NCBI RefSeq assembly: GCF_900215505.1
Contig: NZ_LT907844.1
Span: 4,170,001 to 4,234,000 of the forward strand
Length of the DNA stretch: 64,000 nt
Reading direction: 5' to 3'
From: Cohaesibacter sp. ES.047
GTDB lineage: Bacteria; Pseudomonadota; Alphaproteobacteria; Rhizobiales; Cohaesibacteraceae
The translations under genes were made by a program, and so were the position numbers. The number at the start of each line of letters is the position of its first letter. Within the stretch, counting starts at the first letter, position 1. This document shows, in pieces, positions 1-64,000 of this stretch. The notes under the pieces are model-generated. The model searched no databases, had not been told where the DNA came from, and saw only the letters and a program-made list of their open reading frames with translations.

Positions 1-1
1 G

Positions 2-2947
2 CCCGAACCGACATTTCTGGATGGCTACGACTGCCCTGTTCTACAGGTCATGCTGTCCGGCTCTTCGCAACAGGCATGGGAGGAAAGCCCCAGAGGACTA
101 TCCGCGCGAGATCTTGCCATGCATGTGGTCTTGCCGGAGCTCGACGGGCGCATTCTCAGTCGCGCCATCGCGTTCAAGGAAGAAGGCGAACTGGATGCGG
201 CAACTGAATACAAGCCTGTCACTCTGGTGCCCCACCAGAACAGAATTGCCTTTGTTGCAGCTCAGGCGCACGCTTGGGCGACCTTGCGCGTAACCGCCCC
301 GGACAAGCGAAAGATCGCGCTCGTACTGGCAAACTATCCCAACAAGGACAGCCGGATAGCCAATGGTGTTGGCCTCGATAGCCCCGCCTCTGTTGTCGGC
401 CTGATGAAGACGCTGATCGCTGAAGGCTATTGCGTGGATGGAGCGCCGGAGGATTCCGATGCGCTGATGACGCAAATCCTCGCCGGGCCAACCAATGCCG
501 ACGGAAGCGCCAACCGAAAAAGCGCATTCAGCCTCCTCGTCAATGAATACGAAGCATTTTTCAAGACGCTGCCCGAGACCGTTCGCGATGCCATATCGGA
601 ACGCTGGGGTGATGCTTCGTCAGACCCGATGGTGCGCGAGGGCGCATTCCAGTTGCCCATTCTATCATTCGGCAATCTGGTAGTCGGGGTTCAGCCAGCG
701 CGTGGCTATAACATCGATCCGAAGGAAACCTATCACGATCCGGATCTCGTCCCGCCACACAACTATTTTGCCTTCTATTTCTGGCTGAGAGAACGGTTCG
801 GTATCCATGCGGTCGTTCATGCAGGCAAACATGGCAATCTTGAATGGCTGCCCGGCAAGGCGCTGGCTCTCAGCGACGCGTGCTACCCGGAAGCCGTTCT
901 CGGGCCGGTGCCGCATCTCTACCCCTTCATTGTCAACGACCCGGGCGAAGGATGTCAGGCCAAACGACGCACGTCCGCCGTCATCATCGATCATCTCACG
1001 CCGCCACTGACCCGCGCCGAGGCGCATGGAGCTGGCGAAGAACTTGAGGCCTTGGTCGATGAATTCTATACCGCGCAAGGGGTTGATCCGCGCCGGTCGG
1101 CCAAGTTGCTTGATGAAATTCGCTTTCTGGCGAGCCGAACCGGTCTCGACAAGGACGCGGGCGTGGCCTCCGATGACAGCGATGATCAGGCATTGCAACA
1201 ACTCGACGCCCATCTCTGTGATATCAAGGAACTGCAGATCCGCGACGGTTTGCACATTCTGGGCCAATCACCGACAGACGGGCTCCTCGTCGACCTTCTC
1301 GTGTCCATTGCGCGCGTGCCGCGCGGGGGTGGCTCCGGGGACGCATCGCTCCATCGCGCGATAGCCTCTGACCTTGATCTTATCCTTGCAAATGAAATGT
1401 TTGATCCAATTGACTGCGATTTTGCAAAAGTCTGGACTGGACCGCGCCCGACTGAGCTGGCCGCAGTTTCTGATGCCCCATGGCGTCATTGTGGCGACAC
1501 CGTCGAGCGCATTGAAATCTTGGCAAGAAAACTTGTTTCAAAGGATATGACATGCCCCGATGGGTGGCAGAAAACCTGCGCGGTCCTTGATTGGATCGCT
1601 GAGGATTTGCGTCCGACCATCAAGGCCTGCGGTTCAGAAGAGTTCGGCAATTTGCTGAAAGGCCTGTCCGGTCGCTTCGTGCCGCCCGGCCCGTCCGGTG
1701 CACCGACGCGCGGAAGACCGGACGTCTTGCCGACAGGCCGCAACTTCTTTGCGGTCGATGTCCGATCCGTTCCTTCAAAAACAGCGTGGGCCATTGGCGA
1801 ATTGTCAGCCCAGCGCCTCGTCGAGCGGCACTATCAGGACGAGGGCGAATGGCTGCAGGCGATCGCCCTCACCTGCTGGGGAACCGCAAACATGCGAACC
1901 GGTGGCGACGATATCGCGCAGGCTTTGGCTCTGCTGGGTGTTCGACCGGTTTGGGAGCCTCAATCGGGTCGCGTGACGGGCATCGAAGTGCTCAAGCTGT
2001 CAGAACTACAACGACCACGTGTCGATGTAACGTTGCGGATCTCCGGCTTCTTCCGCGATGCTTTTCCGCACCAGATTGATTTGTTCGACAGCGCCGTGCG
2101 TCAGGTGGCCGCTCTTGAAGAGCCCGATGATGCCAATCCGATCGCAGCAAGGGTCCGGACTGAGCGACGGGATGCCGAGGAGCAAGGCCTTGATGCCGAC
2201 CTCGCTGAACGCAAGGCCACATTCCGTGTGTTTGGCTCCATGCCCGGTGCCTATGGGGCCGGTCTTCAGGCGCTCATTGACGAGAAGATCTGGGACAATC
2301 GGTCTGATTTTGCCGAAGCCTTCGTTGCATGGGGCGGCTTTGCCTATGGTGCCGGTCAATACGGGGATCGGGCCGCCGAAAGCCTCAAAACCCGCCTGTC
2401 CAAGGTGGATGCCGTGGTGCAAAATCAGGACAATCGGGAGCATGACATCCTCGACTCTGATGATTATTACCAGTTCGAGGGTGGACTTGCGGCCAGTGTC
2501 GAGGCCCTGAAGGGGACCGCTCCTAAGGTCTATCACAACGACCATTCTCGCGCAGAACGTCCGGTTATTCGCACGCTGGATGAAGAGATCGCGCGCGTGG
2601 TTCGCGGGCGCGCGGCCAACCCCAAATGGATCGCCGGCGTCATGCGCCACGGCTACAAGGGAGCCTTCGAGATGGCGGCGACCCTTGATTATCTGTTTGC
2701 CTTTGCAGCCACCACAAACGCAGTCGGTGACCATCATTTCGATCAGCTCTATGAGGCCTATATCAAAGATGATGACGTCGCCGACTTCCTGAAGGAAAAG
2801 AACCGACCGGCCTATGACGATATGGTGGATCGCTTTTTGGAAGCGATCGAGCGCGGCCTATGGACACCAAGATCCAACAGCGCCGCCTTCCATCTCAATC
2901 AAAACCGGTCAAAACGAGGGGACCCCCAAATGGAGATGCTTTCATGA
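2..2947 (+). CDS. cobN: Cobaltochelatase subunit CobN (5' truncated by window)
   Basis: This is the large subunit of the ATP-dependent CobNST cobaltochelatase, which inserts Co2+ into hydrogenobyrinic acid a,c-diamide in the cytoplasm. The frame is open from base 2, so the true start lies upstream; 981 residues are visible, whereas CobN proteins are usually about 1,250. The visible part opens with the CobN-like DCPVLQV and LSGSS stretch and carries the conserved HAGKHGNLEWLPGK segment near visible residue 270. The C-terminus is intact. The stop overlaps the cobO start by four bases (ATGA at 2944-2947), so the two are translationally coupled. CobS and CobT are not in this window. The identification is confident; the N-terminal third is simply unseen. 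Confidence 0.95.
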   Translation, partial: PEPTFLDGYDCPVLQVMLSGSSQQAWEESPRGLSARDLAMHVVLPELDGRILSRAIAFKEEGELDAATEYKPVTLVPHQNRIAFVAAQAHAWATLRVTAPDKRKIALVLANYPNKDSRIANGVGLDSPASVVGLMKTLIAEGYCVDGAPEDSDALMTQILAGPTNADGSANRKSAFSLLVNEYEAFFKTLPETVRDAISERWGDASSDPMVREGAFQLPILSFGNLVVGVQPARGYNIDPKETYHDPDLVPPHNYFAFYFWLRERFGIHAVVHAGKHGNLEWLPGKALALSDACYPEAVLGPVPHLYPFIVNDPGEGCQAKRRTSAVIIDHLTPPLTRAEAHGAGEELEALVDEFYTAQGVDPRRSAKLLDEIRFLASRTGLDKDAGVASDDSDDQALQQLDAHLCDIKELQIRDGLHILGQSPTDGLLVDLLVSIARVPRGGGSGDASLHRAIASDLDLILANEMFDPIDCDFAKVWTGPRPTELAAVSDAPWRHCGDTVERIEILARKLVSKDMTCPDGWQKTCAVLDWIAEDLRPTIKACGSEEFGNLLKGLSGRFVPPGPSGAPTRGRPDVLPTGRNFFAVDVRSVPSKTAWAIGELSAQRLVERHYQDEGEWLQAIALTCWGTANMRTGGDDIAQALALLGVRPVWEPQSGRVTGIEVLKLSELQRPRVDVTLRISGFFRDAFPHQIDLFDSAVRQVAALEEPDDANPIAARVRTERRDAEEQGLDADLAERKATFRVFGSMPGAYGAGLQALIDEKIWDNRSDFAEAFVAWGGFAYGAGQYGDRAAESLKTRLSKVDAVVQNQDNREHDILDSDDYYQFEGGLAASVEALKGTAPKVYHNDHSRAERPVIRTLDEEIARVVRGRAANPKWIAGVMRHGYKGAFEMAATLDYLFAFAATTNAVGDHHFDQLYEAYIKDDDVADFLKEKNRPAYDDMVDRFLEAIERGLWTPRSNSAAFHLNQNRSKRGDPQMEMLS

Positions 2948-3567
2948 CAGATGACATGAATGAAGAGACACAAAACGCGCGCCACACCGAGAAGATGAAA
3001 AAAAAGAAGGCAGCCCGAGACAAGATCCTTGCCACCAAGACCATCGAAAAAGGCCTTGTGATGGTTCACACCGGCAAGGGCAAGGGCAAATCGACCGCAG
3101 CCTTCGGGATGGCATTCCGCTCACTTGGACACGGCCACAAGATTGCGGTGATCCAGTTCGTCAAAGGGGCATGGAACTCCGGCGAAAAGCAGATTCTGGA
3201 AAAATTCCCCGAGCTTGTCACCATCAAGTCTATGGGCGAAGGCTTTACCTGGGAGACGCAGGATCGCCAGAAGGACATCGACAATGCCCGCTCGGCATGG
3301 GATGCCGCCAAGGAGGCGATTCTCGATCCGGAAATCCGGTTCGTGCTGCTCGATGAGCTGAATATCGTTCTGCGCTATGATTATCTGCCGATCGACGAAG
3401 TCGTCGCCTTCCTCAGGGATGAAAAGCCGGACGATACACACGTCGTCATCACCGGCCGCAACGCCAAGGACGAACTGATCGAAATCGCTGATCTTGTTAC
3501 TGAAATGACGCTGATCAAGCATCCGTTCCGCTCCGGCGTCAAGGCGCAGGAAGGGATCGAATTCTAA
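2944..3567 (+). CDS. cobO: Cob(I)yrinic acid a,c-diamide adenosyltransferase
   Basis: This enzyme transfers the adenosyl group from ATP to the reduced corrinoid cobalt to give the adenosylated form. The protein is 207 residues if it starts at the ATG of the ATGA overlap with cobN; the frame stays open further upstream, but that region is cobN coding sequence. A P-loop reading GKGKGKST lies near residues 43-51, preceded by the family's charged lysine-rich N-terminal segment. LLDELNIVL is the Walker B-like region, and RNAKDELIEIADLVTEM matches the C-terminal part of CobO/BtuR/CobA-type ATP:corrinoid adenosyltransferases. It follows cobN directly, as expected for the step after cobalt insertion. 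Confidence 0.95.
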   Translation: MTDDMNEETQNARHTEKMKKKKAARDKILATKTIEKGLVMVHTGKGKGKSTAAFGMAFRSLGHGHKIAVIQFVKGAWNSGEKQILEKFPELVTIKSMGEGFTWETQDRQKDIDNARSAWDAAKEAILDPEIRFVLLDELNIVLRYDYLPIDEVVAFLRDEKPDDTHVVITGRNAKDELIEIADLVTEMTLIKHPFRSGVKAQEGIEF

Positions 3568-3670
3568 AGGTCAAGTCCAATGCGGTGCATCAATGTGTGA
3601 TTTGCATTGAATTGCACCATACGGGCAAGTTGACTTGCCTGACCAAAGTCCTTTAGGACTATTGTCATGA
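3568..3670 (+). other. Intergenic leader with two small hairpins, cobO to riboswitch
   Basis: No gene is seen. Two compact inverted repeats occur: GGCAAG-TTGA-CTTGCC at 3624-3639 and AGTCC/GGACT at 3647-3660. Neither has a following T run, so a terminator for cobO is possible but not shown. The promoter for the riboswitch-led operon should lie in or near this stretch. Confidence 0.4.
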
Positions 3671-3865
3671 TGGTTCTCCCTTCCCGAGCGTGGTTGGGAG
3701 ATTAAAAGGGAACATGGTGAGGTGTACCCATCAGGGACCAAATCCATGGCTGTCCCCGCAACTGTGTTCGGCGAGCCGCCGCTCCTGATTTGCCACTGGT
3801 CTTTATGACTGGGAAGGCTTGAGCGGAAATTGGCGACGACCCGTAAGCCAGGAGACCTGCCATCA
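3671..3865 (+). ncRNA. Cobalamin riboswitch
   Basis: The conserved blocks of the cobalamin (AdoCbl-type) aptamer appear in order: an AAAAGGGAAC block followed by TGGTGAGG (3704-3722), the GGCTGTCCCCGCAACTGT block (3748-3765), and the B12 box GTAAGCCAGGAGACCTGCC (3844-3862). It sits upstream of the cobalt importer operon, so high cobalamin would be expected to lower expression of the importer. Just after it, GTTGATC-ATTCG-GATCAAC (3870-3888) forms a hairpin that could belong to the expression platform. With no T run there, control of translation initiation is more likely than termination, but this is inference. Confidence 0.93.
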
Positions 3866-4032
3866 GGACGTTGATCATTCGGATCAACACTCTAATCAAG
3901 ACGCCGGGGAATGCGTTTGGTGGAGAGACCGCCTGACGGCATTCTTCGCTTTCGTCGTTGGCCCTCCCTTCTCCAAGAATATTTCTTTTCGCGCGTCTCC
4001 ACTTTGACAAACCTGTCACGGGAGATATTTTT

Positions 4033-4824
4033 TTGAACAAATTTGTAACTGCGACTGCGCTCGCCGCCTCCATGCTGTTCTCGACCGCAGCATTCGCCCA
4101 TTTCCAGCTTGCCTACACACCAGACGTCAATGTCTCGCGTGCTGGAGATGTCCCCTACAAGTTGATTTTCTGGCACCCGTTTGAAAATGGCCATGTCATG
4201 GACATGGGCAAGCCGGAAGCTGTCTTCGCGGTTCACAAAGGCAAGAAAATCGACCTGATGGACAGCCTCAAGCCGATGACCTTCAAAGGCTCGGGGAACG
4301 AAGCGGACGCCTATGATGCGACCCTTCCTGTCAAACGCAACGGCGACTACATCGTGGTTGTCGAGCCTGCCCCCTACTATGAAGGCAGTGAAGACATCTA
4401 CATTCAGCAGATCACCAAGAGCTTCCTCAACAAGGGCGGCATTCCGACCGGTTGGAATGAGCCGGTTGGCCTGAAAACCGAGATTGTTCCGCTCAACAAG
4501 CCGACCAACATTCTCGTGGGCTCCACCTTCACAGGTCGTGTGTTGAATGACGGCAAACCCGCTGCCGGAATTGAAATCGAAATCGAATATATGGCTGCCG
4601 AGCCTGACATGGATGCCAACGCCCCCGGTGAGGTGAAGGCAGACCCTGCTCCAGGCGGCTCTGTTGTCGCAATCTCCGATGAGAATGGCTACTTCACCTT
4701 CGGTATTCCAAAGGCTGGGTTCTGGGGCTTTGCTGCCCTCGGCTCAGGTCCGGACACCGAATTTGAAGGCAAGGAACTGTCTCAGGACGCTGTCATCTGG
4801 ATCAAGGCGTTCGACCTCGATTGA
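4033..4824 (+). CDS. Periplasmic DUF4198-type cobalt/nickel uptake accessory protein
   Basis: The predicted exported protein has 263 residues. The start is a TTG at 4033 with a GGAG ribosome-binding site eight bases upstream; an upstream ATG at 3958 would add an unlikely segment before the signal peptide. Residues 1-22 form a signal peptide ending AAFA, with a histidine directly after the cut. The rest is beta-rich and matches the general pattern of DUF4198 proteins, which accompany Ni/Co ECF importers (the NikK type). It is first in the riboswitch-controlled operon, ahead of cbiM. I infer that it captures or delivers Co2+ in the periplasm; the metal specificity comes from the B12 riboswitch context. 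Confidence 0.75.
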   Translation: MNKFVTATALAASMLFSTAAFAHFQLAYTPDVNVSRAGDVPYKLIFWHPFENGHVMDMGKPEAVFAVHKGKKIDLMDSLKPMTFKGSGNEADAYDATLPVKRNGDYIVVVEPAPYYEGSEDIYIQQITKSFLNKGGIPTGWNEPVGLKTEIVPLNKPTNILVGSTFTGRVLNDGKPAAGIEIEIEYMAAEPDMDANAPGEVKADPAPGGSVVAISDENGYFTFGIPKAGFWGFAALGSGPDTEFEGKELSQDAVIWIKAFDLD

Positions 4825-4901
4825 TCGATCTTCATGTCACCACCGGCAGTTCGTCTGCCGGTGGCTTCGGGCCTTGAAGGTTCGAAGAAAGGAACAAACA
4901 A

Positions 4902-5519
4902 ATGCATATCGTTGATGGTGCATTGGCAAACGAAGTGGTCATCGGAGGGTCTTTGCTTTGTGCGGGCGGTCTCGTCATGGGGCTGCGCAAACTGCACATG
5001 GATCTGATTCCGGCAGCAGGCGTCCTCAGTGCCACGTTCTTCGTTGCGTCTCTTATTCACGTGCCACTGGGGGTCTCCAGCGTGCATCTCATCATGAACG
5101 GACTGGCGGGCATTATTTTGGGATGGGCAGCGTTTCCCGCGCTGTTTGTCGCGCTTTTGTTGCAGGCTGTCTTCTTTGGCTTCGGCGGCATAACGGTTTT
5201 GGGGGTTAATACCCTCAATATCGCAGGTCCCGCTCTGATCGTGGGCCTGATTGCACGTCCGTTTTTGTTGGGAACCTCTTCAGCCACGACCTTTGCCATT
5301 ATAGGCGGGATCGCTGGCGGGGCAGCGATTGCCCTGACCACGATCTTTGTTGCCGTGGCGCTCAGCCTGTCTGGCGACAATTTCATCGCCGCAGCAAAGC
5401 TCGTGTTCTTTGCGCATATCCCGATCATGATCATCGAAGGATTGTTGTCTGCCGCTGCGATGTATCTGATTTTCAAAGTTAAACCTGAATTGCTCGATGC
5501 AATGGGTCGGAAGGTGTAG
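4902..5519 (+). CDS. cbiM: ECF cobalt transporter S component CbiM
   Basis: This is the substrate-capture membrane subunit of an energy-coupling-factor cobalt importer. The 205-residue protein begins MHIVDG; a histidine at position 2 is the hallmark of CbiM/NikM, where the free N-terminus and His2 help bind the metal. Six or so hydrophobic helices follow, including HLIMNGLAGIILGWAAFP and FFGFGGITVLGVNTLN, both typical CbiM segments. It is followed by an L-like accessory protein instead of CbiN, which is absent. Expression should follow the upstream cobalamin riboswitch. NikM cannot be ruled out from sequence alone, but the B12 context supports cobalt. Confidence 0.92.
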   Translation: MHIVDGALANEVVIGGSLLCAGGLVMGLRKLHMDLIPAAGVLSATFFVASLIHVPLGVSSVHLIMNGLAGIILGWAAFPALFVALLLQAVFFGFGGITVLGVNTLNIAGPALIVGLIARPFLLGTSSATTFAIIGGIAGGAAIALTTIFVAVALSLSGDNFIAAAKLVFFAHIPIMIIEGLLSAAAMYLIFKVKPELLDAMGRKV

Positions 5520-5521
5520 TG

Positions 5522-6208
5522 ATGACCAATTTCAAAACTCTGTTTTTCGGCGCCTTGATGGTGCTTGTGGGCGGGTTTGTCGTCCCGGCTGAGGCTCACA
5601 AGGTGATCGCGTCAGCCTATGCTGAAGGCCCGATTATCGAAGGTGAAATCGGCTTCTCCAATGGTGACATGGCAACTGATGCCGTGGTTGAGGTTTTTGA
5701 TGACCAAGACAACAAGCTTGGCGAGGCGACAACCGATGAGGACGGGATCTTCCAGTTCACGCCAACAAAAGCGGTGCCCCATATTTTCAAGGCCAATCTC
5801 GGGGCTGGCCATGTTGCCGAATTCCGCATGGAAGTCGATGATTTGCCCGACGGGATCGGGGCTGATGCCTCAGCCAACGCTCCGGTGGAGGCACCTGCTG
5901 CGAAAGAAGTCGCAGCTGCTCAAAGCGAGCTGAAAGCAGAAGGCGTTGACCCGGCCGCCCTCAAAGAGCTGATCGAAGTCGCAGTCAATGATCAGATTGC
6001 CCAGATCAAGCCGATTGTTGCAAAGGCTGTTCGCAAGGAGACAAAACCTCTGCGCAAAACCGTCGCTGCCTACATGGAGAAGAATGACATGCAGGCCATT
6101 CTCGGTGGCATTGGCTATATCGTCGGACTATGCGGCGTTGGCTTCTATGTCGCCGCCCGGATGGAACGCAAAAAAGCCGCATCCGCCAATGGGGGGACAA
6201 CTGCCTGA
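5522..6208 (+). CDS. NikL/CbtL-like membrane-anchored accessory protein of cobalt importer
   Basis: This 228-residue exported protein has a signal peptide ending PAEA followed directly by HKV, so again a histidine opens the mature chain. A carboxypeptidase-regulatory-like beta domain covers roughly residues 25-110, an Ala/Glu-rich charged linker roughly 120-185, and a C-terminal membrane helix (IGYIVGLCGVGFYVAA) precedes a basic tail. This architecture matches the L components that go with K components in some NikMKLQO importers. It lies between cbiM and cbiQ and shares base 6208 with the cbiQ start. It probably substitutes for CbiN; that role is inferred. Confidence 0.7.
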   Translation: MTNFKTLFFGALMVLVGGFVVPAEAHKVIASAYAEGPIIEGEIGFSNGDMATDAVVEVFDDQDNKLGEATTDEDGIFQFTPTKAVPHIFKANLGAGHVAEFRMEVDDLPDGIGADASANAPVEAPAAKEVAAAQSELKAEGVDPAALKELIEVAVNDQIAQIKPIVAKAVRKETKPLRKTVAAYMEKNDMQAILGGIGYIVGLCGVGFYVAARMERKKAASANGGTTA

Positions 6209-7020
6209 TGACTGATGTGCTAGAACGGGCCGGACGCGCCCACAATACCAATATCTCAAAGGGTGGTGTGGATCGCACCTCTCGCATGTGGCTTCGTGAA
6301 CTCGATCCGCGTGTCCGCATCGTTGCGGTGGTGACAATGGCTATCTGTGTGGTGCAACTCTCCAGCCTGCCCGTTCTGGCGCTCGCCCTGTCATTCTCGA
6401 TCATTCTTATGCATCAGGCTCGGCTGCCCTTCTGGTCAACGCTGAAGCGTGTGGCAATGATGGACAGTTTCATCATCTTTCTGATCGTGATGTTGCCATT
6501 CACGACACCGGGCGTGGCCATGTTCACGGTTTGGGGCTTTCCCGCGTCTTATGAAGGTCTCTATGCTGCGGTCATCATCCTGCTGAAGGCCAATTCCATT
6601 GTCATGGCGACATTGGCACTGATAGGCACGCTTGAGGCCGTGACGCTGGGCCATGCCCTCTCCCGCCTCAAGGTGCCAGACCGCCTCGTGCATCTGTTGC
6701 TGTTCACCGTGCGCTATATCGACGTGCTGCACGCAGAGTATCAGCGTCTCCGCACAGCAATGAAGTGCCGTGGGTTCGCGCCGGGCAACAACTTGCACAC
6801 CTATCGAACTGTCGGCTATCTGGTCGGCATGCTGCTGATCCGATCCCTTGAGCGCTCAGAGCGGATTATGAAGGCGATGAAATGCCGAGGCTTCCATGGT
6901 CAGTTTCATCTACTCGACAACATGCAATTCTCTCGGCTGGACGTTGTCTTTGCCAGCTTTGCCTGCCTTGCGCTGTTAACGCTGCTCACTCTTGAGGTGG
7001 TTTATGGCGTTGCTGCTTGA
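6208..7020 (+). CDS. cbiQ: ECF cobalt transporter T component CbiQ
   Basis: The energy-coupling transmembrane subunit has 270 residues. The start ATG at 6208 overlaps the previous stop by one base (TGATG); a further upstream ATG at 6130 lies inside the preceding gene and is not preferred. Several hydrophobic helices are present. The motif MKCRGF occurs twice, near residues 184 and 225, matching the two cytoplasmic coupling helices that contact the ATPase in EcfT/CbiQ proteins. The 3' end overlaps cbiO by 17 bases. Confidence 0.93.
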   Translation: MTDVLERAGRAHNTNISKGGVDRTSRMWLRELDPRVRIVAVVTMAICVVQLSSLPVLALALSFSIILMHQARLPFWSTLKRVAMMDSFIIFLIVMLPFTTPGVAMFTVWGFPASYEGLYAAVIILLKANSIVMATLALIGTLEAVTLGHALSRLKVPDRLVHLLLFTVRYIDVLHAEYQRLRTAMKCRGFAPGNNLHTYRTVGYLVGMLLIRSLERSERIMKAMKCRGFHGQFHLLDNMQFSRLDVVFASFACLALLTLLTLEVVYGVAA

Positions 7021-7651
7021 GGGCCGAAATCTGGTTTTTGCCTATCCGGGCTTTCCTCCCTGTCTGGACGGCGTCAGTTTTGCGCTGAATTCGGGTGAGA
7101 GACTGGGGCTCGTGGGTGACAATGGAGCGGGCAAAAGCACTTTGCTGCATTTGCTCGTGGGGCTCGACAAACCTTCCGAGGGTACGATTTCGGCCTTTGG
7201 GCGGGATTTCGCAACCGAAGAGGATTTCCGTATCCTCCGGCGACGTGTCGGTCTTGTCTTTCAGGATCCTGACGACCAGTTGTTCTGTCCCACTGTGGCT
7301 GAAGACATCGCTTTCGGCCCACTCAATCTGGGCTACAGCAAGGAAGAGGCAATGGTGATTGTCGACGATACGCTGGAAGCCTTGCGTCTCACCGAGTTCA
7401 GGGACCGCGTAACCTACAAGCTGTCCGGCGGGCAGAAGCGGCTCGTCTCTCTGGCGACGGTGCTTGCCATGAAGCCAGAGATCCTTTTGCTTGACGAGCC
7501 GACCAACGCACTGGATGAAGACACCAGAAAACGGTTGATCGATATTCTCACTGATCTGCCTCAATCCATGATCATCGTCTCCCATGATAGAGCCTTCAGG
7601 GAAGAGGTCGTGACCAGAACTATTCTCATGGAAGGTGGACAAATCTGCTAA
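7004..7651 (+). CDS. cbiO: ECF cobalt transporter ATPase CbiO
   Basis: This is the ATP-binding subunit of the cobalt importer, 215 residues, slightly shorter than many CbiO proteins (about 270). Walker A GDNGAGKST lies near residues 37-45, the Q-loop in VFQDPDDQLF, the signature LSGGQKR near 140, and Walker B ILLLDEPTNALD near 158-169. The start at 7004 has a GAGGTGG ribosome-binding site and overlaps cbiQ; an in-frame ATG at 6992 lacks that site. It is the last gene of the importer operon, and the next gene is 256 bases away. Confidence 0.93.
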   Translation: MALLLEGRNLVFAYPGFPPCLDGVSFALNSGERLGLVGDNGAGKSTLLHLLVGLDKPSEGTISAFGRDFATEEDFRILRRRVGLVFQDPDDQLFCPTVAEDIAFGPLNLGYSKEEAMVIVDDTLEALRLTEFRDRVTYKLSGGQKRLVSLATVLAMKPEILLLDEPTNALDEDTRKRLIDILTDLPQSMIIVSHDRAFREEVVTRTILMEGGQIC

Positions 7652-7907
7652 AGTGCTTTTGTGGCACGCACTGGCAGTCTAGGCTTCTGTTGCCTATTCG
7701 CAGTGCTCTCCCAAGCGGACCACCCCCGCAAGATGAGAGCTGAAAAACATGTCAGTGCGGTTGATCCAATCCGGAGACCAAGACTGACCTGCAGGATTGC
7801 ATTATCGGTTTCGCATGCTGGACTTGGCATGCGGCCATAGTCTCCCTGCTGTTAAACCAGACCGGCATCAATAATGATGTCTCATGAACAACAAAGGGGA
7901 CTCTGAC
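7652..7907 (+). promoter_or_regulatory. Leader region before cbiX, possibly a degenerate cobalamin aptamer
   Basis: This 256-base gap has no convincing gene. It holds CACCCCCGCAAG (about 7717-7728) and CCGGAGACC (about 7772-7780), which recall the CCCCGCAACTGT and B12-box GGAGACC blocks of a cobalamin riboswitch. The spacing is short and the GGTG block is not recognisable. A hairpin GCATGC/GCATGC lies near 7814-7832. I treat it as a possible regulatory leader only. Confidence 0.25.
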
Positions 7908-9095
7908 GTGACCAGTTCCAAACCAGAAGAAAAACTTGGCCTGATGATTTGCGGCCATGGCAGCCGCAATAAAGAAGCTGTCGGGCAGTTCGCTCAACTC
8001 GCAAAACGCCTGAGACCGAAATTTCCCGATTGGCCAGTTGATTACGGCTATCTTGAATTTGCCAATCCGGTGATTTCCAATGGTCTCGACAATCTTGTTG
8101 AACAGGGCTGCACGCGCATTCTCGCGGTTCCGGGCATGCTGTTTGCTGCAGGCCACGCCAAGAATGACATCCCCTCCGTCCTCAATGCCTATCAGGCCAA
8201 AACGCCCGGCATAACCATCGAATATGGCCGCGAGCTGGGTCTTGACCTGAAGATGATCAAGGCCGCAGGCGCCCGTGTTCAGGAAGCGGTTGATGCCGCC
8301 AACGAAGAGCATGGCGAAGTATCGCTGACAGAGACGATGCTGATGGTTGTCGGCCGTGGGGCGTCCGATCCTGATGCCAACTCCAACGTCAACAAGCTGA
8401 TGCGCCTTTTGTGGGAAGGCATGGGTTTTGGTTGGGGCGAAGTCTGCTATTCCGGCGTGACCTTCCCGCTCGTCGAGCCGGGCCTCGAGCATGCAGCAAA
8501 GCTTGGCTACAAGCGGATCATCGTGTTCCCCTATTTCCTCTTCACCGGCATTCTGGTGCGCCGGATCTACAATTTCACCGATGAAGTTGCCGCGCGTCAC
8601 CCGGACATCCAGTTTATCAAGGCTGGCTATCTCAACGATCAGGACTATGTGATCGAGACTTTTGTCGACCGGGTTGGCGAGATTCTCGAGGGCACCAACA
8701 ACATGAACTGCCAACTGTGCAAATACCGTGCGCAGGTTCTCGGGTTCGAGCAGGAAGTGGGCCTCAAGCAGGAAAGCCACCACCATCATGTGGAAGGCGT
8801 CGACACCAAGGACTGTGAATATTGTGAGGATAACAAGTGTACGAACGAGTGCCTGAAGCACCAGCCGTCCACAGATCATCACCATCATGACCACAGCCAT
8901 TCCCACGATCATGCACATGGGCATGAACACAGCCATGACCACGACCACTCCCATGATCACGGGCATTCCCACGACCATGGTCATTCCCATGCACATGGTC
9001 ATGATCATTCGCACGATCATGACGATCACCACCATCACCCCTACCCGCACGCGGATCATCCACATGGTCCCAAAAGCATGTATCCGAAGGACTAG
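7908..9095 (+). CDS. cbiX: CbiX-type cobaltochelatase with Cys motifs and His-rich tail
   Basis: This is a class II (ATP-independent) sirohydrochlorin cobaltochelatase-like protein of 395 residues from GTG 7908, which has an AAGGGGA ribosome-binding site; an in-frame ATG at 7884 lacks one. Two tandem CbiX domains are visible: the first with CGHGSRNK and AAGHAKNDIP, the second with VGRGASDPDANSN and VFPYFLFTG. They are followed by MNCQLC near residue 265 and a second Cys cluster (DCEYC, CTNEC) near 302-316. This recalls the Fe-S-binding tail of long CbiX. Residues about 323-385 are dominated by His and Asp, a likely metal store or chaperone segment. It stands directly ahead of cobH. Early cobalt insertion is surprising beside cobN. 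Confidence 0.85.
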   Translation: MTSSKPEEKLGLMICGHGSRNKEAVGQFAQLAKRLRPKFPDWPVDYGYLEFANPVISNGLDNLVEQGCTRILAVPGMLFAAGHAKNDIPSVLNAYQAKTPGITIEYGRELGLDLKMIKAAGARVQEAVDAANEEHGEVSLTETMLMVVGRGASDPDANSNVNKLMRLLWEGMGFGWGEVCYSGVTFPLVEPGLEHAAKLGYKRIIVFPYFLFTGILVRRIYNFTDEVAARHPDIQFIKAGYLNDQDYVIETFVDRVGEILEGTNNMNCQLCKYRAQVLGFEQEVGLKQESHHHHVEGVDTKDCEYCEDNKCTNECLKHQPSTDHHHHDHSHSHDHAHGHEHSHDHDHSHDHGHSHDHGHSHAHGHDHSHDHDDHHHHPYPHADHPHGPKSMYPKD

Positions 9096-9109
9096 GCGGG
9101 TTTCACGTC

Positions 9110-9805
9110 ATGAGCGAACCTTATGAACGGGATCCAGACGCGATCTACCGGCGGTCATTTCAGATCATACGAAATGAGGCGGCTGATGCTCTGGATACCC
9201 TGCCGCCAGATGTGGAACCACTCGCTGTTCGGCTGATGCACGCTGTCGGTCAGACGGATCTTGTCGCCGATCTGCGTTTCAGCAGTTCGGCGATCACCTC
9301 TGGCATCAAAGCACTACAGGGCGGCGCTCCGATCTTGGTGGACGCACAAATGGTGGCTGGCGGCATCACCAGACGATTTCTATCGCCCCAAATGTCAGGT
9401 GCTGGCAATGAGGTGATCGTGACGCTGAATGATCCGGACGTTGCGGATCTCGCCAGTCGGATGCAAACGACACGGTCGGCCGCCGCATTGGAATTGTGGC
9501 GACCGCATTTGGATGGCGCAATCGTGGCCATCGGCAATGCGCCAACGGCCCTTTTCAGGCTGATCGAAATGCTCAAGGACGGCGCGGCAAAACCGGCACT
9601 GGTGCTCGGTTTTCCTGTTGGCTTTGTCGGTGCTGCCGAATCCAAGGAAGCGCTCGTAAAGGCAGCTCCGGCTCTAGGTGTCGATTTCATCGCCCTTCTT
9701 GGTCGGCGCGGCGGCACACCGCTTGCCAGCGCGGCGGTCAATGCCCTCGCAATATCGGCCCTTGGCGTGAAGGATCAGCCATCCCGGGAGGATGCAAGAC
9801 TATGA
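9110..9805 (+). CDS. cobH: Precorrin-8X methylmutase
   Basis: CobH moves the C11 methyl group to C12, turning precorrin-8X into hydrogenobyrinic acid. The 231-residue protein has the family's length. RLMHAVGQTDL contains the catalytic histidine (about residue 44), and NAPTALFRLIEML and GFPVGFVGAAESKEAL are standard CobH/CbiC segments. The stop overlaps the cobL start (ATGA at 9802-9805), indicating coupled translation. Confidence 0.96.
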   Translation: MSEPYERDPDAIYRRSFQIIRNEAADALDTLPPDVEPLAVRLMHAVGQTDLVADLRFSSSAITSGIKALQGGAPILVDAQMVAGGITRRFLSPQMSGAGNEVIVTLNDPDVADLASRMQTTRSAAALELWRPHLDGAIVAIGNAPTALFRLIEMLKDGAAKPALVLGFPVGFVGAAESKEALVKAAPALGVDFIALLGRRGGTPLASAAVNALAISALGVKDQPSREDARL

Positions 9806-11052
9806 CAGAGAGCAACATGAACAGCGCACCGTGGCTGACCATCATCGGCATCGGTGAAGGCGGAATGGACGATCTGGGTGATCTGGCCTGGTCGCTGCTT
9901 GTCAACGCAGAGGTCATTCTGGGTGGCGAACGCCATTTGGCGATGGTGCCCGACGAGCTTTCCTCCAAGGCCAAGCGCATGACGTGGCCCTCGCCACTGT
10001 CTCTCGTTTACGATCAACTCAAAAAGCTGCGCGGAACCCCTGTCGTCATTCTGGCAAGCGGCGATCCGATGGAGTTTGGCATCGCGGGCAGTCTCACGCG
10101 CCATTTCGATTGGCATGAGATGCGTGTTCTGCCCTCACCCAGTTCGTTCAGTCTTGCAGCCAGCATCCTTGGCTGGCCACTGGACAAGGTGGTTCGCCTG
10201 ACCATCCATGGGCGTAATCCTGCGGCGCTGGTTCCCCATCTGATGCCCGGGGCGCGGCTGCTCATCCTTTCCAAGGATGGCACCTCTCCTGCATTGGTGG
10301 CGCGGCTCCTTTGTGAACGTGGCCTCGACAAAGCCTCCGTTACGGTGCTTGAGCATCTGGGTGGCGAGAAAGAAAAGGTCATAGAGAGCACCGCCAAGCT
10401 TCTTGATGACAGCGGGGATGATCTGAAATTTGCCGATCTCAATCTGCTGGCTGTGTCCCTGCCGGAACGGTTCGACGGATGGTTGCCCGCCGTACCCGGT
10501 TTGCCAGATGAAGCCTTCGAGCATGATGGCAAGATGACGAAACGGGACATTCGGGCAAGCGCTCTCGCCAAACTCGCCCCACACCCCGGAGCACTACTTT
10601 GGGATGTCGGGACGGGTTGCGGTTCCATCGCCATCGAATGGATGCGCGCGCATCCAAGCTGCATGGCCATTGGTGTCGAGCCACAGGAAAAGCGTCGCGC
10701 GTTTGCGCAACACAACGCCGACATGCTGGGCGTGCCAAAGCTGCGCTTGCTCAACGGCACGGCTCCAGACAGCTTACGCGGTGAGCCGCACCCCGACGCG
10801 GTGTTTGTCGGCGGCGGCCTGTCTGCCGATGTCATCAATTTTTGCATGCGGTCGCTCAAGCCGGGCGGGCGGTTGGTTGCCCATGCAGTGACCCTTGGCT
10901 CCGAAAAGCTTTTGCTTGAGATGTTTGAACGCAACGGCGGTGAGCTGACCCGCCTTTCCATCGCCAAGGCCGAGGCGGTTGGCCCCTATTACGGCTGGAA
11001 GACAGCCATGCCAGTTACGCAATGGGCATTCGTCAAGGACGACGGGCTGTGA
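9802..11052 (+). CDS. cobL: Precorrin-6Y C5,15-methyltransferase (decarboxylating)
   Basis: This bifunctional enzyme methylates C5 and C15 of precorrin-6Y and decarboxylates the C12 acetate. The 416-residue protein starts at the ATGA overlap with cobH, behind a GGGAGG site. The N-terminal half (about 1-205) is the CbiE-type tetrapyrrole methylase domain (GIGEGGMDDL, ILGGERHLAM, ASGDPMEFG). The C-terminal half (about 235-410) is the CbiT-type class I methyltransferase with the SAM motif DVGTGCGSIAIEW near residue 268. Both catalytic halves are intact, as in the fused aerobic-pathway form. Confidence 0.95.
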   Translation: MTESNMNSAPWLTIIGIGEGGMDDLGDLAWSLLVNAEVILGGERHLAMVPDELSSKAKRMTWPSPLSLVYDQLKKLRGTPVVILASGDPMEFGIAGSLTRHFDWHEMRVLPSPSSFSLAASILGWPLDKVVRLTIHGRNPAALVPHLMPGARLLILSKDGTSPALVARLLCERGLDKASVTVLEHLGGEKEKVIESTAKLLDDSGDDLKFADLNLLAVSLPERFDGWLPAVPGLPDEAFEHDGKMTKRDIRASALAKLAPHPGALLWDVGTGCGSIAIEWMRAHPSCMAIGVEPQEKRRAFAQHNADMLGVPKLRLLNGTAPDSLRGEPHPDAVFVGGGLSADVINFCMRSLKPGGRLVAHAVTLGSEKLLLEMFERNGGELTRLSIAKAEAVGPYYGWKTAMPVTQWAFVKDDGL

Positions 11053-11087
11053 GCGTGACGGTCATAGACAAAGACTAGAGACAGACG

Positions 11088-11807
11088 ATGAACGAAACAA
11101 AAAATGGCACCCTTTATGGTGTCGGTGTTGGACCGGGAGACCCCGAACTTCTGACGCTGAAGGCCGCCCGCATGATCGAACAGGCAAAGGTTTTGGCCTA
11201 TCCGTCCCCCGAAGGTGGCGAGAGCTTTGCCCGCTCGATCGTGGCCAGACACATTCCAGATGAGTGCGAAGAGATTGTCATGTCCGTGCCGATGCGCACC
11301 GAACGGTTCGCAGCCCAGTCGGTTTATGACGAGAGCGCCGAGCGCATCGAAGCGCTGTTGGCATCAGGGCAGGATGTCGTCGTCCTCTGCGAGGGCGATC
11401 CGTTCTTTTATGGCAGCTTCATGTATCTGCACAATCGGCTGTCCAATCGGTTCAATGTCGAGATTGTCTCGGGCGTTTCCTCGCTGGTTGCCTGCGCAGG
11501 GCGCCTCGCGCAGCCGCTTGCAGGTCGCAACGACGTTCTGACGATCCTGCCCGGCCCGATGGACGACGCCGCACTGCAAGAAAGATTATCTCTGGGCGGA
11601 TCCTTCGCCATCATCAAGGTTGGTCGGCATTTGCCCCGCATCCGCTCTTTGCTGGAGCGTAACGGCCTTTTGGCCAACGCGGGATATGTCGAGAGAGCGA
11701 GCCTTCCCAGCGAGAAAATCATGCCCCTTGCTGAGGTCGATGAAAGCTGCGTGCCCTATTTTTCAATGATCCTCGTTTATGAAGGCGGTGAAGCATGGAA
11801 GAAGTGA
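11088..11807 (+). CDS. cobI: Precorrin-2 C20-methyltransferase
   Basis: CobI adds the C20 methyl to precorrin-2 using SAM. The 239-residue protein carries the tetrapyrrole methylase hallmarks: GVGVGPGDPELLTLKA at the N-terminus, LCEGDPFFYGSFMYLHNRL in the middle, and EIVSGVSSLVACAGRLAQPL, which is typical of CobI/CbiL. It lies 35 bases after cobL and overlaps the next gene by 13 bases, so it belongs to the same transcription unit. Confidence 0.94.
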   Translation: MNETKNGTLYGVGVGPGDPELLTLKAARMIEQAKVLAYPSPEGGESFARSIVARHIPDECEEIVMSVPMRTERFAAQSVYDESAERIEALLASGQDVVVLCEGDPFFYGSFMYLHNRLSNRFNVEIVSGVSSLVACAGRLAQPLAGRNDVLTILPGPMDDAALQERLSLGGSFAIIKVGRHLPRIRSLLERNGLLANAGYVERASLPSEKIMPLAEVDESCVPYFSMILVYEGGEAWKK

Positions 11808-13666
11808 AGCGGACAGAAACCGGGCGTTCGCTTGTGGTCCTGTGCCCGTCTGCGTCTGCGGAACCGCTGGCGACCAAGGTTCGCGACCTCCTCAAGGCAG
11901 ACGGCTGGGCTGCCGAGTTGCATGGCAAGCCCGATGTGAAGACCGCTGACCGGAGTTTTGGGGATACGCTGACGCATCTTCGCGATCTGTTCCTTGCCGG
12001 TCACGGCATCGTGGCCCTGTGCGCGAGCGGCATCATCATTCGAGCTCTGGGCCCGATTCTCGACAGCAAGTTTTCAGAACCGCCGGTTTTATCGGTCGCA
12101 CGCAACGGGCGTTCGGTCGTCCCGCTTCTGGGCGGCCATCATGGCGGCAATGATCTGGCATTGGGTCTGGCGCAGGGTCTTAACGCCCATGCTGCTATTA
12201 CCACCGCCGGCGATTGCCAACACAGGATCTCCTTTGACAAGCCGCCTGAGGGCTGGCGCTTGCAGAACCCGCGGAGCGCTGGTCCGATCATGGCCCGGAT
12301 TGTCGATGGCGAACCGGTGGCACTCGATCCGGCGCTGACATGGCTGTCGGACAAAGGCCTTGTCCTTTCAAATGAAGCAAGCCTTGCCGTTCGGTCCGAC
12401 GTTCATTGCGCTGATGACAGACTAGACCAATTGGTCTACGCACCCCAATCCCTCGTCGTCGGCGTTGGATGCGAACGTGGGCTCGATGCTACGCACCTGA
12501 TCGCCCATATCGAAGCGACGCTCGACGCGCACAATCTGGCGCCGCAAGCCATCGCCATGCTTGCTTCCATTGATCTCAAAATGGACGAAGCGGCCATTCA
12601 TGCAGCCGCACGTCACTTCAAAGTGCCCGCACGGTTTTTCTCAGCCGAGGAATTGGAAGCCGAAGCCGGTCGCCTCACCACCCCGTCCGACGTGGTATTC
12701 GCCGAGGTCGGGTGCCACGGCGTTGCAGAGGGAGCCGCTCTTGCTGGCGTCAGATCTGATGGAACTCTTCTCGTTTCCAAGGAAAAGACCAACAAGGCCA
12801 CCTGTGCGGTTGGCCTTGCCAATGCGCCGCTTGGCTCGACCCTTCCCGGCCAAAGGCGCGGATCTCTGTCGGTTGTTGGCATTGGTCCGGGACAGCGAGA
12901 CTGGCGTGCGCCGGAAGCCACCAGCAGAATTGCCGCAGCACAGGAGCTTGTCGGATACGGTCTTTATATAGATCTCCTGGGCTCTCTGGCAGATGGCAAG
13001 GAGCGCAAAGATTTCCCGCTCGGCGGCGAAGAGGATCGCTGCCGTCATGCTCTGGAGCAGGCAGGCAAAGGCGTTGATGTGGCGCTGATCTGCTCCGGCG
13101 ACGCGGGCATCTACGCCATGGGTACGCTCGTGATGGAGCTACTGGATCGCGCCGAAGATGACGGCGGGGTGTCGGATGCTGCGAAACGGGCCGAGATTGT
13201 GCACGTGCCGGGCATTTCTGCGCTGCAGGCAGCCTCGGCGCGCTTTGGTGCCTTTCTCGGGCATGATTTCTGCACGATTTCCCTGTCTGACCTTCTAACG
13301 CCGTGGGAAACAATCGAACAGCGGCTTGAGGCTGCTGCTGCGGGTGACTTCGTGGTCGCTTTCTACAATCCGGTCTCGCGCAAGCGCCGCACTCAGTTGC
13401 AGAGAGCCAAGGAAATTCTCCTGACCAAACGCGCCGGAAGCGCCCCGGTTCTCCTTGCCTCAAATCTGGGGCGTCCAGATGAAACCTTGCGGATACGAAC
13501 CCTTGAAACCCTTGAAGTGGACGAGGTCGACATGCTGACGGTGGTGCTGGTCGGCTCTTCCCAATCCCGCACGCTTGTGCTTGGAGACCGATCCGTTGGA
13601 GACAACGGGACCGTTGCCTATACACCGCGTGGCTATGCCAAGCGCATTGACGCCGACAAAAGCTGA
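11795..13666 (+). CDS. Fused CbiG (cobalt-precorrin-5A hydrolase) - CobJ (precorrin-3B C17-methyltransferase)
   Basis: The 623-residue protein carries two enzymes of the corrin ring-contraction branch. Residues about 10-345 match CbiG: LVVLCPSASAEPLA, an ALCASGIIIRALGPIL segment, the LLGGHHGGNDLA motif, and a C-terminal CobE-like domain (VVGVGCERG, SAEELEAEAGRLTTPSDVVF). Residues about 357-620 match CobJ/CbiH: VVGIGPGQRDW, GYGLYIDLLG, ICSGDAGIYAMG, VPGISALQAASARFGA and FYNPVSRKR. The fusion is continuous, with no stop or frameshift. Such cbiG-cobJ fusions are known in alphaproteobacteria. CobJ is the ring-contraction enzyme of the aerobic route, whereas CbiG belongs to the anaerobic set, so the role of the CbiG half here is uncertain. 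Confidence 0.92.
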   Translation: MEEVKRTETGRSLVVLCPSASAEPLATKVRDLLKADGWAAELHGKPDVKTADRSFGDTLTHLRDLFLAGHGIVALCASGIIIRALGPILDSKFSEPPVLSVARNGRSVVPLLGGHHGGNDLALGLAQGLNAHAAITTAGDCQHRISFDKPPEGWRLQNPRSAGPIMARIVDGEPVALDPALTWLSDKGLVLSNEASLAVRSDVHCADDRLDQLVYAPQSLVVGVGCERGLDATHLIAHIEATLDAHNLAPQAIAMLASIDLKMDEAAIHAAARHFKVPARFFSAEELEAEAGRLTTPSDVVFAEVGCHGVAEGAALAGVRSDGTLLVSKEKTNKATCAVGLANAPLGSTLPGQRRGSLSVVGIGPGQRDWRAPEATSRIAAAQELVGYGLYIDLLGSLADGKERKDFPLGGEEDRCRHALEQAGKGVDVALICSGDAGIYAMGTLVMELLDRAEDDGGVSDAAKRAEIVHVPGISALQAASARFGAFLGHDFCTISLSDLLTPWETIEQRLEAAAAGDFVVAFYNPVSRKRRTQLQRAKEILLTKRAGSAPVLLASNLGRPDETLRIRTLETLEVDEVDMLTVVLVGSSQSRTLVLGDRSVGDNGTVAYTPRGYAKRIDADKS

Positions 13667-13708
13667 CACTGGCCGAATTGCGCGGCTCCCGACCCAAAAG
13701 GAATTGAA

Positions 13709-14503
13709 ATGACAGTTTATTTTATCGGCGCGGGCCCCGGAGCTCCCGATCTCATCACGGTTCGTGGATTAAAGCTCATCCAGCGCTGCCCGGTTTGTTT
13801 GTTTGCCGGATCCTTGGTGCCGGAAGCCATTGTGGCGGAGGCGCCAAAGGAAGCCATTGTCAAGGATACGGCCCCGATGCATCTGGATGAGATCATCGAG
13901 GATATGCGGATCGCCCACGAGAAGGGCGAGGATGTTGCCCGGGTGCATTCCGGCGACCCCTCGATCTATGGTGCGGTGGCCGAGCAGATGCGCCGTTTGC
14001 AAGTGCTGAAAATCCCATATGAAGTCGTGCCGGGCGTGCCAGCCTTTGCGGCAGCGGCAGCGGCCCTGGGGACGGAACTGACAATCCCCGGCATTGCCCA
14101 GACCATCATTCTGACTCGAACGGCCATGAAATCCTCTTCGATGCCGGAACGGGAAAATCTCGACACATTGGGCAAATCCGGCGCAACGCTGGCCATTCAT
14201 CTTTCGGTGCGCAACATCCCTCAGATTGAGCGGGATCTGACGCCCCATTATGGTGCAGATTGTCCGGTGGTGGTTGCCTATCGGGTTGGTTGGCCTGATC
14301 AGATGTTCATTCGGGGCACGTTGGCGAACATTCGTCAAAAGGTGCGCGAAGCCAAAATCACGCGGACAGCCCTCATTCTTGTCGGCCCCGCCATCGGCGC
14401 TCAGAACTTTGAGGATTCCCGGCTTTATGATGCGGATTTCTCTCACATCCTGAGGATTGGATCAAAGGGAGAAGTCGACAAGGCGAAGGAACAAGAGGTC
14501 TAG
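13709..14503 (+). CDS. cobM: Precorrin-4 C11-methyltransferase
   Basis: CobM methylates C11 of precorrin-4. The 264-residue protein starts at an ATG behind AAAAGGA. It shows FIGAGPGAPDLITVRGLKLI at the N-terminus, VHSGDPSIYGAVAEQM, PGVPAFAAAAAALGTELT and a C-terminal VGPAIG segment, all typical of CobM/CbiF. It is the last plus-strand gene of this cob run; the next gene, cobB, is convergent. Confidence 0.95.
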   Translation: MTVYFIGAGPGAPDLITVRGLKLIQRCPVCLFAGSLVPEAIVAEAPKEAIVKDTAPMHLDEIIEDMRIAHEKGEDVARVHSGDPSIYGAVAEQMRRLQVLKIPYEVVPGVPAFAAAAAALGTELTIPGIAQTIILTRTAMKSSSMPERENLDTLGKSGATLAIHLSVRNIPQIERDLTPHYGADCPVVVAYRVGWPDQMFIRGTLANIRQKVREAKITRTALILVGPAIGAQNFEDSRLYDADFSHILRIGSKGEVDKAKEQEV

Positions 14504-14754
14504 GAACATATTCCCATCACCAATGAGCCGGGCGCGGGCATTTTTTGTACCTTCGCCGGGCTCTTGGCCACTCAGTTTGCCACTAGATTTCAATCAAAGC
14601 CGCTGCCGGGTTGATTGCCTGCCCGCGGTTCCAATTGCCAAACGCGATTGGGCCACAGCATCTTGTTCTTGCGAATTGGAAGGCCCAGATTCTTTGGCTA
14701 TCCCAACTTGAGAAGCTTTTTCTCACGGCCTCACTTTGCCCACCAAAACCAGCC
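14504..14754. other. Convergent spacer between cobM and cobB
   Basis: No gene is seen. An imperfect GC-rich inverted repeat, GAGCCGGGCG / CGCCGGGCTC with one mismatch, lies near 14525-14562 and encloses a T-rich run (ATTTTTTG). It could help end transcription between the two converging units, but the match to a canonical terminator is weak. Confidence 0.3.
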
Positions 14755-16086
14755 TCAACTTGGCTTCAGGCCAATAATATGGGCAAACGAGCCGCAGACA
14801 CTGCCAACACGCTGCCCCATCGGCTGTAGCGGCGCGCCCGTTGCTGTTGTTGCATGAAACAGAGGGTCACAGGCGCCTTGCCATTCAATGGTGGCATAGT
14901 GAAATTCATGGGCGGTCATAGCGGATGAAAACAGGTCGCCCGCAGCAGGACTAAGTATTCTATAGCCTAATTTCAACTTAGGGCTAGAAAAACTTGTCGT
15001 AAGTGGAATGAACCCTAAGGTTTCTTTTTCTTCTCCCCCTACCCCTATGATCGAATGCCCCAAAACCATATAGCCACCACATTCGGCGAAAATGGTCCTG
15101 TTTTCGGCAGCGGCTTGTTTCATCGACCGCTTGAAGCGATCAGCAGTGCTCAGTGCGTCGAGATGAAGCTCTGGATAGCCCCCCGGCAGATAAATGGCGT
15201 CCGCGCCTTTGTCCGGCTCTTCATCGGCCAAAGGCGAGAAAAAGGACAGGCTCGCCCCCTGCTCTTTCCAGTCTTGAAGAATGTGCGGATAGATAAACGT
15301 GAAGGCCGCGTCCTTGGCAATGGCGATATGCTGTCCAAGTGGCGGAAGGCGCAAAGGGGATGCGTCCGATGTCGCCACACTCGGCAAATTTGACTGCTGC
15401 CGCGCGATGTCCAGCATGAGTGCAAGGTCTATATCCTTGTCCATATGATCCGCGATCGCATCAATCCGGTCGCTGAGCGCCTCATATTCGCCGGCCTGCA
15501 CGAGTCCCAGATGACGAGAAGGCAATTCAAGCGCTGAAGACTGCCTTATCGCCCCGACGACTGGCATCGAGATGGCGCCAAAAGCCTCCCTGAGCAACGC
15601 TTCATGGATCTCGGAACCGACTCTATTGAGGATCACGCCAGCAATGGACAGCGTCTTGTCGTGATCCCTGATCCCGGCGGCAATGGCCGCAGCGGTCTGC
15701 GCCTGCCCTTTGACGTCGAGCACGAGAAAGACGGGCAATTTCAGTGTTCGCGCCAGATTGGCTGTGGACCCTCGGCCGCCAGCTGCCCCGTCGAACAGTC
15801 CCATGACCCCTTCAACAAACAAGAGATCACGATGCGCTGCATGTGCCTGCGAACGAAGACATATATCTTCTGCTCGCATGGCCCACGGGTCGAGATTGAG
15901 CGAGGTTTGTCCTGAGGCCACAGCATGAAACGCCGGGTCGATATAATCCGGGCCGCATTTTGCCGGCGTCACCCGCACGCCCTTGCGCTGAAGCAGCCGT
16001 TGAAGCCCCAGCGACAGAGTTGTCTTGCCGGAGTTGGAGCTGGCGGCTGCCAGAATGAGACCGGGAATGAAGGTCGAAGCAGACAT
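14755..16086 (-). CDS. cobB: Hydrogenobyrinic acid a,c-diamide synthase
   Basis: CobB amidates the a and c acetate side chains of hydrogenobyrinic acid with glutamine and ATP, producing the CobNST substrate. The 443-residue protein has a P-loop-like AAASSNSGKTT near residues 13-23, KCGPDYIDPAFH, and FVEGVMGLFDG in the ATPase domain. The C-terminal glutamine amidotransferase domain has its nucleophile cysteine in AECGGYMVLGHS near residue 337 and a downstream HEFHYA. It is nine bases downstream of cobA on the minus strand, forming a two-gene operon. Confidence 0.95.
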   Translation of the reverse strand: MSASTFIPGLILAAASSNSGKTTLSLGLQRLLQRKGVRVTPAKCGPDYIDPAFHAVASGQTSLNLDPWAMRAEDICLRSQAHAAHRDLLFVEGVMGLFDGAAGGRGSTANLARTLKLPVFLVLDVKGQAQTAAAIAAGIRDHDKTLSIAGVILNRVGSEIHEALLREAFGAISMPVVGAIRQSSALELPSRHLGLVQAGEYEALSDRIDAIADHMDKDIDLALMLDIARQQSNLPSVATSDASPLRLPPLGQHIAIAKDAAFTFIYPHILQDWKEQGASLSFFSPLADEEPDKGADAIYLPGGYPELHLDALSTADRFKRSMKQAAAENRTIFAECGGYMVLGHSIIGVGGEEKETLGFIPLTTSFSSPKLKLGYRILSPAAGDLFSSAMTAHEFHYATIEWQGACDPLFHATTATGAPLQPMGQRVGSVCGSFAHIIGLKPS

Positions 16087-16095
16087 TAGGCCAAG

Positions 16096-16953
16096 TTATT
16101 CTTTTGGTTTGAGCGGCGTGGCTGTCAGGGTCTTGCCTTGGGTGGCGAATCCGAGCCAGTCGAGCCCATCGCGCATCCGGACCACATTGCCAACCACGCA
16201 CAGGGCGGGCGGTTTGAGGCCGGACTTTTCGGTTTCCTCGGCGATGGACTGCAGGTCGGACACCAGAACAGCCTGTCGCGGCGTGGTCGCGTTGCAGATA
16301 ACCGCGGCCCCTTCGTGCGGATCCCGACCGGCCGCGAGCAGCTTGGCCGTTATGGATCTGAGATGCTTCATGGCCATATACATCACGATAACTTGCGAGC
16401 CTTTGGCGATGGCGTCCCAGTTCAGCGCGTCAGGCATGGAGCCAGTCTGATCGTGGCCAGTAAGGAACGTGACCGACTGGTTGATGTCGCGATGTGTGGC
16501 CGGGATGCCAGCATAGCACAGCCCGCCAATCCCCGCGGTTATGCCCGGCACCACCCGAAAAGGCACTTCGGCCCCCACCAGACCGAGCGCTTCTTCACCG
16601 CCGCGCCCAAAAATGAACGGGTCGCCACCCTTGAGGCGCAACACGCGCTTGCCTTCCTTGGCGAGGGCAATCAGGCGCAAGGTGATGTCATTCTGTTTGG
16701 GAGACGGACGCCCTCCCCGTTTGCCAGCAAATTCAACCAGAATGTTCGGGCGCGCAAAGGACAGGATCGTTTCATCGACCAGGGCATCATAAACGATTGC
16801 ATCTGCCTGCCGAATGGCATTGATGGCATGAAGCGTCAGAAGCCCCCTGTCTCCCGGACCGCCGCCCACGAGCCAGACCCAGCCGGGCTGGAATTCCGGC
16901 AAGCCTTCAAAAAGTGTTTTGCTATAGCTGTCGCTGGTGAATTCAGTTGACAT
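16096..16953 (-). CDS. cobA: Uroporphyrinogen-III C-methyltransferase (SUMT)
   Basis: SUMT makes precorrin-2 from uroporphyrinogen III, the entry step of the corrin branch. The protein has 285 residues from the ATG at 16953; the frame is open further upstream, but that stretch covers the divergent cbiD start and lacks family similarity. Motifs are VGGGPGDRGLLTL, DALVDE, RLKGGDPFIFGRGGEE, VPGITAG and GIPATHRD. It is divergent from cbiD across a 71-base gap that must hold both promoters. Confidence 0.95.
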   Translation of the reverse strand: MSTEFTSDSYSKTLFEGLPEFQPGWVWLVGGGPGDRGLLTLHAINAIRQADAIVYDALVDETILSFARPNILVEFAGKRGGRPSPKQNDITLRLIALAKEGKRVLRLKGGDPFIFGRGGEEALGLVGAEVPFRVVPGITAGIGGLCYAGIPATHRDINQSVTFLTGHDQTGSMPDALNWDAIAKGSQVIVMYMAMKHLRSITAKLLAAGRDPHEGAAVICNATTPRQAVLVSDLQSIAEETEKSGLKPPALCVVGNVVRMRDGLDWLGFATQGKTLTATPLKPKE

Positions 16954-17024
16954 ACTTTTCTTTTTTCCTGTCCTTGCACCTTTGGCATGGCGCATGCTGT
17001 GCGGTCCGTTATATATCTGACTCC

Positions 17025-18167
17025 ATGACGGATCATCTAGAAAATTCAGAAAATGGCACGGCCCTTCGGAGAGGTTGGACCACGGGTGCGTGCGCCACAG
17101 CCGCGACAAAGGCGGCTCTCACGGCGTTGATCAGTGGCGAGTTTCCTGATCCGGTGGTCATTACTTTACCCAAAGGACAACAGCCTGCCTTTGCGCTTAC
17201 TCATGAATCGCTACAGAAAGATCATGCAGAAGCCAGCATCATAAAGGATGCCGGGGATGATCCAGATGTCACGCATGGCGCCCTGATTACCGTAAAAGTG
17301 GCTTTTGGGGAAGCAGGCTGCGGAATTGTCTTTCGAGCCGGAGACGGCGTGGGGACGGTCACGCGCCCGGGCCTACCCATTGGCGTTGGCGAGCCTGCGA
17401 TCAACCCGGTTCCGCGCGCGCTGATGACACAGGTCGTCAACAGTCTTGCTGCCGCCCATGACCTTCAGCCGGATGTGGAAATCACGATTTCCGTCCGCAA
17501 TGGCGAAAAGCTGGCGGCAAAAACCTGGAACCCGCGTCTTGGCATCGTCGGCGGGCTATCGATTCTAGGGACAACCGGCATCGTCGTTCCCTTTTCCTGC
17601 TCGGCCTGGATTCATTCGATTCATCGCGGCGTTGATGTCTGCATAGCCGAAGGACAGACGCATGTGGCCGGTTCAACCGGCTCCACGTCCGAACGGGTGG
17701 TTCAGGGGCTTTATGATCTTCCCGATTTCGCCATGCTCGACATGGGAGATTTTGTGGGTGGCATGCTCAAGTATCTACGCAAAAATCCGGTTGCGCGCGT
17801 CACCATCGGAGGCGGGTTTGCCAAGATCTCCAAACTGGCGCAAGGGGCCATGGATCTGCATTCCGGCCGCAGTCAGGTGGATTTCGAATGGATGGCCGAG
17901 CGTTTGCAGAGGCTTGGTGCCGATGCCTCCCTGATAGAACGTGCACACACAGCGAACACCGCCCTTGAAATTCTCCAAGAGGCCCAAAAGGTCGGGCTGG
18001 ATATCGCCGGGCTGATCGCAAGCGAAGCACAGGCAAAGGCGCTCGCCCTGCTCGGTGACGGCCCCATCGCTCTGGATATCATCGTCATTGACAGGGCAGG
18101 AACGCTGCTGGCGCAAACGGAGCCTCTTACGTTTGAGCAACACAGCGCCGGTTCGCCATCAGGATGA
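17025..18167 (+). CDS. cbiD: Cobalt-precorrin-5B C1-methyltransferase CbiD
   Basis: CbiD methylates C1 during corrin formation and is characteristic of the anaerobic pathway; the aerobic route normally uses CobF. The 380-residue protein starts at the ATG at 17025. An upstream ATG at 16947 would place the start inside cobA. The N-terminal RRGWTTGACATAATKAAL is the CbiD signature; NPVPRALM, GGLSILGTTGIV, GSTSE and GGGFAKISKLAQG are also conserved. The stop overlaps cobK by four bases (ATGA at 18164-18167). No cobF is visible in the window, so this gene probably supplies the C1 methylation. Confidence 0.93.
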   Translation: MTDHLENSENGTALRRGWTTGACATAATKAALTALISGEFPDPVVITLPKGQQPAFALTHESLQKDHAEASIIKDAGDDPDVTHGALITVKVAFGEAGCGIVFRAGDGVGTVTRPGLPIGVGEPAINPVPRALMTQVVNSLAAAHDLQPDVEITISVRNGEKLAAKTWNPRLGIVGGLSILGTTGIVVPFSCSAWIHSIHRGVDVCIAEGQTHVAGSTGSTSERVVQGLYDLPDFAMLDMGDFVGGMLKYLRKNPVARVTIGGGFAKISKLAQGAMDLHSGRSQVDFEWMAERLQRLGADASLIERAHTANTALEILQEAQKVGLDIAGLIASEAQAKALALLGDGPIALDIIVIDRAGTLLAQTEPLTFEQHSAGSPSG

Positions 18168-18967
18168 ATGCGATGACGCACACGACAGATCCTGTTCTCG
18201 TTCTTGGCGGCACGGCGGAAGCGCGTACAGTCGTTCAGTTTCTTGTTCTGCACACGAAGCATCCGATTATCGTCTCACTCGCAGGCGTTCTGGGCACCGA
18301 CCCCGAAAAAGCCTTCCGCCAAAGAGGAGATCTGCCATCGGACGATCGACTTTCTTTCAGTGTTGGAGGGTTTGGTGGATCGGCGGGGCTGGTCCGCTAC
18401 ATCACGAGCAACAGCATTGCTGCGATCATCGATGCAACACATCCGTTCGCGCACGCCATGAGCACGAATGCCTGCGCGGCCGCAGCACAATCCGGCATAC
18501 AGATCATTCGCTACACACGCGCGCCTTGGTCGCCAGTCGAGGGAGACCTGTGGATCCAGGTGTCCAGCCTTGAAGAGGCCGCCGAACAGCTTATTCCTCA
18601 TTGTATTGCCATGCTCGCCGTAGGGCGATTGTCATTTGATCCCTTCAGGCACAGAACGGATTGTCACCTTGTCGTGCGCAGTATTGGCGACATCGATCCC
18701 AGCGAGCTTCCCGGACATGCCGAACATGTTCGATCCATGCCCGGGCAGACGGTTGAAGAAGAGCTGTCTTTGATGCAGTCGAGAAGCGTTGAGTGCCTTG
18801 TAACCAAAAATTCCGGCGCGAGCCAATCCTATCTCAAGGTTGTTGCCGCGCGGCGGTTGCGCCTGCCCGTCATCATGATCGAGCGGCCAGTGTTGCCCGA
18901 ATGTCTTGAGATAACCGATACAACTGCGCTCGACAGATGGCTCCTGGAAAGCGATCTGAAGGTCTGA
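18164..18967 (+). CDS. cobK: Precorrin-6A reductase
   Basis: CobK reduces the C18-C19 double bond of precorrin-6A with NADPH. The 267-residue protein has the N-terminal VLVLGGTAEAR nucleotide-binding motif, ATHPFAHAMSTNA (the conserved THPxA segment), and a C-terminal LVTKNSGAS signature followed by an LPVIMIERP stretch. It is translationally coupled to cbiD. A CbiJ assignment is the same family; the cob symbol follows the rest of the locus. Confidence 0.93.
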   Translation: MNAMTHTTDPVLVLGGTAEARTVVQFLVLHTKHPIIVSLAGVLGTDPEKAFRQRGDLPSDDRLSFSVGGFGGSAGLVRYITSNSIAAIIDATHPFAHAMSTNACAAAAQSGIQIIRYTRAPWSPVEGDLWIQVSSLEEAAEQLIPHCIAMLAVGRLSFDPFRHRTDCHLVVRSIGDIDPSELPGHAEHVRSMPGQTVEEELSLMQSRSVECLVTKNSGASQSYLKVVAARRLRLPVIMIERPVLPECLEITDTTALDRWLLESDLKV

Positions 18968-19385
18968 TGTCAGTCTAGTGATGGCGCAAGTTTGAGGTTT
19001 TGGAAGCATTTGTTCAAATGCGCCAAAAATTGGGCTTCCAACGCTCGCCTTATAAGCAAAAGTATATTGTTCCCTAGCGTGTTTTCGTCAAAAGCAGCCC
19101 AGACTCGCTAAGGTTTTGATTATAAAAATCATATCATTAGCTGTATATTCACAAGATCAAAATTGAAAATTTGTAACAATCTCATGAAAACACATTTTCG
19201 CAACAAATCTATTCTTTCGCAATTGTTGCTTATGATGTAATCTTCTACCGTTGGTTCTTCTGAGACGTCGAAACGCCCGTTGTGTATCGCGCTGGTCGCA
19301 TCGAGCCAGACGGAAAAGATGACTACCCCCTTTCGTATATGAGGTGCGACGGGGACAAGGCCCAAAAGTCAAAAGGAAAGTCAAG
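18968..19385 (+). promoter_or_regulatory. Long AT-rich leader of the cold-shock gene
   Basis: No gene is seen in these 418 bases. The part after about 19080 is much more AT-rich than the flanks and would give a long 5' untranslated region ahead of cspA, a common arrangement for cold-shock mRNAs. The promoter was not pinned down. Confidence 0.4.
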
Positions 19386-19595
19386 ATGGCAACCGGAACT
19401 GTTAAGTGGTTCAACCCAACCAAAGGCTATGGCTTCATTGAGCCGTCCGATGGTGGCAAAGACGCTTTTGTTCATATTTCTGCGGTTGAGCGTTCCGGCC
19501 TGACAACCCTGACCGAAGGTCAGCAGGTTGAATTTGAAATGGTCGAGGGTCGCAATGGCAAAGAGAATGCAGACAACCTGAAAGTGATCGGCTAA
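19386..19595 (+). CDS. cspA: Cold-shock domain protein (CspA family)
   Basis: This small RNA- and ssDNA-binding OB-fold protein has 69 residues, the normal length. [16 protein letters not shown] contains RNP1 (KGYGFI) and AFVHISAVE contains RNP2. The start ATG at 19386 follows AAAGGAAAGTC. A strong rho-independent terminator follows 40 bases after the stop. It acts as an RNA chaperone, probably induced by cold or growth state. Which Csp paralogue it is cannot be told. Confidence 0.93.
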
Positions 19596-19636
19596 CAGGC
19601 ATACTCGCTTCCATTGTAGGCGCATGAAATAGGGGG

Positions 19637-19666
19637 CCCTGATGCCGCGCATCAGGGTTCTCTTTT
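19637..19666 (+). terminator. Rho-independent terminator of cspA
   Basis: An 8-bp perfect stem, CCCTGATG / CATCAGGG, with a CCGCG loop, is followed by TTCTCTTTT. It sits directly after cspA and before the tRNA. Confidence 0.85.
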
Positions 19667-19857
19667 GGCTCCCGCTCTCCTAGACACCTGCCCCTCCCCC
19701 TCACCAGACTTTTCTTGTTCCCGTCCCAACTTTAAAAAGGCGTCGTCTTGCCGGCCTCTCCGTCAGGCTTTGGGATAAGCGTTTGTTACCAAGGAAAAAG
19801 CGAATTTGGCGCTTGCGATTCACCGCAAAGCTTTTTATAACCCCACTCACCGCATAA

Positions 19858-19932
19858 GCGCCCTTCGTCTAGCGGTTAGGACGCCGCCCTTTCACGGCGG
19901 TAACACGGGTTCGAGTCCCGTAGGGCGTACCA
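19858..19932 (+). tRNA. tRNA-Glu (anticodon TTC)
   Basis: The 75-base gene folds as a cloverleaf: acceptor GCGCCCT / AGGGCGT (with one G-U pair), D-arm TCTAGCGGTTAGGA, anticodon arm CCGCCCTTTCACGGCGG with TTC, T-arm ACGGGTTCGAGTCCCGT, and an encoded CCA end. A decayed serine recombinase reads antisense into its 3' half, which suggests use of this gene as an integration site. Confidence 0.95.
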
Positions 19933-20408
19933 TTCCCGAACAAAACTGGGCACTATAGACGTGCTTAGTTTGTCGGGGTTGCAAATAGCATGCGCCAGAG
20001 CATGTTTTGATCCGCTGATCCTCACTTCATTATCATTCAGCATAATCTGTTCTATGAACAGGTTCAAATATGCTTTTTGCATGCTCGGATTTCCGCCGAA
20101 AAACTTTTCGCGCATGAGTTTGGCAAAAGCTTCCAACTTCTCGGGCGTGATGGCGAGATCGTCATCGCTGATCTGTCGCGACAAAAGCTCTACCTGCTCT
20201 TCCAACTCGTCTCGGTATGCTTTTGTTTTGGTGATGCGTTCCTTGAGCTGCGGATCATTAAGGTCAATGAGACCTTCTTCGATCGCTGCATACAGGTTTG
20301 AAAGCGCAGCCGCTTTTGCAGAATGCTCTTTCTTGATTTGTGCCAGTTTCTGTTTCAGTGCTTCTTTGCCACCCTTCGAACGATCCATGATTTCCTGAAG
20401 AGTTAGGT
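19876..20408 (-). pseudogene. C-terminal remnant of a large serine recombinase / site-specific integrase
   Basis: About 175 residues remain of what looks like the coiled-coil and C-terminal part of a resolvase-family recombinase: a Lys/Glu-rich helix (KEALKQKLAQIKKEH), LYAAIEEGLIDLNDPQLKERI, MQKAYLNLFIEQI and VRISGSKHALA. The catalytic N-terminal domain is missing; an IS21-like element begins at 20409 and cuts it off. The C-terminus ends REWYALRDSNPCYRRERAAS, encoded antisense within tRNA-Glu, as seen in integrases sitting at a tRNA attachment site. Loss of the catalytic domain makes it non-functional. Confidence 0.75.
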
Positions 20409-20510
20409 TGCGCATTCCGGTCTTATCCGGCCACTGATTCCGACAGCATCCGGCCACCCATTCCGATTTGATCCGGCCATTGATTCCGGAGCATTCGGCC
20501 CCCCCTTGTG
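20409..20510. repeat. Left-end multiple repeats of the IS21-like element
   Basis: Within the first 100 bases the blocks TATCCGGCCACTGATTCCG, CATCCGGCCACCCATTCCG and GATCCGGCCATTGATTCCG recur at a spacing of about 26-30 bases. The right end (about 22918-22992) has related inverted copies. These fit transposase-binding sites. Confidence 0.75.
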
Positions 20511-20585
20511 AAGGGGATTTGTCGACCGTTTTGAGGTAATCACTCACCGGCTATCTTGTGTTCTTTTGGAGCGTGAGAAAGCCCC

Positions 20586-22115
20586 ATGAAGAGATTACCA
20601 ATGCGCAAGATCCGGGAAGCCCTTCGGCTTCGGGCAGAAGGCTTGTCAGGACGCCGAGTGGCGCAAAGCCTTTCGATAGGACGAGCAACGATATCGGACT
20701 ATTTCCGTCGCGCGGATTTGGCTGGTTTGGCATGGCCTCTGCCGGTTGATTTGTCTGACAGTGATCTGGAACTTCTTCTTTACCCATCCCAACCTGGGGC
20801 GTCCTCTCGCGCGGTACCGCAGCCAGACTGGGCTCATATGCATGCCGAGCTGCGCCGCAAAGGTGTGACGCTGGCTCTGTTGTGGCAGGAATATCGCGAG
20901 GTTCATCCTGACGGCTATGGTTACAGCCAATATTGTGCCCGCTATTCAGCGTGGGAAGGCAAGCTTTCGCCGGTAATGCGCCAGCGTCACCCCGCTGGTG
21001 AACGGTTGTTTGTCGATTATGCGGGCCAGACCGTGGATGTGATCTGTCCTCAGACCGGTGAAGTGCGCACAGCTCAGATCTTTGTGGCCACGCTTGGGGC
21101 GTCGAACTACACCTATGTGGAGGCCAGTTGGACCCAGAGCCTGCCGGATTGGATATCGAGCCATGTGCGGGCCTTCGATTTCTTCGGCGGTGTGCCTGCG
21201 ATGATTGTCTCAGATAATCTGAAGTCAGCGGTAATCAAGGCCTGTTTCCATGACCCGGCGATCAACCGCACCTATGGGGATATGGCTGCACATTACGATA
21301 CCGCCGTTGTGCCCGCTCGTCCGCATAAACCCAAGGACAAAGCCAAGGTCGAGACGGCGGTTCAATTGGCCGAGCGCTGGGTATTGGCTCGACTTCGCAA
21401 CCAGACCTTCTTTGGCCTGGACGAGCTGAACGCAGCAATTCGCCCTCTACAAGATCAGCTCAATGCCAAGGTCACCCGGCATCTGGGTACCAGCCGCCGG
21501 GCCTTGTTTGAGAGCCTGGACAAACCAGCCATGAAGCCAGTGCCCCGGGAGCCATACGTCTATGCCGAATGGAAGCAGTGTCGTGCTGGGATTGACTATC
21601 ACATCGATGTGGACCGGCACTATTACTCGGTACCCTACCAGCTGATCAAACAAAGGCTATGGGTGCGGGTCGCCGCGCGGACCATCGAAGTCTTCCATAA
21701 AGGTCAGAGGGTTGCGTCTCACGTCCGCATCTCTGGTAACCGCCAACATTCCACCCAGAAAGAACATATGCCGTCCAATCATCGCCATCGTGCCGACTGG
21801 ACGCCGGAAAGCATCCGAAGGCAAGCCGTCCGCATCGGCCCCAATGTCGATACCTATGTTGAGGTCGTCATGCGCCGACGCAAACACCCAGAACAAGCCT
21901 ATCGCAGTTGCATGGGCGTGCTCAAGCTTGCCCGATCTTTTGGCAATGCTCGCCTCGATGCTGCCTGTGAACGCGCGCTCGAGATCAACAGCTACACCTA
22001 CCAATCCCTGCATTCCATTCTCAAGAATGGTCTGGATCGACAACGCCGAGAAACGCCCACGGACGGCCCCGCGATCACCCACCCCAATATCCGTGGTGCA
22101 GATTACTTCCATTGA
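20586..22115 (+). CDS. istA: IS21-family transposase IstA
   Basis: The 509-residue DDE transposase is full length. An N-terminal helix-turn-helix region (LSGRRVAQSLSIGRATISDYF) is followed by an rve-type catalytic core with D in FVDYAGQTVDV, D in IVSDNLKSAVI and E in KAKVETAVQLAERWV. A C-terminal beta region follows. The istB start lies directly downstream, giving coupled expression. No frameshift is seen, so the element may still be active. Confidence 0.93.
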   Translation: MKRLPMRKIREALRLRAEGLSGRRVAQSLSIGRATISDYFRRADLAGLAWPLPVDLSDSDLELLLYPSQPGASSRAVPQPDWAHMHAELRRKGVTLALLWQEYREVHPDGYGYSQYCARYSAWEGKLSPVMRQRHPAGERLFVDYAGQTVDVICPQTGEVRTAQIFVATLGASNYTYVEASWTQSLPDWISSHVRAFDFFGGVPAMIVSDNLKSAVIKACFHDPAINRTYGDMAAHYDTAVVPARPHKPKDKAKVETAVQLAERWVLARLRNQTFFGLDELNAAIRPLQDQLNAKVTRHLGTSRRALFESLDKPAMKPVPREPYVYAEWKQCRAGIDYHIDVDRHYYSVPYQLIKQRLWVRVAARTIEVFHKGQRVASHVRISGNRQHSTQKEHMPSNHRHRADWTPESIRRQAVRIGPNVDTYVEVVMRRRKHPEQAYRSCMGVLKLARSFGNARLDAACERALEINSYTYQSLHSILKNGLDRQRRETPTDGPAITHPNIRGADYFH

Positions 22116-22126
22116 AAGGACAGGAT

Positions 22127-22885
22127 ATGCTGACACATCCAACCCTGGAGCAGCTCAATAGCCTCAAGCTCGACGGCATGGCAGAGGCCTTCACCGAGCT
22201 GGCCAGCCAAGACGGAACGGCTGATCTGACCCACGCCGAATGGCTGGAGCTACTCATCGACAGAGAAGCTGCCAGCCGCGAGACCAAGCGGTTCGAGAGC
22301 CGAATGCGAACCGCACGTCTGCGCCATGTCGGAGCCGCCCCAGAAGATGTCGACTACAAAACCAGACGTGGGCTGGACAAGGCGCTGTTCCAGCAACTGC
22401 TGACAGGTAAATGGATACGGGACAAACGGAACTTGATGATCACCGGCTCATGTGGCGTCGGTAAAACCTGGTTAGCCTGTGCGCTCGCCCAGGCCGCTTG
22501 TCGAAGTGGTGTCACCGTGCTTTACAAACGTGTGCCGCGTCTGTTTAGCGAATTGGAGATGGCCCATGCAGACGGGCGCTTCCCGCGCCTCTTTCGAAGC
22601 CTTACCAAAACCCAACTCCTGATCCTCGATGACTGGGGACCCGACCGTCTGAATGCAAACCAGAGACGGGACCTCATGGAAATCGTCGAAGAACGATATG
22701 GTGCAGGGTCAATCCTGATCACCAGCCAATTGCCGCTGAAAACCTGGCACGAGGTTATCGGCGAACCTACCTTCGCCGACGCTATCCTCGATCGGCTCGT
22801 GCACAACGCATATCGCCTCGAACTCGAAGGCCAGTCCTTCCGAAAAACCCATGTCAAAACGGGTGACGAAAACAACAAAAGCTGA
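22127..22885 (+). CDS. istB: IS21-family helper ATPase IstB
   Basis: The 252-residue AAA+ (DnaC-like) ATPase assists IstA by shaping target DNA. Walker A is GSCGVGKTWLA, Walker B is LLILDDWG, and QRRDLMEIVEERY and ILITSQLP are conserved IstB segments. The start at 22127 has AAAGGACAG upstream. An in-frame TTG at 22112 overlaps istA and is a weaker choice. Confidence 0.93.
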   Translation: MLTHPTLEQLNSLKLDGMAEAFTELASQDGTADLTHAEWLELLIDREAASRETKRFESRMRTARLRHVGAAPEDVDYKTRRGLDKALFQQLLTGKWIRDKRNLMITGSCGVGKTWLACALAQAACRSGVTVLYKRVPRLFSELEMAHADGRFPRLFRSLTKTQLLILDDWGPDRLNANQRRDLMEIVEERYGAGSILITSQLPLKTWHEVIGEPTFADAILDRLVHNAYRLELEGQSFRKTHVKTGDENNKS

Positions 22886-22992
22886 TACCTAAATCTTCAG
22901 GCCTCAAGACGGCACGCCAAAGGTGGCCGGATACTCCGGATTAGGTGGCCGGATGTTATCGGAATGGCCGGCCGAATGCTCCGGAATGCGCA

Positions 22993-23125
22993 AGCGGGTT
23001 GAGCCCGTAGCTTTTGACGATTGCGGTGAAGTGCCGACTGGTAAAAACCAAACCATTGTCCGAGCGGAGAAGGAATTCCCGATCGACACGACCAAGTGTT
23101 CCAAATCGACTGATCAGAGCATGCT
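22993..23125 (-). pseudogene. IS3-family OrfB remnant, 3' piece
   Basis: Read on the minus strand this piece encodes EHALISRFGTLGRVDREF, LLRSDNGLVFTSRHF and TAIVKSYGL, clearly homologous to the OrfB at 25991-26692 of the intact element but diverged at many third positions. It is cut on the left by the IS21-like end at 22992. On the right it is interrupted by the IS5-like element; its 5' continuation lies at 25573-25626. Confidence 0.85.
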
Positions 23126-23192
23126 CTAGGTTCTGTTGACAAACTGTATTCCCAAATCAGCTGAGATATGATTCTGATGTCCATTTTCAAGA

Positions 23193-24722
23193 ATTTAGGC
23201 ATTAGTTTTCGTCTCGCCTTCCAGCGTTTGCATTCATGCGCTGCCGATTGTAGGGCGTGGCGGCTTTGAGACGACGGTTGATCAGACTCTGATACGCGGA
23301 TTGGGTACCGCAGGACTTTGGTTCGTCTCGGGCCTTCCTCTGTCTCAAATTGGCGCGTGTTACCGTTTCAGGCTCGCAGAATCACAACGAGGTTTACCCT
23401 GACCGGCCACCACACCCAACAATCGGCAGCTTGATGGAATAAACTAGCCTTCTCCTCCTCCTTTGTGTTTTTGTTGTCCATGATTTTCCAACTCTGTTTC
23501 GTCGCGTTACCTTTGTGATGCGAGGAGAACTGTTGTGGCAATGGCCCACACAAAAGCCGCAAGTTCTCGAGCAATCGCAACTATGACAATGTTGGTAAGG
23601 CAACCTCTGGCCTGCATGCGGCGATAGCGCTGGCATAGGCGCACTTGGACTTTCCAGGCAATCATTCTGATTTCCTCCGGAAGTCCTTCATTCCGTTTGA
23701 GGAGTTCTGGACTGATGCGTGCAGGCAATCTGTAGGTCCAGGCTCCTTCGACCAACATGCGTCGTGCACGCGTATTACCAGCTTTGGTGATCGAACCGCG
23801 AGATATGCTTGCACCGGTTGAATGTTCTTTGGGGACGAGGCCCAGCCATGCCATGAACTGGCGAGGACTTTGGAAACGTCGAAAGTCCCCAATTTCCGAT
23901 ACCAGTGTCATCGCCGAGATTTGGGCAACTCCTCGCAGAGCTTGGATCGCCTGAACCACTGGACTAAGTGACCATTCAGGCAGGAGCTCTTGCATTTGCT
24001 GGACAAGTCGATCACGACGTTCTTCAATCTGTTTGATCGCGTGAATGTACTCTTCCATAGCAAACTGTTGGGCCCGTTGTTCAAACCGTTGTCGAGCCAA
24101 CCAATTACGATGAGCCTTACTCCAATGGGTACGACCTTCGAAGATTTTGCCGTGGCGCAATAGGAATGAAAGAAGATGTTGGCGCGCACGACGCAAATTC
24201 GAGACGGCTACTTCTCTTGCTCGGCACAGATCTCGCATAGCCTCATGTGTCTCATCTGGAACCCAGATCGATGATAGCTCATCTGCGCGCAGAAAGGCTG
24301 CAAGAGACACAGCGTCTCGGCGATCCGTTTTGATCTGGTTGCCAGGACGCGTGGGTACAAGCGAAGGTGCAACGACGAGACATTCATAACCAAGACTGGT
24401 AAGCTGGCGATACAAGCCATAACCCGTTGGGCCAGCTTCATAACAAAAACACAAGCGACCATGACGATCAGCAAGCTTACCGACAAACTTGCGCACCGCA
24501 TCAGCACGGTTGGCGATTTCACCATAATAGCGAACCTCGCCTTTGCGTCCCGCTTCTGCTAGCCCGATGGCTATCTTTTCCTTGCTCACATCCAAACCAA
24601 CATAAATTGCTATATCATCATCCACGGCTCGTCTCCTATATTTGAGGCTCTGACGCTTCAGTTAACCCTCGTTTTAAGCATATAGCGAGACGGGTCACCG
24701 GCACTCTCATGGACATGGGGTC
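23193..24722 (-). mobile_element. IS110/IS1111-like element nested in the IS5-like element
   Basis: Boundaries are approximate. TCAAGA occurs on both sides (23187-23192 and 24723-24728), and a subterminal inverted repeat CGTCTCGC (23210-23217) / GCGAGACG (24685-24692) lies just inside, as in IS1111-group elements. The transposase at 23507-24625 has about 100 bases upstream and about 310 bases of noncoding DNA downstream; the latter is where IS1111-type elements would be expected to encode their bridge RNA. Confidence 0.7.
23507..24625 (-). CDS. IS110-family transposase
   Basis: The 372-residue DEDD-type transposase (recombinase) has VGLDVSKE at the N-terminus, the acidic residue of CYEAGPTG, KTDRRDAVSLA in the RuvC-like domain, a long central coiled region, and the C-terminal Tnp20 domain with ALRGVAQISAMTLVSEIGDF and the serine-bearing SRGSITKAGNTRARRMLVEG. 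It is intact. Members of this family recombine with the help of a structured element-encoded RNA. The downstream noncoding stretch 23193-23506 is the candidate location. Confidence 0.92.
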   Translation of the reverse strand: MDDDIAIYVGLDVSKEKIAIGLAEAGRKGEVRYYGEIANRADAVRKFVGKLADRHGRLCFCYEAGPTGYGLYRQLTSLGYECLVVAPSLVPTRPGNQIKTDRRDAVSLAAFLRADELSSIWVPDETHEAMRDLCRAREVAVSNLRRARQHLLSFLLRHGKIFEGRTHWSKAHRNWLARQRFEQRAQQFAMEEYIHAIKQIEERRDRLVQQMQELLPEWSLSPVVQAIQALRGVAQISAMTLVSEIGDFRRFQSPRQFMAWLGLVPKEHSTGASISRGSITKAGNTRARRMLVEGAWTYRLPARISPELLKRNEGLPEEIRMIAWKVQVRLCQRYRRMQARGCLTNIVIVAIARELAAFVWAIATTVLLASQR

Positions 24723-24748
24723 TCAAGATAGCTTTCAAGGAGGCTATC

Positions 24749-25572
24749 TTGTTGCGATTGACGATGAGCGATGCGGAATGGGCATTTTTCGAACCTTTCA
24801 TGCACTCGATCCGTGGTCGTGGCGGTCGCCCGGCGGGAGATCATCGCTTGGTACTTGACGGGGTCTTCTGGATTGCTCGTACTGGAGCACAGTGGCGTGA
24901 CTTGCCGGCGGAGTTCGGTAAATGGTCGTCGGTCTATCGCCAATTCCGACGCTGGACTTTGGCGGGTCTCTGGGAAATGGTTCTTGAGGCGCTGAACGAG
25001 AGTGGCGCCGCACCAAATCAGGTTCAAATGATCGACAGCACCGTCACCCGCGCCATCATCCACTGCCCGGCAGGGCATTGCGTTAGCAATGTCCCGAGAG
25101 AGGAGGCCGCGGGCGCAAAAGGGGGACTCCAAAAGAAGGTTTTGGCCGTTCAAAAGGTGGCTTCACGACGAAAATTCATCTGATCACGAATGCGCATGGC
25201 TTACCCATCAAGGCCGAGATATCACCGGGGCAGTGCTCCGACTATACCGGTTATGACCTGTTGCAAGATGAGGATTTGCCAGATCCAAAGGTCTTCATTG
25301 CAGACAGGGGCTATGACGCGAATGCAATCAGAGAGGATGTTGAGGGCAAGGGAGGGATTGCCATTATTCCTGGAAGATCAAATCGCAAGAAACAGCCCTT
25401 TCTCGACCCTTTCGTCTATGCATTACGCAACCAGATCGAGCGATGCTTCAACAAACTCAAGAATGCCAGACGACTGGCAACCCGATATGACAAAACGGCA
25501 AATAGCTATCTGGACTTCATTCACATCGTATCAGCAAGGCTTTGGATCAAAAAGTTTGTCAACAGAACCTAG
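24749..25572 (+). CDS. IS5-family transposase in two frames (probable programmed -1 frameshift)
   Basis: The first frame (24749-25183) encodes the N-terminal half with MSDAEWAFFEPFM, RGGRPAGDHR, GAQWRDLP and the first catalytic D in QMIDSTVTRA. The second frame, one base back, is open from about 25087 to the TAG at 25570-25572. It encodes SKGGFTTKIHLITNAHGLP, the second D in FIADRGYDANAIR and the E of RNQIERCFNKLKNARRLATRYDK. The overlap contains A-runs (CGCAAAAGG, CCAAAAGAAGG) suited to slippage. Two-frame transposases joined by frameshifting are normal in the IS427 group, so this is likely functional and not decayed. Confidence 0.85.
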
Positions 25573-25626
25573 GGCTGCTGTAGCCGTCGTTGCCTTGCCT
25601 GTTCGTGAGAGATGCCAGCAGAGAAG
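25573..25626 (-). pseudogene. IS3-family OrfB remnant, 5' piece
   Basis: On the minus strand this encodes LLCWHLSRTGKATTATAAL, which continues in frame into the 22993-23125 piece when the IS5-like element is removed. It is cut at 25626, exactly where the second IS3-like element begins. Nothing upstream of this point of the remnant is visible elsewhere in the window. Confidence 0.8.
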
Positions 25627-25676
25627 TGTATTGAGCCATTGAAAATCTGCTCATGCTATAAGTAAGGAAAATAGCG

Positions 25677-25994
25677 ATGAGTATTACGATGGACGGCAAG
25701 GTCAAACGTTGGACAGCGAAGCGCCAATCAGCGCTTGTGATCGAGATCATTCAGGGAAAAACATCTGTTTCAGAGGCGAGCCGCTCTTATGATCTCTCCC
25801 CCTCTGAGATTGAAGGATGGGTTGAGGATGCCAAACGAGGCATGGAGAACTCTCTTCGAGCCAATCCGCTCGACATTCACGCCCAATATGAGAAGCAATT
25901 GAAGGATCTTCAGGAAGCCTATGGCGAGGCCACGCTTGAATTGCGTGCACGAAAAAAGTTGCAGGCCCTCATGGAGCGGGAGGACGACAATTGA
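25677..25994 (+). CDS. IS3-family transposase OrfA
   Basis: The 105-residue protein has a helix-turn-helix (SVSEASRSYDLSPSEIEGWV) followed by a C-terminal coiled coil (YEKQLKDLQEAYGEATLELRA). This is the DNA-binding half of an IS3-type transposase. Its stop overlaps the TTG that opens orfB (TTGA at 25991-25994), so the two are coupled or joined by frameshift. Confidence 0.85.
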   Translation: MSITMDGKVKRWTAKRQSALVIEIIQGKTSVSEASRSYDLSPSEIEGWVEDAKRGMENSLRANPLDIHAQYEKQLKDLQEAYGEATLELRARKKLQALMEREDDN

Positions 25995-26803
25995 TCCGGA
26001 CGCTTCATGAGGGCCTCCTATCGGAAGGTGTGCGTGTGCCGATTGCCAAGCTCTGCGCATGGTTTGGCGTTCCTCGCAGGACCGTTTATTACCGGCCAAC
26101 CAAATCAGCACCCAAAGTCGATCCCCGGTTTGCTGAGCCGATCAAAGCCATGGTCGAGAAGGAACCGTCCTTCGGCTATCGGACAGTTGCCTGGCTCTTG
26201 GGTTTTAACAAAAATACCGTACAGCGCATCTTCCAGATCAAGGGGTGGCACGTTCGCAAACGGGCCGTCGGAATGCGTCCCCGGATAGAGGCCGTGCCTT
26301 CTGTCGCCACCGCGCCCAATGAAAGATGGTCAACAGACCTAGCCCGAGTATGGACGGGAAAGGACGGCTGGGCATCATTGGCGTTGGTGATTGATTGCCA
26401 TACTCGAGAGCTTCTTGGATGGCATCTATCACGCACAGGAAAAGCGACGACTGCGACAGCCGCTCTGGAACATGCCTTGATCAGTCGGTTTGGAACTCTT
26501 GGTCGAGTTGATCGCGAGTTCCAGCTCCGCTCTGACAATGGATTGGTTTTTACCAGCAGGCACTTCACAGCCATGGTTCGAAGTTATGGTCTTAAACAGG
26601 AGTTCATAACTCCGCATTGCCCGCAACAGAATGGAATGGTCGAACGTGTTATCAGAACAATGCATTCACAGACACCGCTTCGAAACCATTAAACATGCAA
26701 ATCGGGTTATAAGCGATTGGATTGCCTTTTACAATAATTACCGCCCGCACCAAGCACTCGCCATGCGGACACCCGCTGAGGCATTCAAATTAGCAGCATA
26801 AAC
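25991..26803 (+). pseudogene. IS3-family transposase OrfB with a late frameshift
   Basis: The DDE integrase half shows RTVYYRPTKS, ERWSTDLARVW (first D), RSDNGLVFTSRHF (second D) and HCPQQNGMVERVIRT (the E). The frame then ends early at 26692. The expected ending, CIHRHRFETIKHANRVISDW with YNNYRPHQALAMRTPAEAFK, is present one frame over and runs to a TAA at about 26803. The junction near 26660 lacks the LKEQ segment usual after VIRT, pointing to a small deletion that broke the frame. Confidence 0.8.
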
Positions 26804-26917
26804 TGTGCAGATTCCGATGGGTCAATACAAGGATGGCTTCGCTGTCTCAATGAGTGGCAGTTTTTGAGTCCGTCAATGGCTTCTATAATCAGCGAAGAAA
26901 AGCTTCAGCTCTCGGCT

Positions 26918-26937
26918 AAAAAGCCCCTTGGCTTTCG
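26918..26937 (-). terminator. Rho-independent terminator of the LysR gene
   Basis: On the minus strand AAAGCC-AAGG-GGCTTT is followed by TTAG, a short stem with a T run, about 65 bases past the LysR stop. Confidence 0.55.
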
Positions 26938-26999
26938 AGTGAAAAGCAGCCGACATAAGCACTCGTCGCGAAACCAAACCCTGACAAGTCCCATTGAAC

Positions 27000-27920
27000 T
27001 TATAAGCCGGTATCAGGATAACACTCCAGATAGGGATTCAGGCTCTTGAGGAAACTCGTCATAAACTCCGCCGTAATCATGGATGGCCGGGAGAGAAGTG
27101 GCCGAACGAGTGAGAGCACATGAGGCGTTCTGGGCAGGAACGGGCGGAAGTCGAGCCCGCGCTCACGAAATTGCACAGCATCGAGTTCACTGACAACGGA
27201 GACCCCAGCGCCGCGGCATACCAATTCGCAAGCCGCCGTAAACTGCCGCACTTCAATATGGGAGTTCAGCGCAACATGCGCATCCTGAAATGCGCTCGAA
27301 AGACGCCCGAAGAACTCGCTGTCCCGACGTGAATGGATAATCTTCTCCTCGAGGAGATCGGCAGGAGCGACGACATCACGCCCTGCCAGCCGGTGACCAC
27401 GAGGAAAAACGCACACGGTACGGATCTCAACGGAGCTGCTCTCAAGGGATGGATGGCCAGCGAAACCATCGGTGATGCCAAAATCATACTGCTCCCCGAT
27501 CATCCACTCAAGGATCCGCTCCGGCCGGTCCGGCTCAATGGTCATGCTGACCCCGGGCCGTTCCTTGAGGAAGGTCGCGACAACATCCGGCAAATGGCTT
27601 GTTGCGAATCCCGGCAGACAGGCAACCCGGATGTGCCCTGCCCTCCTTTTCGTGATCTCGTGGCTGACATCGGCGATTCGCTGCATCAGTTCGAGCACCT
27701 GTCGGATGCTTGGCAACAGGAAGCACGCTTCCTGTGTCGGCACGATCTGGCCATCCTTGCGATCATAGACAGCGAAGCCCACTTCCTTTGCGAGATCCGA
27801 CAGCAGGCGGCTCACCGCCGGTTGCGAAATTCCAAGCTCCGAGGCCGCCACGGTCATTGAGCCGTGATTGGCAACCGCCAACAAGGCCTCTAGCTGGCGC
27901 AACCGCAAAATCGATGTCAT
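27000..27920 (-). CDS. LysR-family regulator, divergent from ugp operon
   Basis: The 306-residue regulator starts at the ATG at 27920 behind GGAGGGG. Its N-terminal helix-turn-helix is LRQLEALLAVANHGSMTVAA followed by SQPAVSRLLSDL, and a periplasmic-binding-like effector domain follows (VACLPGFATSHLPDVV, FGITDGFAGHP). It is transcribed away from the ugpB-type gene and probably controls it and itself. A CATAA-N7-TTATG palindrome in the shared promoter region fits a LysR site. The effector is unknown. Confidence 0.9.
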   Translation of the reverse strand: MTSILRLRQLEALLAVANHGSMTVAASELGISQPAVSRLLSDLAKEVGFAVYDRKDGQIVPTQEACFLLPSIRQVLELMQRIADVSHEITKRRAGHIRVACLPGFATSHLPDVVATFLKERPGVSMTIEPDRPERILEWMIGEQYDFGITDGFAGHPSLESSSVEIRTVCVFPRGHRLAGRDVVAPADLLEEKIIHSRRDSEFFGRLSSAFQDAHVALNSHIEVRQFTAACELVCRGAGVSVVSELDAVQFRERGLDFRPFLPRTPHVLSLVRPLLSRPSMITAEFMTSFLKSLNPYLECYPDTGL

Positions 27921-27952
27921 CCCATCCCCTCCACACGTCAATACTACAGAAA

Positions 27953-27969
27953 CATAACACCGCATTATG
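27953..27969. promoter_or_regulatory. Candidate LysR operator
   Basis: The palindrome CATAA-N7-TTATG lies between the divergent LysR gene and the ugpB-type gene and has the T-N11-A form typical of LysR-family binding sites. A second, looser GTTA/TAAC pair lies at about 27994-28015. Confidence 0.45.
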
Positions 27970-28114
27970 TCTACTCCAAATATTGGATACTTGCGTTATG
28001 AAACATTGCGTGTAACGTATGTCCTAATCCATGCAACAGACGTCGACAAGGTTGGAGGACCGAAGTCGGGGTCTTGGAATAAGACACCTTGCACGGTGAT
28101 TGGGAGGAAAACCT

Positions 28115-29428
28115 ATGTATAGCAAGATGATCGCAGCCATCGCATTGGCGGGCACAATGCTGGCGCCTGCTGCAGCAATGGCGCAAACAGAAATCCAGTT
28201 CTGGCATGCCTTTACGGGGCGCCTTGGTGAACTCGTCAAGACTCAGGTCGCTGACTTCAATGCAAGCCAGAGCGACTATGTTGTCGTCGAGAGCCACAAG
28301 GGCAACTATTCAGAAACGCTCAATGCAGGGATTGCCGCGTTTCGGGCCGGTGAACAGCCGCACATTCTGATGGTCTTCGAAGTCGGCACAGCAACGATGA
28401 TGGCGGCCAAGGGGGCTGTGCAACCTGTCTATCAGGTCATGAGCAAAAGCGGCGCTACCTTTGACCCCGACGCCTATATTGGCGCGGTCAAGGGCTATTA
28501 CACCAACACTGATGGCGACATGCTGTCCCTGCCCTTCAACTCGTCCACTCCTGTTCTCTGGGTCAACCGCGATGCAATGTCCGCCGCTGGCGTTGATCCA
28601 GACACAGACCTTTCGACTTGGGAGCAGGTGGACGAGGTGCTTGGCAAACTCAAGGAAGGCGGCGAGGATTGCCCGATGGTCACCGCTTGGCAGAGCTGGA
28701 TCCATCTTGAGAATCTGTCTGCCTACCACAATGTCCCCTTTGCCTCGAAAGAGAATGGCTTTGCCGGTCTTGATACCGAACTCATGCTCAATGGCGACGT
28801 TCAGGTCAAACATCTGGCCAAAATGGGCGAATGGGCCAAGGATGGCGAATTCATCTATACCGGCCGCCGCAATGAAGGCGGGGCAAACTTCCGCGCCGGT
28901 GACTGCGCTCTCTTCACTGAAAGCTCCGCGGGCTATGCTGGCATCAAGTCCGAAGCCAAGTTCGAGTTCGATGTGCGTCCGCTGCCCTATTGGAAAAGCG
29001 TCGCCGAAGCGCCGCAAAACACCATCATTGGTGGCGCATCGCTTTGGGTCCTCAACGGCCATGATGACGCTGAATACAAGGGCGTCGGCGAGTTCCTGAG
29101 CTATCTGTCATCTACGGATGTTCAGGCTGCCTGGCACCAGAATACCGGCTATCTTCCCATCACGATCGCTGCGGGCGAAGCCACCCGGGCGTCTGGCTTC
29201 TACGATGAGAATCCGGGCACCGACATCGCCGTCAAGCAGATGACGAAGAACCAGCCGACCGCGAATTCCAAAGGCATTCGTCTTGGCTCCTTTGATCAGA
29301 TCCGCGGCATCATTGACGAGGAGATGGAAGCCATCTGGTCAGGCGACAAGACCGCTCAGGAAGCAATGGATAGCGCCAAAGAGCGCGGTGACGCCTTGCT
29401 TCGCCGGTTTGAGCAGGCAAACCGCTAA
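28115..29428 (+). CDS. ugpB: UgpB-like ABC transporter substrate-binding protein
   Basis: The 437-residue periplasmic binding protein starts at ATG 28115 behind GGGAGGA. The signal peptide ends AAAMA near residue 23. The mature chain opens TEIQFWHAFTGRLGELV, close to UgpB (EIQFWHSM), and contains MVFEVGTATMMAAKGA, PFNSSTPVLWVN, and GGASLWVLNG. UgpB binds glycerol-3-phosphate and glycerophosphodiesters. With ugpA, ugpE and ugpC directly after, the call is good, but the exact ligand could be another polyol phosphate. Confidence 0.87.
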   Translation: MYSKMIAAIALAGTMLAPAAAMAQTEIQFWHAFTGRLGELVKTQVADFNASQSDYVVVESHKGNYSETLNAGIAAFRAGEQPHILMVFEVGTATMMAAKGAVQPVYQVMSKSGATFDPDAYIGAVKGYYTNTDGDMLSLPFNSSTPVLWVNRDAMSAAGVDPDTDLSTWEQVDEVLGKLKEGGEDCPMVTAWQSWIHLENLSAYHNVPFASKENGFAGLDTELMLNGDVQVKHLAKMGEWAKDGEFIYTGRRNEGGANFRAGDCALFTESSAGYAGIKSEAKFEFDVRPLPYWKSVAEAPQNTIIGGASLWVLNGHDDAEYKGVGEFLSYLSSTDVQAAWHQNTGYLPITIAAGEATRASGFYDENPGTDIAVKQMTKNQPTANSKGIRLGSFDQIRGIIDEEMEAIWSGDKTAQEAMDSAKERGDALLRRFEQANR

Positions 29429-29439
29429 GGTCCAGAATC

Positions 29440-29465
29440 GAACGGGCCCACAAGCGGGCCCGTTC
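29440..29465 (+). terminator. Intra-operon hairpin after ugpB
   Basis: A perfect 10-bp stem, GAACGGGCCC / GGGCCCGTTC with a six-base loop, has no T run. Hairpins after binding-protein genes commonly stabilise that mRNA segment or dampen read-through to the permease genes. Confidence 0.65.
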
Positions 29466-29498
29466 CCATGCTTCACTTCGTCATGACGGGGCCTTAAA

Positions 29499-30380
29499 GT
29501 GGAAAAGCGCGTCAAATTTCGAGGCTGGCTGTTGCCAATGCTGCTGATCGCCCCGCAGCTTATCATCTCGGCAGTCTTCTTCTTCTATCCAGCCGGCCAG
29601 GCAGTCTGGCAATCACTTTTCATACCCGACCCGTTTGGTCTGTCGTCCCAATTTGTGGGCTTGGGCAATTTCGAGTTTCTGCTCTCCGACAAATTCTATC
29701 GGGCCTCCTTTGTAACAACGGCCATTTTCTCGATACTGGTCACGCTCTGCTCGATGATCCCAGCCCTATTCCTCGCGGTCATCGCAGACCGGCTGATCAA
29801 GGGATCCGGGGTCTATCGCACCTTGCTGATATGGCCCTACGCGGTCGCGCCTGCGGTCGCGGGCGTCTTGTGGCTCTTCATGTTCAACACCCGCGTTGGT
29901 ATTGTGTCATGGTATCTGGGCCAGTTGGGATATGACTGGAACCATGTGCTTAACGGCGGCGAGGCGATGGGACTGGTTGTCGTGGCCTCTTCCTGGGGAC
30001 GCATCAGCTACAATTTCCTTTTCTTCCTCGCAGCGCTACAATCCGTGCCGCGATCGGTGATTGAGGCGGCCGCCATTGATGGCGCGCGCTTCTGGCGACG
30101 GTTCTTCACGATCGTTCTGCCGCTTCTGTCGCCTACCACCTTCTTCCTGATGGTGGTCAACATCGTCTATGCCTTCTTCGAGACCTTCGGTGTCATTCAC
30201 ACCATCACTGCAGGTGGGCCGCAGCAATCAACCACGATCCTAGTCTACAAGGTCTTCTCTGATGGTTTCGTTGGTCAGGATTTGGGCTCGTCCGCTGCAC
30301 AATCCGTCATCTTGCTGATCGTTGTCGGCCTTTTGACTGTGGTCCAGTTCAAATTCATTGAGAAAAAGGTGCACTACTGA
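29499..30380 (+). CDS. ugpA: UgpA-like ABC transporter permease
   Basis: The 293-residue inner-membrane permease probably starts at GTG 29499. About six hydrophobic helices are present. The EAA-type cytoplasmic loop reads [22 protein letters not shown], typical of MalF/UgpA permeases, near residues 187-208. It overlaps ugpE by one base (TGATG at 30380). Confidence 0.9.
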
Positions 30381-31237
30381 TGGCAAAAGAAGTGCATGGA
30401 ATGGTCGAGAAGCGCGGCTGGGGCCTGTGGCTCACGCATGTCTTCATGATCTGCGGTGTTCTCGTGGTCTTCTTCCCGATCTGGCTGGCCTTCGTGGCCT
30501 CGACCGTCACCCAACCCGAAATCGTCTCGCCCCCGATGCCGATCTGGCCCGGCGAGCATTTTCTTGAAAACTACAAGGCAGCTCTCTTCTCAGGGGTCAA
30601 TGTTCCGGTTCTCACCATGCTGGTCAACAGCCTGATCATGGCCCTTGGCATTGCCATCGGCAAAATCATCATCTCGCTGCTATCTGCCTTTGCCATCGTC
30701 TATTTCCGCTTTCCCGGACGGACGTTTTTCTTTTGGATGATCTTCCTCACCCTGATGCTGCCGGTCGAGGTGCGGATCGTGCCGACCTTTGAGGTCGTTG
30801 CTGGCTTTGGCATGCTCAACAGCTATGCGGGGCTGATCTTTCCCCTGATCGCCTCGGCGACGGCAACCTTTCTGTTTCGCCAGTTCTTCATGACCATCCC
30901 CGATGAGCTGGCAGAGGCGGCGCGCGTCGACGGAGCGGGACCGATGCGCTTCTTCATCGATATTGTCGTCCCGATGAGCCGGACCAATATCGCCGCGCTC
31001 TTCGTCATCCTCTTCATTTACGGCTGGAACCAGTATCTCTGGCCGCTTCTGATCACCACTGACCCGGACATGAACACAATTGTTATGGGCATCAAGCAGA
31101 TGTTCCCCTCCGGCGACGATGTCGCGGAATGGCCGGTCATCATGGCAACCTCAATCCTGGCCATGATCCCGCCCGTCATCATCGTGGTGTCAATGCAAAA
31201 ACTCTTCATCCGCGGCCTGGTCGAGAGCGAGAAATAA
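30380..31237 (+). CDS. ugpE: UgpE-like ABC transporter permease
   Basis: The 285-residue second permease has six predicted helices and an EAA loop [20 protein letters not shown] near residues 179-198. The segment [18 protein letters not shown] is typical of UgpE. The gene starts on the ugpA stop and is two bases from ugpC, consistent with one operon. Confidence 0.92.
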
Positions 31238-31239
31238 CT

Positions 31240-32289
31240 ATGGCAACTGTAGAACTGAAAAACATCAAGAAAAGCTTCGGTGCAGACCATGTGATTCACG
31301 GGATCAGCCTCGACATAGCCGACGGTGAATTCATCGTCATCGTCGGTCCGTCCGGCTGCGGCAAGTCGACGCTTTTGCGCATGGTTGCGGGTCTGGAAAC
31401 GGTAACAAGCGGCGATGTCCTCATTGGTGGCGAGCGCGCCAATGACAAGGAACCGATGGATCGGGACATCGCGATGGTGTTCCAGAACTACGCGCTCTAT
31501 CCTCATATGTCGGTCCGCCAGAATATGGGCTATGGTCTGAAGATCGCCAGATTGCCAAAAGATCAGATCGAGGCAAAGGTCGAGGAAGCGGCGAAATTGC
31601 TTCAACTCGAAGCGTTGCTGGACCGCAAGCCGCGCCAATTGTCAGGCGGCCAACGTCAACGCGTTGCCATGGGGCGCGCCATTGTGCGAGAACCCGCAGT
31701 CTTCCTGTTTGATGAGCCACTCTCCAACCTTGATGCAAAACTGCGTGTGCAAATGCGCCTCGAAATCAAGGAGCTGCAATCCCAGCTAGGCATAACATCA
31801 CTTTATGTGACCCATGATCAGGTGGAAGCCATGACCATGGCCGATCGGATGATCGTCATGAATGCTGGCGTCGCCGAGCAGATCGGCACGCCCCTTGAGG
31901 TGTATGAGACGCCTCAAACCCTGTTTGCCGCACAATTCATTGGCAGTCCCGCCATGAATGTGTTCGATGCCCATGTCGAGGACGGCTTCCTACGGGTCGG
32001 TGAGATCCGGCTGACTCAAACCGAACTACAAGACGGTCCCGTAAAGCTCGGCATACGCCCGGAGCAAATGATCCCGGATCCGGACGGCCCCTTCAGCGTT
32101 GACGTCCATATGTCCGAGCCTTTGGGCGCCAACACTCTGCTGCACGGCCATCTCACCACCACAGGCGAGATCATCACTGTCAGCCTTCCCGGTGTCCATG
32201 TCTTGACGAGAGATCACCCTCACATGACCTTCTCCGCCCAAACGGACCACCTGCATATCTTCGACCCGATCACGGCCAAGCGGCTTTGA
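31240..32289 (+). CDS. ugpC: UgpC-like ABC transporter ATPase
   Basis: The 349-residue MalK/UgpC-type ATPase has Walker [10 protein letters not shown] near residues 37-45, the signature LSGGQRQR near 135, and Walker [13 protein letters not shown], followed by a C-terminal MOBE domain (KLGIRPEQM and beyond) suited to regulation. The ATG at 31240 is directly after ugpE; an upstream in-frame ATG at 31129 lies inside ugpE and is rejected. Confidence 0.93.
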
Positions 32290-32585
32290 TGGGCTCTTGT
32301 GGGCGGTCCGTGGTATTGCCGGTAGGCATACGCTACAGGGATCTTGAGCAAAGGATGATAGAACGCGGCGTGCCGTGGATCACTCGACGATCTAACGCTA
32401 GCTTCGGAAATATCCCCGTGAAATCGCACGGCGACCGGGCTGGCAGTGGCAATCGCCTCAATCGCCCGGTTGGCGGGTCGACGAAACGTAACTCAGAGTA
32501 TTAGTCATATGGAACAGAAACAGGCATCATAATTGATATCTGTTCCATATGACTAGGGTGTTAGTAACGGGAATTGGTCAAGGCG
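32290..32585. other. Convergent spacer after ugpC
   Basis: Apart from the long inverted repeat at 32502-32555 I see no gene or recognisable element. The ugp operon and the minus-strand dehydrogenase converge here. Confidence 0.4.
32502..32555. repeat. Perfect 17-base inverted repeat
   Basis: TAGTCATATGGAACAGA at 32502-32518 and its exact complement at 32539-32555 flank a 20-base AT-rich loop. It lies between convergent genes, so it may end transcription in both directions, although no T run follows. It could also be a protein-binding site or a trace of a mobile element. Confidence 0.7.
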
Positions 32586-33575
32586 TCAGCCTCCAATTTT
32601 CCCGCCGAGTTCATCATCGATATGGATCTTGATGATTTCATCAAAGGTCTTTTCGGCGGTGAAGCCAAGTTCCAGAGCACGCTTGACGCTAAAGTCACGC
32701 GCCCAGCCATCGACGATTCCGCGAATGGTTTCGTCCGGCTCATCACGGATCAGGCCTGCGATCTTGGGTCCGGCAACCCGCTCAAGCGCAGCGATCTCGT
32801 CCCCGACGGTAGCAGAAAGACCCGGCATCATCAGATTACGCCGTGGGCCGACCTTCTCCAGATCGAGGGTTGCGGCATGGGTGAAAAAGCCAACCGCAGC
32901 GCGAGGACTTGCGAACCAGTGCCGAACATGATGCTCAACCGGTAGCACAGCCTCAACACCCGATAGCGGTTCGCGTAGAATGTTGGAAAAAAAGCCCGAA
33001 GCGGCTGCGTTGGGTTTTCCCGGGCGAATACAAATCGTCGGCAGGCGGATACCGATTCCGTCCAAAATGTTCCTGCGACTGTAATCAGCAATAAGCAGCT
33101 CGATAATCGCTTTCTGCGTGCCATAGCTGGTCAACGGGGTGGTAAAAAATTCGTCCGTGATCTTTTCAGGGAATGGGGCTCCGAAAACAGCGATGGAAGA
33201 CGCAAACAGGAAGCGAGGTTTGTAGGGCTCCTTTTTGCCTTCTGCCCGGATAGCCTCAAGAAGCGAGTAGCTTCCTTTCAGGTTGACGTCATATCCCTTG
33301 TCAAAGTCAGCTTCTGCTTCGCCCGAAACAACTGCAGCCAAATGGATGATCATGTCTGGTCTGCCTGCAATCAGCGTCTCGGCTGCATCAGCCTGCCTGA
33401 GATCAACCGCCTGACAATCGCTGATGTCGGCAAGTTTTTTCGGAGCTGTCGGTTTGATCACGTCGACCAGTGTCAGTTTTTCGATGGGACCGCCCAATAT
33501 CTCTGGCACCTCGGCAATCCGATCTGACAGTTTGCGACCAACCATACCTGCTGCGCCAATGACAAGTACTTTCAT
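32586..33575 (-). CDS. denD: NAD-dependent epimerase/dehydratase, D-erythronate dehydrogenase-like
   Basis: The 329-residue short-chain dehydrogenase starts at the ATG at 33575 behind AGGGAG. A Rossmann motif VIGAAGMVG occupies residues 5-13, the NAD site continues through LAAVVSGEAEADF, and the catalytic pair is in TSYGTQKAIIE near residue 150. The sequence pattern fits the DenD group, which oxidises D-erythronate to 2-keto-D-erythronate. The neighbouring GntR gene and sugar importer fit sugar-acid use. No DenOtnK-type kinase or decarboxylase partner is in the window, so the substrate remains inferred. Confidence 0.75.
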   Translation of the reverse strand: MKVLVIGAAGMVGRKLSDRIAEVPEILGGPIEKLTLVDVIKPTAPKKLADISDCQAVDLRQADAAETLIAGRPDMIIHLAAVVSGEAEADFDKGYDVNLKGSYSLLEAIRAEGKKEPYKPRFLFASSIAVFGAPFPEKITDEFFTTPLTSYGTQKAIIELLIADYSRRNILDGIGIRLPTICIRPGKPNAAASGFFSNILREPLSGVEAVLPVEHHVRHWFASPRAAVGFFTHAATLDLEKVGPRRNLMMPGLSATVGDEIAALERVAGPKIAGLIRDEPDETIRGIVDGWARDFSVKRALELGFTAEKTFDEIIKIHIDDELGGKIGG

Positions 33576-34051
33576 GCGTTCATTCTCCCTATCAGGCACC
33601 ATCCAGGCACCAGTCTTGTGTTCCGCATCTCGGGCTTTGTTCCTCGCGCAGCCTTCTCGATCACGCCGGGTGAGAATCAAGGCAAATTGCATGTACTCGG
33701 TCGTACGGAGGTCCGCCGAACCTCGCTGTGATGTCCTGAATCTGGAGAGTGTTCTCCCAACAGACTGGCGGCATTTCCACGAGAACGGGCTGGTTGAACA
33801 AATCCGTCCGGTCGGCACGAACAATGCGATACGGACCCGTTCCTTCCAACAGCAACGAACCTTTCCGATCGCAGCATGAAAGTCACAAGGATTTACGTCG
33901 TACAACCAACGTCGAAACTATGTCACGTCTTGGCGTTTGGTTCAATGAAAATGTATACCAAATACCATATGTCATTCTAGCACTCTGAGAGGTTTTGTGT
34001 TTTGATTGACTTCAGCATACCCTGATACGCAAACTGGATAGGGACCGGAAC
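33576..34051. promoter_or_regulatory. Divergent intergenic region with a GntR-type site
   Basis: This region separates the dehydrogenase from the GntR gene. A site TGTATACCAAAT lies at 33952-33963. A 64-codon minus-strand frame at 33661-33855 was considered but has no recognisable family or clear ribosome-binding site; it is left as uncertain. Nothing else is seen. Confidence 0.45.
33952..33963. promoter_or_regulatory. Candidate GntR operator (autoregulatory)
   Basis: TGTATACCAAAT lies about 90 bases before the GntR gene and shares GTATACCAAAT with a site at 40110-40120 ahead of the sugar importer. The core resembles the TGGTNNACCA form of FadR/FCD-type regulators. Confidence 0.5.
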
Positions 34052-34789
34052 ATGAATCGAAAAGACAAGGTTGAGCTGTCTCAACTCGACGACGAAATGT
34101 CAGTCAAACGCATTTCTCTCGCAGAAATTGCAGCGCAACGTCTGCGTGATTTGGTTCTGGTTGGAACATTGCCACCCGGCCAGGCTCTATCCGAACGCGA
34201 ACTATCAGACAAATTGCAGATTTCTCGCACCCCCTTGCGCGAAGCGATCAGAGAGCTGGCAGCCGAAAAGCTGATCGAAATCCTTCCCAATCGCCGCCCC
34301 CGGGTCGCCGATCCATCCACAGAGTCGATCAATGATCTCTTCGACGTGCAGGCCGCCCTCGAAGCTCTGGCCGGCAAGCTTCTCATCCAGCGCGCAACGA
34401 ACGAGAAAGTTGACCGGTTGGCCGCGCTTCACAAGCAGCTCATCAAGCTGTCAACCAGCAAGGATTCCATGAAATTCTTCCGGCTCGACATGGAATATCA
34501 CACCACGCTCGTCCAGTTTTCAGACAATTCCGTCCTTGCGGAAACACATCGGCAGTATAATGCAGCCCTCTTCCGTGCCCGCTACTTGTCATCAGAACAC
34601 ATGCGTTGGCGCGACACGACAATGGCCGAGCATGAAGAGATTATGGAAGCAATCCTTGCGCGGGATGCCGCGCGCTTGTCTGCGTCATTGACAACCCACC
34701 TCATGACTGGCAAGGCCAACCACGCACGCCTGCGCCTCGAAACGGAAGCCATAAAGGGAAAAGGCAAAAAGAAAAAATCAGACACCTGA
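34052..34789 (+). CDS. GntR-family (FCD/FadR-type) regulator
   Basis: The 245-residue regulator has an N-terminal winged helix, with LPPGQALSERELSDKLQISRTPLREAIREL at about residues 40-70 giving the GntR signature. An all-helical FCD ligand domain follows, with metal-binding-type residues in FRLDMEYHTTL and HEEIMEAI. The C-terminus is lysine-rich. It is likely to control the flanking dehydrogenase and the sugar ABC operon through the shared TATACCA sites; the ligand is probably a sugar acid. Confidence 0.9.
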   Translation: MNRKDKVELSQLDDEMSVKRISLAEIAAQRLRDLVLVGTLPPGQALSERELSDKLQISRTPLREAIRELAAEKLIEILPNRRPRVADPSTESINDLFDVQAALEALAGKLLIQRATNEKVDRLAALHKQLIKLSTSKDSMKFFRLDMEYHTTLVQFSDNSVLAETHRQYNAALFRARYLSSEHMRWRDTTMAEHEEIMEAILARDAARLSASLTTHLMTGKANHARLRLETEAIKGKGKKKKSDT

Positions 34790-35103
34790 TTCCAAGAGCT
34801 AGATCTACAAGTTTTCAAGCGACATCAATAGGTTGAAGTCACACCGTCTTTGCTGAGAAGATGGAGGATCATATGCCTTGGGATGATACCGCTCGGATGC
34901 AATTAAACGAGACAAGCTGCGCCATCCAACAGATTTGACGGAGCCTTGCGACAAAACAGATAAAGGCCGCCTTGCAGACAGGGCGGCCTTCGTGACTTTA
35001 CGCGCTAGAGAATTTCTCGGGACTATCTGCCCTGATTGATGCAGCGCTGTTTAAAATACTGCGGTTGCACTAAAGCTATGGTGCGCGCTGTTTTTACGCG
35101 GCT
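34790..35103. other. Convergent spacer after the GntR gene
   Basis: No gene is seen. A strong hairpin at 34963-34990 is listed separately. The rest shows no recognisable signal. Confidence 0.4.
34963..34990. terminator. Convergent terminator-like hairpin
   Basis: AAGGCCGCC / GGCGGCCTT forms a perfect 9-bp stem around a ten-base loop, between the GntR gene and the SMP-30 gene. The A/T flanks are short, so it may act for both strands. Confidence 0.7.
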
Positions 35104-36012
35104 CTAGATCGTTGCACCTTTGGTGTTGAGGAACGTCGCATAAAGACTGGTGGTCCCGCAAATGAACAAGCGATTGCGCTTCGGCCCACCAAAACAGACG
35201 TTGGAGACCACTTCCGGCACCTTGATCTTGCCGATCAACTCGCCTTCAGGTGTCAGGCAATGCACACCTTCGGCCGAGCTTGACCAGATGTTGCCGTGAT
35301 GGTCCACGCGGAAGCCGTCGTACAGGCCTGCGGTGCAGGTTGCAAAAACCTCGCCACCAGACAGCCTCGAGCCTTCCACCTTGAATCTCCGGATGTGGGC
35401 CGGACCACCATCAACGTGGGTTGCTCCTGTGTCAGCAATGTAGAGGATCGACTCGTCTGGAGAAAAGGCCAGTCCGTTGGGCTGAACAAAGTCATCTGCG
35501 ATCAGTTCGAGATTTCCGGACGCCGGATCAATTCGATAGACATTGTTCGATCCGACTTCATGGTCCAGCTTGGCCCCTTCATATTCCCAGTCGATGCCAT
35601 AGGAAGGATCGGTGAACCAGATCGCTCCCGAGGTGTCGGTGATGACATCGTTAGGCGAATTGAGCTTCTTGCCTTTGAAATTGTCAGCCAGAACCGTCAG
35701 GCTACCGTCATATTCTGTTCGCACCACGCGCCGCCCCAGATGCTCACATGTGATCAATCGGCCCTGACGATCCATGGTATTGCCGTTGGAATTGTTGGAT
35801 GGATTGCGAAATTCCGACACGGATCCATCGGTATCGTCATAACGCATCATCCTGCAATTGGGGATGTCCGAAAAGACCAGATACCGCCCGGCGCCGAACC
35901 AGACCGGCCCTTCCATCCAGCGCGCTCCCTGCCACAGCCTCTCCAGATGTGTGTTCATCAGGATGAGCTTTTTGAATGCGGGATCGATTACTTCCAGATG
36001 ATCGAGAAACAT
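35104..36012 (-). CDS. SMP-30/gluconolactonase family lactonase
   Basis: The 302-residue six-bladed beta-propeller of the SGL family opens a sugar lactone to its acid using a divalent metal. Visible family features are the metal-ligand Glu in WMEGPVWFGAG, the Asn of LNSPNDVI, and NGLAFSPDESILYIADT. It is cytoplasmic, with no signal peptide. It is the last gene of the minus-strand ABC sugar operon, 12 bases after the permease, which suggests the imported sugar or its oxidised product passes through a lactone. Confidence 0.88.
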   Translation of the reverse strand: MFLDHLEVIDPAFKKLILMNTHLERLWQGARWMEGPVWFGAGRYLVFSDIPNCRMMRYDDTDGSVSEFRNPSNNSNGNTMDRQGRLITCEHLGRRVVRTEYDGSLTVLADNFKGKKLNSPNDVITDTSGAIWFTDPSYGIDWEYEGAKLDHEVGSNNVYRIDPASGNLELIADDFVQPNGLAFSPDESILYIADTGATHVDGGPAHIRRFKVEGSRLSGGEVFATCTAGLYDGFRVDHHGNIWSSSAEGVHCLTPEGELIGKIKVPEVVSNVCFGGPKRNRLFICGTTSLYATFLNTKGATI

Positions 36013-36024
36013 GATTTTCCTCCC

Positions 36025-36975
36025 TCAATGTTGTCCCGAGCGCCCCGAAAGGAGCCTCTCGGCAAGAACTGCGGCAATGATGATCGTGCCGATGGCCGTG
36101 CCCTGCCAGAATGGCGAAACGCCGAGCAGGTTCATGCCGTTGCGGATCATCACCATGATCAGAACCCCGAACAGAGTTCCCACAATGGATCCGCGACCAC
36201 CAAACAGGCTGGCTCCCCCAATGACGACTGCGGCAATCGCATCGAGTTCCATGGCATTGCCAGCAAGGGGGTCGATAGAGCCGATCTGCGCGGCAATCAG
36301 TGTGACCGCCACGGCGCAAAGAGCGCCCGAAACAACGTATGGCAGGATGCTGTAGAACCGAACATTCAAGCCCGAGATGCGCGCGGCCTCCTTGTTGGAG
36401 CCGACGGCATAAATCGTTCTGCCACCTTTCGAATGGGTGAGATAAATCCAGGCGACAATATAAAGAACAATCAGGATCAGGACATTCATCTGCAACCCGA
36501 ACAAGCTGTCATAAACCAGCCCCGACAGCGCATCAGGCACATCTGAAATGGTTCTCTGGTTCGAGAACACATAGGCAAGGCTCCGGCATATCGCCATCGA
36601 GCCCAGAGTCACCACAAAAGGCGCGAGGCCGAAGACAGCGACCAATATGCCTGAGATCGAGCCAATGAATGCACCGGCCATGACTGCGAACGCGATCGCA
36701 ACCGGGATCGGGACTTCCCGCATGGCCAGTCCCAGCAAAATACCCGTAACGCCGATGACAGACCCCACTGACAGATCGATGCCACCGGTCAGGATGACAA
36801 AAGTCATCCCGATGGCAACAATCCCGGTAACCACCGACTGGTCCATCAGATTGAACAGATTGGCAGTCGTCAGAAAATATGGAGACGCCAGAGACAGGGC
36901 GATGCCGATCAACAAGGTCAGGCCCGCCATACGCACTTCCAGAATATTAGAATATTTTGTAAAAACCTGTGTCAT
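36025..36975 (-). CDS. Sugar ABC transporter permease (RbsC/XylH-type)
   Basis: The 316-residue multi-helix permease of the branched-chain amino acid/ribose class has the typical GGIDLSVGSVIGVTGI motif near residues 65-80 and ANPLAGNAMELDAIAAVVIGG-like residues (PLAGNAMELDAIAAVV) near 235. It overlaps the ATPase gene by four bases, so expression is coupled. One permease gene suggests a homodimer. Confidence 0.92.
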   Translation of the reverse strand: MTQVFTKYSNILEVRMAGLTLLIGIALSLASPYFLTTANLFNLMDQSVVTGIVAIGMTFVILTGGIDLSVGSVIGVTGILLGLAMREVPIPVAIAFAVMAGAFIGSISGILVAVFGLAPFVVTLGSMAICRSLAYVFSNQRTISDVPDALSGLVYDSLFGLQMNVLILIVLYIVAWIYLTHSKGGRTIYAVGSNKEAARISGLNVRFYSILPYVVSGALCAVAVTLIAAQIGSIDPLAGNAMELDAIAAVVIGGASLFGGRGSIVGTLFGVLIMVMIRNGMNLLGVSPFWQGTAIGTIIIAAVLAERLLSGRSGQH

Positions 36976-38909
36976 TTCTGGCCTCCAACCGGAATTACAT
37001 TTTGATCGCTTTCGTCCGAGGCCAGCTGAAATTGCCCCTCCTCAAAGGCCGATAGCTCCTTCGTCGTCTGAGCGAAAATGTCATCTCTGCTCAGCTTTTC
37101 CTGCGACCGCGACAGGACGGCGATCGTGCCCATGTTGATGCCGCGCCTGTTGTTGACGGTCATCAGCAAGGACTGCCGGTCGCCGTCTTCATCGCAAAGC
37201 GTGCCAGCCTGGCAACCAAGAGCCTTCCTGATGAACGTGTCGTCTGCCGGAATGACCACGCCGGGTTCAGGCAGGCCCTGCTCGCCAATTTCTCCCTGTC
37301 GCGTCAGGCACAGCACATTGTTGCCAGCGCGCAGCAGCCATCCGGTCTGAACGCCGAATTGCTCTGCTAGACGACCGAGCATTTGCTTCTGGCGATCCAT
37401 CGAACTGCGCGGGGCGCAAACGAGCGTCAACTGTTCCTCATTGATCTCGGCGGCATAAACATTGCCGATGGTCTGCCCATCACTAATCGGTACGATCCGG
37501 TGGGACAGGGCCAACAGTTCCTCGAAATCCGAAGAGATAAGCAACATCGCCACCCCTTCTGCCGCGAGCTGTCGCAGGATCTTGTAGATCGTCGTGCGCG
37601 CCCCGATGTCGACACCCTTGGTCGGCTCATCAAGAATCAGAACCTTCGGATTGAGCAACAGGGCGCGCATGACAAGTGCCTTCTGCTGCATTCCGCCGGA
37701 GAAATTCAGCAAGGAACTGTCATCCAGACGGTCTCGCGCCAGTCCCATCTGCTCGGCAAGCTCATCGATGCGGGCATTCCGGGAACTGTATTTCAAGCGC
37801 GGGCCAGACAGACTACTCAAGTGATTGAGCAAAATGTTTTCCCGCACGGAAAAGTCGGGCACAATGCTTTGGCGGCGGCGATCCTCGGGCAAGAAACCAA
37901 GCCCGGACAACAGTGCCGTTCGGGAATTGGTCGGCGTATAGGGTTTGCCAAGCAGTGTTATGGTTCCCGTGTCCATCGGCCTCAACCCGAGCAGCACCTC
38001 GGCCAGCTCGGAGCGGCCAGAACCAACCAGGCCGCCAAGACCGACGATCTCTCCGGCATGGATTTCCAAACTCGCGGACTGAACCTCAGGTGTCGATCGC
38101 ACATCTTGCAAGCTCAGCAGAACAGGCTCTTTCGACGTGTCCGGAATGGGTTCGGCGGCTAGAGCCTCGAGATTCTGTCCGACCATGAGACTGATCAGTT
38201 CCGACTGTGTGAGATCGGCAGTCGCGAGGTTGCTCTTGACCGAATGGCCATCTCTGAGGATGGTGATCCGGTCGGTCATTGCGAAGATTTCCTCAAGGCG
38301 ATGGGAGACGAAGATGAGGCCCCGTCCTTCAGCGCGCAGCGCATCCATGACCTTGAACAGTCGGGCACTTTCTCCCGGACTGAGGGCAGCGGTTGGTTCA
38401 TCGAGTATGATGATCCGACTTCCAAGTGCAACGATCCGGGCAATTTCGACCAACTGTCGATGGGCTGCAGACAATTCACTACAGTCTCGACGAATGTCGA
38501 TTTCCTCAGCAAATCCAAGACTCTCGAGCGCAGACAAAGCCTTCCGCCGAAGAGTGGCCTGCGACGGCTTCTTCTTGCCACCATAAACCGGCAGGACGAT
38601 ATTCTCCCAGACGGTCAGATCGCCCGCCAAGCTGGTTTCCTGTGTCACCATGCCGATACCGGCATTCATCGCGTCGCGTGGGCGGGCAAATTTGACCGGT
38701 GCGCCGAACGCTTCCAAGGCTCCCTTTGTCGGCACGATATGTCCACAAATTACTTTTGCCAGTGTCGATTTACCGGCTCCATTCGCCCCGAACAGCGCAT
38801 GAATCTCTCCGGCAGCCAGTTCGAAACTGACTCCTTTCAGAGCAGAAAACGACCCGAAAACCTTCGAGATTTCGTCTGCTTTGAAAAGAAGTTCACTATT
38901 GATTGACAC
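36972..38909 (-). CDS. Sugar ABC transporter ATPase (RbsA-type) with extra C-terminal domain
   Basis: The ATPase carries two ABC domains in tandem. The first has GANGAGKST and LSAAHRQLVEIAR. The second has a degenerate P-loop region VGSGRSE with FSGGMQQKALVMRAL and LILDEPTKGVD. The start is taken as GTG 38909, seven bases after a GGAGG; an ATG at 38930 lies upstream of that site. The length of 645 residues is well above the usual 500. Residues from about 495 form an extra domain (APRSSMDRQKQMLGRLAEQFG, RQSLLMTVNNRRGINMG) of GAF-like appearance but uncertain identity. The extension may sense a ligand or regulate transport. Confidence 0.9.
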   Translation of the reverse strand: MSINSELLFKADEISKVFGSFSALKGVSFELAAGEIHALFGANGAGKSTLAKVICGHIVPTKGALEAFGAPVKFARPRDAMNAGIGMVTQETSLAGDLTVWENIVLPVYGGKKKPSQATLRRKALSALESLGFAEEIDIRRDCSELSAAHRQLVEIARIVALGSRIIILDEPTAALSPGESARLFKVMDALRAEGRGLIFVSHRLEEIFAMTDRITILRDGHSVKSNLATADLTQSELISLMVGQNLEALAAEPIPDTSKEPVLLSLQDVRSTPEVQSASLEIHAGEIVGLGGLVGSGRSELAEVLLGLRPMDTGTITLLGKPYTPTNSRTALLSGLGFLPEDRRRQSIVPDFSVRENILLNHLSSLSGPRLKYSSRNARIDELAEQMGLARDRLDDSSLLNFSGGMQQKALVMRALLLNPKVLILDEPTKGVDIGARTTIYKILRQLAAEGVAMLLISSDFEELLALSHRIVPISDGQTIGNVYAAEINEEQLTLVCAPRSSMDRQKQMLGRLAEQFGVQTGWLLRAGNNVLCLTRQGEIGEQGLPEPGVVIPADDTFIRKALGCQAGTLCDEDGDRQSLLMTVNNRRGINMGTIAVLSRSQEKLSRDDIFAQTTKELSAFEEGQFQLASDESDQNVIPVGGQK

Positions 38910-39025
38910 ACATATCCTCCATCCACTCACGCCTCGAAGGCGACAGCTTCATCCAAATCACACTCACTTCATGGGAATGAAGTGGCCGACACCCATGCGG
39001 GCGCCAGCCACCACTGGAGGAGGCA

Positions 39026-40000
39026 CTATTTCAACTCGCCTGCAAACACGTTGAGTTTCATTTCATCGTGCAGCTCGTCGATGTTTGATCCCGTGACAAT
39101 CAGGACCGGCAAGGCGATTTCTTTTTCGACCTTTTCACCAGCAATGTGCTTAATCAGTGCTTCTGCTGCTGAAAAGCCCATCAGATATGGCTGTTGCATG
39201 CCAGATCCGATGATGGAGCCATTTGAGATCTTTTCGACCAATTCGGGCGTTCCATCAAAGGCAGCGATAATCATGTCATCAGTTTTTCTGGCAGCCCGGA
39301 CCGCCTGCTGGGCACCGATCGACTGGACGTCGGATTCAACGAAGATTACACGAAGATCGGAGTTTGCGGTGATCATGTCCTGCGCGAAACGGAAGGATTC
39401 CTCGGCAGTGAAGGTCTGCATCTGCTGCAGTGGCACTTCTTTGGTCATGCCGACTTCTGCCATGGCTTCACGGAAGCCTTTGGAGCGAAGCTGACCGTTG
39501 ATGCGGGCCTGCGGGATGCCGATAATACCAAAGGATCCGTCTGTCCAACCCTTCTCCTTGACGATCTTGGCGGTTTCCTTACCAATGCCGACTGCTCCGC
39601 CGTAGTTATCGGAACCAACAAAGGAAACATATTCACCTTCGTTTGTGCCGATGTCGGCGATCACAACGGGAACGCCGGCATTTTCTGCCAGCTTGAGAAC
39701 GCTTGGCGCGGTCGAGCTGTCGGTCGGAGAAATCACGATACCGGCAACGCCCTGTGCGATGGCGTCCTGGGCATTCTGCAACTGGGTTTTGGCGTCATTC
39801 GCAGAATCGAGCGTTTTGATGGTATATCCACCCTCTTTTGCTGCGGCTTCGGCACCAGTGGCAACATATCTCCAAAATTGCACGTTAACCGAAGGGGTAA
39901 GGTAGGCGATATTTTTGTCTTGCGCGACTGCCGCGTTGCCGCCCAGCAGAAGCGAGCCGACAAGAGCAATGGATGCAGCAAAAGTAATGTGACGTTTCAT
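39026..40000 (-). CDS. Sugar ABC transporter substrate-binding protein (RbsB-type)
   Basis: The 324-residue periplasmic protein starts at ATG 40000 behind GGGAGGATACC. The signal peptide ends NAAVAQ near residue 27. The fold-type features are KNIAYLTPSVNVQFWRYVATGAE-like N-terminal residues (IAYLTPSVNVQFW), GIVISPTDSSTAPSVL, and GSDNYGGAVGIGKETA, as in ribose/xylose binders. It is the first gene of the operon with ATPase, permease and lactonase. The ligand is not deducible from sequence. Confidence 0.9.
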   Translation of the reverse strand: MKRHITFAASIALVGSLLLGGNAAVAQDKNIAYLTPSVNVQFWRYVATGAEAAAKEGGYTIKTLDSANDAKTQLQNAQDAIAQGVAGIVISPTDSSTAPSVLKLAENAGVPVVIADIGTNEGEYVSFVGSDNYGGAVGIGKETAKIVKEKGWTDGSFGIIGIPQARINGQLRSKGFREAMAEVGMTKEVPLQQMQTFTAEESFRFAQDMITANSDLRVIFVESDVQSIGAQQAVRAARKTDDMIIAAFDGTPELVEKISNGSIIGSGMQQPYLMGFSAAEALIKHIAGEKVEKEIALPVLIVTGSNIDELHDEMKLNVFAGELK

Positions 40001-40107
40001 TTGGTATCCTCCCGTTGTGATGACGGATTGGCTCCGACATTTCAAAGCATTTCATTCGCGCCGACTTCGGCCCGAACTCCTCACGAAATGCTCCAAGATG
40101 CAGTATA

Positions 40108-40120
40108 TGGTATACCAAAT
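40108..40120. promoter_or_regulatory. Candidate GntR operator ahead of the sugar ABC operon
   Basis: The perfect palindrome TGGTATACCA (40108-40117) followed by AAT lies 108 bases upstream of the binding-protein start and matches the site ahead of the GntR gene over GTATACCAAAT. The position fits repression near the promoter. Confidence 0.6.
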
Positions 40121-41195
40121 TGAGAGTCTGTCAACTCAAACCATAAAATGGAATACCGCCGGTTACTATTGGAATAAGATGTTGTTTTTAAGAGATAATT
40201 TTCGGTCGAGATCACAAGGGATCTGGGATTTCAACCTCTGTTACACATTGTTTATTATTTCAGAATTGACGATGTCAGGCTATCATGATCGATGAATTGG
40301 TCAGGATTGTACACCACAATAAAAGAGCCCTCCCCCATAAGTAAAATCTCTGATTGTCCTTAGGGCTTTTTCACAACCTCGTCATGGCGGGTGACAATCA
40401 CCAGCCCGGTTCGCTCTCGAAGCCGGCAAGGATTGAGTCACTGGACCAAGGCATAAGCTTGCAGCACATATGAGGATAAACGACTGGGTAGAGGTTTGAG
40501 CGATGCATAGAAGCGCGACGCCCTTGCCTTCTTTGCCGTAGAGGCGCCATTCGATCGGTCAGACAACGCTCAGGAAGACGTCCTTGATCCAAGTGACCGG
40601 ATGGCATTTGAAGCCGATCTTTCAACATTCTTTCCGAAGATAAGTCTGCAACTCGCGCTTGATGCCGAGCGCTGGGGTTCTACGAGCACCTAGATGGATA
40701 TTTGCGAAAATTGATCAATAAACTCAACGAGGCTGTTCGCGTGGTTGGGCACTATCAAGCTATTGAAATATTGTGATTGTTGCACTCCCAAAGGGGGCAC
40801 AGATTTCGACAAAAGCCCTTTTGATCAAGAAATTGCGAGGGATTCTTGTTTATCCAATCGGCGCAGTTTGGTCATCACGTCAGCCCCACGGTGCATTGTT
40901 GCACATCAATCTTCTGTTTGCTTTCTTCGCATATTTCCGTGCTTCTTCCGAGGGCGCGGAGCCAAGGAAAGCCTCGATTTCAAATTCAGAAGATTCATTT
41001 TTCTCCTAGTCTCGCGCACCTGCCTTCCTCAATTGATGGGCTTGGCTTGAAACTTCGGCTTCCTCGCAACGAAGCCGAGGCTTAAGCCACTTTTCGAGCT
41101 TGGCTCATTTGAGCAGCAAAGGCGCATGGCTAAGCCGCACATAAATTCAAAGAATCTTGCGCCGATCATCAGCTAGAAACACACCGACCACAGCC
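40121..41195. other. Gene-poor stretch
   Basis: About 1.07 kb without a convincing gene. A bidirectional terminator-like hairpin is at 40326-40371. The segment 40400-40630 contains short broken frames that may be a decayed gene, but I could not identify a family. The rest is AT-rich with no clear feature. Confidence 0.4.
40326..40371 (+). terminator. Terminator-like hairpin with T run
   Basis: AGCCCT (40326-40331) and AGGGCT (40362-40367) are separated by a 30-base loop and followed by TTTT; the mirrored A run on the left would serve the other strand. Confidence 0.5.
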
Positions 41196-42713
41196 TCAGC
41201 CGAAGTCCTCTTGCGCCTCTTCCTGTAGAGTGGCTTTGGCAATTTTGCCCGTCGGGGTCATCGGAAATTCCGCGATCTGTTTGAGCTCAAGTGGAACGAT
41301 GTCGTAGGGCGTCTTGCCGACGATATTCACTTTGGTTTGCTCGAGATCGACCGCCGAAGCACTGGTGACAAAGGCAATTGGCTTGTGCTCTCCCTTGCCA
41401 TCGTCAAGGCCCACCACCGCGGCTTCGCGGATGTCATCAAGGGTCATCAGTGCCTCTTCGATATCACGCGGAAACCAAGTTTTGCCAGCGACTTGCAGCA
41501 ATTCCTTCACCCGGCCACGCATGGTGAGGAAGTCATCAGCAGACATCTGACCAACATCGCCCGAATGGAGCCAGCCACCGCGCAAGGCTTCGTCGGTTTT
41601 CTCGGGCTTGCCCCAATAGCCGGTCATGCAGCCACCGCGCAGACAGACTTCCCCGGCCTGACCAATGGGCAATTCCTCGTCATTTGCGCCGAGAATCCGG
41701 ACTTCCTTGTCTGGCAGGGGGCGACCGACTGCCCCAAGATGCTCATCGGTGGGAAGAACGGGATCCGCAAGGCCGAAGAAGCCTCCGATTTCGCTCTGAC
41801 CGTAGCTTTCAACAAGTGGCAAAGACAGCTCGTCACGCCAACCCTTCTTGAGTGCCTGCGGAACCGGTCCGCCACCGGACATGCTCAGACGCAGGCTCTC
41901 CGGTGCCCCGCCATTGAGGCGGGCTTGCTCCAGTAGATCGGTCAGCACCGGCGGGTTGCCGACCAGAATGGTCGCCCCGGTCTTCTTCAGAGCCGCATAG
42001 CCAGCCTCTGCCGTCCAGTCCTTCATCACGATGGTCGTAGCATGATTGCGCAAGGGCGGCAGAAGGTTGGCAACGAGCTGATAGGACGAGGAGAGCGCGG
42101 AAGGCCCGAAGGAAATGTCATCGCGCGAATAGCGCAGCCGTTCGCCGATCACGGCTGCGGCGGTCTGGGTCGGCTCATGGGCAAGGCAGGCCCCTTTGGG
42201 CTGGCCGGTGGTGCCGGAGGTGTAGGAGAGATGGGCAATCGCACTTTCATCACCCGGATCAGCGGGAGCGGGAAGATTGGCAGCAAGTAGCTGGGGAAAA
42301 CTGGCCGCCCCTTCCTGGTGCCCATCCATGCAGATCAGATGCTTGACGGTTCCCACCTTGTCGGCAGCGGCCTTCACCTCGGCCATTTTGTCATGGGTGT
42401 AGACGACGAGGCTCGGCGTGTGATCTGCAAAATAATAGTCCAGCTCGTCGGCGAATTTTATGTTGACCAGCGACGAGATGGCCCCGATGCGCCAGGCCGC
42501 GAACATCGATAGCAAATAGTCCATGCCGTTGTGGGCAAAGATGGTGATGCGGTCCCCTTTGCGAGCACCCAACTCATGAAAGGCTCCGGCAGCGGCTTCA
42601 ATCTGTGCCACCGCCTCCGAATAGGTCAGGGACTTGTTCCGTTCGACCCAGTGGAAGGCGGTGTGGTCGGGACGATGCATTGCGCCATCTGTTACAAGCT
42701 GGTGAAGCAACAT
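41196..42713 (-). CDS. AMP-dependent acyl-CoA synthetase/ligase
   Basis: The 505-residue ANL-superfamily enzyme activates a carboxylate as an acyl-adenylate and transfers it to CoA. The P-loop-like LSYTSGTTGQPKGACL lies near residues 162-177, the adenine-binding YGQSEIG near 315, GWLHSGDVG near 400, and the C-terminal catalytic lysine in TPTGKIAKATL near 492. It is downstream of the amidohydrolase on the same strand, with a 72-base gap. The acid substrate is unknown; the context suggests a product of the amidohydrolase or the neighbouring catabolic operon. Confidence 0.9.
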   Translation of the reverse strand: MLLHQLVTDGAMHRPDHTAFHWVERNKSLTYSEAVAQIEAAAGAFHELGARKGDRITIFAHNGMDYLLSMFAAWRIGAISSLVNIKFADELDYYFADHTPSLVVYTHDKMAEVKAAADKVGTVKHLICMDGHQEGAASFPQLLAANLPAPADPGDESAIAHLSYTSGTTGQPKGACLAHEPTQTAAAVIGERLRYSRDDISFGPSALSSSYQLVANLLPPLRNHATTIVMKDWTAEAGYAALKKTGATILVGNPPVLTDLLEQARLNGGAPESLRLSMSGGGPVPQALKKGWRDELSLPLVESYGQSEIGGFFGLADPVLPTDEHLGAVGRPLPDKEVRILGANDEELPIGQAGEVCLRGGCMTGYWGKPEKTDEALRGGWLHSGDVGQMSADDFLTMRGRVKELLQVAGKTWFPRDIEEALMTLDDIREAAVVGLDDGKGEHKPIAFVTSASAVDLEQTKVNIVGKTPYDIVPLELKQIAEFPMTPTGKIAKATLQEEAQEDFG

Positions 42714-42785
42714 GAAATCTTTCCTTTTTCATTCCCTGATAGACAGGTCAAGTCCGGATGTTCGGTGTGTTTTGTCGTTTTGAGC

Positions 42786-44291
42786 CTAGATTTTGACGCG
42801 GGGGTTGAGGCCCACATCGCAGGCGATTGCCTTTTCATACATCTGATCGAGATAGGGCCGAACCGGGGCGGCGCCCTTGCTCATCTGCGGGCAGGTGTCC
42901 CGCTCAAAGCGGGCGGCGGCCTCTGCGATCTCGCCGCGCAGATCCGCTTCATTGACACGTTCAAGCTTGCGGTCGCGCATCACCATTTTGCCGCCGACAA
43001 TGGAATGAGTCACCACGTCGGAATTGGCCGAGAAGGCGATCTTCTTGATCGGATCATGCAGGGGCATGAAAGCCCAGGCCGTCTTGTCGAGCAGAATGAC
43101 ATCGGCAAGCATGCCTTCTTCAAGGGTGCCAACCTCCTCCTCCATGAGACTGGAGCTAGCCCCGGCGGTGGTCGCCATGTCGTAAACTTCGTGGGCGGAC
43201 ACCCAGTCCTGATAGTCGAAGCTGCCAATCTTGTGCAGACCCGCGGCTGCCTTGAAAGCCACAAAGATGTCCGCCGTGTCAGCCGAGGCAACCCCGTCGC
43301 AGCCGAGGGCGACATTCACCCCGGCGTTCTTGAGCTTGCGGACCGGCGAGACCCCAGAGCCGAGCTTGAGGTTGGCGAGCGGATTGTGTGTCGTCGAGCA
43401 GCCCGCAGCGCCCATGGTAGCGATATCATCGTCGGTGAGCCAGATGGCGTGGTTCATGGTCAGGCGGTGGGTCATCAGGCCCATGTCCTTGAGGAACTGG
43501 ACGAGCGTCCGGCCATATTTTTCCTCGCCGGTCACGGCCTGGGTCTTGGTTTCGAGCACGTGGCAATGAACGGGAAGATCGCGCGCCCCGGACAGGGATG
43601 CCACTTCCTGAAGCAGTTTCTCGGAGCACCGCTGAGGGCCACACGGGCCAAGGATGATGCGCATGTTGTCCGTGCCGTGCCATTTCCCGGACAGCTCTTC
43701 AAACAGGTCAATCTGCGCTTTCCAGTCCGGAGCAGGCTTGGCATCCAATTGTGCCTTCAGGTCTGCTGGCATCAGGTCACCGACAAAAGGCAGGCTGTTG
43801 CAATAGCTCTCGTCCCACATTGAGGCGGTGATCCAGCCGCGCAGTCCGGCATCGCGGAAGGCGGTCGCGGTGGCGTCCACCGCATCCGGAGTGCCCGAAA
43901 TGTTGATAACATCATCCTGCAGGGTCGTGACACCGGACTTGAGGGAGATGATGGCAATCAGCATCGCCCGGAGATAATGGTCGCGCCATGACAAATGGAA
44001 AGCACCGAGCGGCGGGTAAACCTCTGACAGCCAGATCTCGAGCGGCAGGTTGTCGTAGCGCCCCATCTCGAAGCCTTCGTTCGAATGCATGTGCGCATCG
44101 ATGAAGCCGGGCAGGACGATCTTGTCAGTGGCATCGATGATTTCAAGGTCTCTGAATTCGGCGGCCCGTGCTGACAGATCCGTACCTTTGCCTATAATTC
44201 GGTCACCATCAATCAGAATGTCGCCGGTTGCAAAGCTGTGTGCCGAAGGCCTCTGATTGATAGTGAGGCCATTTTTGAGCAGGATTGCCAT
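42786..44291 (-). CDS. Amidohydrolase (TrzA/AtzA/SsnA-like metal-dependent hydrolase)
   Basis: The 501-residue metallohydrolase has the HxH pair in GFIDAHMHSNEGF (His67 and His69), a third His in HCHVLETKTQ, NHAIWLTDDDI, STTHNPLANLKLGSG, and the metal Asp in GCDGVASADTADIF. This pattern matches the COG0402 group, which deaminates or dechlorinates purines, pyrimidines and triazines. It is transcribed divergently from a LysR gene. A role on a nucleobase-like ring released by the operon on the other side of that regulator is attractive but inferred. Confidence 0.88.
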   Translation of the reverse strand: MAILLKNGLTINQRPSAHSFATGDILIDGDRIIGKGTDLSARAAEFRDLEIIDATDKIVLPGFIDAHMHSNEGFEMGRYDNLPLEIWLSEVYPPLGAFHLSWRDHYLRAMLIAIISLKSGVTTLQDDVINISGTPDAVDATATAFRDAGLRGWITASMWDESYCNSLPFVGDLMPADLKAQLDAKPAPDWKAQIDLFEELSGKWHGTDNMRIILGPCGPQRCSEKLLQEVASLSGARDLPVHCHVLETKTQAVTGEEKYGRTLVQFLKDMGLMTHRLTMNHAIWLTDDDIATMGAAGCSTTHNPLANLKLGSGVSPVRKLKNAGVNVALGCDGVASADTADIFVAFKAAAGLHKIGSFDYQDWVSAHEVYDMATTAGASSSLMEEEVGTLEEGMLADVILLDKTAWAFMPLHDPIKKIAFSANSDVVTHSIVGGKMVMRDRKLERVNEADLRGEIAEAAARFERDTCPQMSKGAAPVRPYLDQMYEKAIACDVGLNPRVKI

Positions 44292-44436
44292 TTTTTACTC
44301 CAGTTGATGGAAATTTGAGCGTTGCGGCACGGAATTTGCTTCTCTTCATGCCGTATGGATGGTCTTGCATTCGAACCCCTTTGTGGCGAGGGCGTGCGAA
44401 GCAACGATGTTTTTCGATAGAAAGGACCTGTCTTTC

Positions 44437-45420
44437 ATGGCGAACCTGACTGGCGAGCACGGGCTTGATCTGCGCTTGATGCGCATCCTGAACGTCCTTC
44501 TCGATGAATGCAGCGTTTCGAAAACCGCAACGATTCTCGGACAAAGCCAGCCCTCTGTCTCGCTTGCGCTGAAGCGGCTGCGCGAGATCCTGGGCGATCC
44601 GCTTCTGGTTCGCAGTGGCGTGCGGCTGATCCCCACAGAGAAGAGCCTCAAGATCAAGGAACAGGTTGCCAATATTCTGTGCGAGATTGATGCGCTGGCT
44701 GCACCCGAAGAAGAGTTCGACCCCTCCCGCTTTGATCGCCGGTTCCGGGTCTATGCGGCCAACTGTCTTGGCACCTTTTTCATGCCGCGCATCGGCGAGC
44801 TTGTCAGGCAGGAAGCGCCCAACATGCCGCTTGATTTCTGCACCATTCCGGACGAGACACAGATCTTTTCCGAGCTTGAACAGGGCAAGCTCGATCTGGT
44901 GATCGGCAACTGGCCGATGCCTCGCGAATATCTGCGCTTTGCACCCCTGCTGGAGACCGAGATTGTGCTCGTGATGCGTAACGATCATGCGATGGCGCAT
45001 CGATCCAGCATCGACTTCGACGAATATCTGGCTCTCGAACATCTCTCGCCAACACCGCACACCAGTCCGGCGATCAGCCCGATAGACGGACAGCTGGCGC
45101 AGCTTGATGCCAAACGGCAGATTTTGATGTCCGTCGCCGAGTTTACGCTCGTCCCGCACATGCTCGAACGCACCGATCTGGTTTTCACCAGCAGTTGGCC
45201 CTTTGCCGAGCAGATGGCACAGTCGGGCAACCTGACGATTGTCAAGGCGCCGCCGGAACTTGCTCGAATGCGTTTCTATACGTTGTGGCATGAACGATCA
45301 CATCTCTCACCCGGAAATCAATGGTTTCGAAAGTTGTTGCGCCGGGTCGCGAAAGAAATAAATGAAGACATCCCGATTATATCCAACAAAATAGGAGACA
45401 AGGCTATTCAGAAAACCTAA
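44437..45420 (+). CDS. LysR-family regulator (NodD/nahR-like)
   Basis: The 327-residue regulator starts at ATG 44437 with an AAAGGA site; in-frame ATGs at 44359 and 44407 have weaker sites. DLRLMRILNVLLDECSVSKTA and SQPSVSLALKRLREILGDPL form the HTH. The effector domain includes LDLVIGNWPMP and SPTPHTSPAISPID. The gene lies between the amidohydrolase (divergent) and the ABC/nucleoside operon (same direction) and probably regulates both. Confidence 0.9.
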   Translation: MANLTGEHGLDLRLMRILNVLLDECSVSKTATILGQSQPSVSLALKRLREILGDPLLVRSGVRLIPTEKSLKIKEQVANILCEIDALAAPEEEFDPSRFDRRFRVYAANCLGTFFMPRIGELVRQEAPNMPLDFCTIPDETQIFSELEQGKLDLVIGNWPMPREYLRFAPLLETEIVLVMRNDHAMAHRSSIDFDEYLALEHLSPTPHTSPAISPIDGQLAQLDAKRQILMSVAEFTLVPHMLERTDLVFTSSWPFAEQMAQSGNLTIVKAPPELARMRFYTLWHERSHLSPGNQWFRKLLRRVAKEINEDIPIISNKIGDKAIQKT

Positions 45421-45589
45421 TAGAGTCTATTAGCCTGACCCGACTTCCTTCCACGTACATTCCTGTAGTTTAATTCCCTTGCGAGAAACGATGCAGTTTC
45501 CGCATTGCTTTCTTTCTGCGGCAGGCTTGACGCACGAGTGCGCGCGGCAGTCCAGAGTTATTGTTTTTTACCAAGGGGATAAAACTTTT

Positions 45590-46621
45590 ATGCTTAGAAA
45601 ATTAAAAAAATTTCTCTTGGCCGGTGCAATTGTACTTCCTGCAGCCAGTGCCATTGCTGCGGATGACTATGCCGGCCATACGCTCGTTGTTGGCGTTTGG
45701 GGGGGCGATATTGAGCGTCTTCTTCGCGAAAACGTTGCCGGGCCACTCGAAGAGGAAACCGGCGCGGAGGTCGAGTTTGTTCTTGGCGGCTCCGGCGATC
45801 GCATGGCGCGCATTTATGCAGAAAAAGACAATCCCACCATGGATGTAGCATTTCTCAATATCTATGAAGCCCCGCAGGCCGAACAAGATGGCATCGTAGT
45901 CGCTCCCGATCCTGAAAGCGACGTCTACAAAAGCATCTGGGACGGCATGAACAATGGCTGCTACGCCATGTCTCTTGTTGGTCTCGGCATTGCCTATAAC
46001 AAGTCGATGCTCGACACCCCTCCCGAGTGGGCGGACATGTGGGATCCGAAATTTAGCGGCAAGATCGCCGTCTCGCAATATCCCGGCTCTGAAGGGGATG
46101 GACTGATCGGTGTTGCTGCCCGCCTCGCCGGTGCCGACGAGCATGATGCGGACAAGGCCTTTGCCAAGCTTTCCGAGCTTAAGCCCATCGCCATGACCTA
46201 CACCAATCTGGACGAAGTGTTCGCCCTGATGGAAGCCGGTGAAGTGGCCATGGCTCCGATGATCTCCGGCTATGTTCTGGCTGCGCTGAAACAGCATCCC
46301 GAGATCGGTTTTTCCTTCCCCACCGATCCCGGCTCCGTTCTGGTCCGTGACATGGTATGTGCGGTGAAGGGGTCGCCAGAACAGGAACTGGCACAGATGT
46401 TTATCGAAAAGGCCGTTGGCGTGAAAAACCAGACCGACTATGCCGAGCAGATTTTCTTCGGGCCCACCAACAAGAATGTAAAGCTGTCCGAAGAAGCCTC
46501 TGCCGATGTGATCGATACGCCAGAAGAAGTCGAAAGCCTTGTGCAGCTTGACTGGCCCTATGTCATCAAGCAGCGCAGCGATTGGACCCAACGCTGGAAC
46601 AAGGAGCTTCTTGGCCAGTAA
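45590..46621 (+). CDS. PotD/AfuA-type ABC transporter substrate-binding protein
   Basis: The 343-residue exported binding protein starts at ATG 45590 with AAGGGGATAA upstream. A basic N-terminus (MLRKLKKFLL) leads into a signal peptide ending SAIAA. The mature part resembles spermidine/putrescine- or iron-type extracellular binding proteins: VVGVWGGDIERLL, FLNIYEAPQAEQDG, LGIAYNKSMLDTPPEWADMW, and GPTNKNVKLSEEA. It is the first gene of an eight-gene operon. The ligand is probably a charged organic molecule; from the neighbours, a nucleoside-like compound. Confidence 0.88.
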   Translation: MLRKLKKFLLAGAIVLPAASAIAADDYAGHTLVVGVWGGDIERLLRENVAGPLEEETGAEVEFVLGGSGDRMARIYAEKDNPTMDVAFLNIYEAPQAEQDGIVVAPDPESDVYKSIWDGMNNGCYAMSLVGLGIAYNKSMLDTPPEWADMWDPKFSGKIAVSQYPGSEGDGLIGVAARLAGADEHDADKAFAKLSELKPIAMTYTNLDEVFALMEAGEVAMAPMISGYVLAALKQHPEIGFSFPTDPGSVLVRDMVCAVKGSPEQELAQMFIEKAVGVKNQTDYAEQIFFGPTNKNVKLSEEASADVIDTPEEVESLVQLDWPYVIKQRSDWTQRWNKELLGQ

Positions 46622-46656
46622 CCTCACATAAGGTTTGCTGGTTCGGCTCACCCCCT

Positions 46657-46692
46657 CACCCGCGTCACGCTCCATCTGGTTTGACGCGGGTG
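46657..46692 (+). terminator. Intra-operon hairpin after the binding-protein gene
   Basis: CACCCGCGTCA (46657-46667) and TGACGCGGGTG (46682-46692) form a perfect 11-bp stem with a 14-base loop and no T run. Its position right after the binding-protein gene suggests mRNA stabilisation and partial attenuation before the permease genes. Confidence 0.65.
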
Positions 46693-46788
46693 AAACCAGC
46701 CCCTTGCTCCTCAGCTCAGGCTGACTCCCCCATTTCCGTTTCAAGGCCCCGCAATTCTCAAGGCCCCAACCCAAGCGAAGGCAAAAGA

Positions 46789-47637
46789 ATGCAAAAGCGT
46801 GCATTTATGTTGCTCCTCCCTGCGCTGCTTCTCTCGGGCGTGGTTTTCCTTCTGCCCTTCCTGTGGCTCTTGGTCACGAGCTTCCGGGAACAGGGAGATG
46901 GCTCGCTTCTGATGGCAGCAGGCTTCTCTCTTGCCAATTACGGACGCCTGCTCTCGGACAGCTACTTTGCGGAAATCTTTCTGCGCACGCTTCTGTTGTC
47001 CGCGCTGGCGACCCTTCTGTGTCTTGTCATCGCGCTGCCAGTGGCGCGGCAGATCGCCCTTAGTGCCGGTCGCGCAAAGGGGATCCTTCTCGCAATCATT
47101 CTGGTTCCGCTCGTCTCCGGAGCGCTGCTGCCGACCCTTGGCATGTTGCATCTGCTCGGCCCTCTTGGTGTGGTCAACAGCCTGCTGAAACAGATGGGCC
47201 TTATTTCATCGAGTGTGAAATTCCTTGGCACCACGACCGGTGTCACGATCGGGCTGGTGCAGGCCTTCTTGCCATTGATGCTACTGCCGCTCGTCAATGC
47301 CCTGTCGCACCTGCCCCGCGACGTGGAAGCGTCCGCCAGGACGCTTGGCGCACCAACCCGCACGATCTGGCGCAGGATCATCCTGCCGCTGATCGCGCCG
47401 GGCATCGTAGCCGGGTCGGTTCTGGTCTTTGCCGCGTCTCTGACCTCCTTTGTCACCCCGCAGATCCTCGGTCAGGGCAAGATTGCCACATTCGGCACGA
47501 TGGCCTATCAGCAGGCCTCCCTGGTGCTCGACTGGCCCTTTGCCTCAGCCATCGCGGTGGTGATGCTGCTGATCCTGTCTCTCGGACTTGTCATCAGTTC
47601 CTATCTTACGCGCATCCTGGTCAGGAGGGCTCCATGA
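46789..47637 (+). CDS. ABC transporter permease (PotB-type)
   Basis: The 282-residue inner-membrane permease starts at ATG 46789. Six hydrophobic helices are visible and the EAA loop reads VEASARTLGAPTRTIWRRIILPL near residues 181-203. It shares ATGA with the second permease (47634-47637). Confidence 0.9.
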   Translation: MQKRAFMLLLPALLLSGVVFLLPFLWLLVTSFREQGDGSLLMAAGFSLANYGRLLSDSYFAEIFLRTLLLSALATLLCLVIALPVARQIALSAGRAKGILLAIILVPLVSGALLPTLGMLHLLGPLGVVNSLLKQMGLISSSVKFLGTTTGVTIGLVQAFLPLMLLPLVNALSHLPRDVEASARTLGAPTRTIWRRIILPLIAPGIVAGSVLVFAASLTSFVTPQILGQGKIATFGTMAYQQASLVLDWPFASAIAVVMLLILSLGLVISSYLTRILVRRAP

Positions 47638-48428
47638 AAACCTATGGTGTCGGTGCTTCGGCCCGTTTCGTCTGGACCATTCTAACCTTTGTCTTCCTGC
47701 TAGCCCCGATTGGCGTTCTGGTCTTTGCCTCCTTTGACGATGCGAGCTTCTTTCGCTTTCCGCCGCGGGACTATTCCCTTCGCTGGTATGAGGCGGTGCT
47801 TGAAAGCCGCGAGTACAAGAGTGCGCTTTCGGTCAGCCTCATCGTCGCGGTTCTCTCCGGCTTCCTTTCAGTGGGTCTGGGGGCGCTGGCGGCGTTCTCC
47901 CTTGCCCGTTACAAGCCGAAGGGAGCAAAGGTGATCGAAGCGATGCTGATGGCTCCGTTGGTGCTGCCGCTGATCGTCTGGGCCATTGCTCTGTTGCAGA
48001 TCTACTCGAAACTGGGGATGTCCGGGACGCTGCCCGCTCTGGTGCTGGCCCATGCGGTGATCACGATGCCCTTCACCATCCGCATCATGATCGCAACCTT
48101 TGCCGACCTGGATCCCCTGCTGGAGCAGGCGGCAGCCAGTCTTGGTGCCTCCCCCATCAGAGTGATCCAACGCGTCACACTGCCTCTTGCCATGCCGGGG
48201 CTGATCTCGTCGGCGGCCTTCTCGCTGCTGATCTCCTTCAATGATGTCATTGTTTCGGCGCTGATTGCCGGTGCCCGCTGGATGACCTTTCCGGTGCGCG
48301 TCTATGCGGAATTGCGCGGTCAGGGCATCGATCCCATCACCCTTGCCATAGGGGCAGCCATCATCGCATTCATCCTTATTGCCGCCCTCGTCGGGGAGTT
48401 CCTGTTCAAATGGTCCCGTCGTCTCTGA
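47634..48428 (+). CDS. ABC transporter permease (PotC-type)
   Basis: The 264-residue second permease has six helices and an EAA loop LEQAAASLGASPIRVIQRVTLPL near residues 163-185. SLRWYEAVLESREYKSAL in the first periplasmic region is typical of PotC/PotI proteins. It is coupled to the preceding permease; the nucleoside phosphorylase follows after 37 bases. Confidence 0.9.
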   Translation: MKTYGVGASARFVWTILTFVFLLAPIGVLVFASFDDASFFRFPPRDYSLRWYEAVLESREYKSALSVSLIVAVLSGFLSVGLGALAAFSLARYKPKGAKVIEAMLMAPLVLPLIVWAIALLQIYSKLGMSGTLPALVLAHAVITMPFTIRIMIATFADLDPLLEQAAASLGASPIRVIQRVTLPLAMPGLISSAAFSLLISFNDVIVSALIAGARWMTFPVRVYAELRGQGIDPITLAIGAAIIAFILIAALVGEFLFKWSRRL

Positions 48429-48465
48429 TCCCGTCGCCTCAAGCCAACAAGAAAGCCGTTTACCG

Positions 48466-49293
48466 ATGAGCGAAGATTATCCTTACCTGAAAAGCATGCC
48501 GCATTTCATCCGCGATGGGGTGCCGCTCTTGACCGGCTTCAAGCGCGACCGGATCGCTCCTTATGTGGTGCTGGCGGTGAAAGACCCACTCGTCGTTGGA
48601 GAGGGTGCCGGAGAAGATGCGCTTGCGAGCGCACTTGATGGCGCCGAGATCAGCGCCCAGACCGGCCTCTTCACCACTCTCACCGGTCGCTATCAGGGTG
48701 CACCCATCTCCATTGTTTCGGGTGGCTCTGGCTCGCCCGAGGCAGAACTTGCGCTGATGGATCTGTTCAATCACACCGATTGCACCACCGTTATTCGCAT
48801 TGGCGGCTGCGGTGCATGGAGCGAAAAGGTCGGTGTGGGTGATGTCGTCATCACATCCGGTGCCGTGCGCGATGAAGGCATGACCAAGGCCCATGTGAAG
48901 GCCGAATATCCGGCCGTTGCGGACTGGCAGGTGGTCGCAGCAATGAAGGCCGCCGCGGATGAGGTCGGCCATCCCTATCACATTGGCATCACGCGATCGG
49001 GCGACAGCGAATATTGCGGTTGGGGCAAGCCCGGCCCCGGCGGCTACCTGCAGGAAGAGCACAAGGGCATCATCGACTATTGGCGTCGCGCAGGCATCCT
49101 CAACACCGACCGCGAGAGCGCGGCCATTCTGACCTTGTGCAGCCTTTATGGACGCCGTGGCGGAGCGGTCTGCTCTGTCGGCGACAATGTGGTCACCGGC
49201 GAGGTGCACAAGTCCGGCTCCGGCCAGACTGCGGCCATCAAGGTCGGTCTTGCTGCTCTTGCCCGCCTCTTCAAGGAAGACACCCATGGCTGA
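48466..49293 (+). CDS. Nucleoside phosphorylase (PNP/UDP family)
   Basis: The 275-residue phosphorylase of the uridine/purine nucleoside type splits a nucleoside with phosphate into base and ribose-1-phosphate. Visible features are VSGGSGSPEAELALMDL (phosphate-side loop), VIRIGGCGAWSEKVGVGDVVI, and NTDRESAAILTLCSLYGRR. The last replaces the usual MEMES/MES ribose-binding motif with DRESA, so the nucleoside may be non-standard. It starts at ATG 48466 and overlaps the ATPase gene by eight bases. Placing a phosphorylase between the permeases and the ATPase of the importer ties the two functions. Confidence 0.85.
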   Translation: MSEDYPYLKSMPHFIRDGVPLLTGFKRDRIAPYVVLAVKDPLVVGEGAGEDALASALDGAEISAQTGLFTTLTGRYQGAPISIVSGGSGSPEAELALMDLFNHTDCTTVIRIGGCGAWSEKVGVGDVVITSGAVRDEGMTKAHVKAEYPAVADWQVVAAMKAAADEVGHPYHIGITRSGDSEYCGWGKPGPGGYLQEEHKGIIDYWRRAGILNTDRESAAILTLCSLYGRRGGAVCSVGDNVVTGEVHKSGSGQTAAIKVGLAALARLFKEDTHG

Positions 49294-50389
49294 TCATCCC
49301 ATGCGCCGCAATCATCTGCTGATCGAGAATGTGATGAAGTCTTATGGCGGTCCGGAACCGGCACTCAAGAGCGTGTCGCTTGATGTTTCCGAAGGTGAGT
49401 TCCTTGCCTTGCTCGGGCCATCTGGCTGCGGCAAGACCACCCTATTGAAGATCATCGCCGGACTGGAAGAGCCGACACAAGGCTCGATGGCCCTTGCGGG
49501 CGAAGGTCTCGACACCATTCCGACCTACAAACGCGATATCGGCATCGTGTTCCAGTCCTATGCGCTGTTCCCGCATATGACCGTGGATGCCAACATCCGC
49601 TTCGGCCTCGACATGCGCGGCATGCAGGGCGCGGAAGCCGACGAGCGGGTCGCCGAGGTACTGGACCTGGTCAAACTGGAAGGCCTTGGCAAGCGGATGC
49701 CCAATGAGCTTTCCGGTGGCCAGCAGCAGCGGGTCGCCCTTGCCCGCGCTCTTGCCATCCGTCCCAAGCTGTTGTTGCTTGACGAGCCGCTCTCCAACCT
49801 CGACGCGGTGCTGCGCAAGAATGTCCGTGTTGACATCCGCGAGCTGCATGAGCGGATCGGCCTCACCACCGTGATGGTTACTCATGATCAGGAAGAGGCC
49901 ATGAGCATGGCGGACCGGGTGGCCGTGATGGCCAACGGCTATGTCCTGCAACACGACACGCCGGAAGTCATTTTCGAGCAGCCAGCCTCGGCCTTCATTG
50001 CCAGCTTTGTGGGCAATCCGCCTGCGATCCTGCTGCCGGTAGCGCAGCGAGGGACCGATGGGTATGCCCTCGCAGGCGCGCCCTTCTCGCCCTCCTCCTC
50101 CACAAAGTCGGTTTTCGACCAGCTCGAGGGCAGGACTGCCGAGATGGCCTTGCGGGCGGACCAGCTGTCCTTCGCCGATGCTTCTGAGGGCATGGTCGCA
50201 GGGGAAGTGCATTCGAGCGAATATGTGGGCGGTTCGTGGCTCGCCCATGTGGCAATCGGCGAGCATCGCATCGCGGTTCAATCCCGCGATAAACCATCCC
50301 ATTTCGGCGCTCCGGCACATTTGCGTTTCGAGCCATCTCAGACCCTGTTGTTTGATCCCGATAGCGGTGACAGGATGGATCTGTCATGA
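49286..50389 (+). CDS. ABC transporter ATPase (PotA-type)
   Basis: The 367-residue ATPase has Walker A GPSGCGKTT near residues 45-53, the Q-loop in IVFQSYALFPHMTV, signature LSGGQQQRVALARAL near 148, Walker [13 protein letters not shown], and THDQEEAMSMADRV. A C-terminal TOBE region follows. It powers the binding protein and two permeases upstream. ATG 49286 overlaps the phosphorylase; the stop overlaps the kinase start (ATGA at 50386-50389). Confidence 0.93.
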   Translation: MADHPMRRNHLLIENVMKSYGGPEPALKSVSLDVSEGEFLALLGPSGCGKTTLLKIIAGLEEPTQGSMALAGEGLDTIPTYKRDIGIVFQSYALFPHMTVDANIRFGLDMRGMQGAEADERVAEVLDLVKLEGLGKRMPNELSGGQQQRVALARALAIRPKLLLLDEPLSNLDAVLRKNVRVDIRELHERIGLTTVMVTHDQEEAMSMADRVAVMANGYVLQHDTPEVIFEQPASAFIASFVGNPPAILLPVAQRGTDGYALAGAPFSPSSSTKSVFDQLEGRTAEMALRADQLSFADASEGMVAGEVHSSEYVGGSWLAHVAIGEHRIAVQSRDKPSHFGAPAHLRFEPSQTLLFDPDSGDRMDLS

Positions 50390-51330
50390 GCCGGGGAGCC
50401 ATCTATTGTCTCGGCCCGCTTGTGCTGGACAGGATCCTTCAGGTCGATGATCTGCCCGGCCACGACGAGAAGGCCTTTATCAAGGCCAAGGAAGAAAGAG
50501 CGGGCGGACCGCCGCTCAATTGTGCGCACGCCCTTGCCCAGCTCGGCGAGGATGCACGGCTGGTCTCCATCATCGGCGACGACACCGACGGTAAAACCCT
50601 GCTGCAATGGCTCGCCGACCAGGACATGAGCACAGAAGCCGTCGAGGTGGATATGGAGGCGGGCACGGCGTCTGCGACAATCATCGTCGACCGCACGGGC
50701 GAGAAGGCCATCCTCATTGATCCGATGCCGATGTCCATGCTGAATGCCATCGGAGAGAGCATCGAGTTTCAAGCTGGTGACTGCGTCATTGCCAACTTCT
50801 ACCAGCCCGAAGCCATAGCCCGCACCTTCAGTCGCGCCGGGGCTCTCGGGCTTGACCGGATGATTGATCTGGAACTGCCGGAGATTGAACGCTGGGGCTG
50901 GAAGGCCATGGAAATGGTCCTGCCCTATGCGTCACTTGTGGTCACCAACCGGCAGGTGCTCGAGGCATGGATGACCCATGCCGGAAAAGAAGCCCCTGTC
51001 GAGGACGCAGCGTTGGAATTCGCCCGCTTCCTGTCCGGTTATGGCGAGCGGCGCGTGGTCATCACACTTGGAGCCGATGGTCTTGTGGCGAGCAATGGGG
51101 CGGAAGAAATCCGCCTGTCCGCCCTCAAGGTCACGCCACGCAACACGACCGGGGCTGGCGATGTCTTTCTGGCCGGGCTGACCACGGCCCTGCGACGCGG
51201 ACGGACGTTTGACCGCGCCCTCATCTTTGCAACCACCTGCTCGGGCACTTTCCTTGAAAGCGGTTGCTGCGACTTCAAAATGGCTGAATACCGGATGAAA
51301 GACGTTCATCAGAAAGCTCAAGACTCATGA
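50386..51330 (+). CDS. PfkB-family sugar/nucleoside kinase
   Basis: The 314-residue ribokinase-fold kinase has the N-terminal LVLDRILQVDDLPGHDEKAF region with the GGPPLNCAHALAQLG signature near residues 37-51. The C-terminal NTTGAGDVFLAGL holds the catalytic Asp and anion hole near residue 250. It could phosphorylate a free sugar or an intact nucleoside. It is coupled by ATGA overlaps on both sides, to the ATPase and to the ADP-ribosylglycohydrolase-like gene. A PfkB kinase next to this hydrolase also occurs in E. coli yegV-yegU. Confidence 0.9.
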   Translation: MSRGAIYCLGPLVLDRILQVDDLPGHDEKAFIKAKEERAGGPPLNCAHALAQLGEDARLVSIIGDDTDGKTLLQWLADQDMSTEAVEVDMEAGTASATIIVDRTGEKAILIDPMPMSMLNAIGESIEFQAGDCVIANFYQPEAIARTFSRAGALGLDRMIDLELPEIERWGWKAMEMVLPYASLVVTNRQVLEAWMTHAGKEAPVEDAALEFARFLSGYGERRVVITLGADGLVASNGAEEIRLSALKVTPRNTTGAGDVFLAGLTTALRRGRTFDRALIFATTCSGTFLESGCCDFKMAEYRMKDVHQKAQDS

Positions 51331-52379
51331 CCCTATCCATTGATCCCAAATCCATTGAAGGCGTCCTCGCCGCGGCCTGCGTGGGCGATGCGCTTGGCGC
51401 AGCTACCGAATGCATGCACCCGCAGGATATTCTTGAGGTGTTTGGCGGTCCGGTGACCAGTTTTCAGCATCCGCCGCAAAAATCCCCTTTTGCCAAGGGC
51501 CTTGCACCGGGCAGGCTGACCGACGACGCCACCCAGATGCTGGCCATGGCCAAGCGCCTGATCGGCCTCAGCAAGGCGCCGGCTTCTGCCGATGCGATTG
51601 CCGGCTTCATCGACTGGTCCCACGACGAGGAGATGTTCCAGCGCTTTGCCGGCCCCACAACCCGCATCGCGGTGGAATCCATGCGCGCCGGAGCCGCGGT
51701 TGAGGATGTCGCTACACCCGCGACCTATTCGTGCATGTTCGGTACGTCAAACGGCGGGGCGATGCGTGCGCCGACTGCCGGATGCGCAGCAGCTGGCGAC
51801 ATTGACGAGGCTGTGCGGCTTGCCTGTCTGTTGTCCTCGCCCACCCACAACACCCAGATTGCCTATGCGGGTGCCTCCGCAATCGCCGCCGCCATCGCAG
51901 CGGGCCTTGGCGGCGCTGCGGCCATGAGCCTTGAAGAGGCCGCCCTTCAGGGTGCACGCCTAGGCGAAGAACAGGCAAAGATAAGCGGACGCATTGTCGG
52001 TGGTGCCGGTGTGTTTCGCCGCATCGATCTGGCCTTCGAGATTGGCAACAAGTATCACGGCGATCTCGAAGCGGCGCGAAGCGAACTGACCGAAGTGGTC
52101 GGCAATGGCGTCGCCATGGCCGAAGCGGTCCCTCATGCCTTCGGCCTCGTCAAGGCGGCGGATGGCAATGCCTGGGGCGCCATCACCGCCGCAGTCAACG
52201 GCGGCAATGACAGTGACACGATCGCGATGTTCGCCGGGTCAATTGCAGCCGCCTGGAAAGGAACCGGGAGCATTCCGGGAGCCTTGATCGAGGAAGTCGC
52301 CGCCGTCAACCAGCTTGACCTTGCGGGTGTTGCTGCCGGGCTTGCTGCCTTCAACCAACGCTTCATTCAGGAGGTCTGA
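51327..52379 (+). CDS. ADP-ribosylglycohydrolase-fold (DraG/ARH-like) hydrolase
   Basis: The 350-residue protein has the di-metal motifs of the DraG/ARH family: VGDALGAATE near residues 19-28, TDDATQMLAMA near 65-75, and GGNDSDTIAMFAGSIAAAW near 290-308. The metal-binding TDD and DSDT residues are present. Members cleave N-glycosidic bonds of ADP-ribosyl groups, but small N-ribosides are also plausible. Its place in a catabolic operon beside a nucleoside phosphorylase and a kinase argues for a metabolic glycosidase and not removal of a protein modification. The exact substrate is unknown. Confidence 0.87.
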   Translation: MTLSIDPKSIEGVLAAACVGDALGAATECMHPQDILEVFGGPVTSFQHPPQKSPFAKGLAPGRLTDDATQMLAMAKRLIGLSKAPASADAIAGFIDWSHDEEMFQRFAGPTTRIAVESMRAGAAVEDVATPATYSCMFGTSNGGAMRAPTAGCAAAGDIDEAVRLACLLSSPTHNTQIAYAGASAIAAAIAAGLGGAAAMSLEEAALQGARLGEEQAKISGRIVGGAGVFRRIDLAFEIGNKYHGDLEAARSELTEVVGNGVAMAEAVPHAFGLVKAADGNAWGAITAAVNGGNDSDTIAMFAGSIAAAWKGTGSIPGALIEEVAAVNQLDLAGVAAGLAAFNQRFIQEV

Positions 52380-52381
52380 TC

Positions 52382-53203
52382 ATGAAACGCTACTGGCTTG
52401 AACTCACCTCGCCCGAACATGCGAGCCTTCCGGACAGCACACTCGCCATCCTGCCGGTCGCTGCGGTGGAGCAGCATGGACCGCATCTGCCGGTTGGCAC
52501 AGACTGTCTGATCAACAACGGCATCGTTGCAAGGGCGCTTGCCAAACTGGCCGATGACATTCCCGCTGTCGTTCTGCCTCTGCAACAGGTTGGTGCCTCG
52601 CAGGAACATCTGGACTATGCGGGCTCCCTCGCCCATCCCGCACCCGAGTTGATGCAATCATGGACCCGTGTTCTTGATTGCGCCGTTCAGTCAACCGGGC
52701 TCAAGCGGGTTCTTCTGTTCAACAGCCACGGTGGTCAGTCAGGCCTGCTCGCCGCGGTCGCTCTCGATCAGAGAGTTCGGCACAATAATCTGGGAGCCTA
52801 TGCCACATGGTTTGACGCTGGTTACCCGGAAGGCCTCTTCACCGAGGAGGAAATCCGCACCGGCTTTCACGGCGGAGATATCGAGACCTCGATGATGCTC
52901 GCACTGCATCCCGAACTCGTCAGGATGGACAAGGCTGCCGATTTCCATCCGGCGGTCGGCGAGATCGAAGCAGGAACGAAGCAACTGTCCGCCAATCCAT
53001 CCGCGGGCCGCGTCGGCGGACTTGGCTGGAAGGCACAGGATCTCAATCTGGAAGGCGTGACCGGCAATGCATCCCTCGCCAGTGCCCAGAAAGGCGAGAT
53101 CCTTCTTGATCATGCGGCTACATGCCTTGCCGAGTTGATCGCCGATCTCACCCAGCACCCGATGCCCGACGGCCTCTGGCCACCCGCACGCTATCGGGCG
53201 TAA
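52382..53203 (+). CDS. Creatininase-family amidohydrolase
   Basis: The 273-residue metal hydrolase has VAAVEQHGPHLPVGTD (Glu, His and Asp metal ligands) near residues 28-43, FNSHGGQSG near 119, and the FHGGDIETSMM metal/catalytic segment near 162. The family includes creatininase and formamide hydrolases of pyrimidine nucleotides in F420/flavin synthesis and mycofactocin maturation. As the last gene of the operon, two bases after the hydrolase stop, it likely opens or trims an amide in the released compound. Confidence 0.88.
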   Translation: MKRYWLELTSPEHASLPDSTLAILPVAAVEQHGPHLPVGTDCLINNGIVARALAKLADDIPAVVLPLQQVGASQEHLDYAGSLAHPAPELMQSWTRVLDCAVQSTGLKRVLLFNSHGGQSGLLAAVALDQRVRHNNLGAYATWFDAGYPEGLFTEEEIRTGFHGGDIETSMMLALHPELVRMDKAADFHPAVGEIEAGTKQLSANPSAGRVGGLGWKAQDLNLEGVTGNASLASAQKGEILLDHAATCLAELIADLTQHPMPDGLWPPARYRA

Positions 53204-53344
53204 CGAGGAAAGTTCTGTTCCAAGACATGTCTCTCATGACCAGATCCCGATAAACCGTCGGGCATCCTCCCGGATGGTAATTTTCTTGTCACCGCCATCC
53301 AGTCATAGCTCCGACAAATCATGCTCACCCGCTGACTGGCTGGA

Positions 53345-53719
53345 TCACGCGAGCAGCTCTTTCATCTTCTGCAGATGATCCATCGTCAGAGGCTTTTCGA
53401 AAAAGGTTCGGACGAAATCATATTGCATGGCTTGCTCTTGATCCTTACCGAGGACTGAGCTGGTCAGCATCGCCACCACGGGGACATGGTGGTCAAAGTC
53501 AGCCTCGTAACGGGCAAGGAATTCGAAGCCGTTCATAATCGGCATGTTGATGTCGAGAATGATCGCATCAGGTGTGGTCTCACGCAGAATTCCAAGCGCT
53601 TCCTGACCATCGTAAGCGGATATCGTTTTGATGGAGGCATCAAATTTGCGGATTGTGTACTGACAAATAAATTGATCGGATTCATCGTCATCAACGATCA
53701 GGATGGTCTGCATCGGCAT
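53345..53719 (-). CDS. Single-domain response regulator
   Basis: The 124-residue stand-alone receiver domain has the acidic pair in LIVDDDESD, the phospho-acceptor Asp in ILDINMPIMNGFEF near residue 56, the Thr of MLTSSV and the Lys of FEKPLT. There is no output domain. The start at 53719 lies inside the 3' end of the kinase gene (29-base overlap); an in-frame TTG at 53776 is rejected. It resembles Rcp1-type regulators, which pair with sensor kinases of the type encoded upstream. Confidence 0.92.
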   Translation of the reverse strand: MPMQTILIVDDDESDQFICQYTIRKFDASIKTISAYDGQEALGILRETTPDAIILDINMPIMNGFEFLARYEADFDHHVPVVAMLTSSVLGKDQEQAMQYDFVRTFFEKPLTMDHLQKMKELLA

Positions 53720-55721
53720 GTTTATCTCCCTTGGGCAGCACAACGACAAACAGGCAGCCCTTTTGTTGGGGTTCAAAGGTCACGGTCCCGCCAAGGGATT
53801 CTGTGCTCTTCTTCATGATGTAGAGTCCCAGTCCGCTGCCGAATGCCTTGTCGGGATGGAACCGCTTGAACATTTCAAAGAGATTGGGTCTGGCTTCAGG
53901 CGGGATGCCAAGTCCATTGTCTGCAAAGGCAATGCGGACCGCCCCTCTTTCGTTGCGGACCGAAATGTTCAGCTCCGACGTCGGCTCTTGCGGGTCCCTG
54001 TACTTGATGGCATTGGATAGCAGATTGCAGACGATCATCTGAAGCTTTATCGGTTTGCTGATGATCCTCAAATCGGGATCGATGTCGACGTGAATCGCCA
54101 TTTCCGAGAATCCCTCCATATGGGACAAATCATCAAGGGCTTCATCGATGACGGCCCGCACCGAGATCGGCTCAAAGCCTTCCACCATCAGACGGGTACG
54201 GGCAACCTCGATAATGTTCTGAATCAGCATGTCCATCCGTCGAAAATTACTCTCGAGGCGAACAAGAGTGTTGGCAAGCTCGCCATACTCACGGTCACGT
54301 AACAGTTCCTTGGCGATGCGGACCAGCCCGATTGACGATGCGATAGGCGAGCGCAGATCATGCGAGGTCCGGTAGGTGAATTCTTCAAGCTCTGCGTTGG
54401 CTTCAAGCAGCTCGACCATCGTCCGCTTGCGGTCGGTTATGTCGCGCACGATACCGGTGTAGATGACCCGGTTTGGCAAATCGATACGAGACACCGCCAG
54501 TTCGAGCGGAAACTCTGTTCCGTCCTTTCTCAAGCCTTCCAGCTCTCGGCCAATTCCGATGATCTTTGCCTCATGGGTGCGGTGGTAGTTGTCGAGGTAA
54601 CTGTCATGCTCGTCACTATAGCGTTTTGGCATCAGCATCTTGATATTCTGACCGATCATTTCGGCGCGCGTGAACCCGAAGATGTCTTTGCAAGCACGGT
54701 TGGCGCTCAGGATGGTACCGCTTGTATCAATCGAGATGATGCCATCGACGGCATTGTCGATTATGGCGGCCAGTTGCGCCTCGCTTTCCGCCAACGACTC
54801 CGCGCTCCGGCCATAGCGCTGCGAATACCAGAAGGCATATCCAGTGAGTCCCAGATAGAGGATGCCGGAAATCAGCACGAGTGATGACAGCGTCTGCTGC
54901 ACGTCTGCGCCGCCGCCGGCTGTAAATCGCAGATTGAGCCGCGCTTCCTCAGCGCTGAACTCAAGGTATGTGATGATCAATACAGCGAGATAGGCCACAA
55001 CGGAAACCGATGAAGCAATCAGCTTGAAATGGCCACGACCACGCTCGGTGCCCAGATAGACCAGCCCCAGACCAAGAACCAGAAATCCGATGCTCGTGTG
55101 CGGCGACATGCGCGCCGGACCGACCCAGTCATGGGCACGGTCAAGGCGAATGACATAGCCAAGAAGCGCAATTATGGCGATGCCGAGGACGCAAAATCCC
55201 AGAGCCAACCGACTGTAATTGGCAAATTGAATGCGGGGGATGCTGATACCGACAGCAGTCAACAAAAAGCAAATTGCTGTATTGGGCGCCATCCTACCCG
55301 GTGCAATAGCCCCGATTGTGACAAACGGTTCAATGAAAAGGGTATCGATGCCAAGAGAAATGCCGCTTGGATATTGGTACAGCGTTAAGCCAGAGATAAG
55401 AGCGACGCATGCGGTCATTGCATAGACCAGCAGGGTAACCCGTTTGACCGCGAGCATGAAGGCTATGCCCAACAGCACAAGGCATAATGCCGTATTGAAT
55501 TGCATCGCTAAAATGATTGGGAAGCTTTGAGCAACCTCTTCAAGCTGCCAAGACCAGATGCCGATGATGATCGTACCGATCACGAGGCATACCAGACCGA
55601 TTCCCATGGCCACGGGGCCTTTTTTCAGGTCTCGATAGGTATGCTCCTCCAAAGCCAAGTGCCTTTCCAGCGAACCATCACGACCAGCAACTGACAGGTT
55701 GGGCAGGTCACGCTCTCGCAA
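53691..55721 (-). CDS. Membrane-bound PAS sensor histidine kinase
   Basis: The 676-residue kinase has an N-terminal membrane region with about eight hydrophobic helices (residues about 38-305) and a PAS domain (AAIIDNAVDGIISIDTSG to IVRDITDRKR, about 318-445). A HisKA-type dimer region carries the phospho-acceptor His in RTSHDLRSPIASS near 460, and the ATPase domain shows NLLSNAIKY, ADNGLGIP and GSGLGLYIMKK. The kinase core is intact. It overlaps the response regulator gene, implying a dedicated phosphorelay. The membrane region resembles MASE-like sensors; the stimulus is unknown. Confidence 0.9.
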   Translation of the reverse strand: MRERDLPNLSVAGRDGSLERHLALEEHTYRDLKKGPVAMGIGLVCLVIGTIIIGIWSWQLEEVAQSFPIILAMQFNTALCLVLLGIAFMLAVKRVTLLVYAMTACVALISGLTLYQYPSGISLGIDTLFIEPFVTIGAIAPGRMAPNTAICFLLTAVGISIPRIQFANYSRLALGFCVLGIAIIALLGYVIRLDRAHDWVGPARMSPHTSIGFLVLGLGLVYLGTERGRGHFKLIASSVSVVAYLAVLIITYLEFSAEEARLNLRFTAGGGADVQQTLSSLVLISGILYLGLTGYAFWYSQRYGRSAESLAESEAQLAAIIDNAVDGIISIDTSGTILSANRACKDIFGFTRAEMIGQNIKMLMPKRYSDEHDSYLDNYHRTHEAKIIGIGRELEGLRKDGTEFPLELAVSRIDLPNRVIYTGIVRDITDRKRTMVELLEANAELEEFTYRTSHDLRSPIASSIGLVRIAKELLRDREYGELANTLVRLESNFRRMDMLIQNIIEVARTRLMVEGFEPISVRAVIDEALDDLSHMEGFSEMAIHVDIDPDLRIISKPIKLQMIVCNLLSNAIKYRDPQEPTSELNISVRNERGAVRIAFADNGLGIPPEARPNLFEMFKRFHPDKAFGSGLGLYIMKKSTESLGGTVTFEPQQKGCLFVVVLPKGDKHADADHPDR

Positions 55722-55902
55722 ATGAGAAAGAGTAGGTCAGCTCGTTACATTGCAACTCTACGTAATTAAGGATGACACATTTATAACTAAACCGCTATGG
55801 CTTAAATTGATTGCATTCTGAAAGGCATGTTTTCGGAGGGTTTGCCTGTCGGTGAGGCGGATGCAGAGCGCGCAGATCGGTTAAGGCAGGTCAACGCAAA
55901 TC

Positions 55903-56814
55903 TCATGCAGTTGCAAGCGCATCGCGATGCTGCCGGACGATACTGCGGCAGAATTCTGCGACAACTTGGATGCGGCGTGACCGTATCAGATCGGACTGGG
56001 TGACGAGCCAGATCGTCTGATCGATACCAAGTTCACCGTCCAGACAAATCAGCCCTTCCCGCCTCGCCAAGAAATGCGGCAGGATCGCAAATCCCACCCC
56101 AGCACGGCAGGCGGCAAGCTGCGTCGCGACGCTTGATGTGCTCAGGACTGGCGCGCGCCCTTGCAAGCGGCTCTCCATCCATTGTGCGGCGGGCAAATGA
56201 GCCTGTGCCTCGCCCCATGTGATAAAGTCATCCGCTTCGAATTTGGCCGCATCCGCGTTGCTCGCCCTCTGCGCCAGATAGCTATCCGAGGCATATAGCC
56301 CGTAGCCTAACGTGCCCAAACTTTGAAGCGACACATGCCCTCGGTCCGGCTTGACCATGCGCAGCGCAAGGTCGGCATCCCTGCGGTGCAGGTTCACCGT
56401 GGCGATATCCGTCACCAGGTCAATTGTCAGTCGTGGATACTTGGCGCGGAAATCGGGCAGTTTGGGTAGGAGCAAACCGGTGGCAAGGTTCTCGGCGGTC
56501 GCCAAGCGGACGCGCCCCGAGACCTCTGGTTTTTCCGCCATCCCGGAAGTCAGGGACCGCGCGGTAGCTTCCATCTCCTCGGCGCGTTCGACCATCGCGG
56601 TGCCGTCTTCTGTCAGGCGATAGCCTGTTTGCTGACGCACGAAAAGTGGCTGTCCGACAGACGCCTCCAGCCGCTCCATGCGGCGCGATACGGTGGCCAG
56701 GCCAAGCCGCAGACGTTTGGCCGCGCCGCTCAAGGTGCCTTCGCGACTGATGGCCAAGAATATGCGTAGATCGTCCCAGACGAGATGACCATCTGTATCG
56801 CGTTTTCCGTTCAC
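55903..56814 (-). CDS. LysR-family regulator
   Basis: The 303-residue regulator has an N-terminal HTH (LRIFLAISREGTLSGAA, then LGLATVSRRMERLEA) and a LysR effector domain (LATAENLATGLLLPKLPDF, HRRDADLALRMVKP). It is divergent from an aldo/keto reductase gene across a 90-base gap and probably controls it. Confidence 0.92.
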   Translation of the reverse strand: MNGKRDTDGHLVWDDLRIFLAISREGTLSGAAKRLRLGLATVSRRMERLEASVGQPLFVRQQTGYRLTEDGTAMVERAEEMEATARSLTSGMAEKPEVSGRVRLATAENLATGLLLPKLPDFRAKYPRLTIDLVTDIATVNLHRRDADLALRMVKPDRGHVSLQSLGTLGYGLYASDSYLAQRASNADAAKFEADDFITWGEAQAHLPAAQWMESRLQGRAPVLSTSSVATQLAACRAGVGFAILPHFLARREGLICLDGELGIDQTIWLVTQSDLIRSRRIQVVAEFCRSIVRQHRDALATA

Positions 56815-56904
56815 GGAAATTAGATCCCCATTTTAGTACCTACCACCCATTTATGGAAAATGGCATATTTCGGGCAAACACACAACCGTTGAAAGGGAAA
56901 AGGG

Positions 56905-57894
<990 letters not shown>

Positions 57895-57977
57895 AGCTGG
57901 CAGGGTCGCAAGCAGGCCATTGGAATGCTTCTCCGGGCGGACATTCGAGGCAGGACTTGGCGAGGCCTGGCCCAGTG

Positions 57978-58037
57978 TTGACCCAAGGTTGGCCCAAGGG
58001 TTGGCCAAGGGTCGGCCAAGGGTCGGCCAAGGGTCGG
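57978..58037. repeat. Short 11-12 bp tandem repeats
   Basis: Five near-identical units follow one another (TTGACCCAAGG, TTGGCCCAAGGG, TTGGCCAAGGG, TCGGCCAAGGG, TCGGCCAAGGG) and a partial TCGG, just past the aldo/keto reductase stop. The last three are 11-mers differing by one base. Confidence 0.85.
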
Positions 58038-58179
58038 AAGTCATCCACCGTCAGGTCAATTGCGTGGTTCAATATAACAAGCATCAGGATCATGGCCGAT
58101 GGATAGCACCATATAGCGATGGCTCAAGAGCTTTTGGCGCGGGCTTTAAAAGTACCAAGCTTGAACCGAAAGCCTCGCC

Positions 58180-59307
58180 TCACCCGTCAAAAGCAAGCAT
58201 GATGAAGGCCACAAACAGCAAGATATGGACGACACCTTGCAACAGATGCGTTTTGCCACTTGAGAAAGTGATGGTGGAGACCGCGAGGATTGTACCAAGC
58301 AAAAGCATATCCGGGCCACTCAGCCCCAATGTCAACTCAAGACCCACGATGTTTGAGAAGATAAGCATGATCGGCACTGAAAGCCCGATCGTCGCCAAAA
58401 CGGACCCTAGAAAAATATTCACCGACAACTGAAGCCTGTTTTGAACCGCAGCTTTGACGCCGCCAATGGCTTCCGGTGCCGCGACCAAAATCGCCATGAC
58501 AACACCCCCGACAATATGTGGAGGGTGAAGTGCCTCGACAATATAGTCGATGGGCACAGCCAATTGCTCAACCAGATAGACCACGGGGAGCATATAGCAG
58601 ATTAGCAACAAGACATGCGGCAGCAACTTTGGCTTTTCACCCGCTTCAATGACTTCATCATCAATAGGCGGTGCGAAATAGGATCGATGTCGCCCGGTCT
58701 GAATCAGGAGAAATGTCGCGAACAATGCAGCGGACATTCCGCCGACCAAAATCTGTTGGCCGGTTGAAAGGGTGGGGCCATCGGTGGTGTGCGTAAGATT
58801 GGGCAGGATCAGGCTGAATGCCGCTAGCGGCACAATTACCCCAAGATAGGCGTTGGCTCCTTGAAGATTGAACGTTTGTTCACGGTGAAAAATAGCCCCG
58901 ACCAACAACGATAGCCCGACCATTCCGCCCAGAACAATCATGACAACGGAATACAGCGTATCACGCACCAATGTCGGGTTGTTCTCTCCGTGCATCATGA
59001 CCGCCGAGATGCTCATCACTTCTATTGCTGTAATCGAGAGCGTGAGGACGAGCGTCCCATAAGGTTCTCCAAGACGCTTGGAGATATGTTCTGCGTGGCG
59101 TACGACGTTGACCGCACAACCAAGCACCATCAGAAACAGAAAGAGAAACAGCCCGACAAGCCAGGCCGTGTTGTCCATTCCACGAAACAAACTGCCAGAC
59201 CAAGCCCAGAAAATGGCGGAGCTTCCCCAGCCAATGCCTAAAAACCATTCTTTTTTCAGGGCATGAAAACTGGCAAAACGCGATTTCGGTCTTTGGAGTT
59301 CGGGCAT
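58180..59307 (-). CDS. Calcium/cation:proton antiporter (CaxA/ChaA type)
   Basis: The 375-residue membrane antiporter has about eleven hydrophobic helices in two inverted halves, each with the acidic alpha motif: LSITAIEVMSISAVMMHGE near residues 92-110 and LVAAPEAIGGVKAAVQNRL near 278-296. It would extrude Ca2+ or Na+/K+ against protons. The start at 59307 has AAAGAG upstream; an ATG at 59343 would add 12 residues. It is followed on the upstream side by an MscS-like gene on the same strand. Confidence 0.88.
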   Translation of the reverse strand: MPELQRPKSRFASFHALKKEWFLGIGWGSSAIFWAWSGSLFRGMDNTAWLVGLFLFLFLMVLGCAVNVVRHAEHISKRLGEPYGTLVLTLSITAIEVMSISAVMMHGENNPTLVRDTLYSVVMIVLGGMVGLSLLVGAIFHREQTFNLQGANAYLGVIVPLAAFSLILPNLTHTTDGPTLSTGQQILVGGMSAALFATFLLIQTGRHRSYFAPPIDDEVIEAGEKPKLLPHVLLLICYMLPVVYLVEQLAVPIDYIVEALHPPHIVGGVVMAILVAAPEAIGGVKAAVQNRLQLSVNIFLGSVLATIGLSVPIMLIFSNIVGLELTLGLSGPDMLLLGTILAVSTITFSSGKTHLLQGVVHILLFVAFIMLAFDG

Positions 59308-59428
59308 AGCAGGCTCTTTCACGTGCGCAATTGCAAGGCACACTCGCCGTCAGCGAGTGTCCCATGCGCCAAGTTTGTAAAGTGTCGGTCGGTGATGCCA
59401 AAGAGACTAGGGAAGCCCCTTGCCCACA

Positions 59429-61138
59429 TCAAGATGCAGCGGCGGTTTCCTGCTGCTTCAAGATTGTAACAATACCCAAAAGAAGTTCCTCTCTTACTTT
59501 GGTAAATCGCTTCTCACTTTTTGTGCTTACATAGGCGCGCACTTGAAGCTTAAGCGCATTGTTCTGAATGTCATTCACGAACACCTGCACTGACTCACAT
59601 TTCACCGGCTCCACGCTCTTCAAATACTCGGAAACGGCCTGAATAACCTGTGAACTATTGGCAGGTTCGATGCTCGGTGCCAGTGTAAATTCGGACGTAA
59701 ACAGATCAGAGCTCCTGCGCGAGAAGTTGATGATGGACATCTTCACAAAGTCCGCGTTCTGAACAGTGACCAAAGTGCGATCCTCAGCACGCACACGGGT
59801 TGAACGAAGCCCGATTGTCTCCACAGTCCCCTTGGTGCTGCCAAACTGGCACAGATCCCCAACCTTAACCGGCTTATCCGCATAGAGAATAATGCCGCCG
59901 ATAAAATTCTCCAAGGTGGGTCGCACCGCCAAAGCGAGGGCTAAGCCGCCAACACCGAGGCTGGCGATGATCCCGTACAGAGGCAACCCCACCCGGGAAG
60001 CGGCCAGCGCCAGTATATAGCCAGCCAAAAGGATCCCAACCACCCGGATACCCAACCGGATCAAGCTGGCATCCAGAGCTTGCGCCTTGATCTTGGGCCG
60101 GGACACCACCGCATACGCCACGGTGTTGGCGGTGGTTATAATCCCCAATGCCAATGCAACGGCTTGCAGGATTATGATGATCAACTCAAGCACAGCTTCG
60201 ACACTACCGGTTAAATTTATGATGTCGTTACAGATTGCACCGTAAGCCCAAAGCATGGCAGCGATCACGAAAGGCACACCAATGCGCCCAGCCGAGCCGC
60301 TAGTGCCAGCCCGCCAATGCGTTTTGCGCAACATCAGGAAAATGAGGGCAGCAAAAATTGCGCTGATCGAAATGAAACCAACCCATTGCCATACAGCCTG
60401 ACCGGCTAGTTCAGATAGCGCCCAATTTGGCAGCTGCATGATGTAGCGATACATCTCGACGGGCAACAAAAGACCTGGGCCAAGAACAAAGCTCTTATAA
60501 AAGTCAACTGAACTGCCGGTTTGTTGTGGCAGCGCTTTTACCAATTCATAGAATTCTGGCAAGCGCTGAACGGTGTCTTCTGAAAAGACAAAATGCGGGT
60601 ATCCATTTGCAGTGGGGTTGTTGACGATGCGGATCTCGGTGCCGGGCAGCGTCCAATCCGCTTGGCCACCACCGTCTCCAGTCCCTTCAGCACCAGGAAC
60701 CTGATCCATGGGCGGAACAGTGATGCGCTCAAGCACTTCTTTGAGCAGAAGGACCGAGTTGATTCCGAGTGTTTGACGGTTTTCCGGCGCAACAAAGGAC
60801 AGGTCAAGTGTCGACGCCGCTTTTTTCATTTTCAGGATAGCGGCGCGTTTGAGCCCCTTAACCTTTGGCGTATCGAAAAAAGCGTCATTGCTCGATGCCG
60901 TATCAATGGCTTCCAGTAGATAGTTTTCCGCGTCTTTGGACAAAGACAAAAAGCTGGTCAAAGTCTGCCGTGGCGATGCCATTGGCAGAGGTGACAAAGG
61001 ACTGCCCGACATTTGGCTTGCAGCGCTGGTTTGGCTGTCTTGAGCCAAAACCGGTTTTGCCATCAACATCGAAAGACAAAGAAGGACTACAAAACTCACC
61101 AAACAAAAAAGTTGGGTCGCTTTTTCTCGATACATCAA
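59429..61138 (-). CDS. MscS-family mechanosensitive channel
   Basis: The 569-residue protein has a signal peptide (ends KPVLAQ), a long periplasmic region to about residue 230, and several helices. It ends with the MscS core: the Gly/Ala-rich pore helix ASLGVGGLALALAVRPTLENFIGGI near residues 399-423, the beta domain VKVGDLCQFGSTKGTVETIGLRSTRVR, and the C-terminal alpha/beta domain. It releases solutes under hypo-osmotic stress. It sits between the cation antiporter and an alpha/beta-hydrolase lipoprotein on the same strand. Confidence 0.9.
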   Translation of the reverse strand: MMYREKATQLFCLVSFVVLLCLSMLMAKPVLAQDSQTSAASQMSGSPLSPLPMASPRQTLTSFLSLSKDAENYLLEAIDTASSNDAFFDTPKVKGLKRAAILKMKKAASTLDLSFVAPENRQTLGINSVLLLKEVLERITVPPMDQVPGAEGTGDGGGQADWTLPGTEIRIVNNPTANGYPHFVFSEDTVQRLPEFYELVKALPQQTGSSVDFYKSFVLGPGLLLPVEMYRYIMQLPNWALSELAGQAVWQWVGFISISAIFAALIFLMLRKTHWRAGTSGSAGRIGVPFVIAAMLWAYGAICNDIINLTGSVEAVLELIIIILQAVALALGIITTANTVAYAVVSRPKIKAQALDASLIRLGIRVVGILLAGYILALAASRVGLPLYGIIASLGVGGLALALAVRPTLENFIGGIILYADKPVKVGDLCQFGSTKGTVETIGLRSTRVRAEDRTLVTVQNADFVKMSIINFSRRSSDLFTSEFTLAPSIEPANSSQVIQAVSEYLKSVEPVKCESVQVFVNDIQNNALKLQVRAYVSTKSEKRFTKVREELLLGIVTILKQQETAAAS

Positions 61139-61201
61139 CTGCCCTCCTAATGGCCCTAGATAACGTCATCTCAATTGGCTTCAGCAAGCTTGTTACTGAA
61201 G

Positions 61202-62425
61202 CTAATGATTTATAATTGCTTCTGTGGTCTTGATCACAAAGGTGAATGGCAAGGTGGCGACATCGACCAACTGATCGGAAAGGCTAGATTGCTCGCCCGA
61301 TCGCGTTATCAGCCCCCTCTGCCCTGATCTGGCAACACCCTTAAGCACGGCCACCAAACGGGGTGACGTGATTACGGTCATATGCTTCAGCCCATCGCCG
61401 CCGGTTGCTTCGGTCACATCCACCACGACAATGCCTTTACGCTTGATCCGCGTCTCATCAATATTGTTGCCGACGCGTTCTTTGTCGCCGGCCAGAAAAG
61501 ACGAAATACGCAAAGCCTGATCTTTCTTGGATACGAAAATCGCGAAAGCTGGTGGCAGCGTCTTGATGGCGGCTAGTTGGCTGTTAAAGACGTCAATATC
61601 GAGATCAGGTGAAATAAGTATGACCGTGCGCAGCTTTTTGGGCAAATGGCCATGGTTGGACCGAGCCATCTGGCGCAAGGTTTCCATCAGCAATTCTGTG
61701 CCAAGAGAATGCGCCACCAAGGTAACCTCTTGCGCATCAGACTGCGCAAGAGCCGTGACCACGGCTTCCAACTGATCGCGAGACGATTTTATACTGTCTC
61801 GATCATACATATACAGCTCAGGAATACCCGCAGACGGCCAGCTGAACAGGGTCATCGGTGCCTTTATTTCAAAGTCATGCTTCATCTGTGCGGTACGATA
61901 CAAGGCAGCCGAAAAACTGGTGTTATATCCATGCACAAAAAGCATGGCTTCCTTCTTCCCATCGATGGAACGGACTGACGGGTTTTTGAATTTTTCGTTC
62001 ACTTGTCGCTTGAGGCCCTTGAGGCCATCAATTGATTGATCCGAAACCACAGCAAAATTTCGCGCAAGATCAGGGGCACCTTTCGGCCATTCAATCTGTC
62101 CCACTTTGTGGTTGGGAGGAATGGAGACTGAGTATTTCGAGAATTCCAGTTTGTCACTTCGCTCCGCGCTGAAATCACCCTTGCCGCTTGGTTTGCGGCT
62201 TGTCGCCACGAGAATGGTTTCAGTTTCAATGGCAGCCAGAGTTGCTGAGGAGGCCTTGGTCGGATCGGCAAATTGGACGCTCTTGGGCGATGCACAGCCA
62301 GCGAGCACGGCGCATAAACACAGCATCATCAGCCAAGCCGTGGATGCTTTTCTCCAGATCACCTCAGAGGCTTGTGGACCCTCCAAGCACACGGTGCAAA
62401 CTGAAACACGCTCTTCAATCATCAA
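61202..62425 (-). CDS. DUF900-type alpha/beta hydrolase lipoprotein
   Basis: The 407-residue protein carries a lipobox LCAVLAGC, with the Cys near residue 45, preceded by a longer than usual N-terminus; a start at a later codon such as the internal GTG or ATG is possible. The hydrolase part includes AMLFVHGYNTSFSAALYRTAQ, LFSWPSAG, the nucleophile elbow VTLVAHSLGTELLMETL, and a late Asp/His region. DUF900 proteins are membrane-anchored esterase-like hydrolases of unknown substrate. It may be co-transcribed with the MscS-like gene, 63 bases downstream. Confidence 0.85.
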   Translation of the reverse strand: MMIEERVSVCTVCLEGPQASEVIWRKASTAWLMMLCLCAVLAGCASPKSVQFADPTKASSATLAAIETETILVATSRKPSGKGDFSAERSDKLEFSKYSVSIPPNHKVGQIEWPKGAPDLARNFAVVSDQSIDGLKGLKRQVNEKFKNPSVRSIDGKKEAMLFVHGYNTSFSAALYRTAQMKHDFEIKAPMTLFSWPSAGIPELYMYDRDSIKSSRDQLEAVVTALAQSDAQEVTLVAHSLGTELLMETLRQMARSNHGHLPKKLRTVILISPDLDIDVFNSQLAAIKTLPPAFAIFVSKKDQALRISSFLAGDKERVGNNIDETRIKRKGIVVVDVTEATGGDGLKHMTVITSPRLVAVLKGVARSGQRGLITRSGEQSSLSDQLVDVATLPFTFVIKTTEAIINH

Positions 62426-62828
62426 AGTAAGGATCCGGTTGAACTATGGCGTCATCGAAATCGTCTTCATTCATTCGATGGTTTTCTAAACCAAAACCTT
62501 TAAATTTCCCTTTTCTATCAAAGAGTAACTAATATAAATGGCCCGAAGTTATGCAAAAGTAGTGTGTCACTACCAGTCTGGTGCTGGAGACCTTTGCCTG
62601 TGCGAGGGCCCCAAAAATCGCGGTCCATTGCTGCCGGATGAGCCACGATGGGCTTGCGCTGCGGCTGCGCCAGCAGTCGTATTTGGATGGTCTTGCACGC
62701 GATATTTCTAATGGCATGAAGAGACAAAGCTCGATGCGGCGGTGACGTAAATGCATGACTTTCCTGTTGACAGATCGATATATGAACACATATACATATG
62801 TTGTATCCAAAAGAGGCGAAGTATTCCA
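62426..62828. promoter_or_regulatory. Divergent region with the metal-efflux promoter
   Basis: No gene is seen in 62426-62750. A good sigma-70 promoter for the efflux gene is TTGACA (62767-62772), an 18-base spacer, and TATACA (62791-62796). An imperfect inverted repeat, ATATGAACA with TATGTTGTAT (about 62780-62806), overlaps it and resembles an ArsR/SmtB operator. Confidence 0.5.
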
Positions 62829-63818
62829 ATGACTGGTTCCCCACATAATCACAGCGCAGATACCGGACATGTCCATAGTCATGATCACGGCCATTCTCAT
62901 GTGCCCGCTGTAACTAAGGACAATGAACACAATATCCTTGTGTCCTTCCTGGTCATTTTGTCCTTCATGGTGGTCGAGGCTGTGGGGGGGATTCTTTCCG
63001 GCTCCCTCGCTCTTTTGGCGGATGCAGGACATATGCTGACCGATGCAATCGCGCTTGGTCTGGCGTATCTGGCTTTCAGACTGGGGCGTAGAAAGCCGGA
63101 CGCAAAGCGCACATTCGGTTACGCACGGTTTGAGGTTGTTGCCGGACTTGTCAATGCGGTCACGCTCTTTGGTATTGTGGGCTGGATCATTTACGAAGCC
63201 ATTGGGCGGTTTGGGGCACCGCAGCCGGTGATGGCAGCGCCAATGCTCATCGTTGCCATAATCGGGATGATCGTGAACCTGTTCGTGCTGTGGTATCTGA
63301 CCCGGGGCGATACCGAGCATGTGAATATCAAAGGCGCAGTGTTGCATGTGATGGGGGATTTGCTTGGCTCTGTCGGGGCAATTCTTGCTGCGATTGTCAT
63401 CTGGCTGACCGGTTGGACCCCGATTGATCCGATCCTGTCGGTCTTTGTTGCGATGCTGATCCTGCGTAGTGCCTGGGGACTTCTCAAAAATACCCTGCAT
63501 ATTCTGTTCGAAGGCGCACCCGCCAATGTAAATTCGGATATGGTCATCCAGCATATCCAGGATAATGTGCCGGATGTCGCGAGTGTCCACCACGTCCACG
63601 TTTGGTCGCTGACCTCGGGCCGCGTCCTCGCAACGCTTCAGGTACAACCCACGGCGCAGGCAGATATTCGCGCCCTGATCAAGCAAGTGGAACATGAACT
63701 GGAAACGAAATTCAATATCGAGCATTCGACCATCGGGCTTGACTTGGAAGGCGACGCGAGCTGTAGCCTTGAAAATCCTCCCCAGTTGAACGCGGCGCAT
63801 ATCGGCCACAACCACTAA
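62829..63818 (+). CDS. Cation diffusion facilitator (CzcD/ZitB-type) metal efflux protein
   Basis: The 329-residue membrane transporter has a His-rich N-terminus (HNHSADTGHVHSHDHGHSH), six helices, and the zinc-site motifs LALLADAGHMLTDAIALG (helix II) and AVLHVMGDLLGSVGAIL (helix V). The C-terminal cytoplasmic domain includes VASVHHVHVWSLTSGR. It exports Zn2+ or related divalent metals in exchange for protons. The start ATG 62829 follows GAGGCGAAG. An ArsR-family regulator begins 13 bases later, completing a typical metal-resistance pair. Confidence 0.93.
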   Translation: MTGSPHNHSADTGHVHSHDHGHSHVPAVTKDNEHNILVSFLVILSFMVVEAVGGILSGSLALLADAGHMLTDAIALGLAYLAFRLGRRKPDAKRTFGYARFEVVAGLVNAVTLFGIVGWIIYEAIGRFGAPQPVMAAPMLIVAIIGMIVNLFVLWYLTRGDTEHVNIKGAVLHVMGDLLGSVGAILAAIVIWLTGWTPIDPILSVFVAMLILRSAWGLLKNTLHILFEGAPANVNSDMVIQHIQDNVPDVASVHHVHVWSLTSGRVLATLQVQPTAQADIRALIKQVEHELETKFNIEHSTIGLDLEGDASCSLENPPQLNAAHIGHNH

Positions 63819-63831
63819 ATGAGCGAAAACC

Positions 63832-64000
63832 ATGACGTCGGCGAACATAAAGCCAAGCCCCGCGGGACAATGCCCGGCAGAAAATGCCAATAAAGAAGAG
63901 ACCCAGCCTCTTGATCACAGCGCACTATCGCAAAACGAGTTTACAATTCTTGCCGAGACGTTCCGGCTGCTTGGCGACTCGTCGCGATTGAGAATTCTGC
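63832..64000 (+). CDS. ArsR/SmtB-family metalloregulator (3' truncated by window)
   Basis: The frame opens at ATG 63832 and is cut by the window end after 56 codons. After a hydrophilic N-terminus it reads LAETFRLLGDSSRLRIL, the canonical opening of the ArsR-family winged helix. Directly after a CDF transporter, it is most likely a zinc-responsive CzrA/SmtB-type repressor acting at the promoter near 62780. The metal-site residues lie outside the window. Confidence 0.8.
   Translation, partial: MTSANIKPSPAGQCPAENANKEETQPLDHSALSQNEFTILAETFRLLGDSSRLRIL

Follow-up and report, generated by a model that had tools for sequence, protein, structure and literature searches.

Described systems resembling the locus

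Like the operon described here, which lies in a 64,000-nucleotide stretch of the Cohaesibacter sp. ES.047 genome (the window), the yegTUV-yegW (GgaR) locus of Escherichia coli combines a DraG-fold protein and a PfkB kinase with a carrier, in that case of the nucleoside type. Of the yegV-yegU likeness proposed in the earlier note on this DNA, the YegU half is strong, with E 5e-37 and 30% across 341 columns, and the YegV half weak, the match of YegV to the window kinase giving 28 bits over 80 N-terminal residues. Furthermore, the E. coli locus has an MFS carrier and a GntR regulator, whereas the window operon has an ABC importer and a LysR regulator, and no PNP, amidohydrolase or creatininase gene adjoins yegTUV-yegW. 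A published study ties this locus to ADP-glucose and glycogen and describes the functions of its genes as unclear (PMC10819704). Rhizobium sp. TH2, Paracoccus albus and Mesorhizobium sp. B1-1-8 have GntR-DraG-PfkB-PotDBCA operons, which share DraG, PfkB and the importer class with the window, but no PNP, creatininase or amidohydrolase was among the genes listed in their incomplete gene tables; their DraG proteins were 29-32% identical to that of the window, and the SBP was 24% identical in the two compared.

In the psuK-psuG pseudouridine route, import, a PfkB nucleoside kinase and a glycosidase lead to ribose 5-phosphate. Import, a PfkB kinase and a glycosidase are also predicted for the window operon; however, PsuG is not known to be DraG-fold, and the window PfkB protein scored 56 bits on the pseudouridine kinase model, for which the cut-off is 540. 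An amidohydrolase deaminase is paired with a PNP-fold nucleosidase in the MTA/SAH nucleosidase and the aminofutalosine deaminase/futalosine hydrolase systems, but the window proteins scored far below those models and the nucleoside-deaminase Glu was not kept. The window creatininase-family protein belongs to the Pfam family of creatininase, MftE and IolN and aligns with solved creatininases (nearest solved sequence, 3lub), but gave 90 bits to MftE (cut-off 172), 67 to the creatininase model TIGR04448 (235) and 53 to IolN (245). A literature search of titles and abstract openings found no description of the operon or of a DraG-PfkB-creatininase set.

Gene content, conservation and putative control elements

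The earlier note had drawn the operon as eight plus-strand genes with ATGA overlaps. All eight were present, each above a Pfam gathering score, and three ATGA overlaps were located (permB/permC, ATPase/PfkB and PfkB/DraG). However, the boundaries 45590-53203 were too tight: a LysR regulator, a divergent deaminase-type amidohydrolase and, variably, an AMP-ligase, all omitted from that account, belong to the unit as well (Table 1). The resulting block of about eleven genes looks like an import and nitrogen- and sugar-stripping kit for a nucleoside-like compound, and seems to move as a single block from one distantly related bacterium to another. None of ten unit proteins (the ligase not included) reached the cut-off of any NCBIfam model listed; therefore, no activity can be named.

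Table 1 Features of the unit in the window. The starts at 46789 (permB) and 49286 (ATPase) were counted within the listed open reading frames.
Feature	Position	Strand	Evidence
AMP-forming (acyl-CoA-type) ligase, variable member	41196..42713	-	PF00501 6e-66
Amidohydrolase, TRZ/ATZ/8-oxoguanine/SAH-deaminase group, predicted base deaminase	42786..44291	-	PF01979 1e-43
Sigma-54-like -24/-12 element reading towards LysR	44325..44340	+	11/12 consensus positions
LysR-type regulator, start uncertain, alternative ATG 44437	44359..45420	+	PF00126, PF03466
Perfect 17-bp palindrome at LysR stop codon, possible LysR operator	45417..45433	.	0.01 expected (up to 3 mismatches)
Periplasmic solute-binding protein (SBP), PotD/PhnS-like class	45590..46621	+	PF13416 7e-24
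ABC permease, PotB type (permB)	46789..47637	+	PF00528; PotB model 150 bits, cut-off 348
ABC permease, PotC type (permC)	47634..48428	+	PF00528; PotC model 145 bits, cut-off 326
PNP/UDP-superfamily protein, predicted purine-type nucleosidase	48466..49293	+	PF01048 4e-29; residue comparison
ABC ATPase with TOBE domain (PotA/MalK type)	49286..50389	+	PF00005 4e-39, PF08402
PfkB-family kinase, nearest ribokinases	50386..51330	+	PF00294 1e-37
DraG/ADP-ribosylglycohydrolase-fold hydrolase	51327..52379	+	PF03747 4e-42
Creatininase-family metalloamidase	52382..53203	+	PF02633 1e-59

Conservation of the order across genera, the test set by the earlier note, was indeed found. A scan for the DraG-fold gene kept 80 loci, of which 7 had the arrangement amidohydrolase(-)/LysR-[ligase]-SBP-permB-permC-PNP-ATPase-PfkB-DraG-creatininase, and a congener (G009) had the identical gene order with operon flanks different from those of the window. 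Because the order recurs in seven other scan loci and one congener, the association of these genes is not due to chance. The amidohydrolase was present in G009 and in all seven relatives, although in two frames in L014 and incomplete at the end of the stretch in L016. The AMP-ligase adjoins the amidohydrolase in G009 (95%) and lies between LysR and SBP in L016 and L019 (56-58%). It was not seen in the other five relatives, being unmatched within the compared stretches of L012, L013, L017 and L028, and the L014 stretch ends at the amidohydrolase. Ribose-type ABC genes at 35-40 kb of the window were rejected as unit members: they were unmatched in the 20-kb stretch around the G009 operon, and in G009 the SBP gene of that set is on another contig than the operon.

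Pairwise identities of ten protein families correlated at 0.88-0.98 among 8 taxa (L017 left out, the L013 LysR fragment dropped, and the L014 and L016 amidohydrolase fragments used), as is also expected under vertical inheritance. Between the window and Martelella lutilitoris, the PNP-fold protein was 88% and RecA 81% identical. This difference and the changed flanks in G009 indicate that the operon is probably a cassette moved horizontally, although the comparison with RecA is weakened as a sign of transfer by Pleomorphomonas, Prosthecomicrobium and R. lusitanum, in which the PNP-fold protein (68-78%) was less similar than RecA (81-83%). Within the family, DraG and PNP were each found in 2 of 20 genomes. 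Thin class-wide searches, in which only a few candidates were scored per genome, found DraG in at least 2 of 385 genomes (this genome and one at 29%) and PNP in at least 4 (the other three at 35-36%).

The sigma-54-like element, judged by GG-N10-GC spacing and consensus, was the single site in the window with at most one mismatch, 0.8 being expected by chance. Seven of the 9 loci, which form three groups of close relatives, have it at a distance of 32-37 nt from the start of the amidohydrolase gene; it was elsewhere and ambiguous in L016 and absent in L019. Its position implies that LysR may start at the later ATG. For the palindrome, a search of the window allowing up to 3 mismatches would be expected to give 0.01 occurrences, and at least 7 of its 8 pairs were kept in 7 of 9 loci. 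The genome contains a sigma-54 gene. The putative promoter element and the palindrome, flanking the LysR gene, suggest nitrogen control of the operon. A search for words common to the two intergenic regions gave one weak pair in L016 and nothing in the other eight of the nine loci.

Importer and enzymes

The 73 other DraG-fold loci were compared. A PfkB gene lay within 2.5 kb of DraG in 52 and not in 21. One of five kinds of carrier was present in 42 (BMP-type nucleoside ABC, 13; NHS permease, 11; RbsABC, 7; NCS1, 6; PotDBCA, 5) and none of the five in 31; the nucleoside- or nucleobase-type carriers (BMP-type, NHS and NCS1) accounted for 30 loci. The frequent PfkB and nucleoside-type carrier neighbours support a riboside role for DraG-PfkB pairs, E. 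coli yegUV included. In the same direction, an adenine deaminase (591, curated cut-off 472) lies beside PfkB and DraG in a Kaistia locus, and four of the 73 loci have TRZ-type amidohydrolases in the neighbourhood of DraG. The loci lacking PfkB or all five carrier kinds speak against it, as does a Klebsiella plasmid locus that has DraG with a PTS and amidohydrolases, with no kinase among the genes listed. Separately, two single-locus observations are possible thiamine leads: a 5-FTHF cyclo-ligase-like gene follows the creatininase gene in L019, and thiMD lies beyond yegW/yegX in E. coli.

The SBP scored 91 bits on the PhnS model (cut-off 395), and its nearest solved sequence was 4edp, for which no ligand is named. 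Opines, polyamines, GABA or aminophosphonate are the ligands of its closest labelled relatives, and no named nucleoside binder is among them. The substrate might accordingly be an opine- or Amadori-like amine/sugar conjugate, the PotD-class importer, PfkB kinase and amidohydrolases processing a non-nucleoside glycosylamine. Mannopine, agropinic acid and GABA binders are among the structural neighbours of the SBP, and SIS-domain genes adjoin DraG and PfkB in L008 and L083 and the PNP relative in L004. However, matches of the PotD class extend across a broad superfamily, and the SBP was poorly modelled by AlphaFold (pLDDT 60). Among the enzymes of the unit, the PNP-fold protein with its purine-type Asp is the most conserved, and this, together with the nucleoside-type carriers at other DraG loci, makes such a conjugate unlikely.

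The DRES motif of the PNP-fold protein, described in the earlier note in place of the usual MES form, is real, and its counterpart in E. coli Udp is EMES. Met197 of Udp was Arg in all nine operon proteins and in an R. leguminosarum relative, and E198 was kept. R30, R48, R91 and T94 are the phosphate ligands in Udp. Of these, R91 was kept; R48 and T94 were both Gly in 9 of 9 proteins, and R30 was not kept when the DP motif was lined up (another gap placement gave Arg in 1 of 9). With these ligands absent from the alignment, the phosphorolysis assumed previously is not supported. V221 of Udp was Asp in all nine, and the GDN Asp of the operon proteins aligned with the SDH acid of DeoD and that of SDV in Mtn, a feature of purine-type NP-I proteins. 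The Asp of the SD loop is the purine acid in PNP and MTA/SAH nucleosidase. Because most phosphate ligands are missing and an Asp occupies the purine-acid position, the "phosphorylase" is more likely to be a nucleosidase of the purine type.

Alternatively, the operon could serve ordinary phosphorolysis and salvage of purine nucleosides, the PNP-fold protein being a true phosphorylase with a rearranged phosphate site. R91 and E198 fit this explanation, as does the best family score of the protein, that for uridine phosphorylase (160 bits, NCBIfam equivalog cut-off 280). Its AlphaFold model (pLDDT 64) matched uridine phosphorylases in fold, but fold matches of the PNP and SBP carry little weight because both models are of modest confidence. 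The altered ligands, the three further PF01048 proteins in the genome and the presumption that ordinary salvage can do without DraG and creatininase make this explanation quite improbable.

The DraG-fold protein belongs to its superfamily (PF03747, 145 bits vs 26), and D21, T65-D66-D67, D295 and D297, which we take to have a metal role, were invariant in 5 aligned sequences. It scored 41 bits on TIGR02662, the model of DraG proper (dinitrogenase reductase hydrolase; cut-off 337), and was distantly similar to ARH3 (E 4e-11). Although the kept motifs and the ARH3 similarity could reflect turnover of ADP-ribose or ADP-ribosylated proteins, with DraG acting on macromolecules or free ADP-ribose and the importer unrelated, all seven relatives keep the importer and kinase together with DraG, and no ADP-ribosyltransferase or macrodomain protein was among the 20 window proteins scanned with Pfam, which leaves this very improbable. 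The PfkB kinase scored 105 bits on the ribokinase model TIGR02152 (cut-off 300).

The amidohydrolase reached the cut-off of none of the listed NCBIfam models. In SAH/MTA deaminases, the Glu of the P-x-E motif after HxH has a ribose role; this residue was Gly, Phe or Tyr in all seven aligned operon amidohydrolases and was kept in both aligned Chloroflexota neighbours of DraG-PfkB.

Proposed catabolic route

The observations made directly are the gene content, order and co-inheritance, the aligned loss of phosphate ligands from the PNP-fold protein and the conserved putative control elements. Beyond these, we consider it somewhat probable that the unit serves the catabolism of an N-riboside as nitrogen and carbon source and is a cassette that has probably spread by horizontal transfer; the base is probably purine-like or otherwise imidazole-containing. 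The dedicated route for a nucleoside-like ligand envisaged earlier is thus retained, on the conserved order and on the carriers beside many, not all, DraG-PfkB pairs, whereas its phosphorolytic step is not supported. In this route, the binding-protein importer would bring the compound in, and the PNP-fold protein would hydrolyse rather than phosphorolyse a glycosidic bond. The PfkB and DraG pair would phosphorylate the riboside or its ribose and split the ribosyl bond, giving ribose 5-phosphate. The amidohydrolase would deaminate the freed base, the creatininase-family enzyme would open a ring amide, and the AMP-ligase, where present, would activate the resulting acid. Under nitrogen limitation, a sigma-54-type promoter may increase the amount of LysR protein, which may then activate the operon from the palindrome. 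The ligands put forward in the earlier note, a modified nucleoside or an ADP-ribose derivative, are possible candidates. Cytokinin, 7-methylguanosine, B12 alpha-ribazole and FAPy were considered as substrates; no result speaks for any of them.

A bolder extension, which we regard as speculative and doubtful, is that DraG-fold and PfkB pairs form a widespread, unrecognised nucleoside-catabolic module splitting alpha-linked ribosides, the bond type cut by DraG/ARH enzymes, and that the cassette substrate is a two-bond compound, e.g. a ribosylated nucleoside such as the ribosyl-adenosine that remains from poly(ADP-ribose). In that case, DraG would cut the ribosyl-ribose bond and the PNP-fold nucleosidase the base-ribose bond, PfkB would trap ribose, and the amidohydrolase and creatininase would dismantle the base. 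Such a substrate would explain the presence of two unrelated glycosidic-bond enzymes in one operon.

The cassette itself offers five enzymes, uncharacterised and probably acting on a common ligand, together with a binding protein as the entry point for a screen. Furthermore, the frequent link of DraG and PfkB with nucleoside carriers narrows the E. coli orphans yegU and yegV to a short list of testable reactions.

Gene content and conserved order

All eight plus-strand genes described in the earlier note were present as open reading frames, and each exceeded its Pfam gathering score. ATGA overlaps were read at three junctions (permB/permC, ATPase/PfkB, and PfkB/DraG), and the 3′ end of the PNP gene contained the start of the ATPase gene; the start positions 46789 and 49286 were counted within the frames. 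The window's genome is a single contig of 5.11 Mb.

Subsequently, an alignment of DraG (ADP-ribosylglycohydrolase-fold hydrolase) was scanned against GTDB species genomes, and the best 80 of at least 565 confirmed relatives were kept. Among these 80, seven loci (L012, L013, L014, L016, L017, L019, and L028) had in common the ten-gene order amidohydrolase, LysR, SBP (solute-binding protein), permB, permC, PNP, ATPase, PfkB, DraG, and creatininase. Their sources were two Martelella, a soil MAG, Prosthecomicrobium pneumaticum, a record titled Marinicella sp. W31, Rhizobium lusitanum, and one Pleomorphomonas; the congener genome G009 carried the same block with 91–98% identity. The unit is thus larger than the eight plus-strand genes. 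The amidohydrolase was spread over two frames in L014 and was incomplete in L016, where the stretch compared ends within the gene, and PfkB and DraG were broken across frames in L017.

The AMP-ligase gene adjoined the amidohydrolase gene in the window and G009, and in L016 and L019 it separated LysR from SBP. It was not seen in the other five of the seven relatives, the L014 stretch ending at the amidohydrolase. In its stead, the amidohydrolase gene of L012, L013, and L017 was followed by a gene whose start is NAD-epimerase-like; the L012 copy of this gene scored 260 bits as D-erythronate dehydrogenase, below the cut-off of 325. In R. lusitanum, a 5-formyltetrahydrofolate cyclo-ligase-like gene (PF01812, 60 bits) overlapped the end of the creatininase gene and is perhaps one further pathway step. 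The operon is real, conserved, and made of known families; a literature search, based on listings with most subscription papers outside reach, found no account of it, so that within this scope it counts as uncharacterised.

Positions of the features discussed
Feature	Locus	Position	Strand
Eight-gene set	window	45590-53203	+
Sigma-54-like element, between amidohydrolase and LysR	window	44325-44340	
Perfect 17-bp palindrome, spanning the LysR stop codon	window		
Ribose-type ABC importer (near an SMP-30/gluconolactonase gene)	window	35104-40045	-
Broken PfkB and DraG genes	L017	9074-11034	
Cyclo-ligase-like gene	L019	11864-12622	
Plasmid PNP relative and neighbours	L004	8408-10876	
Chloroflexota MAG set	L053	5368-8645	
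Chloroflexota MAG set	L089	10001-13851	
Chloroflexota MAG set	L047	5218-8861	
Tandem DraG-fold genes	L037	7945-13108	

Proposed movement and putative control elements

We infer that the unit moves as one piece. Pairwise identities of the ten families across eight taxa were correlated at 0.88–0.98 (L017 and one fragmentary LysR omitted, two fragments of the amidohydrolase included), which is also expected under vertical inheritance. DraG and PNP were each found in 2 of 20 family genomes, and the genes flanking the window's unit had no match around the G009 copy. Against Martelella lutilitoris, identity was 88% for PNP and 85% for the amidohydrolase versus 81% for RecA; in the other three genomes compared, PNP (68–78%) was below RecA (81–83%). 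The G+C content was 59–62% at 46–52 kb versus mostly 52–56% in the rest of the window, a few other stretches of which also reached 59–60%. Three of the 20 family genomes, the window's own among them, carried the SBP gene of the ribose-type importer.

The sigma-54-like element recurred 32–37 nt from the amidohydrolase start in seven of nine loci, which form three groups of close relatives. L016 had it in a different place with an equal minus-strand rival, and L019 had none in the amidohydrolase-LysR gap. Of 2000 letter shuffles, 0–39 reached the element score in the seven loci, 2 in L016, and 1591 in L019. Because 0.8 sites with at most one mismatch were expected in the window and one was found, the weight of the element comes from its conservation. 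At least seven of eight palindrome pairs were kept in seven of nine loci (six in L016, five in L019). The genome has a sigma-54 gene, and nitrogen control of the unit is suggested; the reading of a mobile cassette for a nucleoside-like N-riboside does not rest on this element.

Predicted enzymes and ligand

The PNP-fold protein was compared by alignment with Udp, DeoD, and Mtn of E. coli. In all nine operon proteins aligned, Udp R91 and E198 were retained, R48 and T94 were replaced by Gly, M197 by Arg, Q166 by Trp, and V221 by Asp, the last occupying the alignment column of the SD acid in DeoD and Mtn. Udp R30 was not retained once the DP motif was aligned; an alternative gap placement gave Arg in one of nine. 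The protein is best read as a predicted purine-type nucleosidase. Three PF01048 proteins are encoded elsewhere in the genome. Among plasmid relatives, the one nearest to the PNP-fold protein (R. leguminosarum, 46%) also had the Met-to-Arg change, with SIS-domain and UPF0047 genes beside it and PfkB and ABC genes on the opposite strand.

The amidohydrolase is a TRZ/ATZ group member that reached no cut-off among the models listed. In SAH/MTA deaminases a Glu binds ribose; this position was Gly, Phe, or Tyr in all seven operon proteins aligned. Because of this replacement, the enzyme would more likely act on the freed base.

Labelled neighbours of the SBP bind opines, polyamines, GABA, or aminophosphonate, which speaks for a less likely alternative, an opine-like amine/sugar conjugate as the substrate instead of a nucleoside. 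The roles proposed for the creatininase and AMP-ligase are guesses.

DraG-PfkB pairs

The Asp/Thr motifs were retained in the window's DraG. At the 73 other DraG loci among the best 80, gene classes were roughly labelled from their best tblastn hits in a small set of references. PfkB lay within 2.5 kb in 52 of 73. Within 5.5 kb, carriers were BMP-type nucleoside ABC (13), NHS permease (11, of which ten belong to enterobacterial yegT-like sets), RbsABC (7), NCS1 (6), and PotDBCA (5), and none of these five kinds was found in 31; a PNP gene was found at one locus and a creatininase gene at none. Annotated plasmid records with DraG also showed a nucleoside permease, a cytosine permease, and PotDBCA, but others had a PTS with no kinase listed, or an MFS carrier accompanied by a SIS gene. 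In Kaistia, an adenine deaminase above its model cut-off adjoined PfkB and DraG.

Three Chloroflexota MAG loci combined DraG, PfkB, and a BMP-type ABC importer with a nucleoside-deaminase-like amidohydrolase (model scan of L053 and L089). The SAH/MTA-deaminase Glu was retained in both Chloroflexota amidohydrolases aligned, from two of four loci where they adjoin DraG-PfkB. In an Erysipelotrichaceae MAG, five tandem DraG-fold genes were flanked on one side by nucleoside-type ABC genes and on the other by a PfkB gene.

Taken together, DraG-PfkB would be a riboside-handling pair. The operon's kinase resembles E. coli YegV weakly; the most useful part of these findings is the hint at the role of DraG-PfkB pairs such as yegUV.
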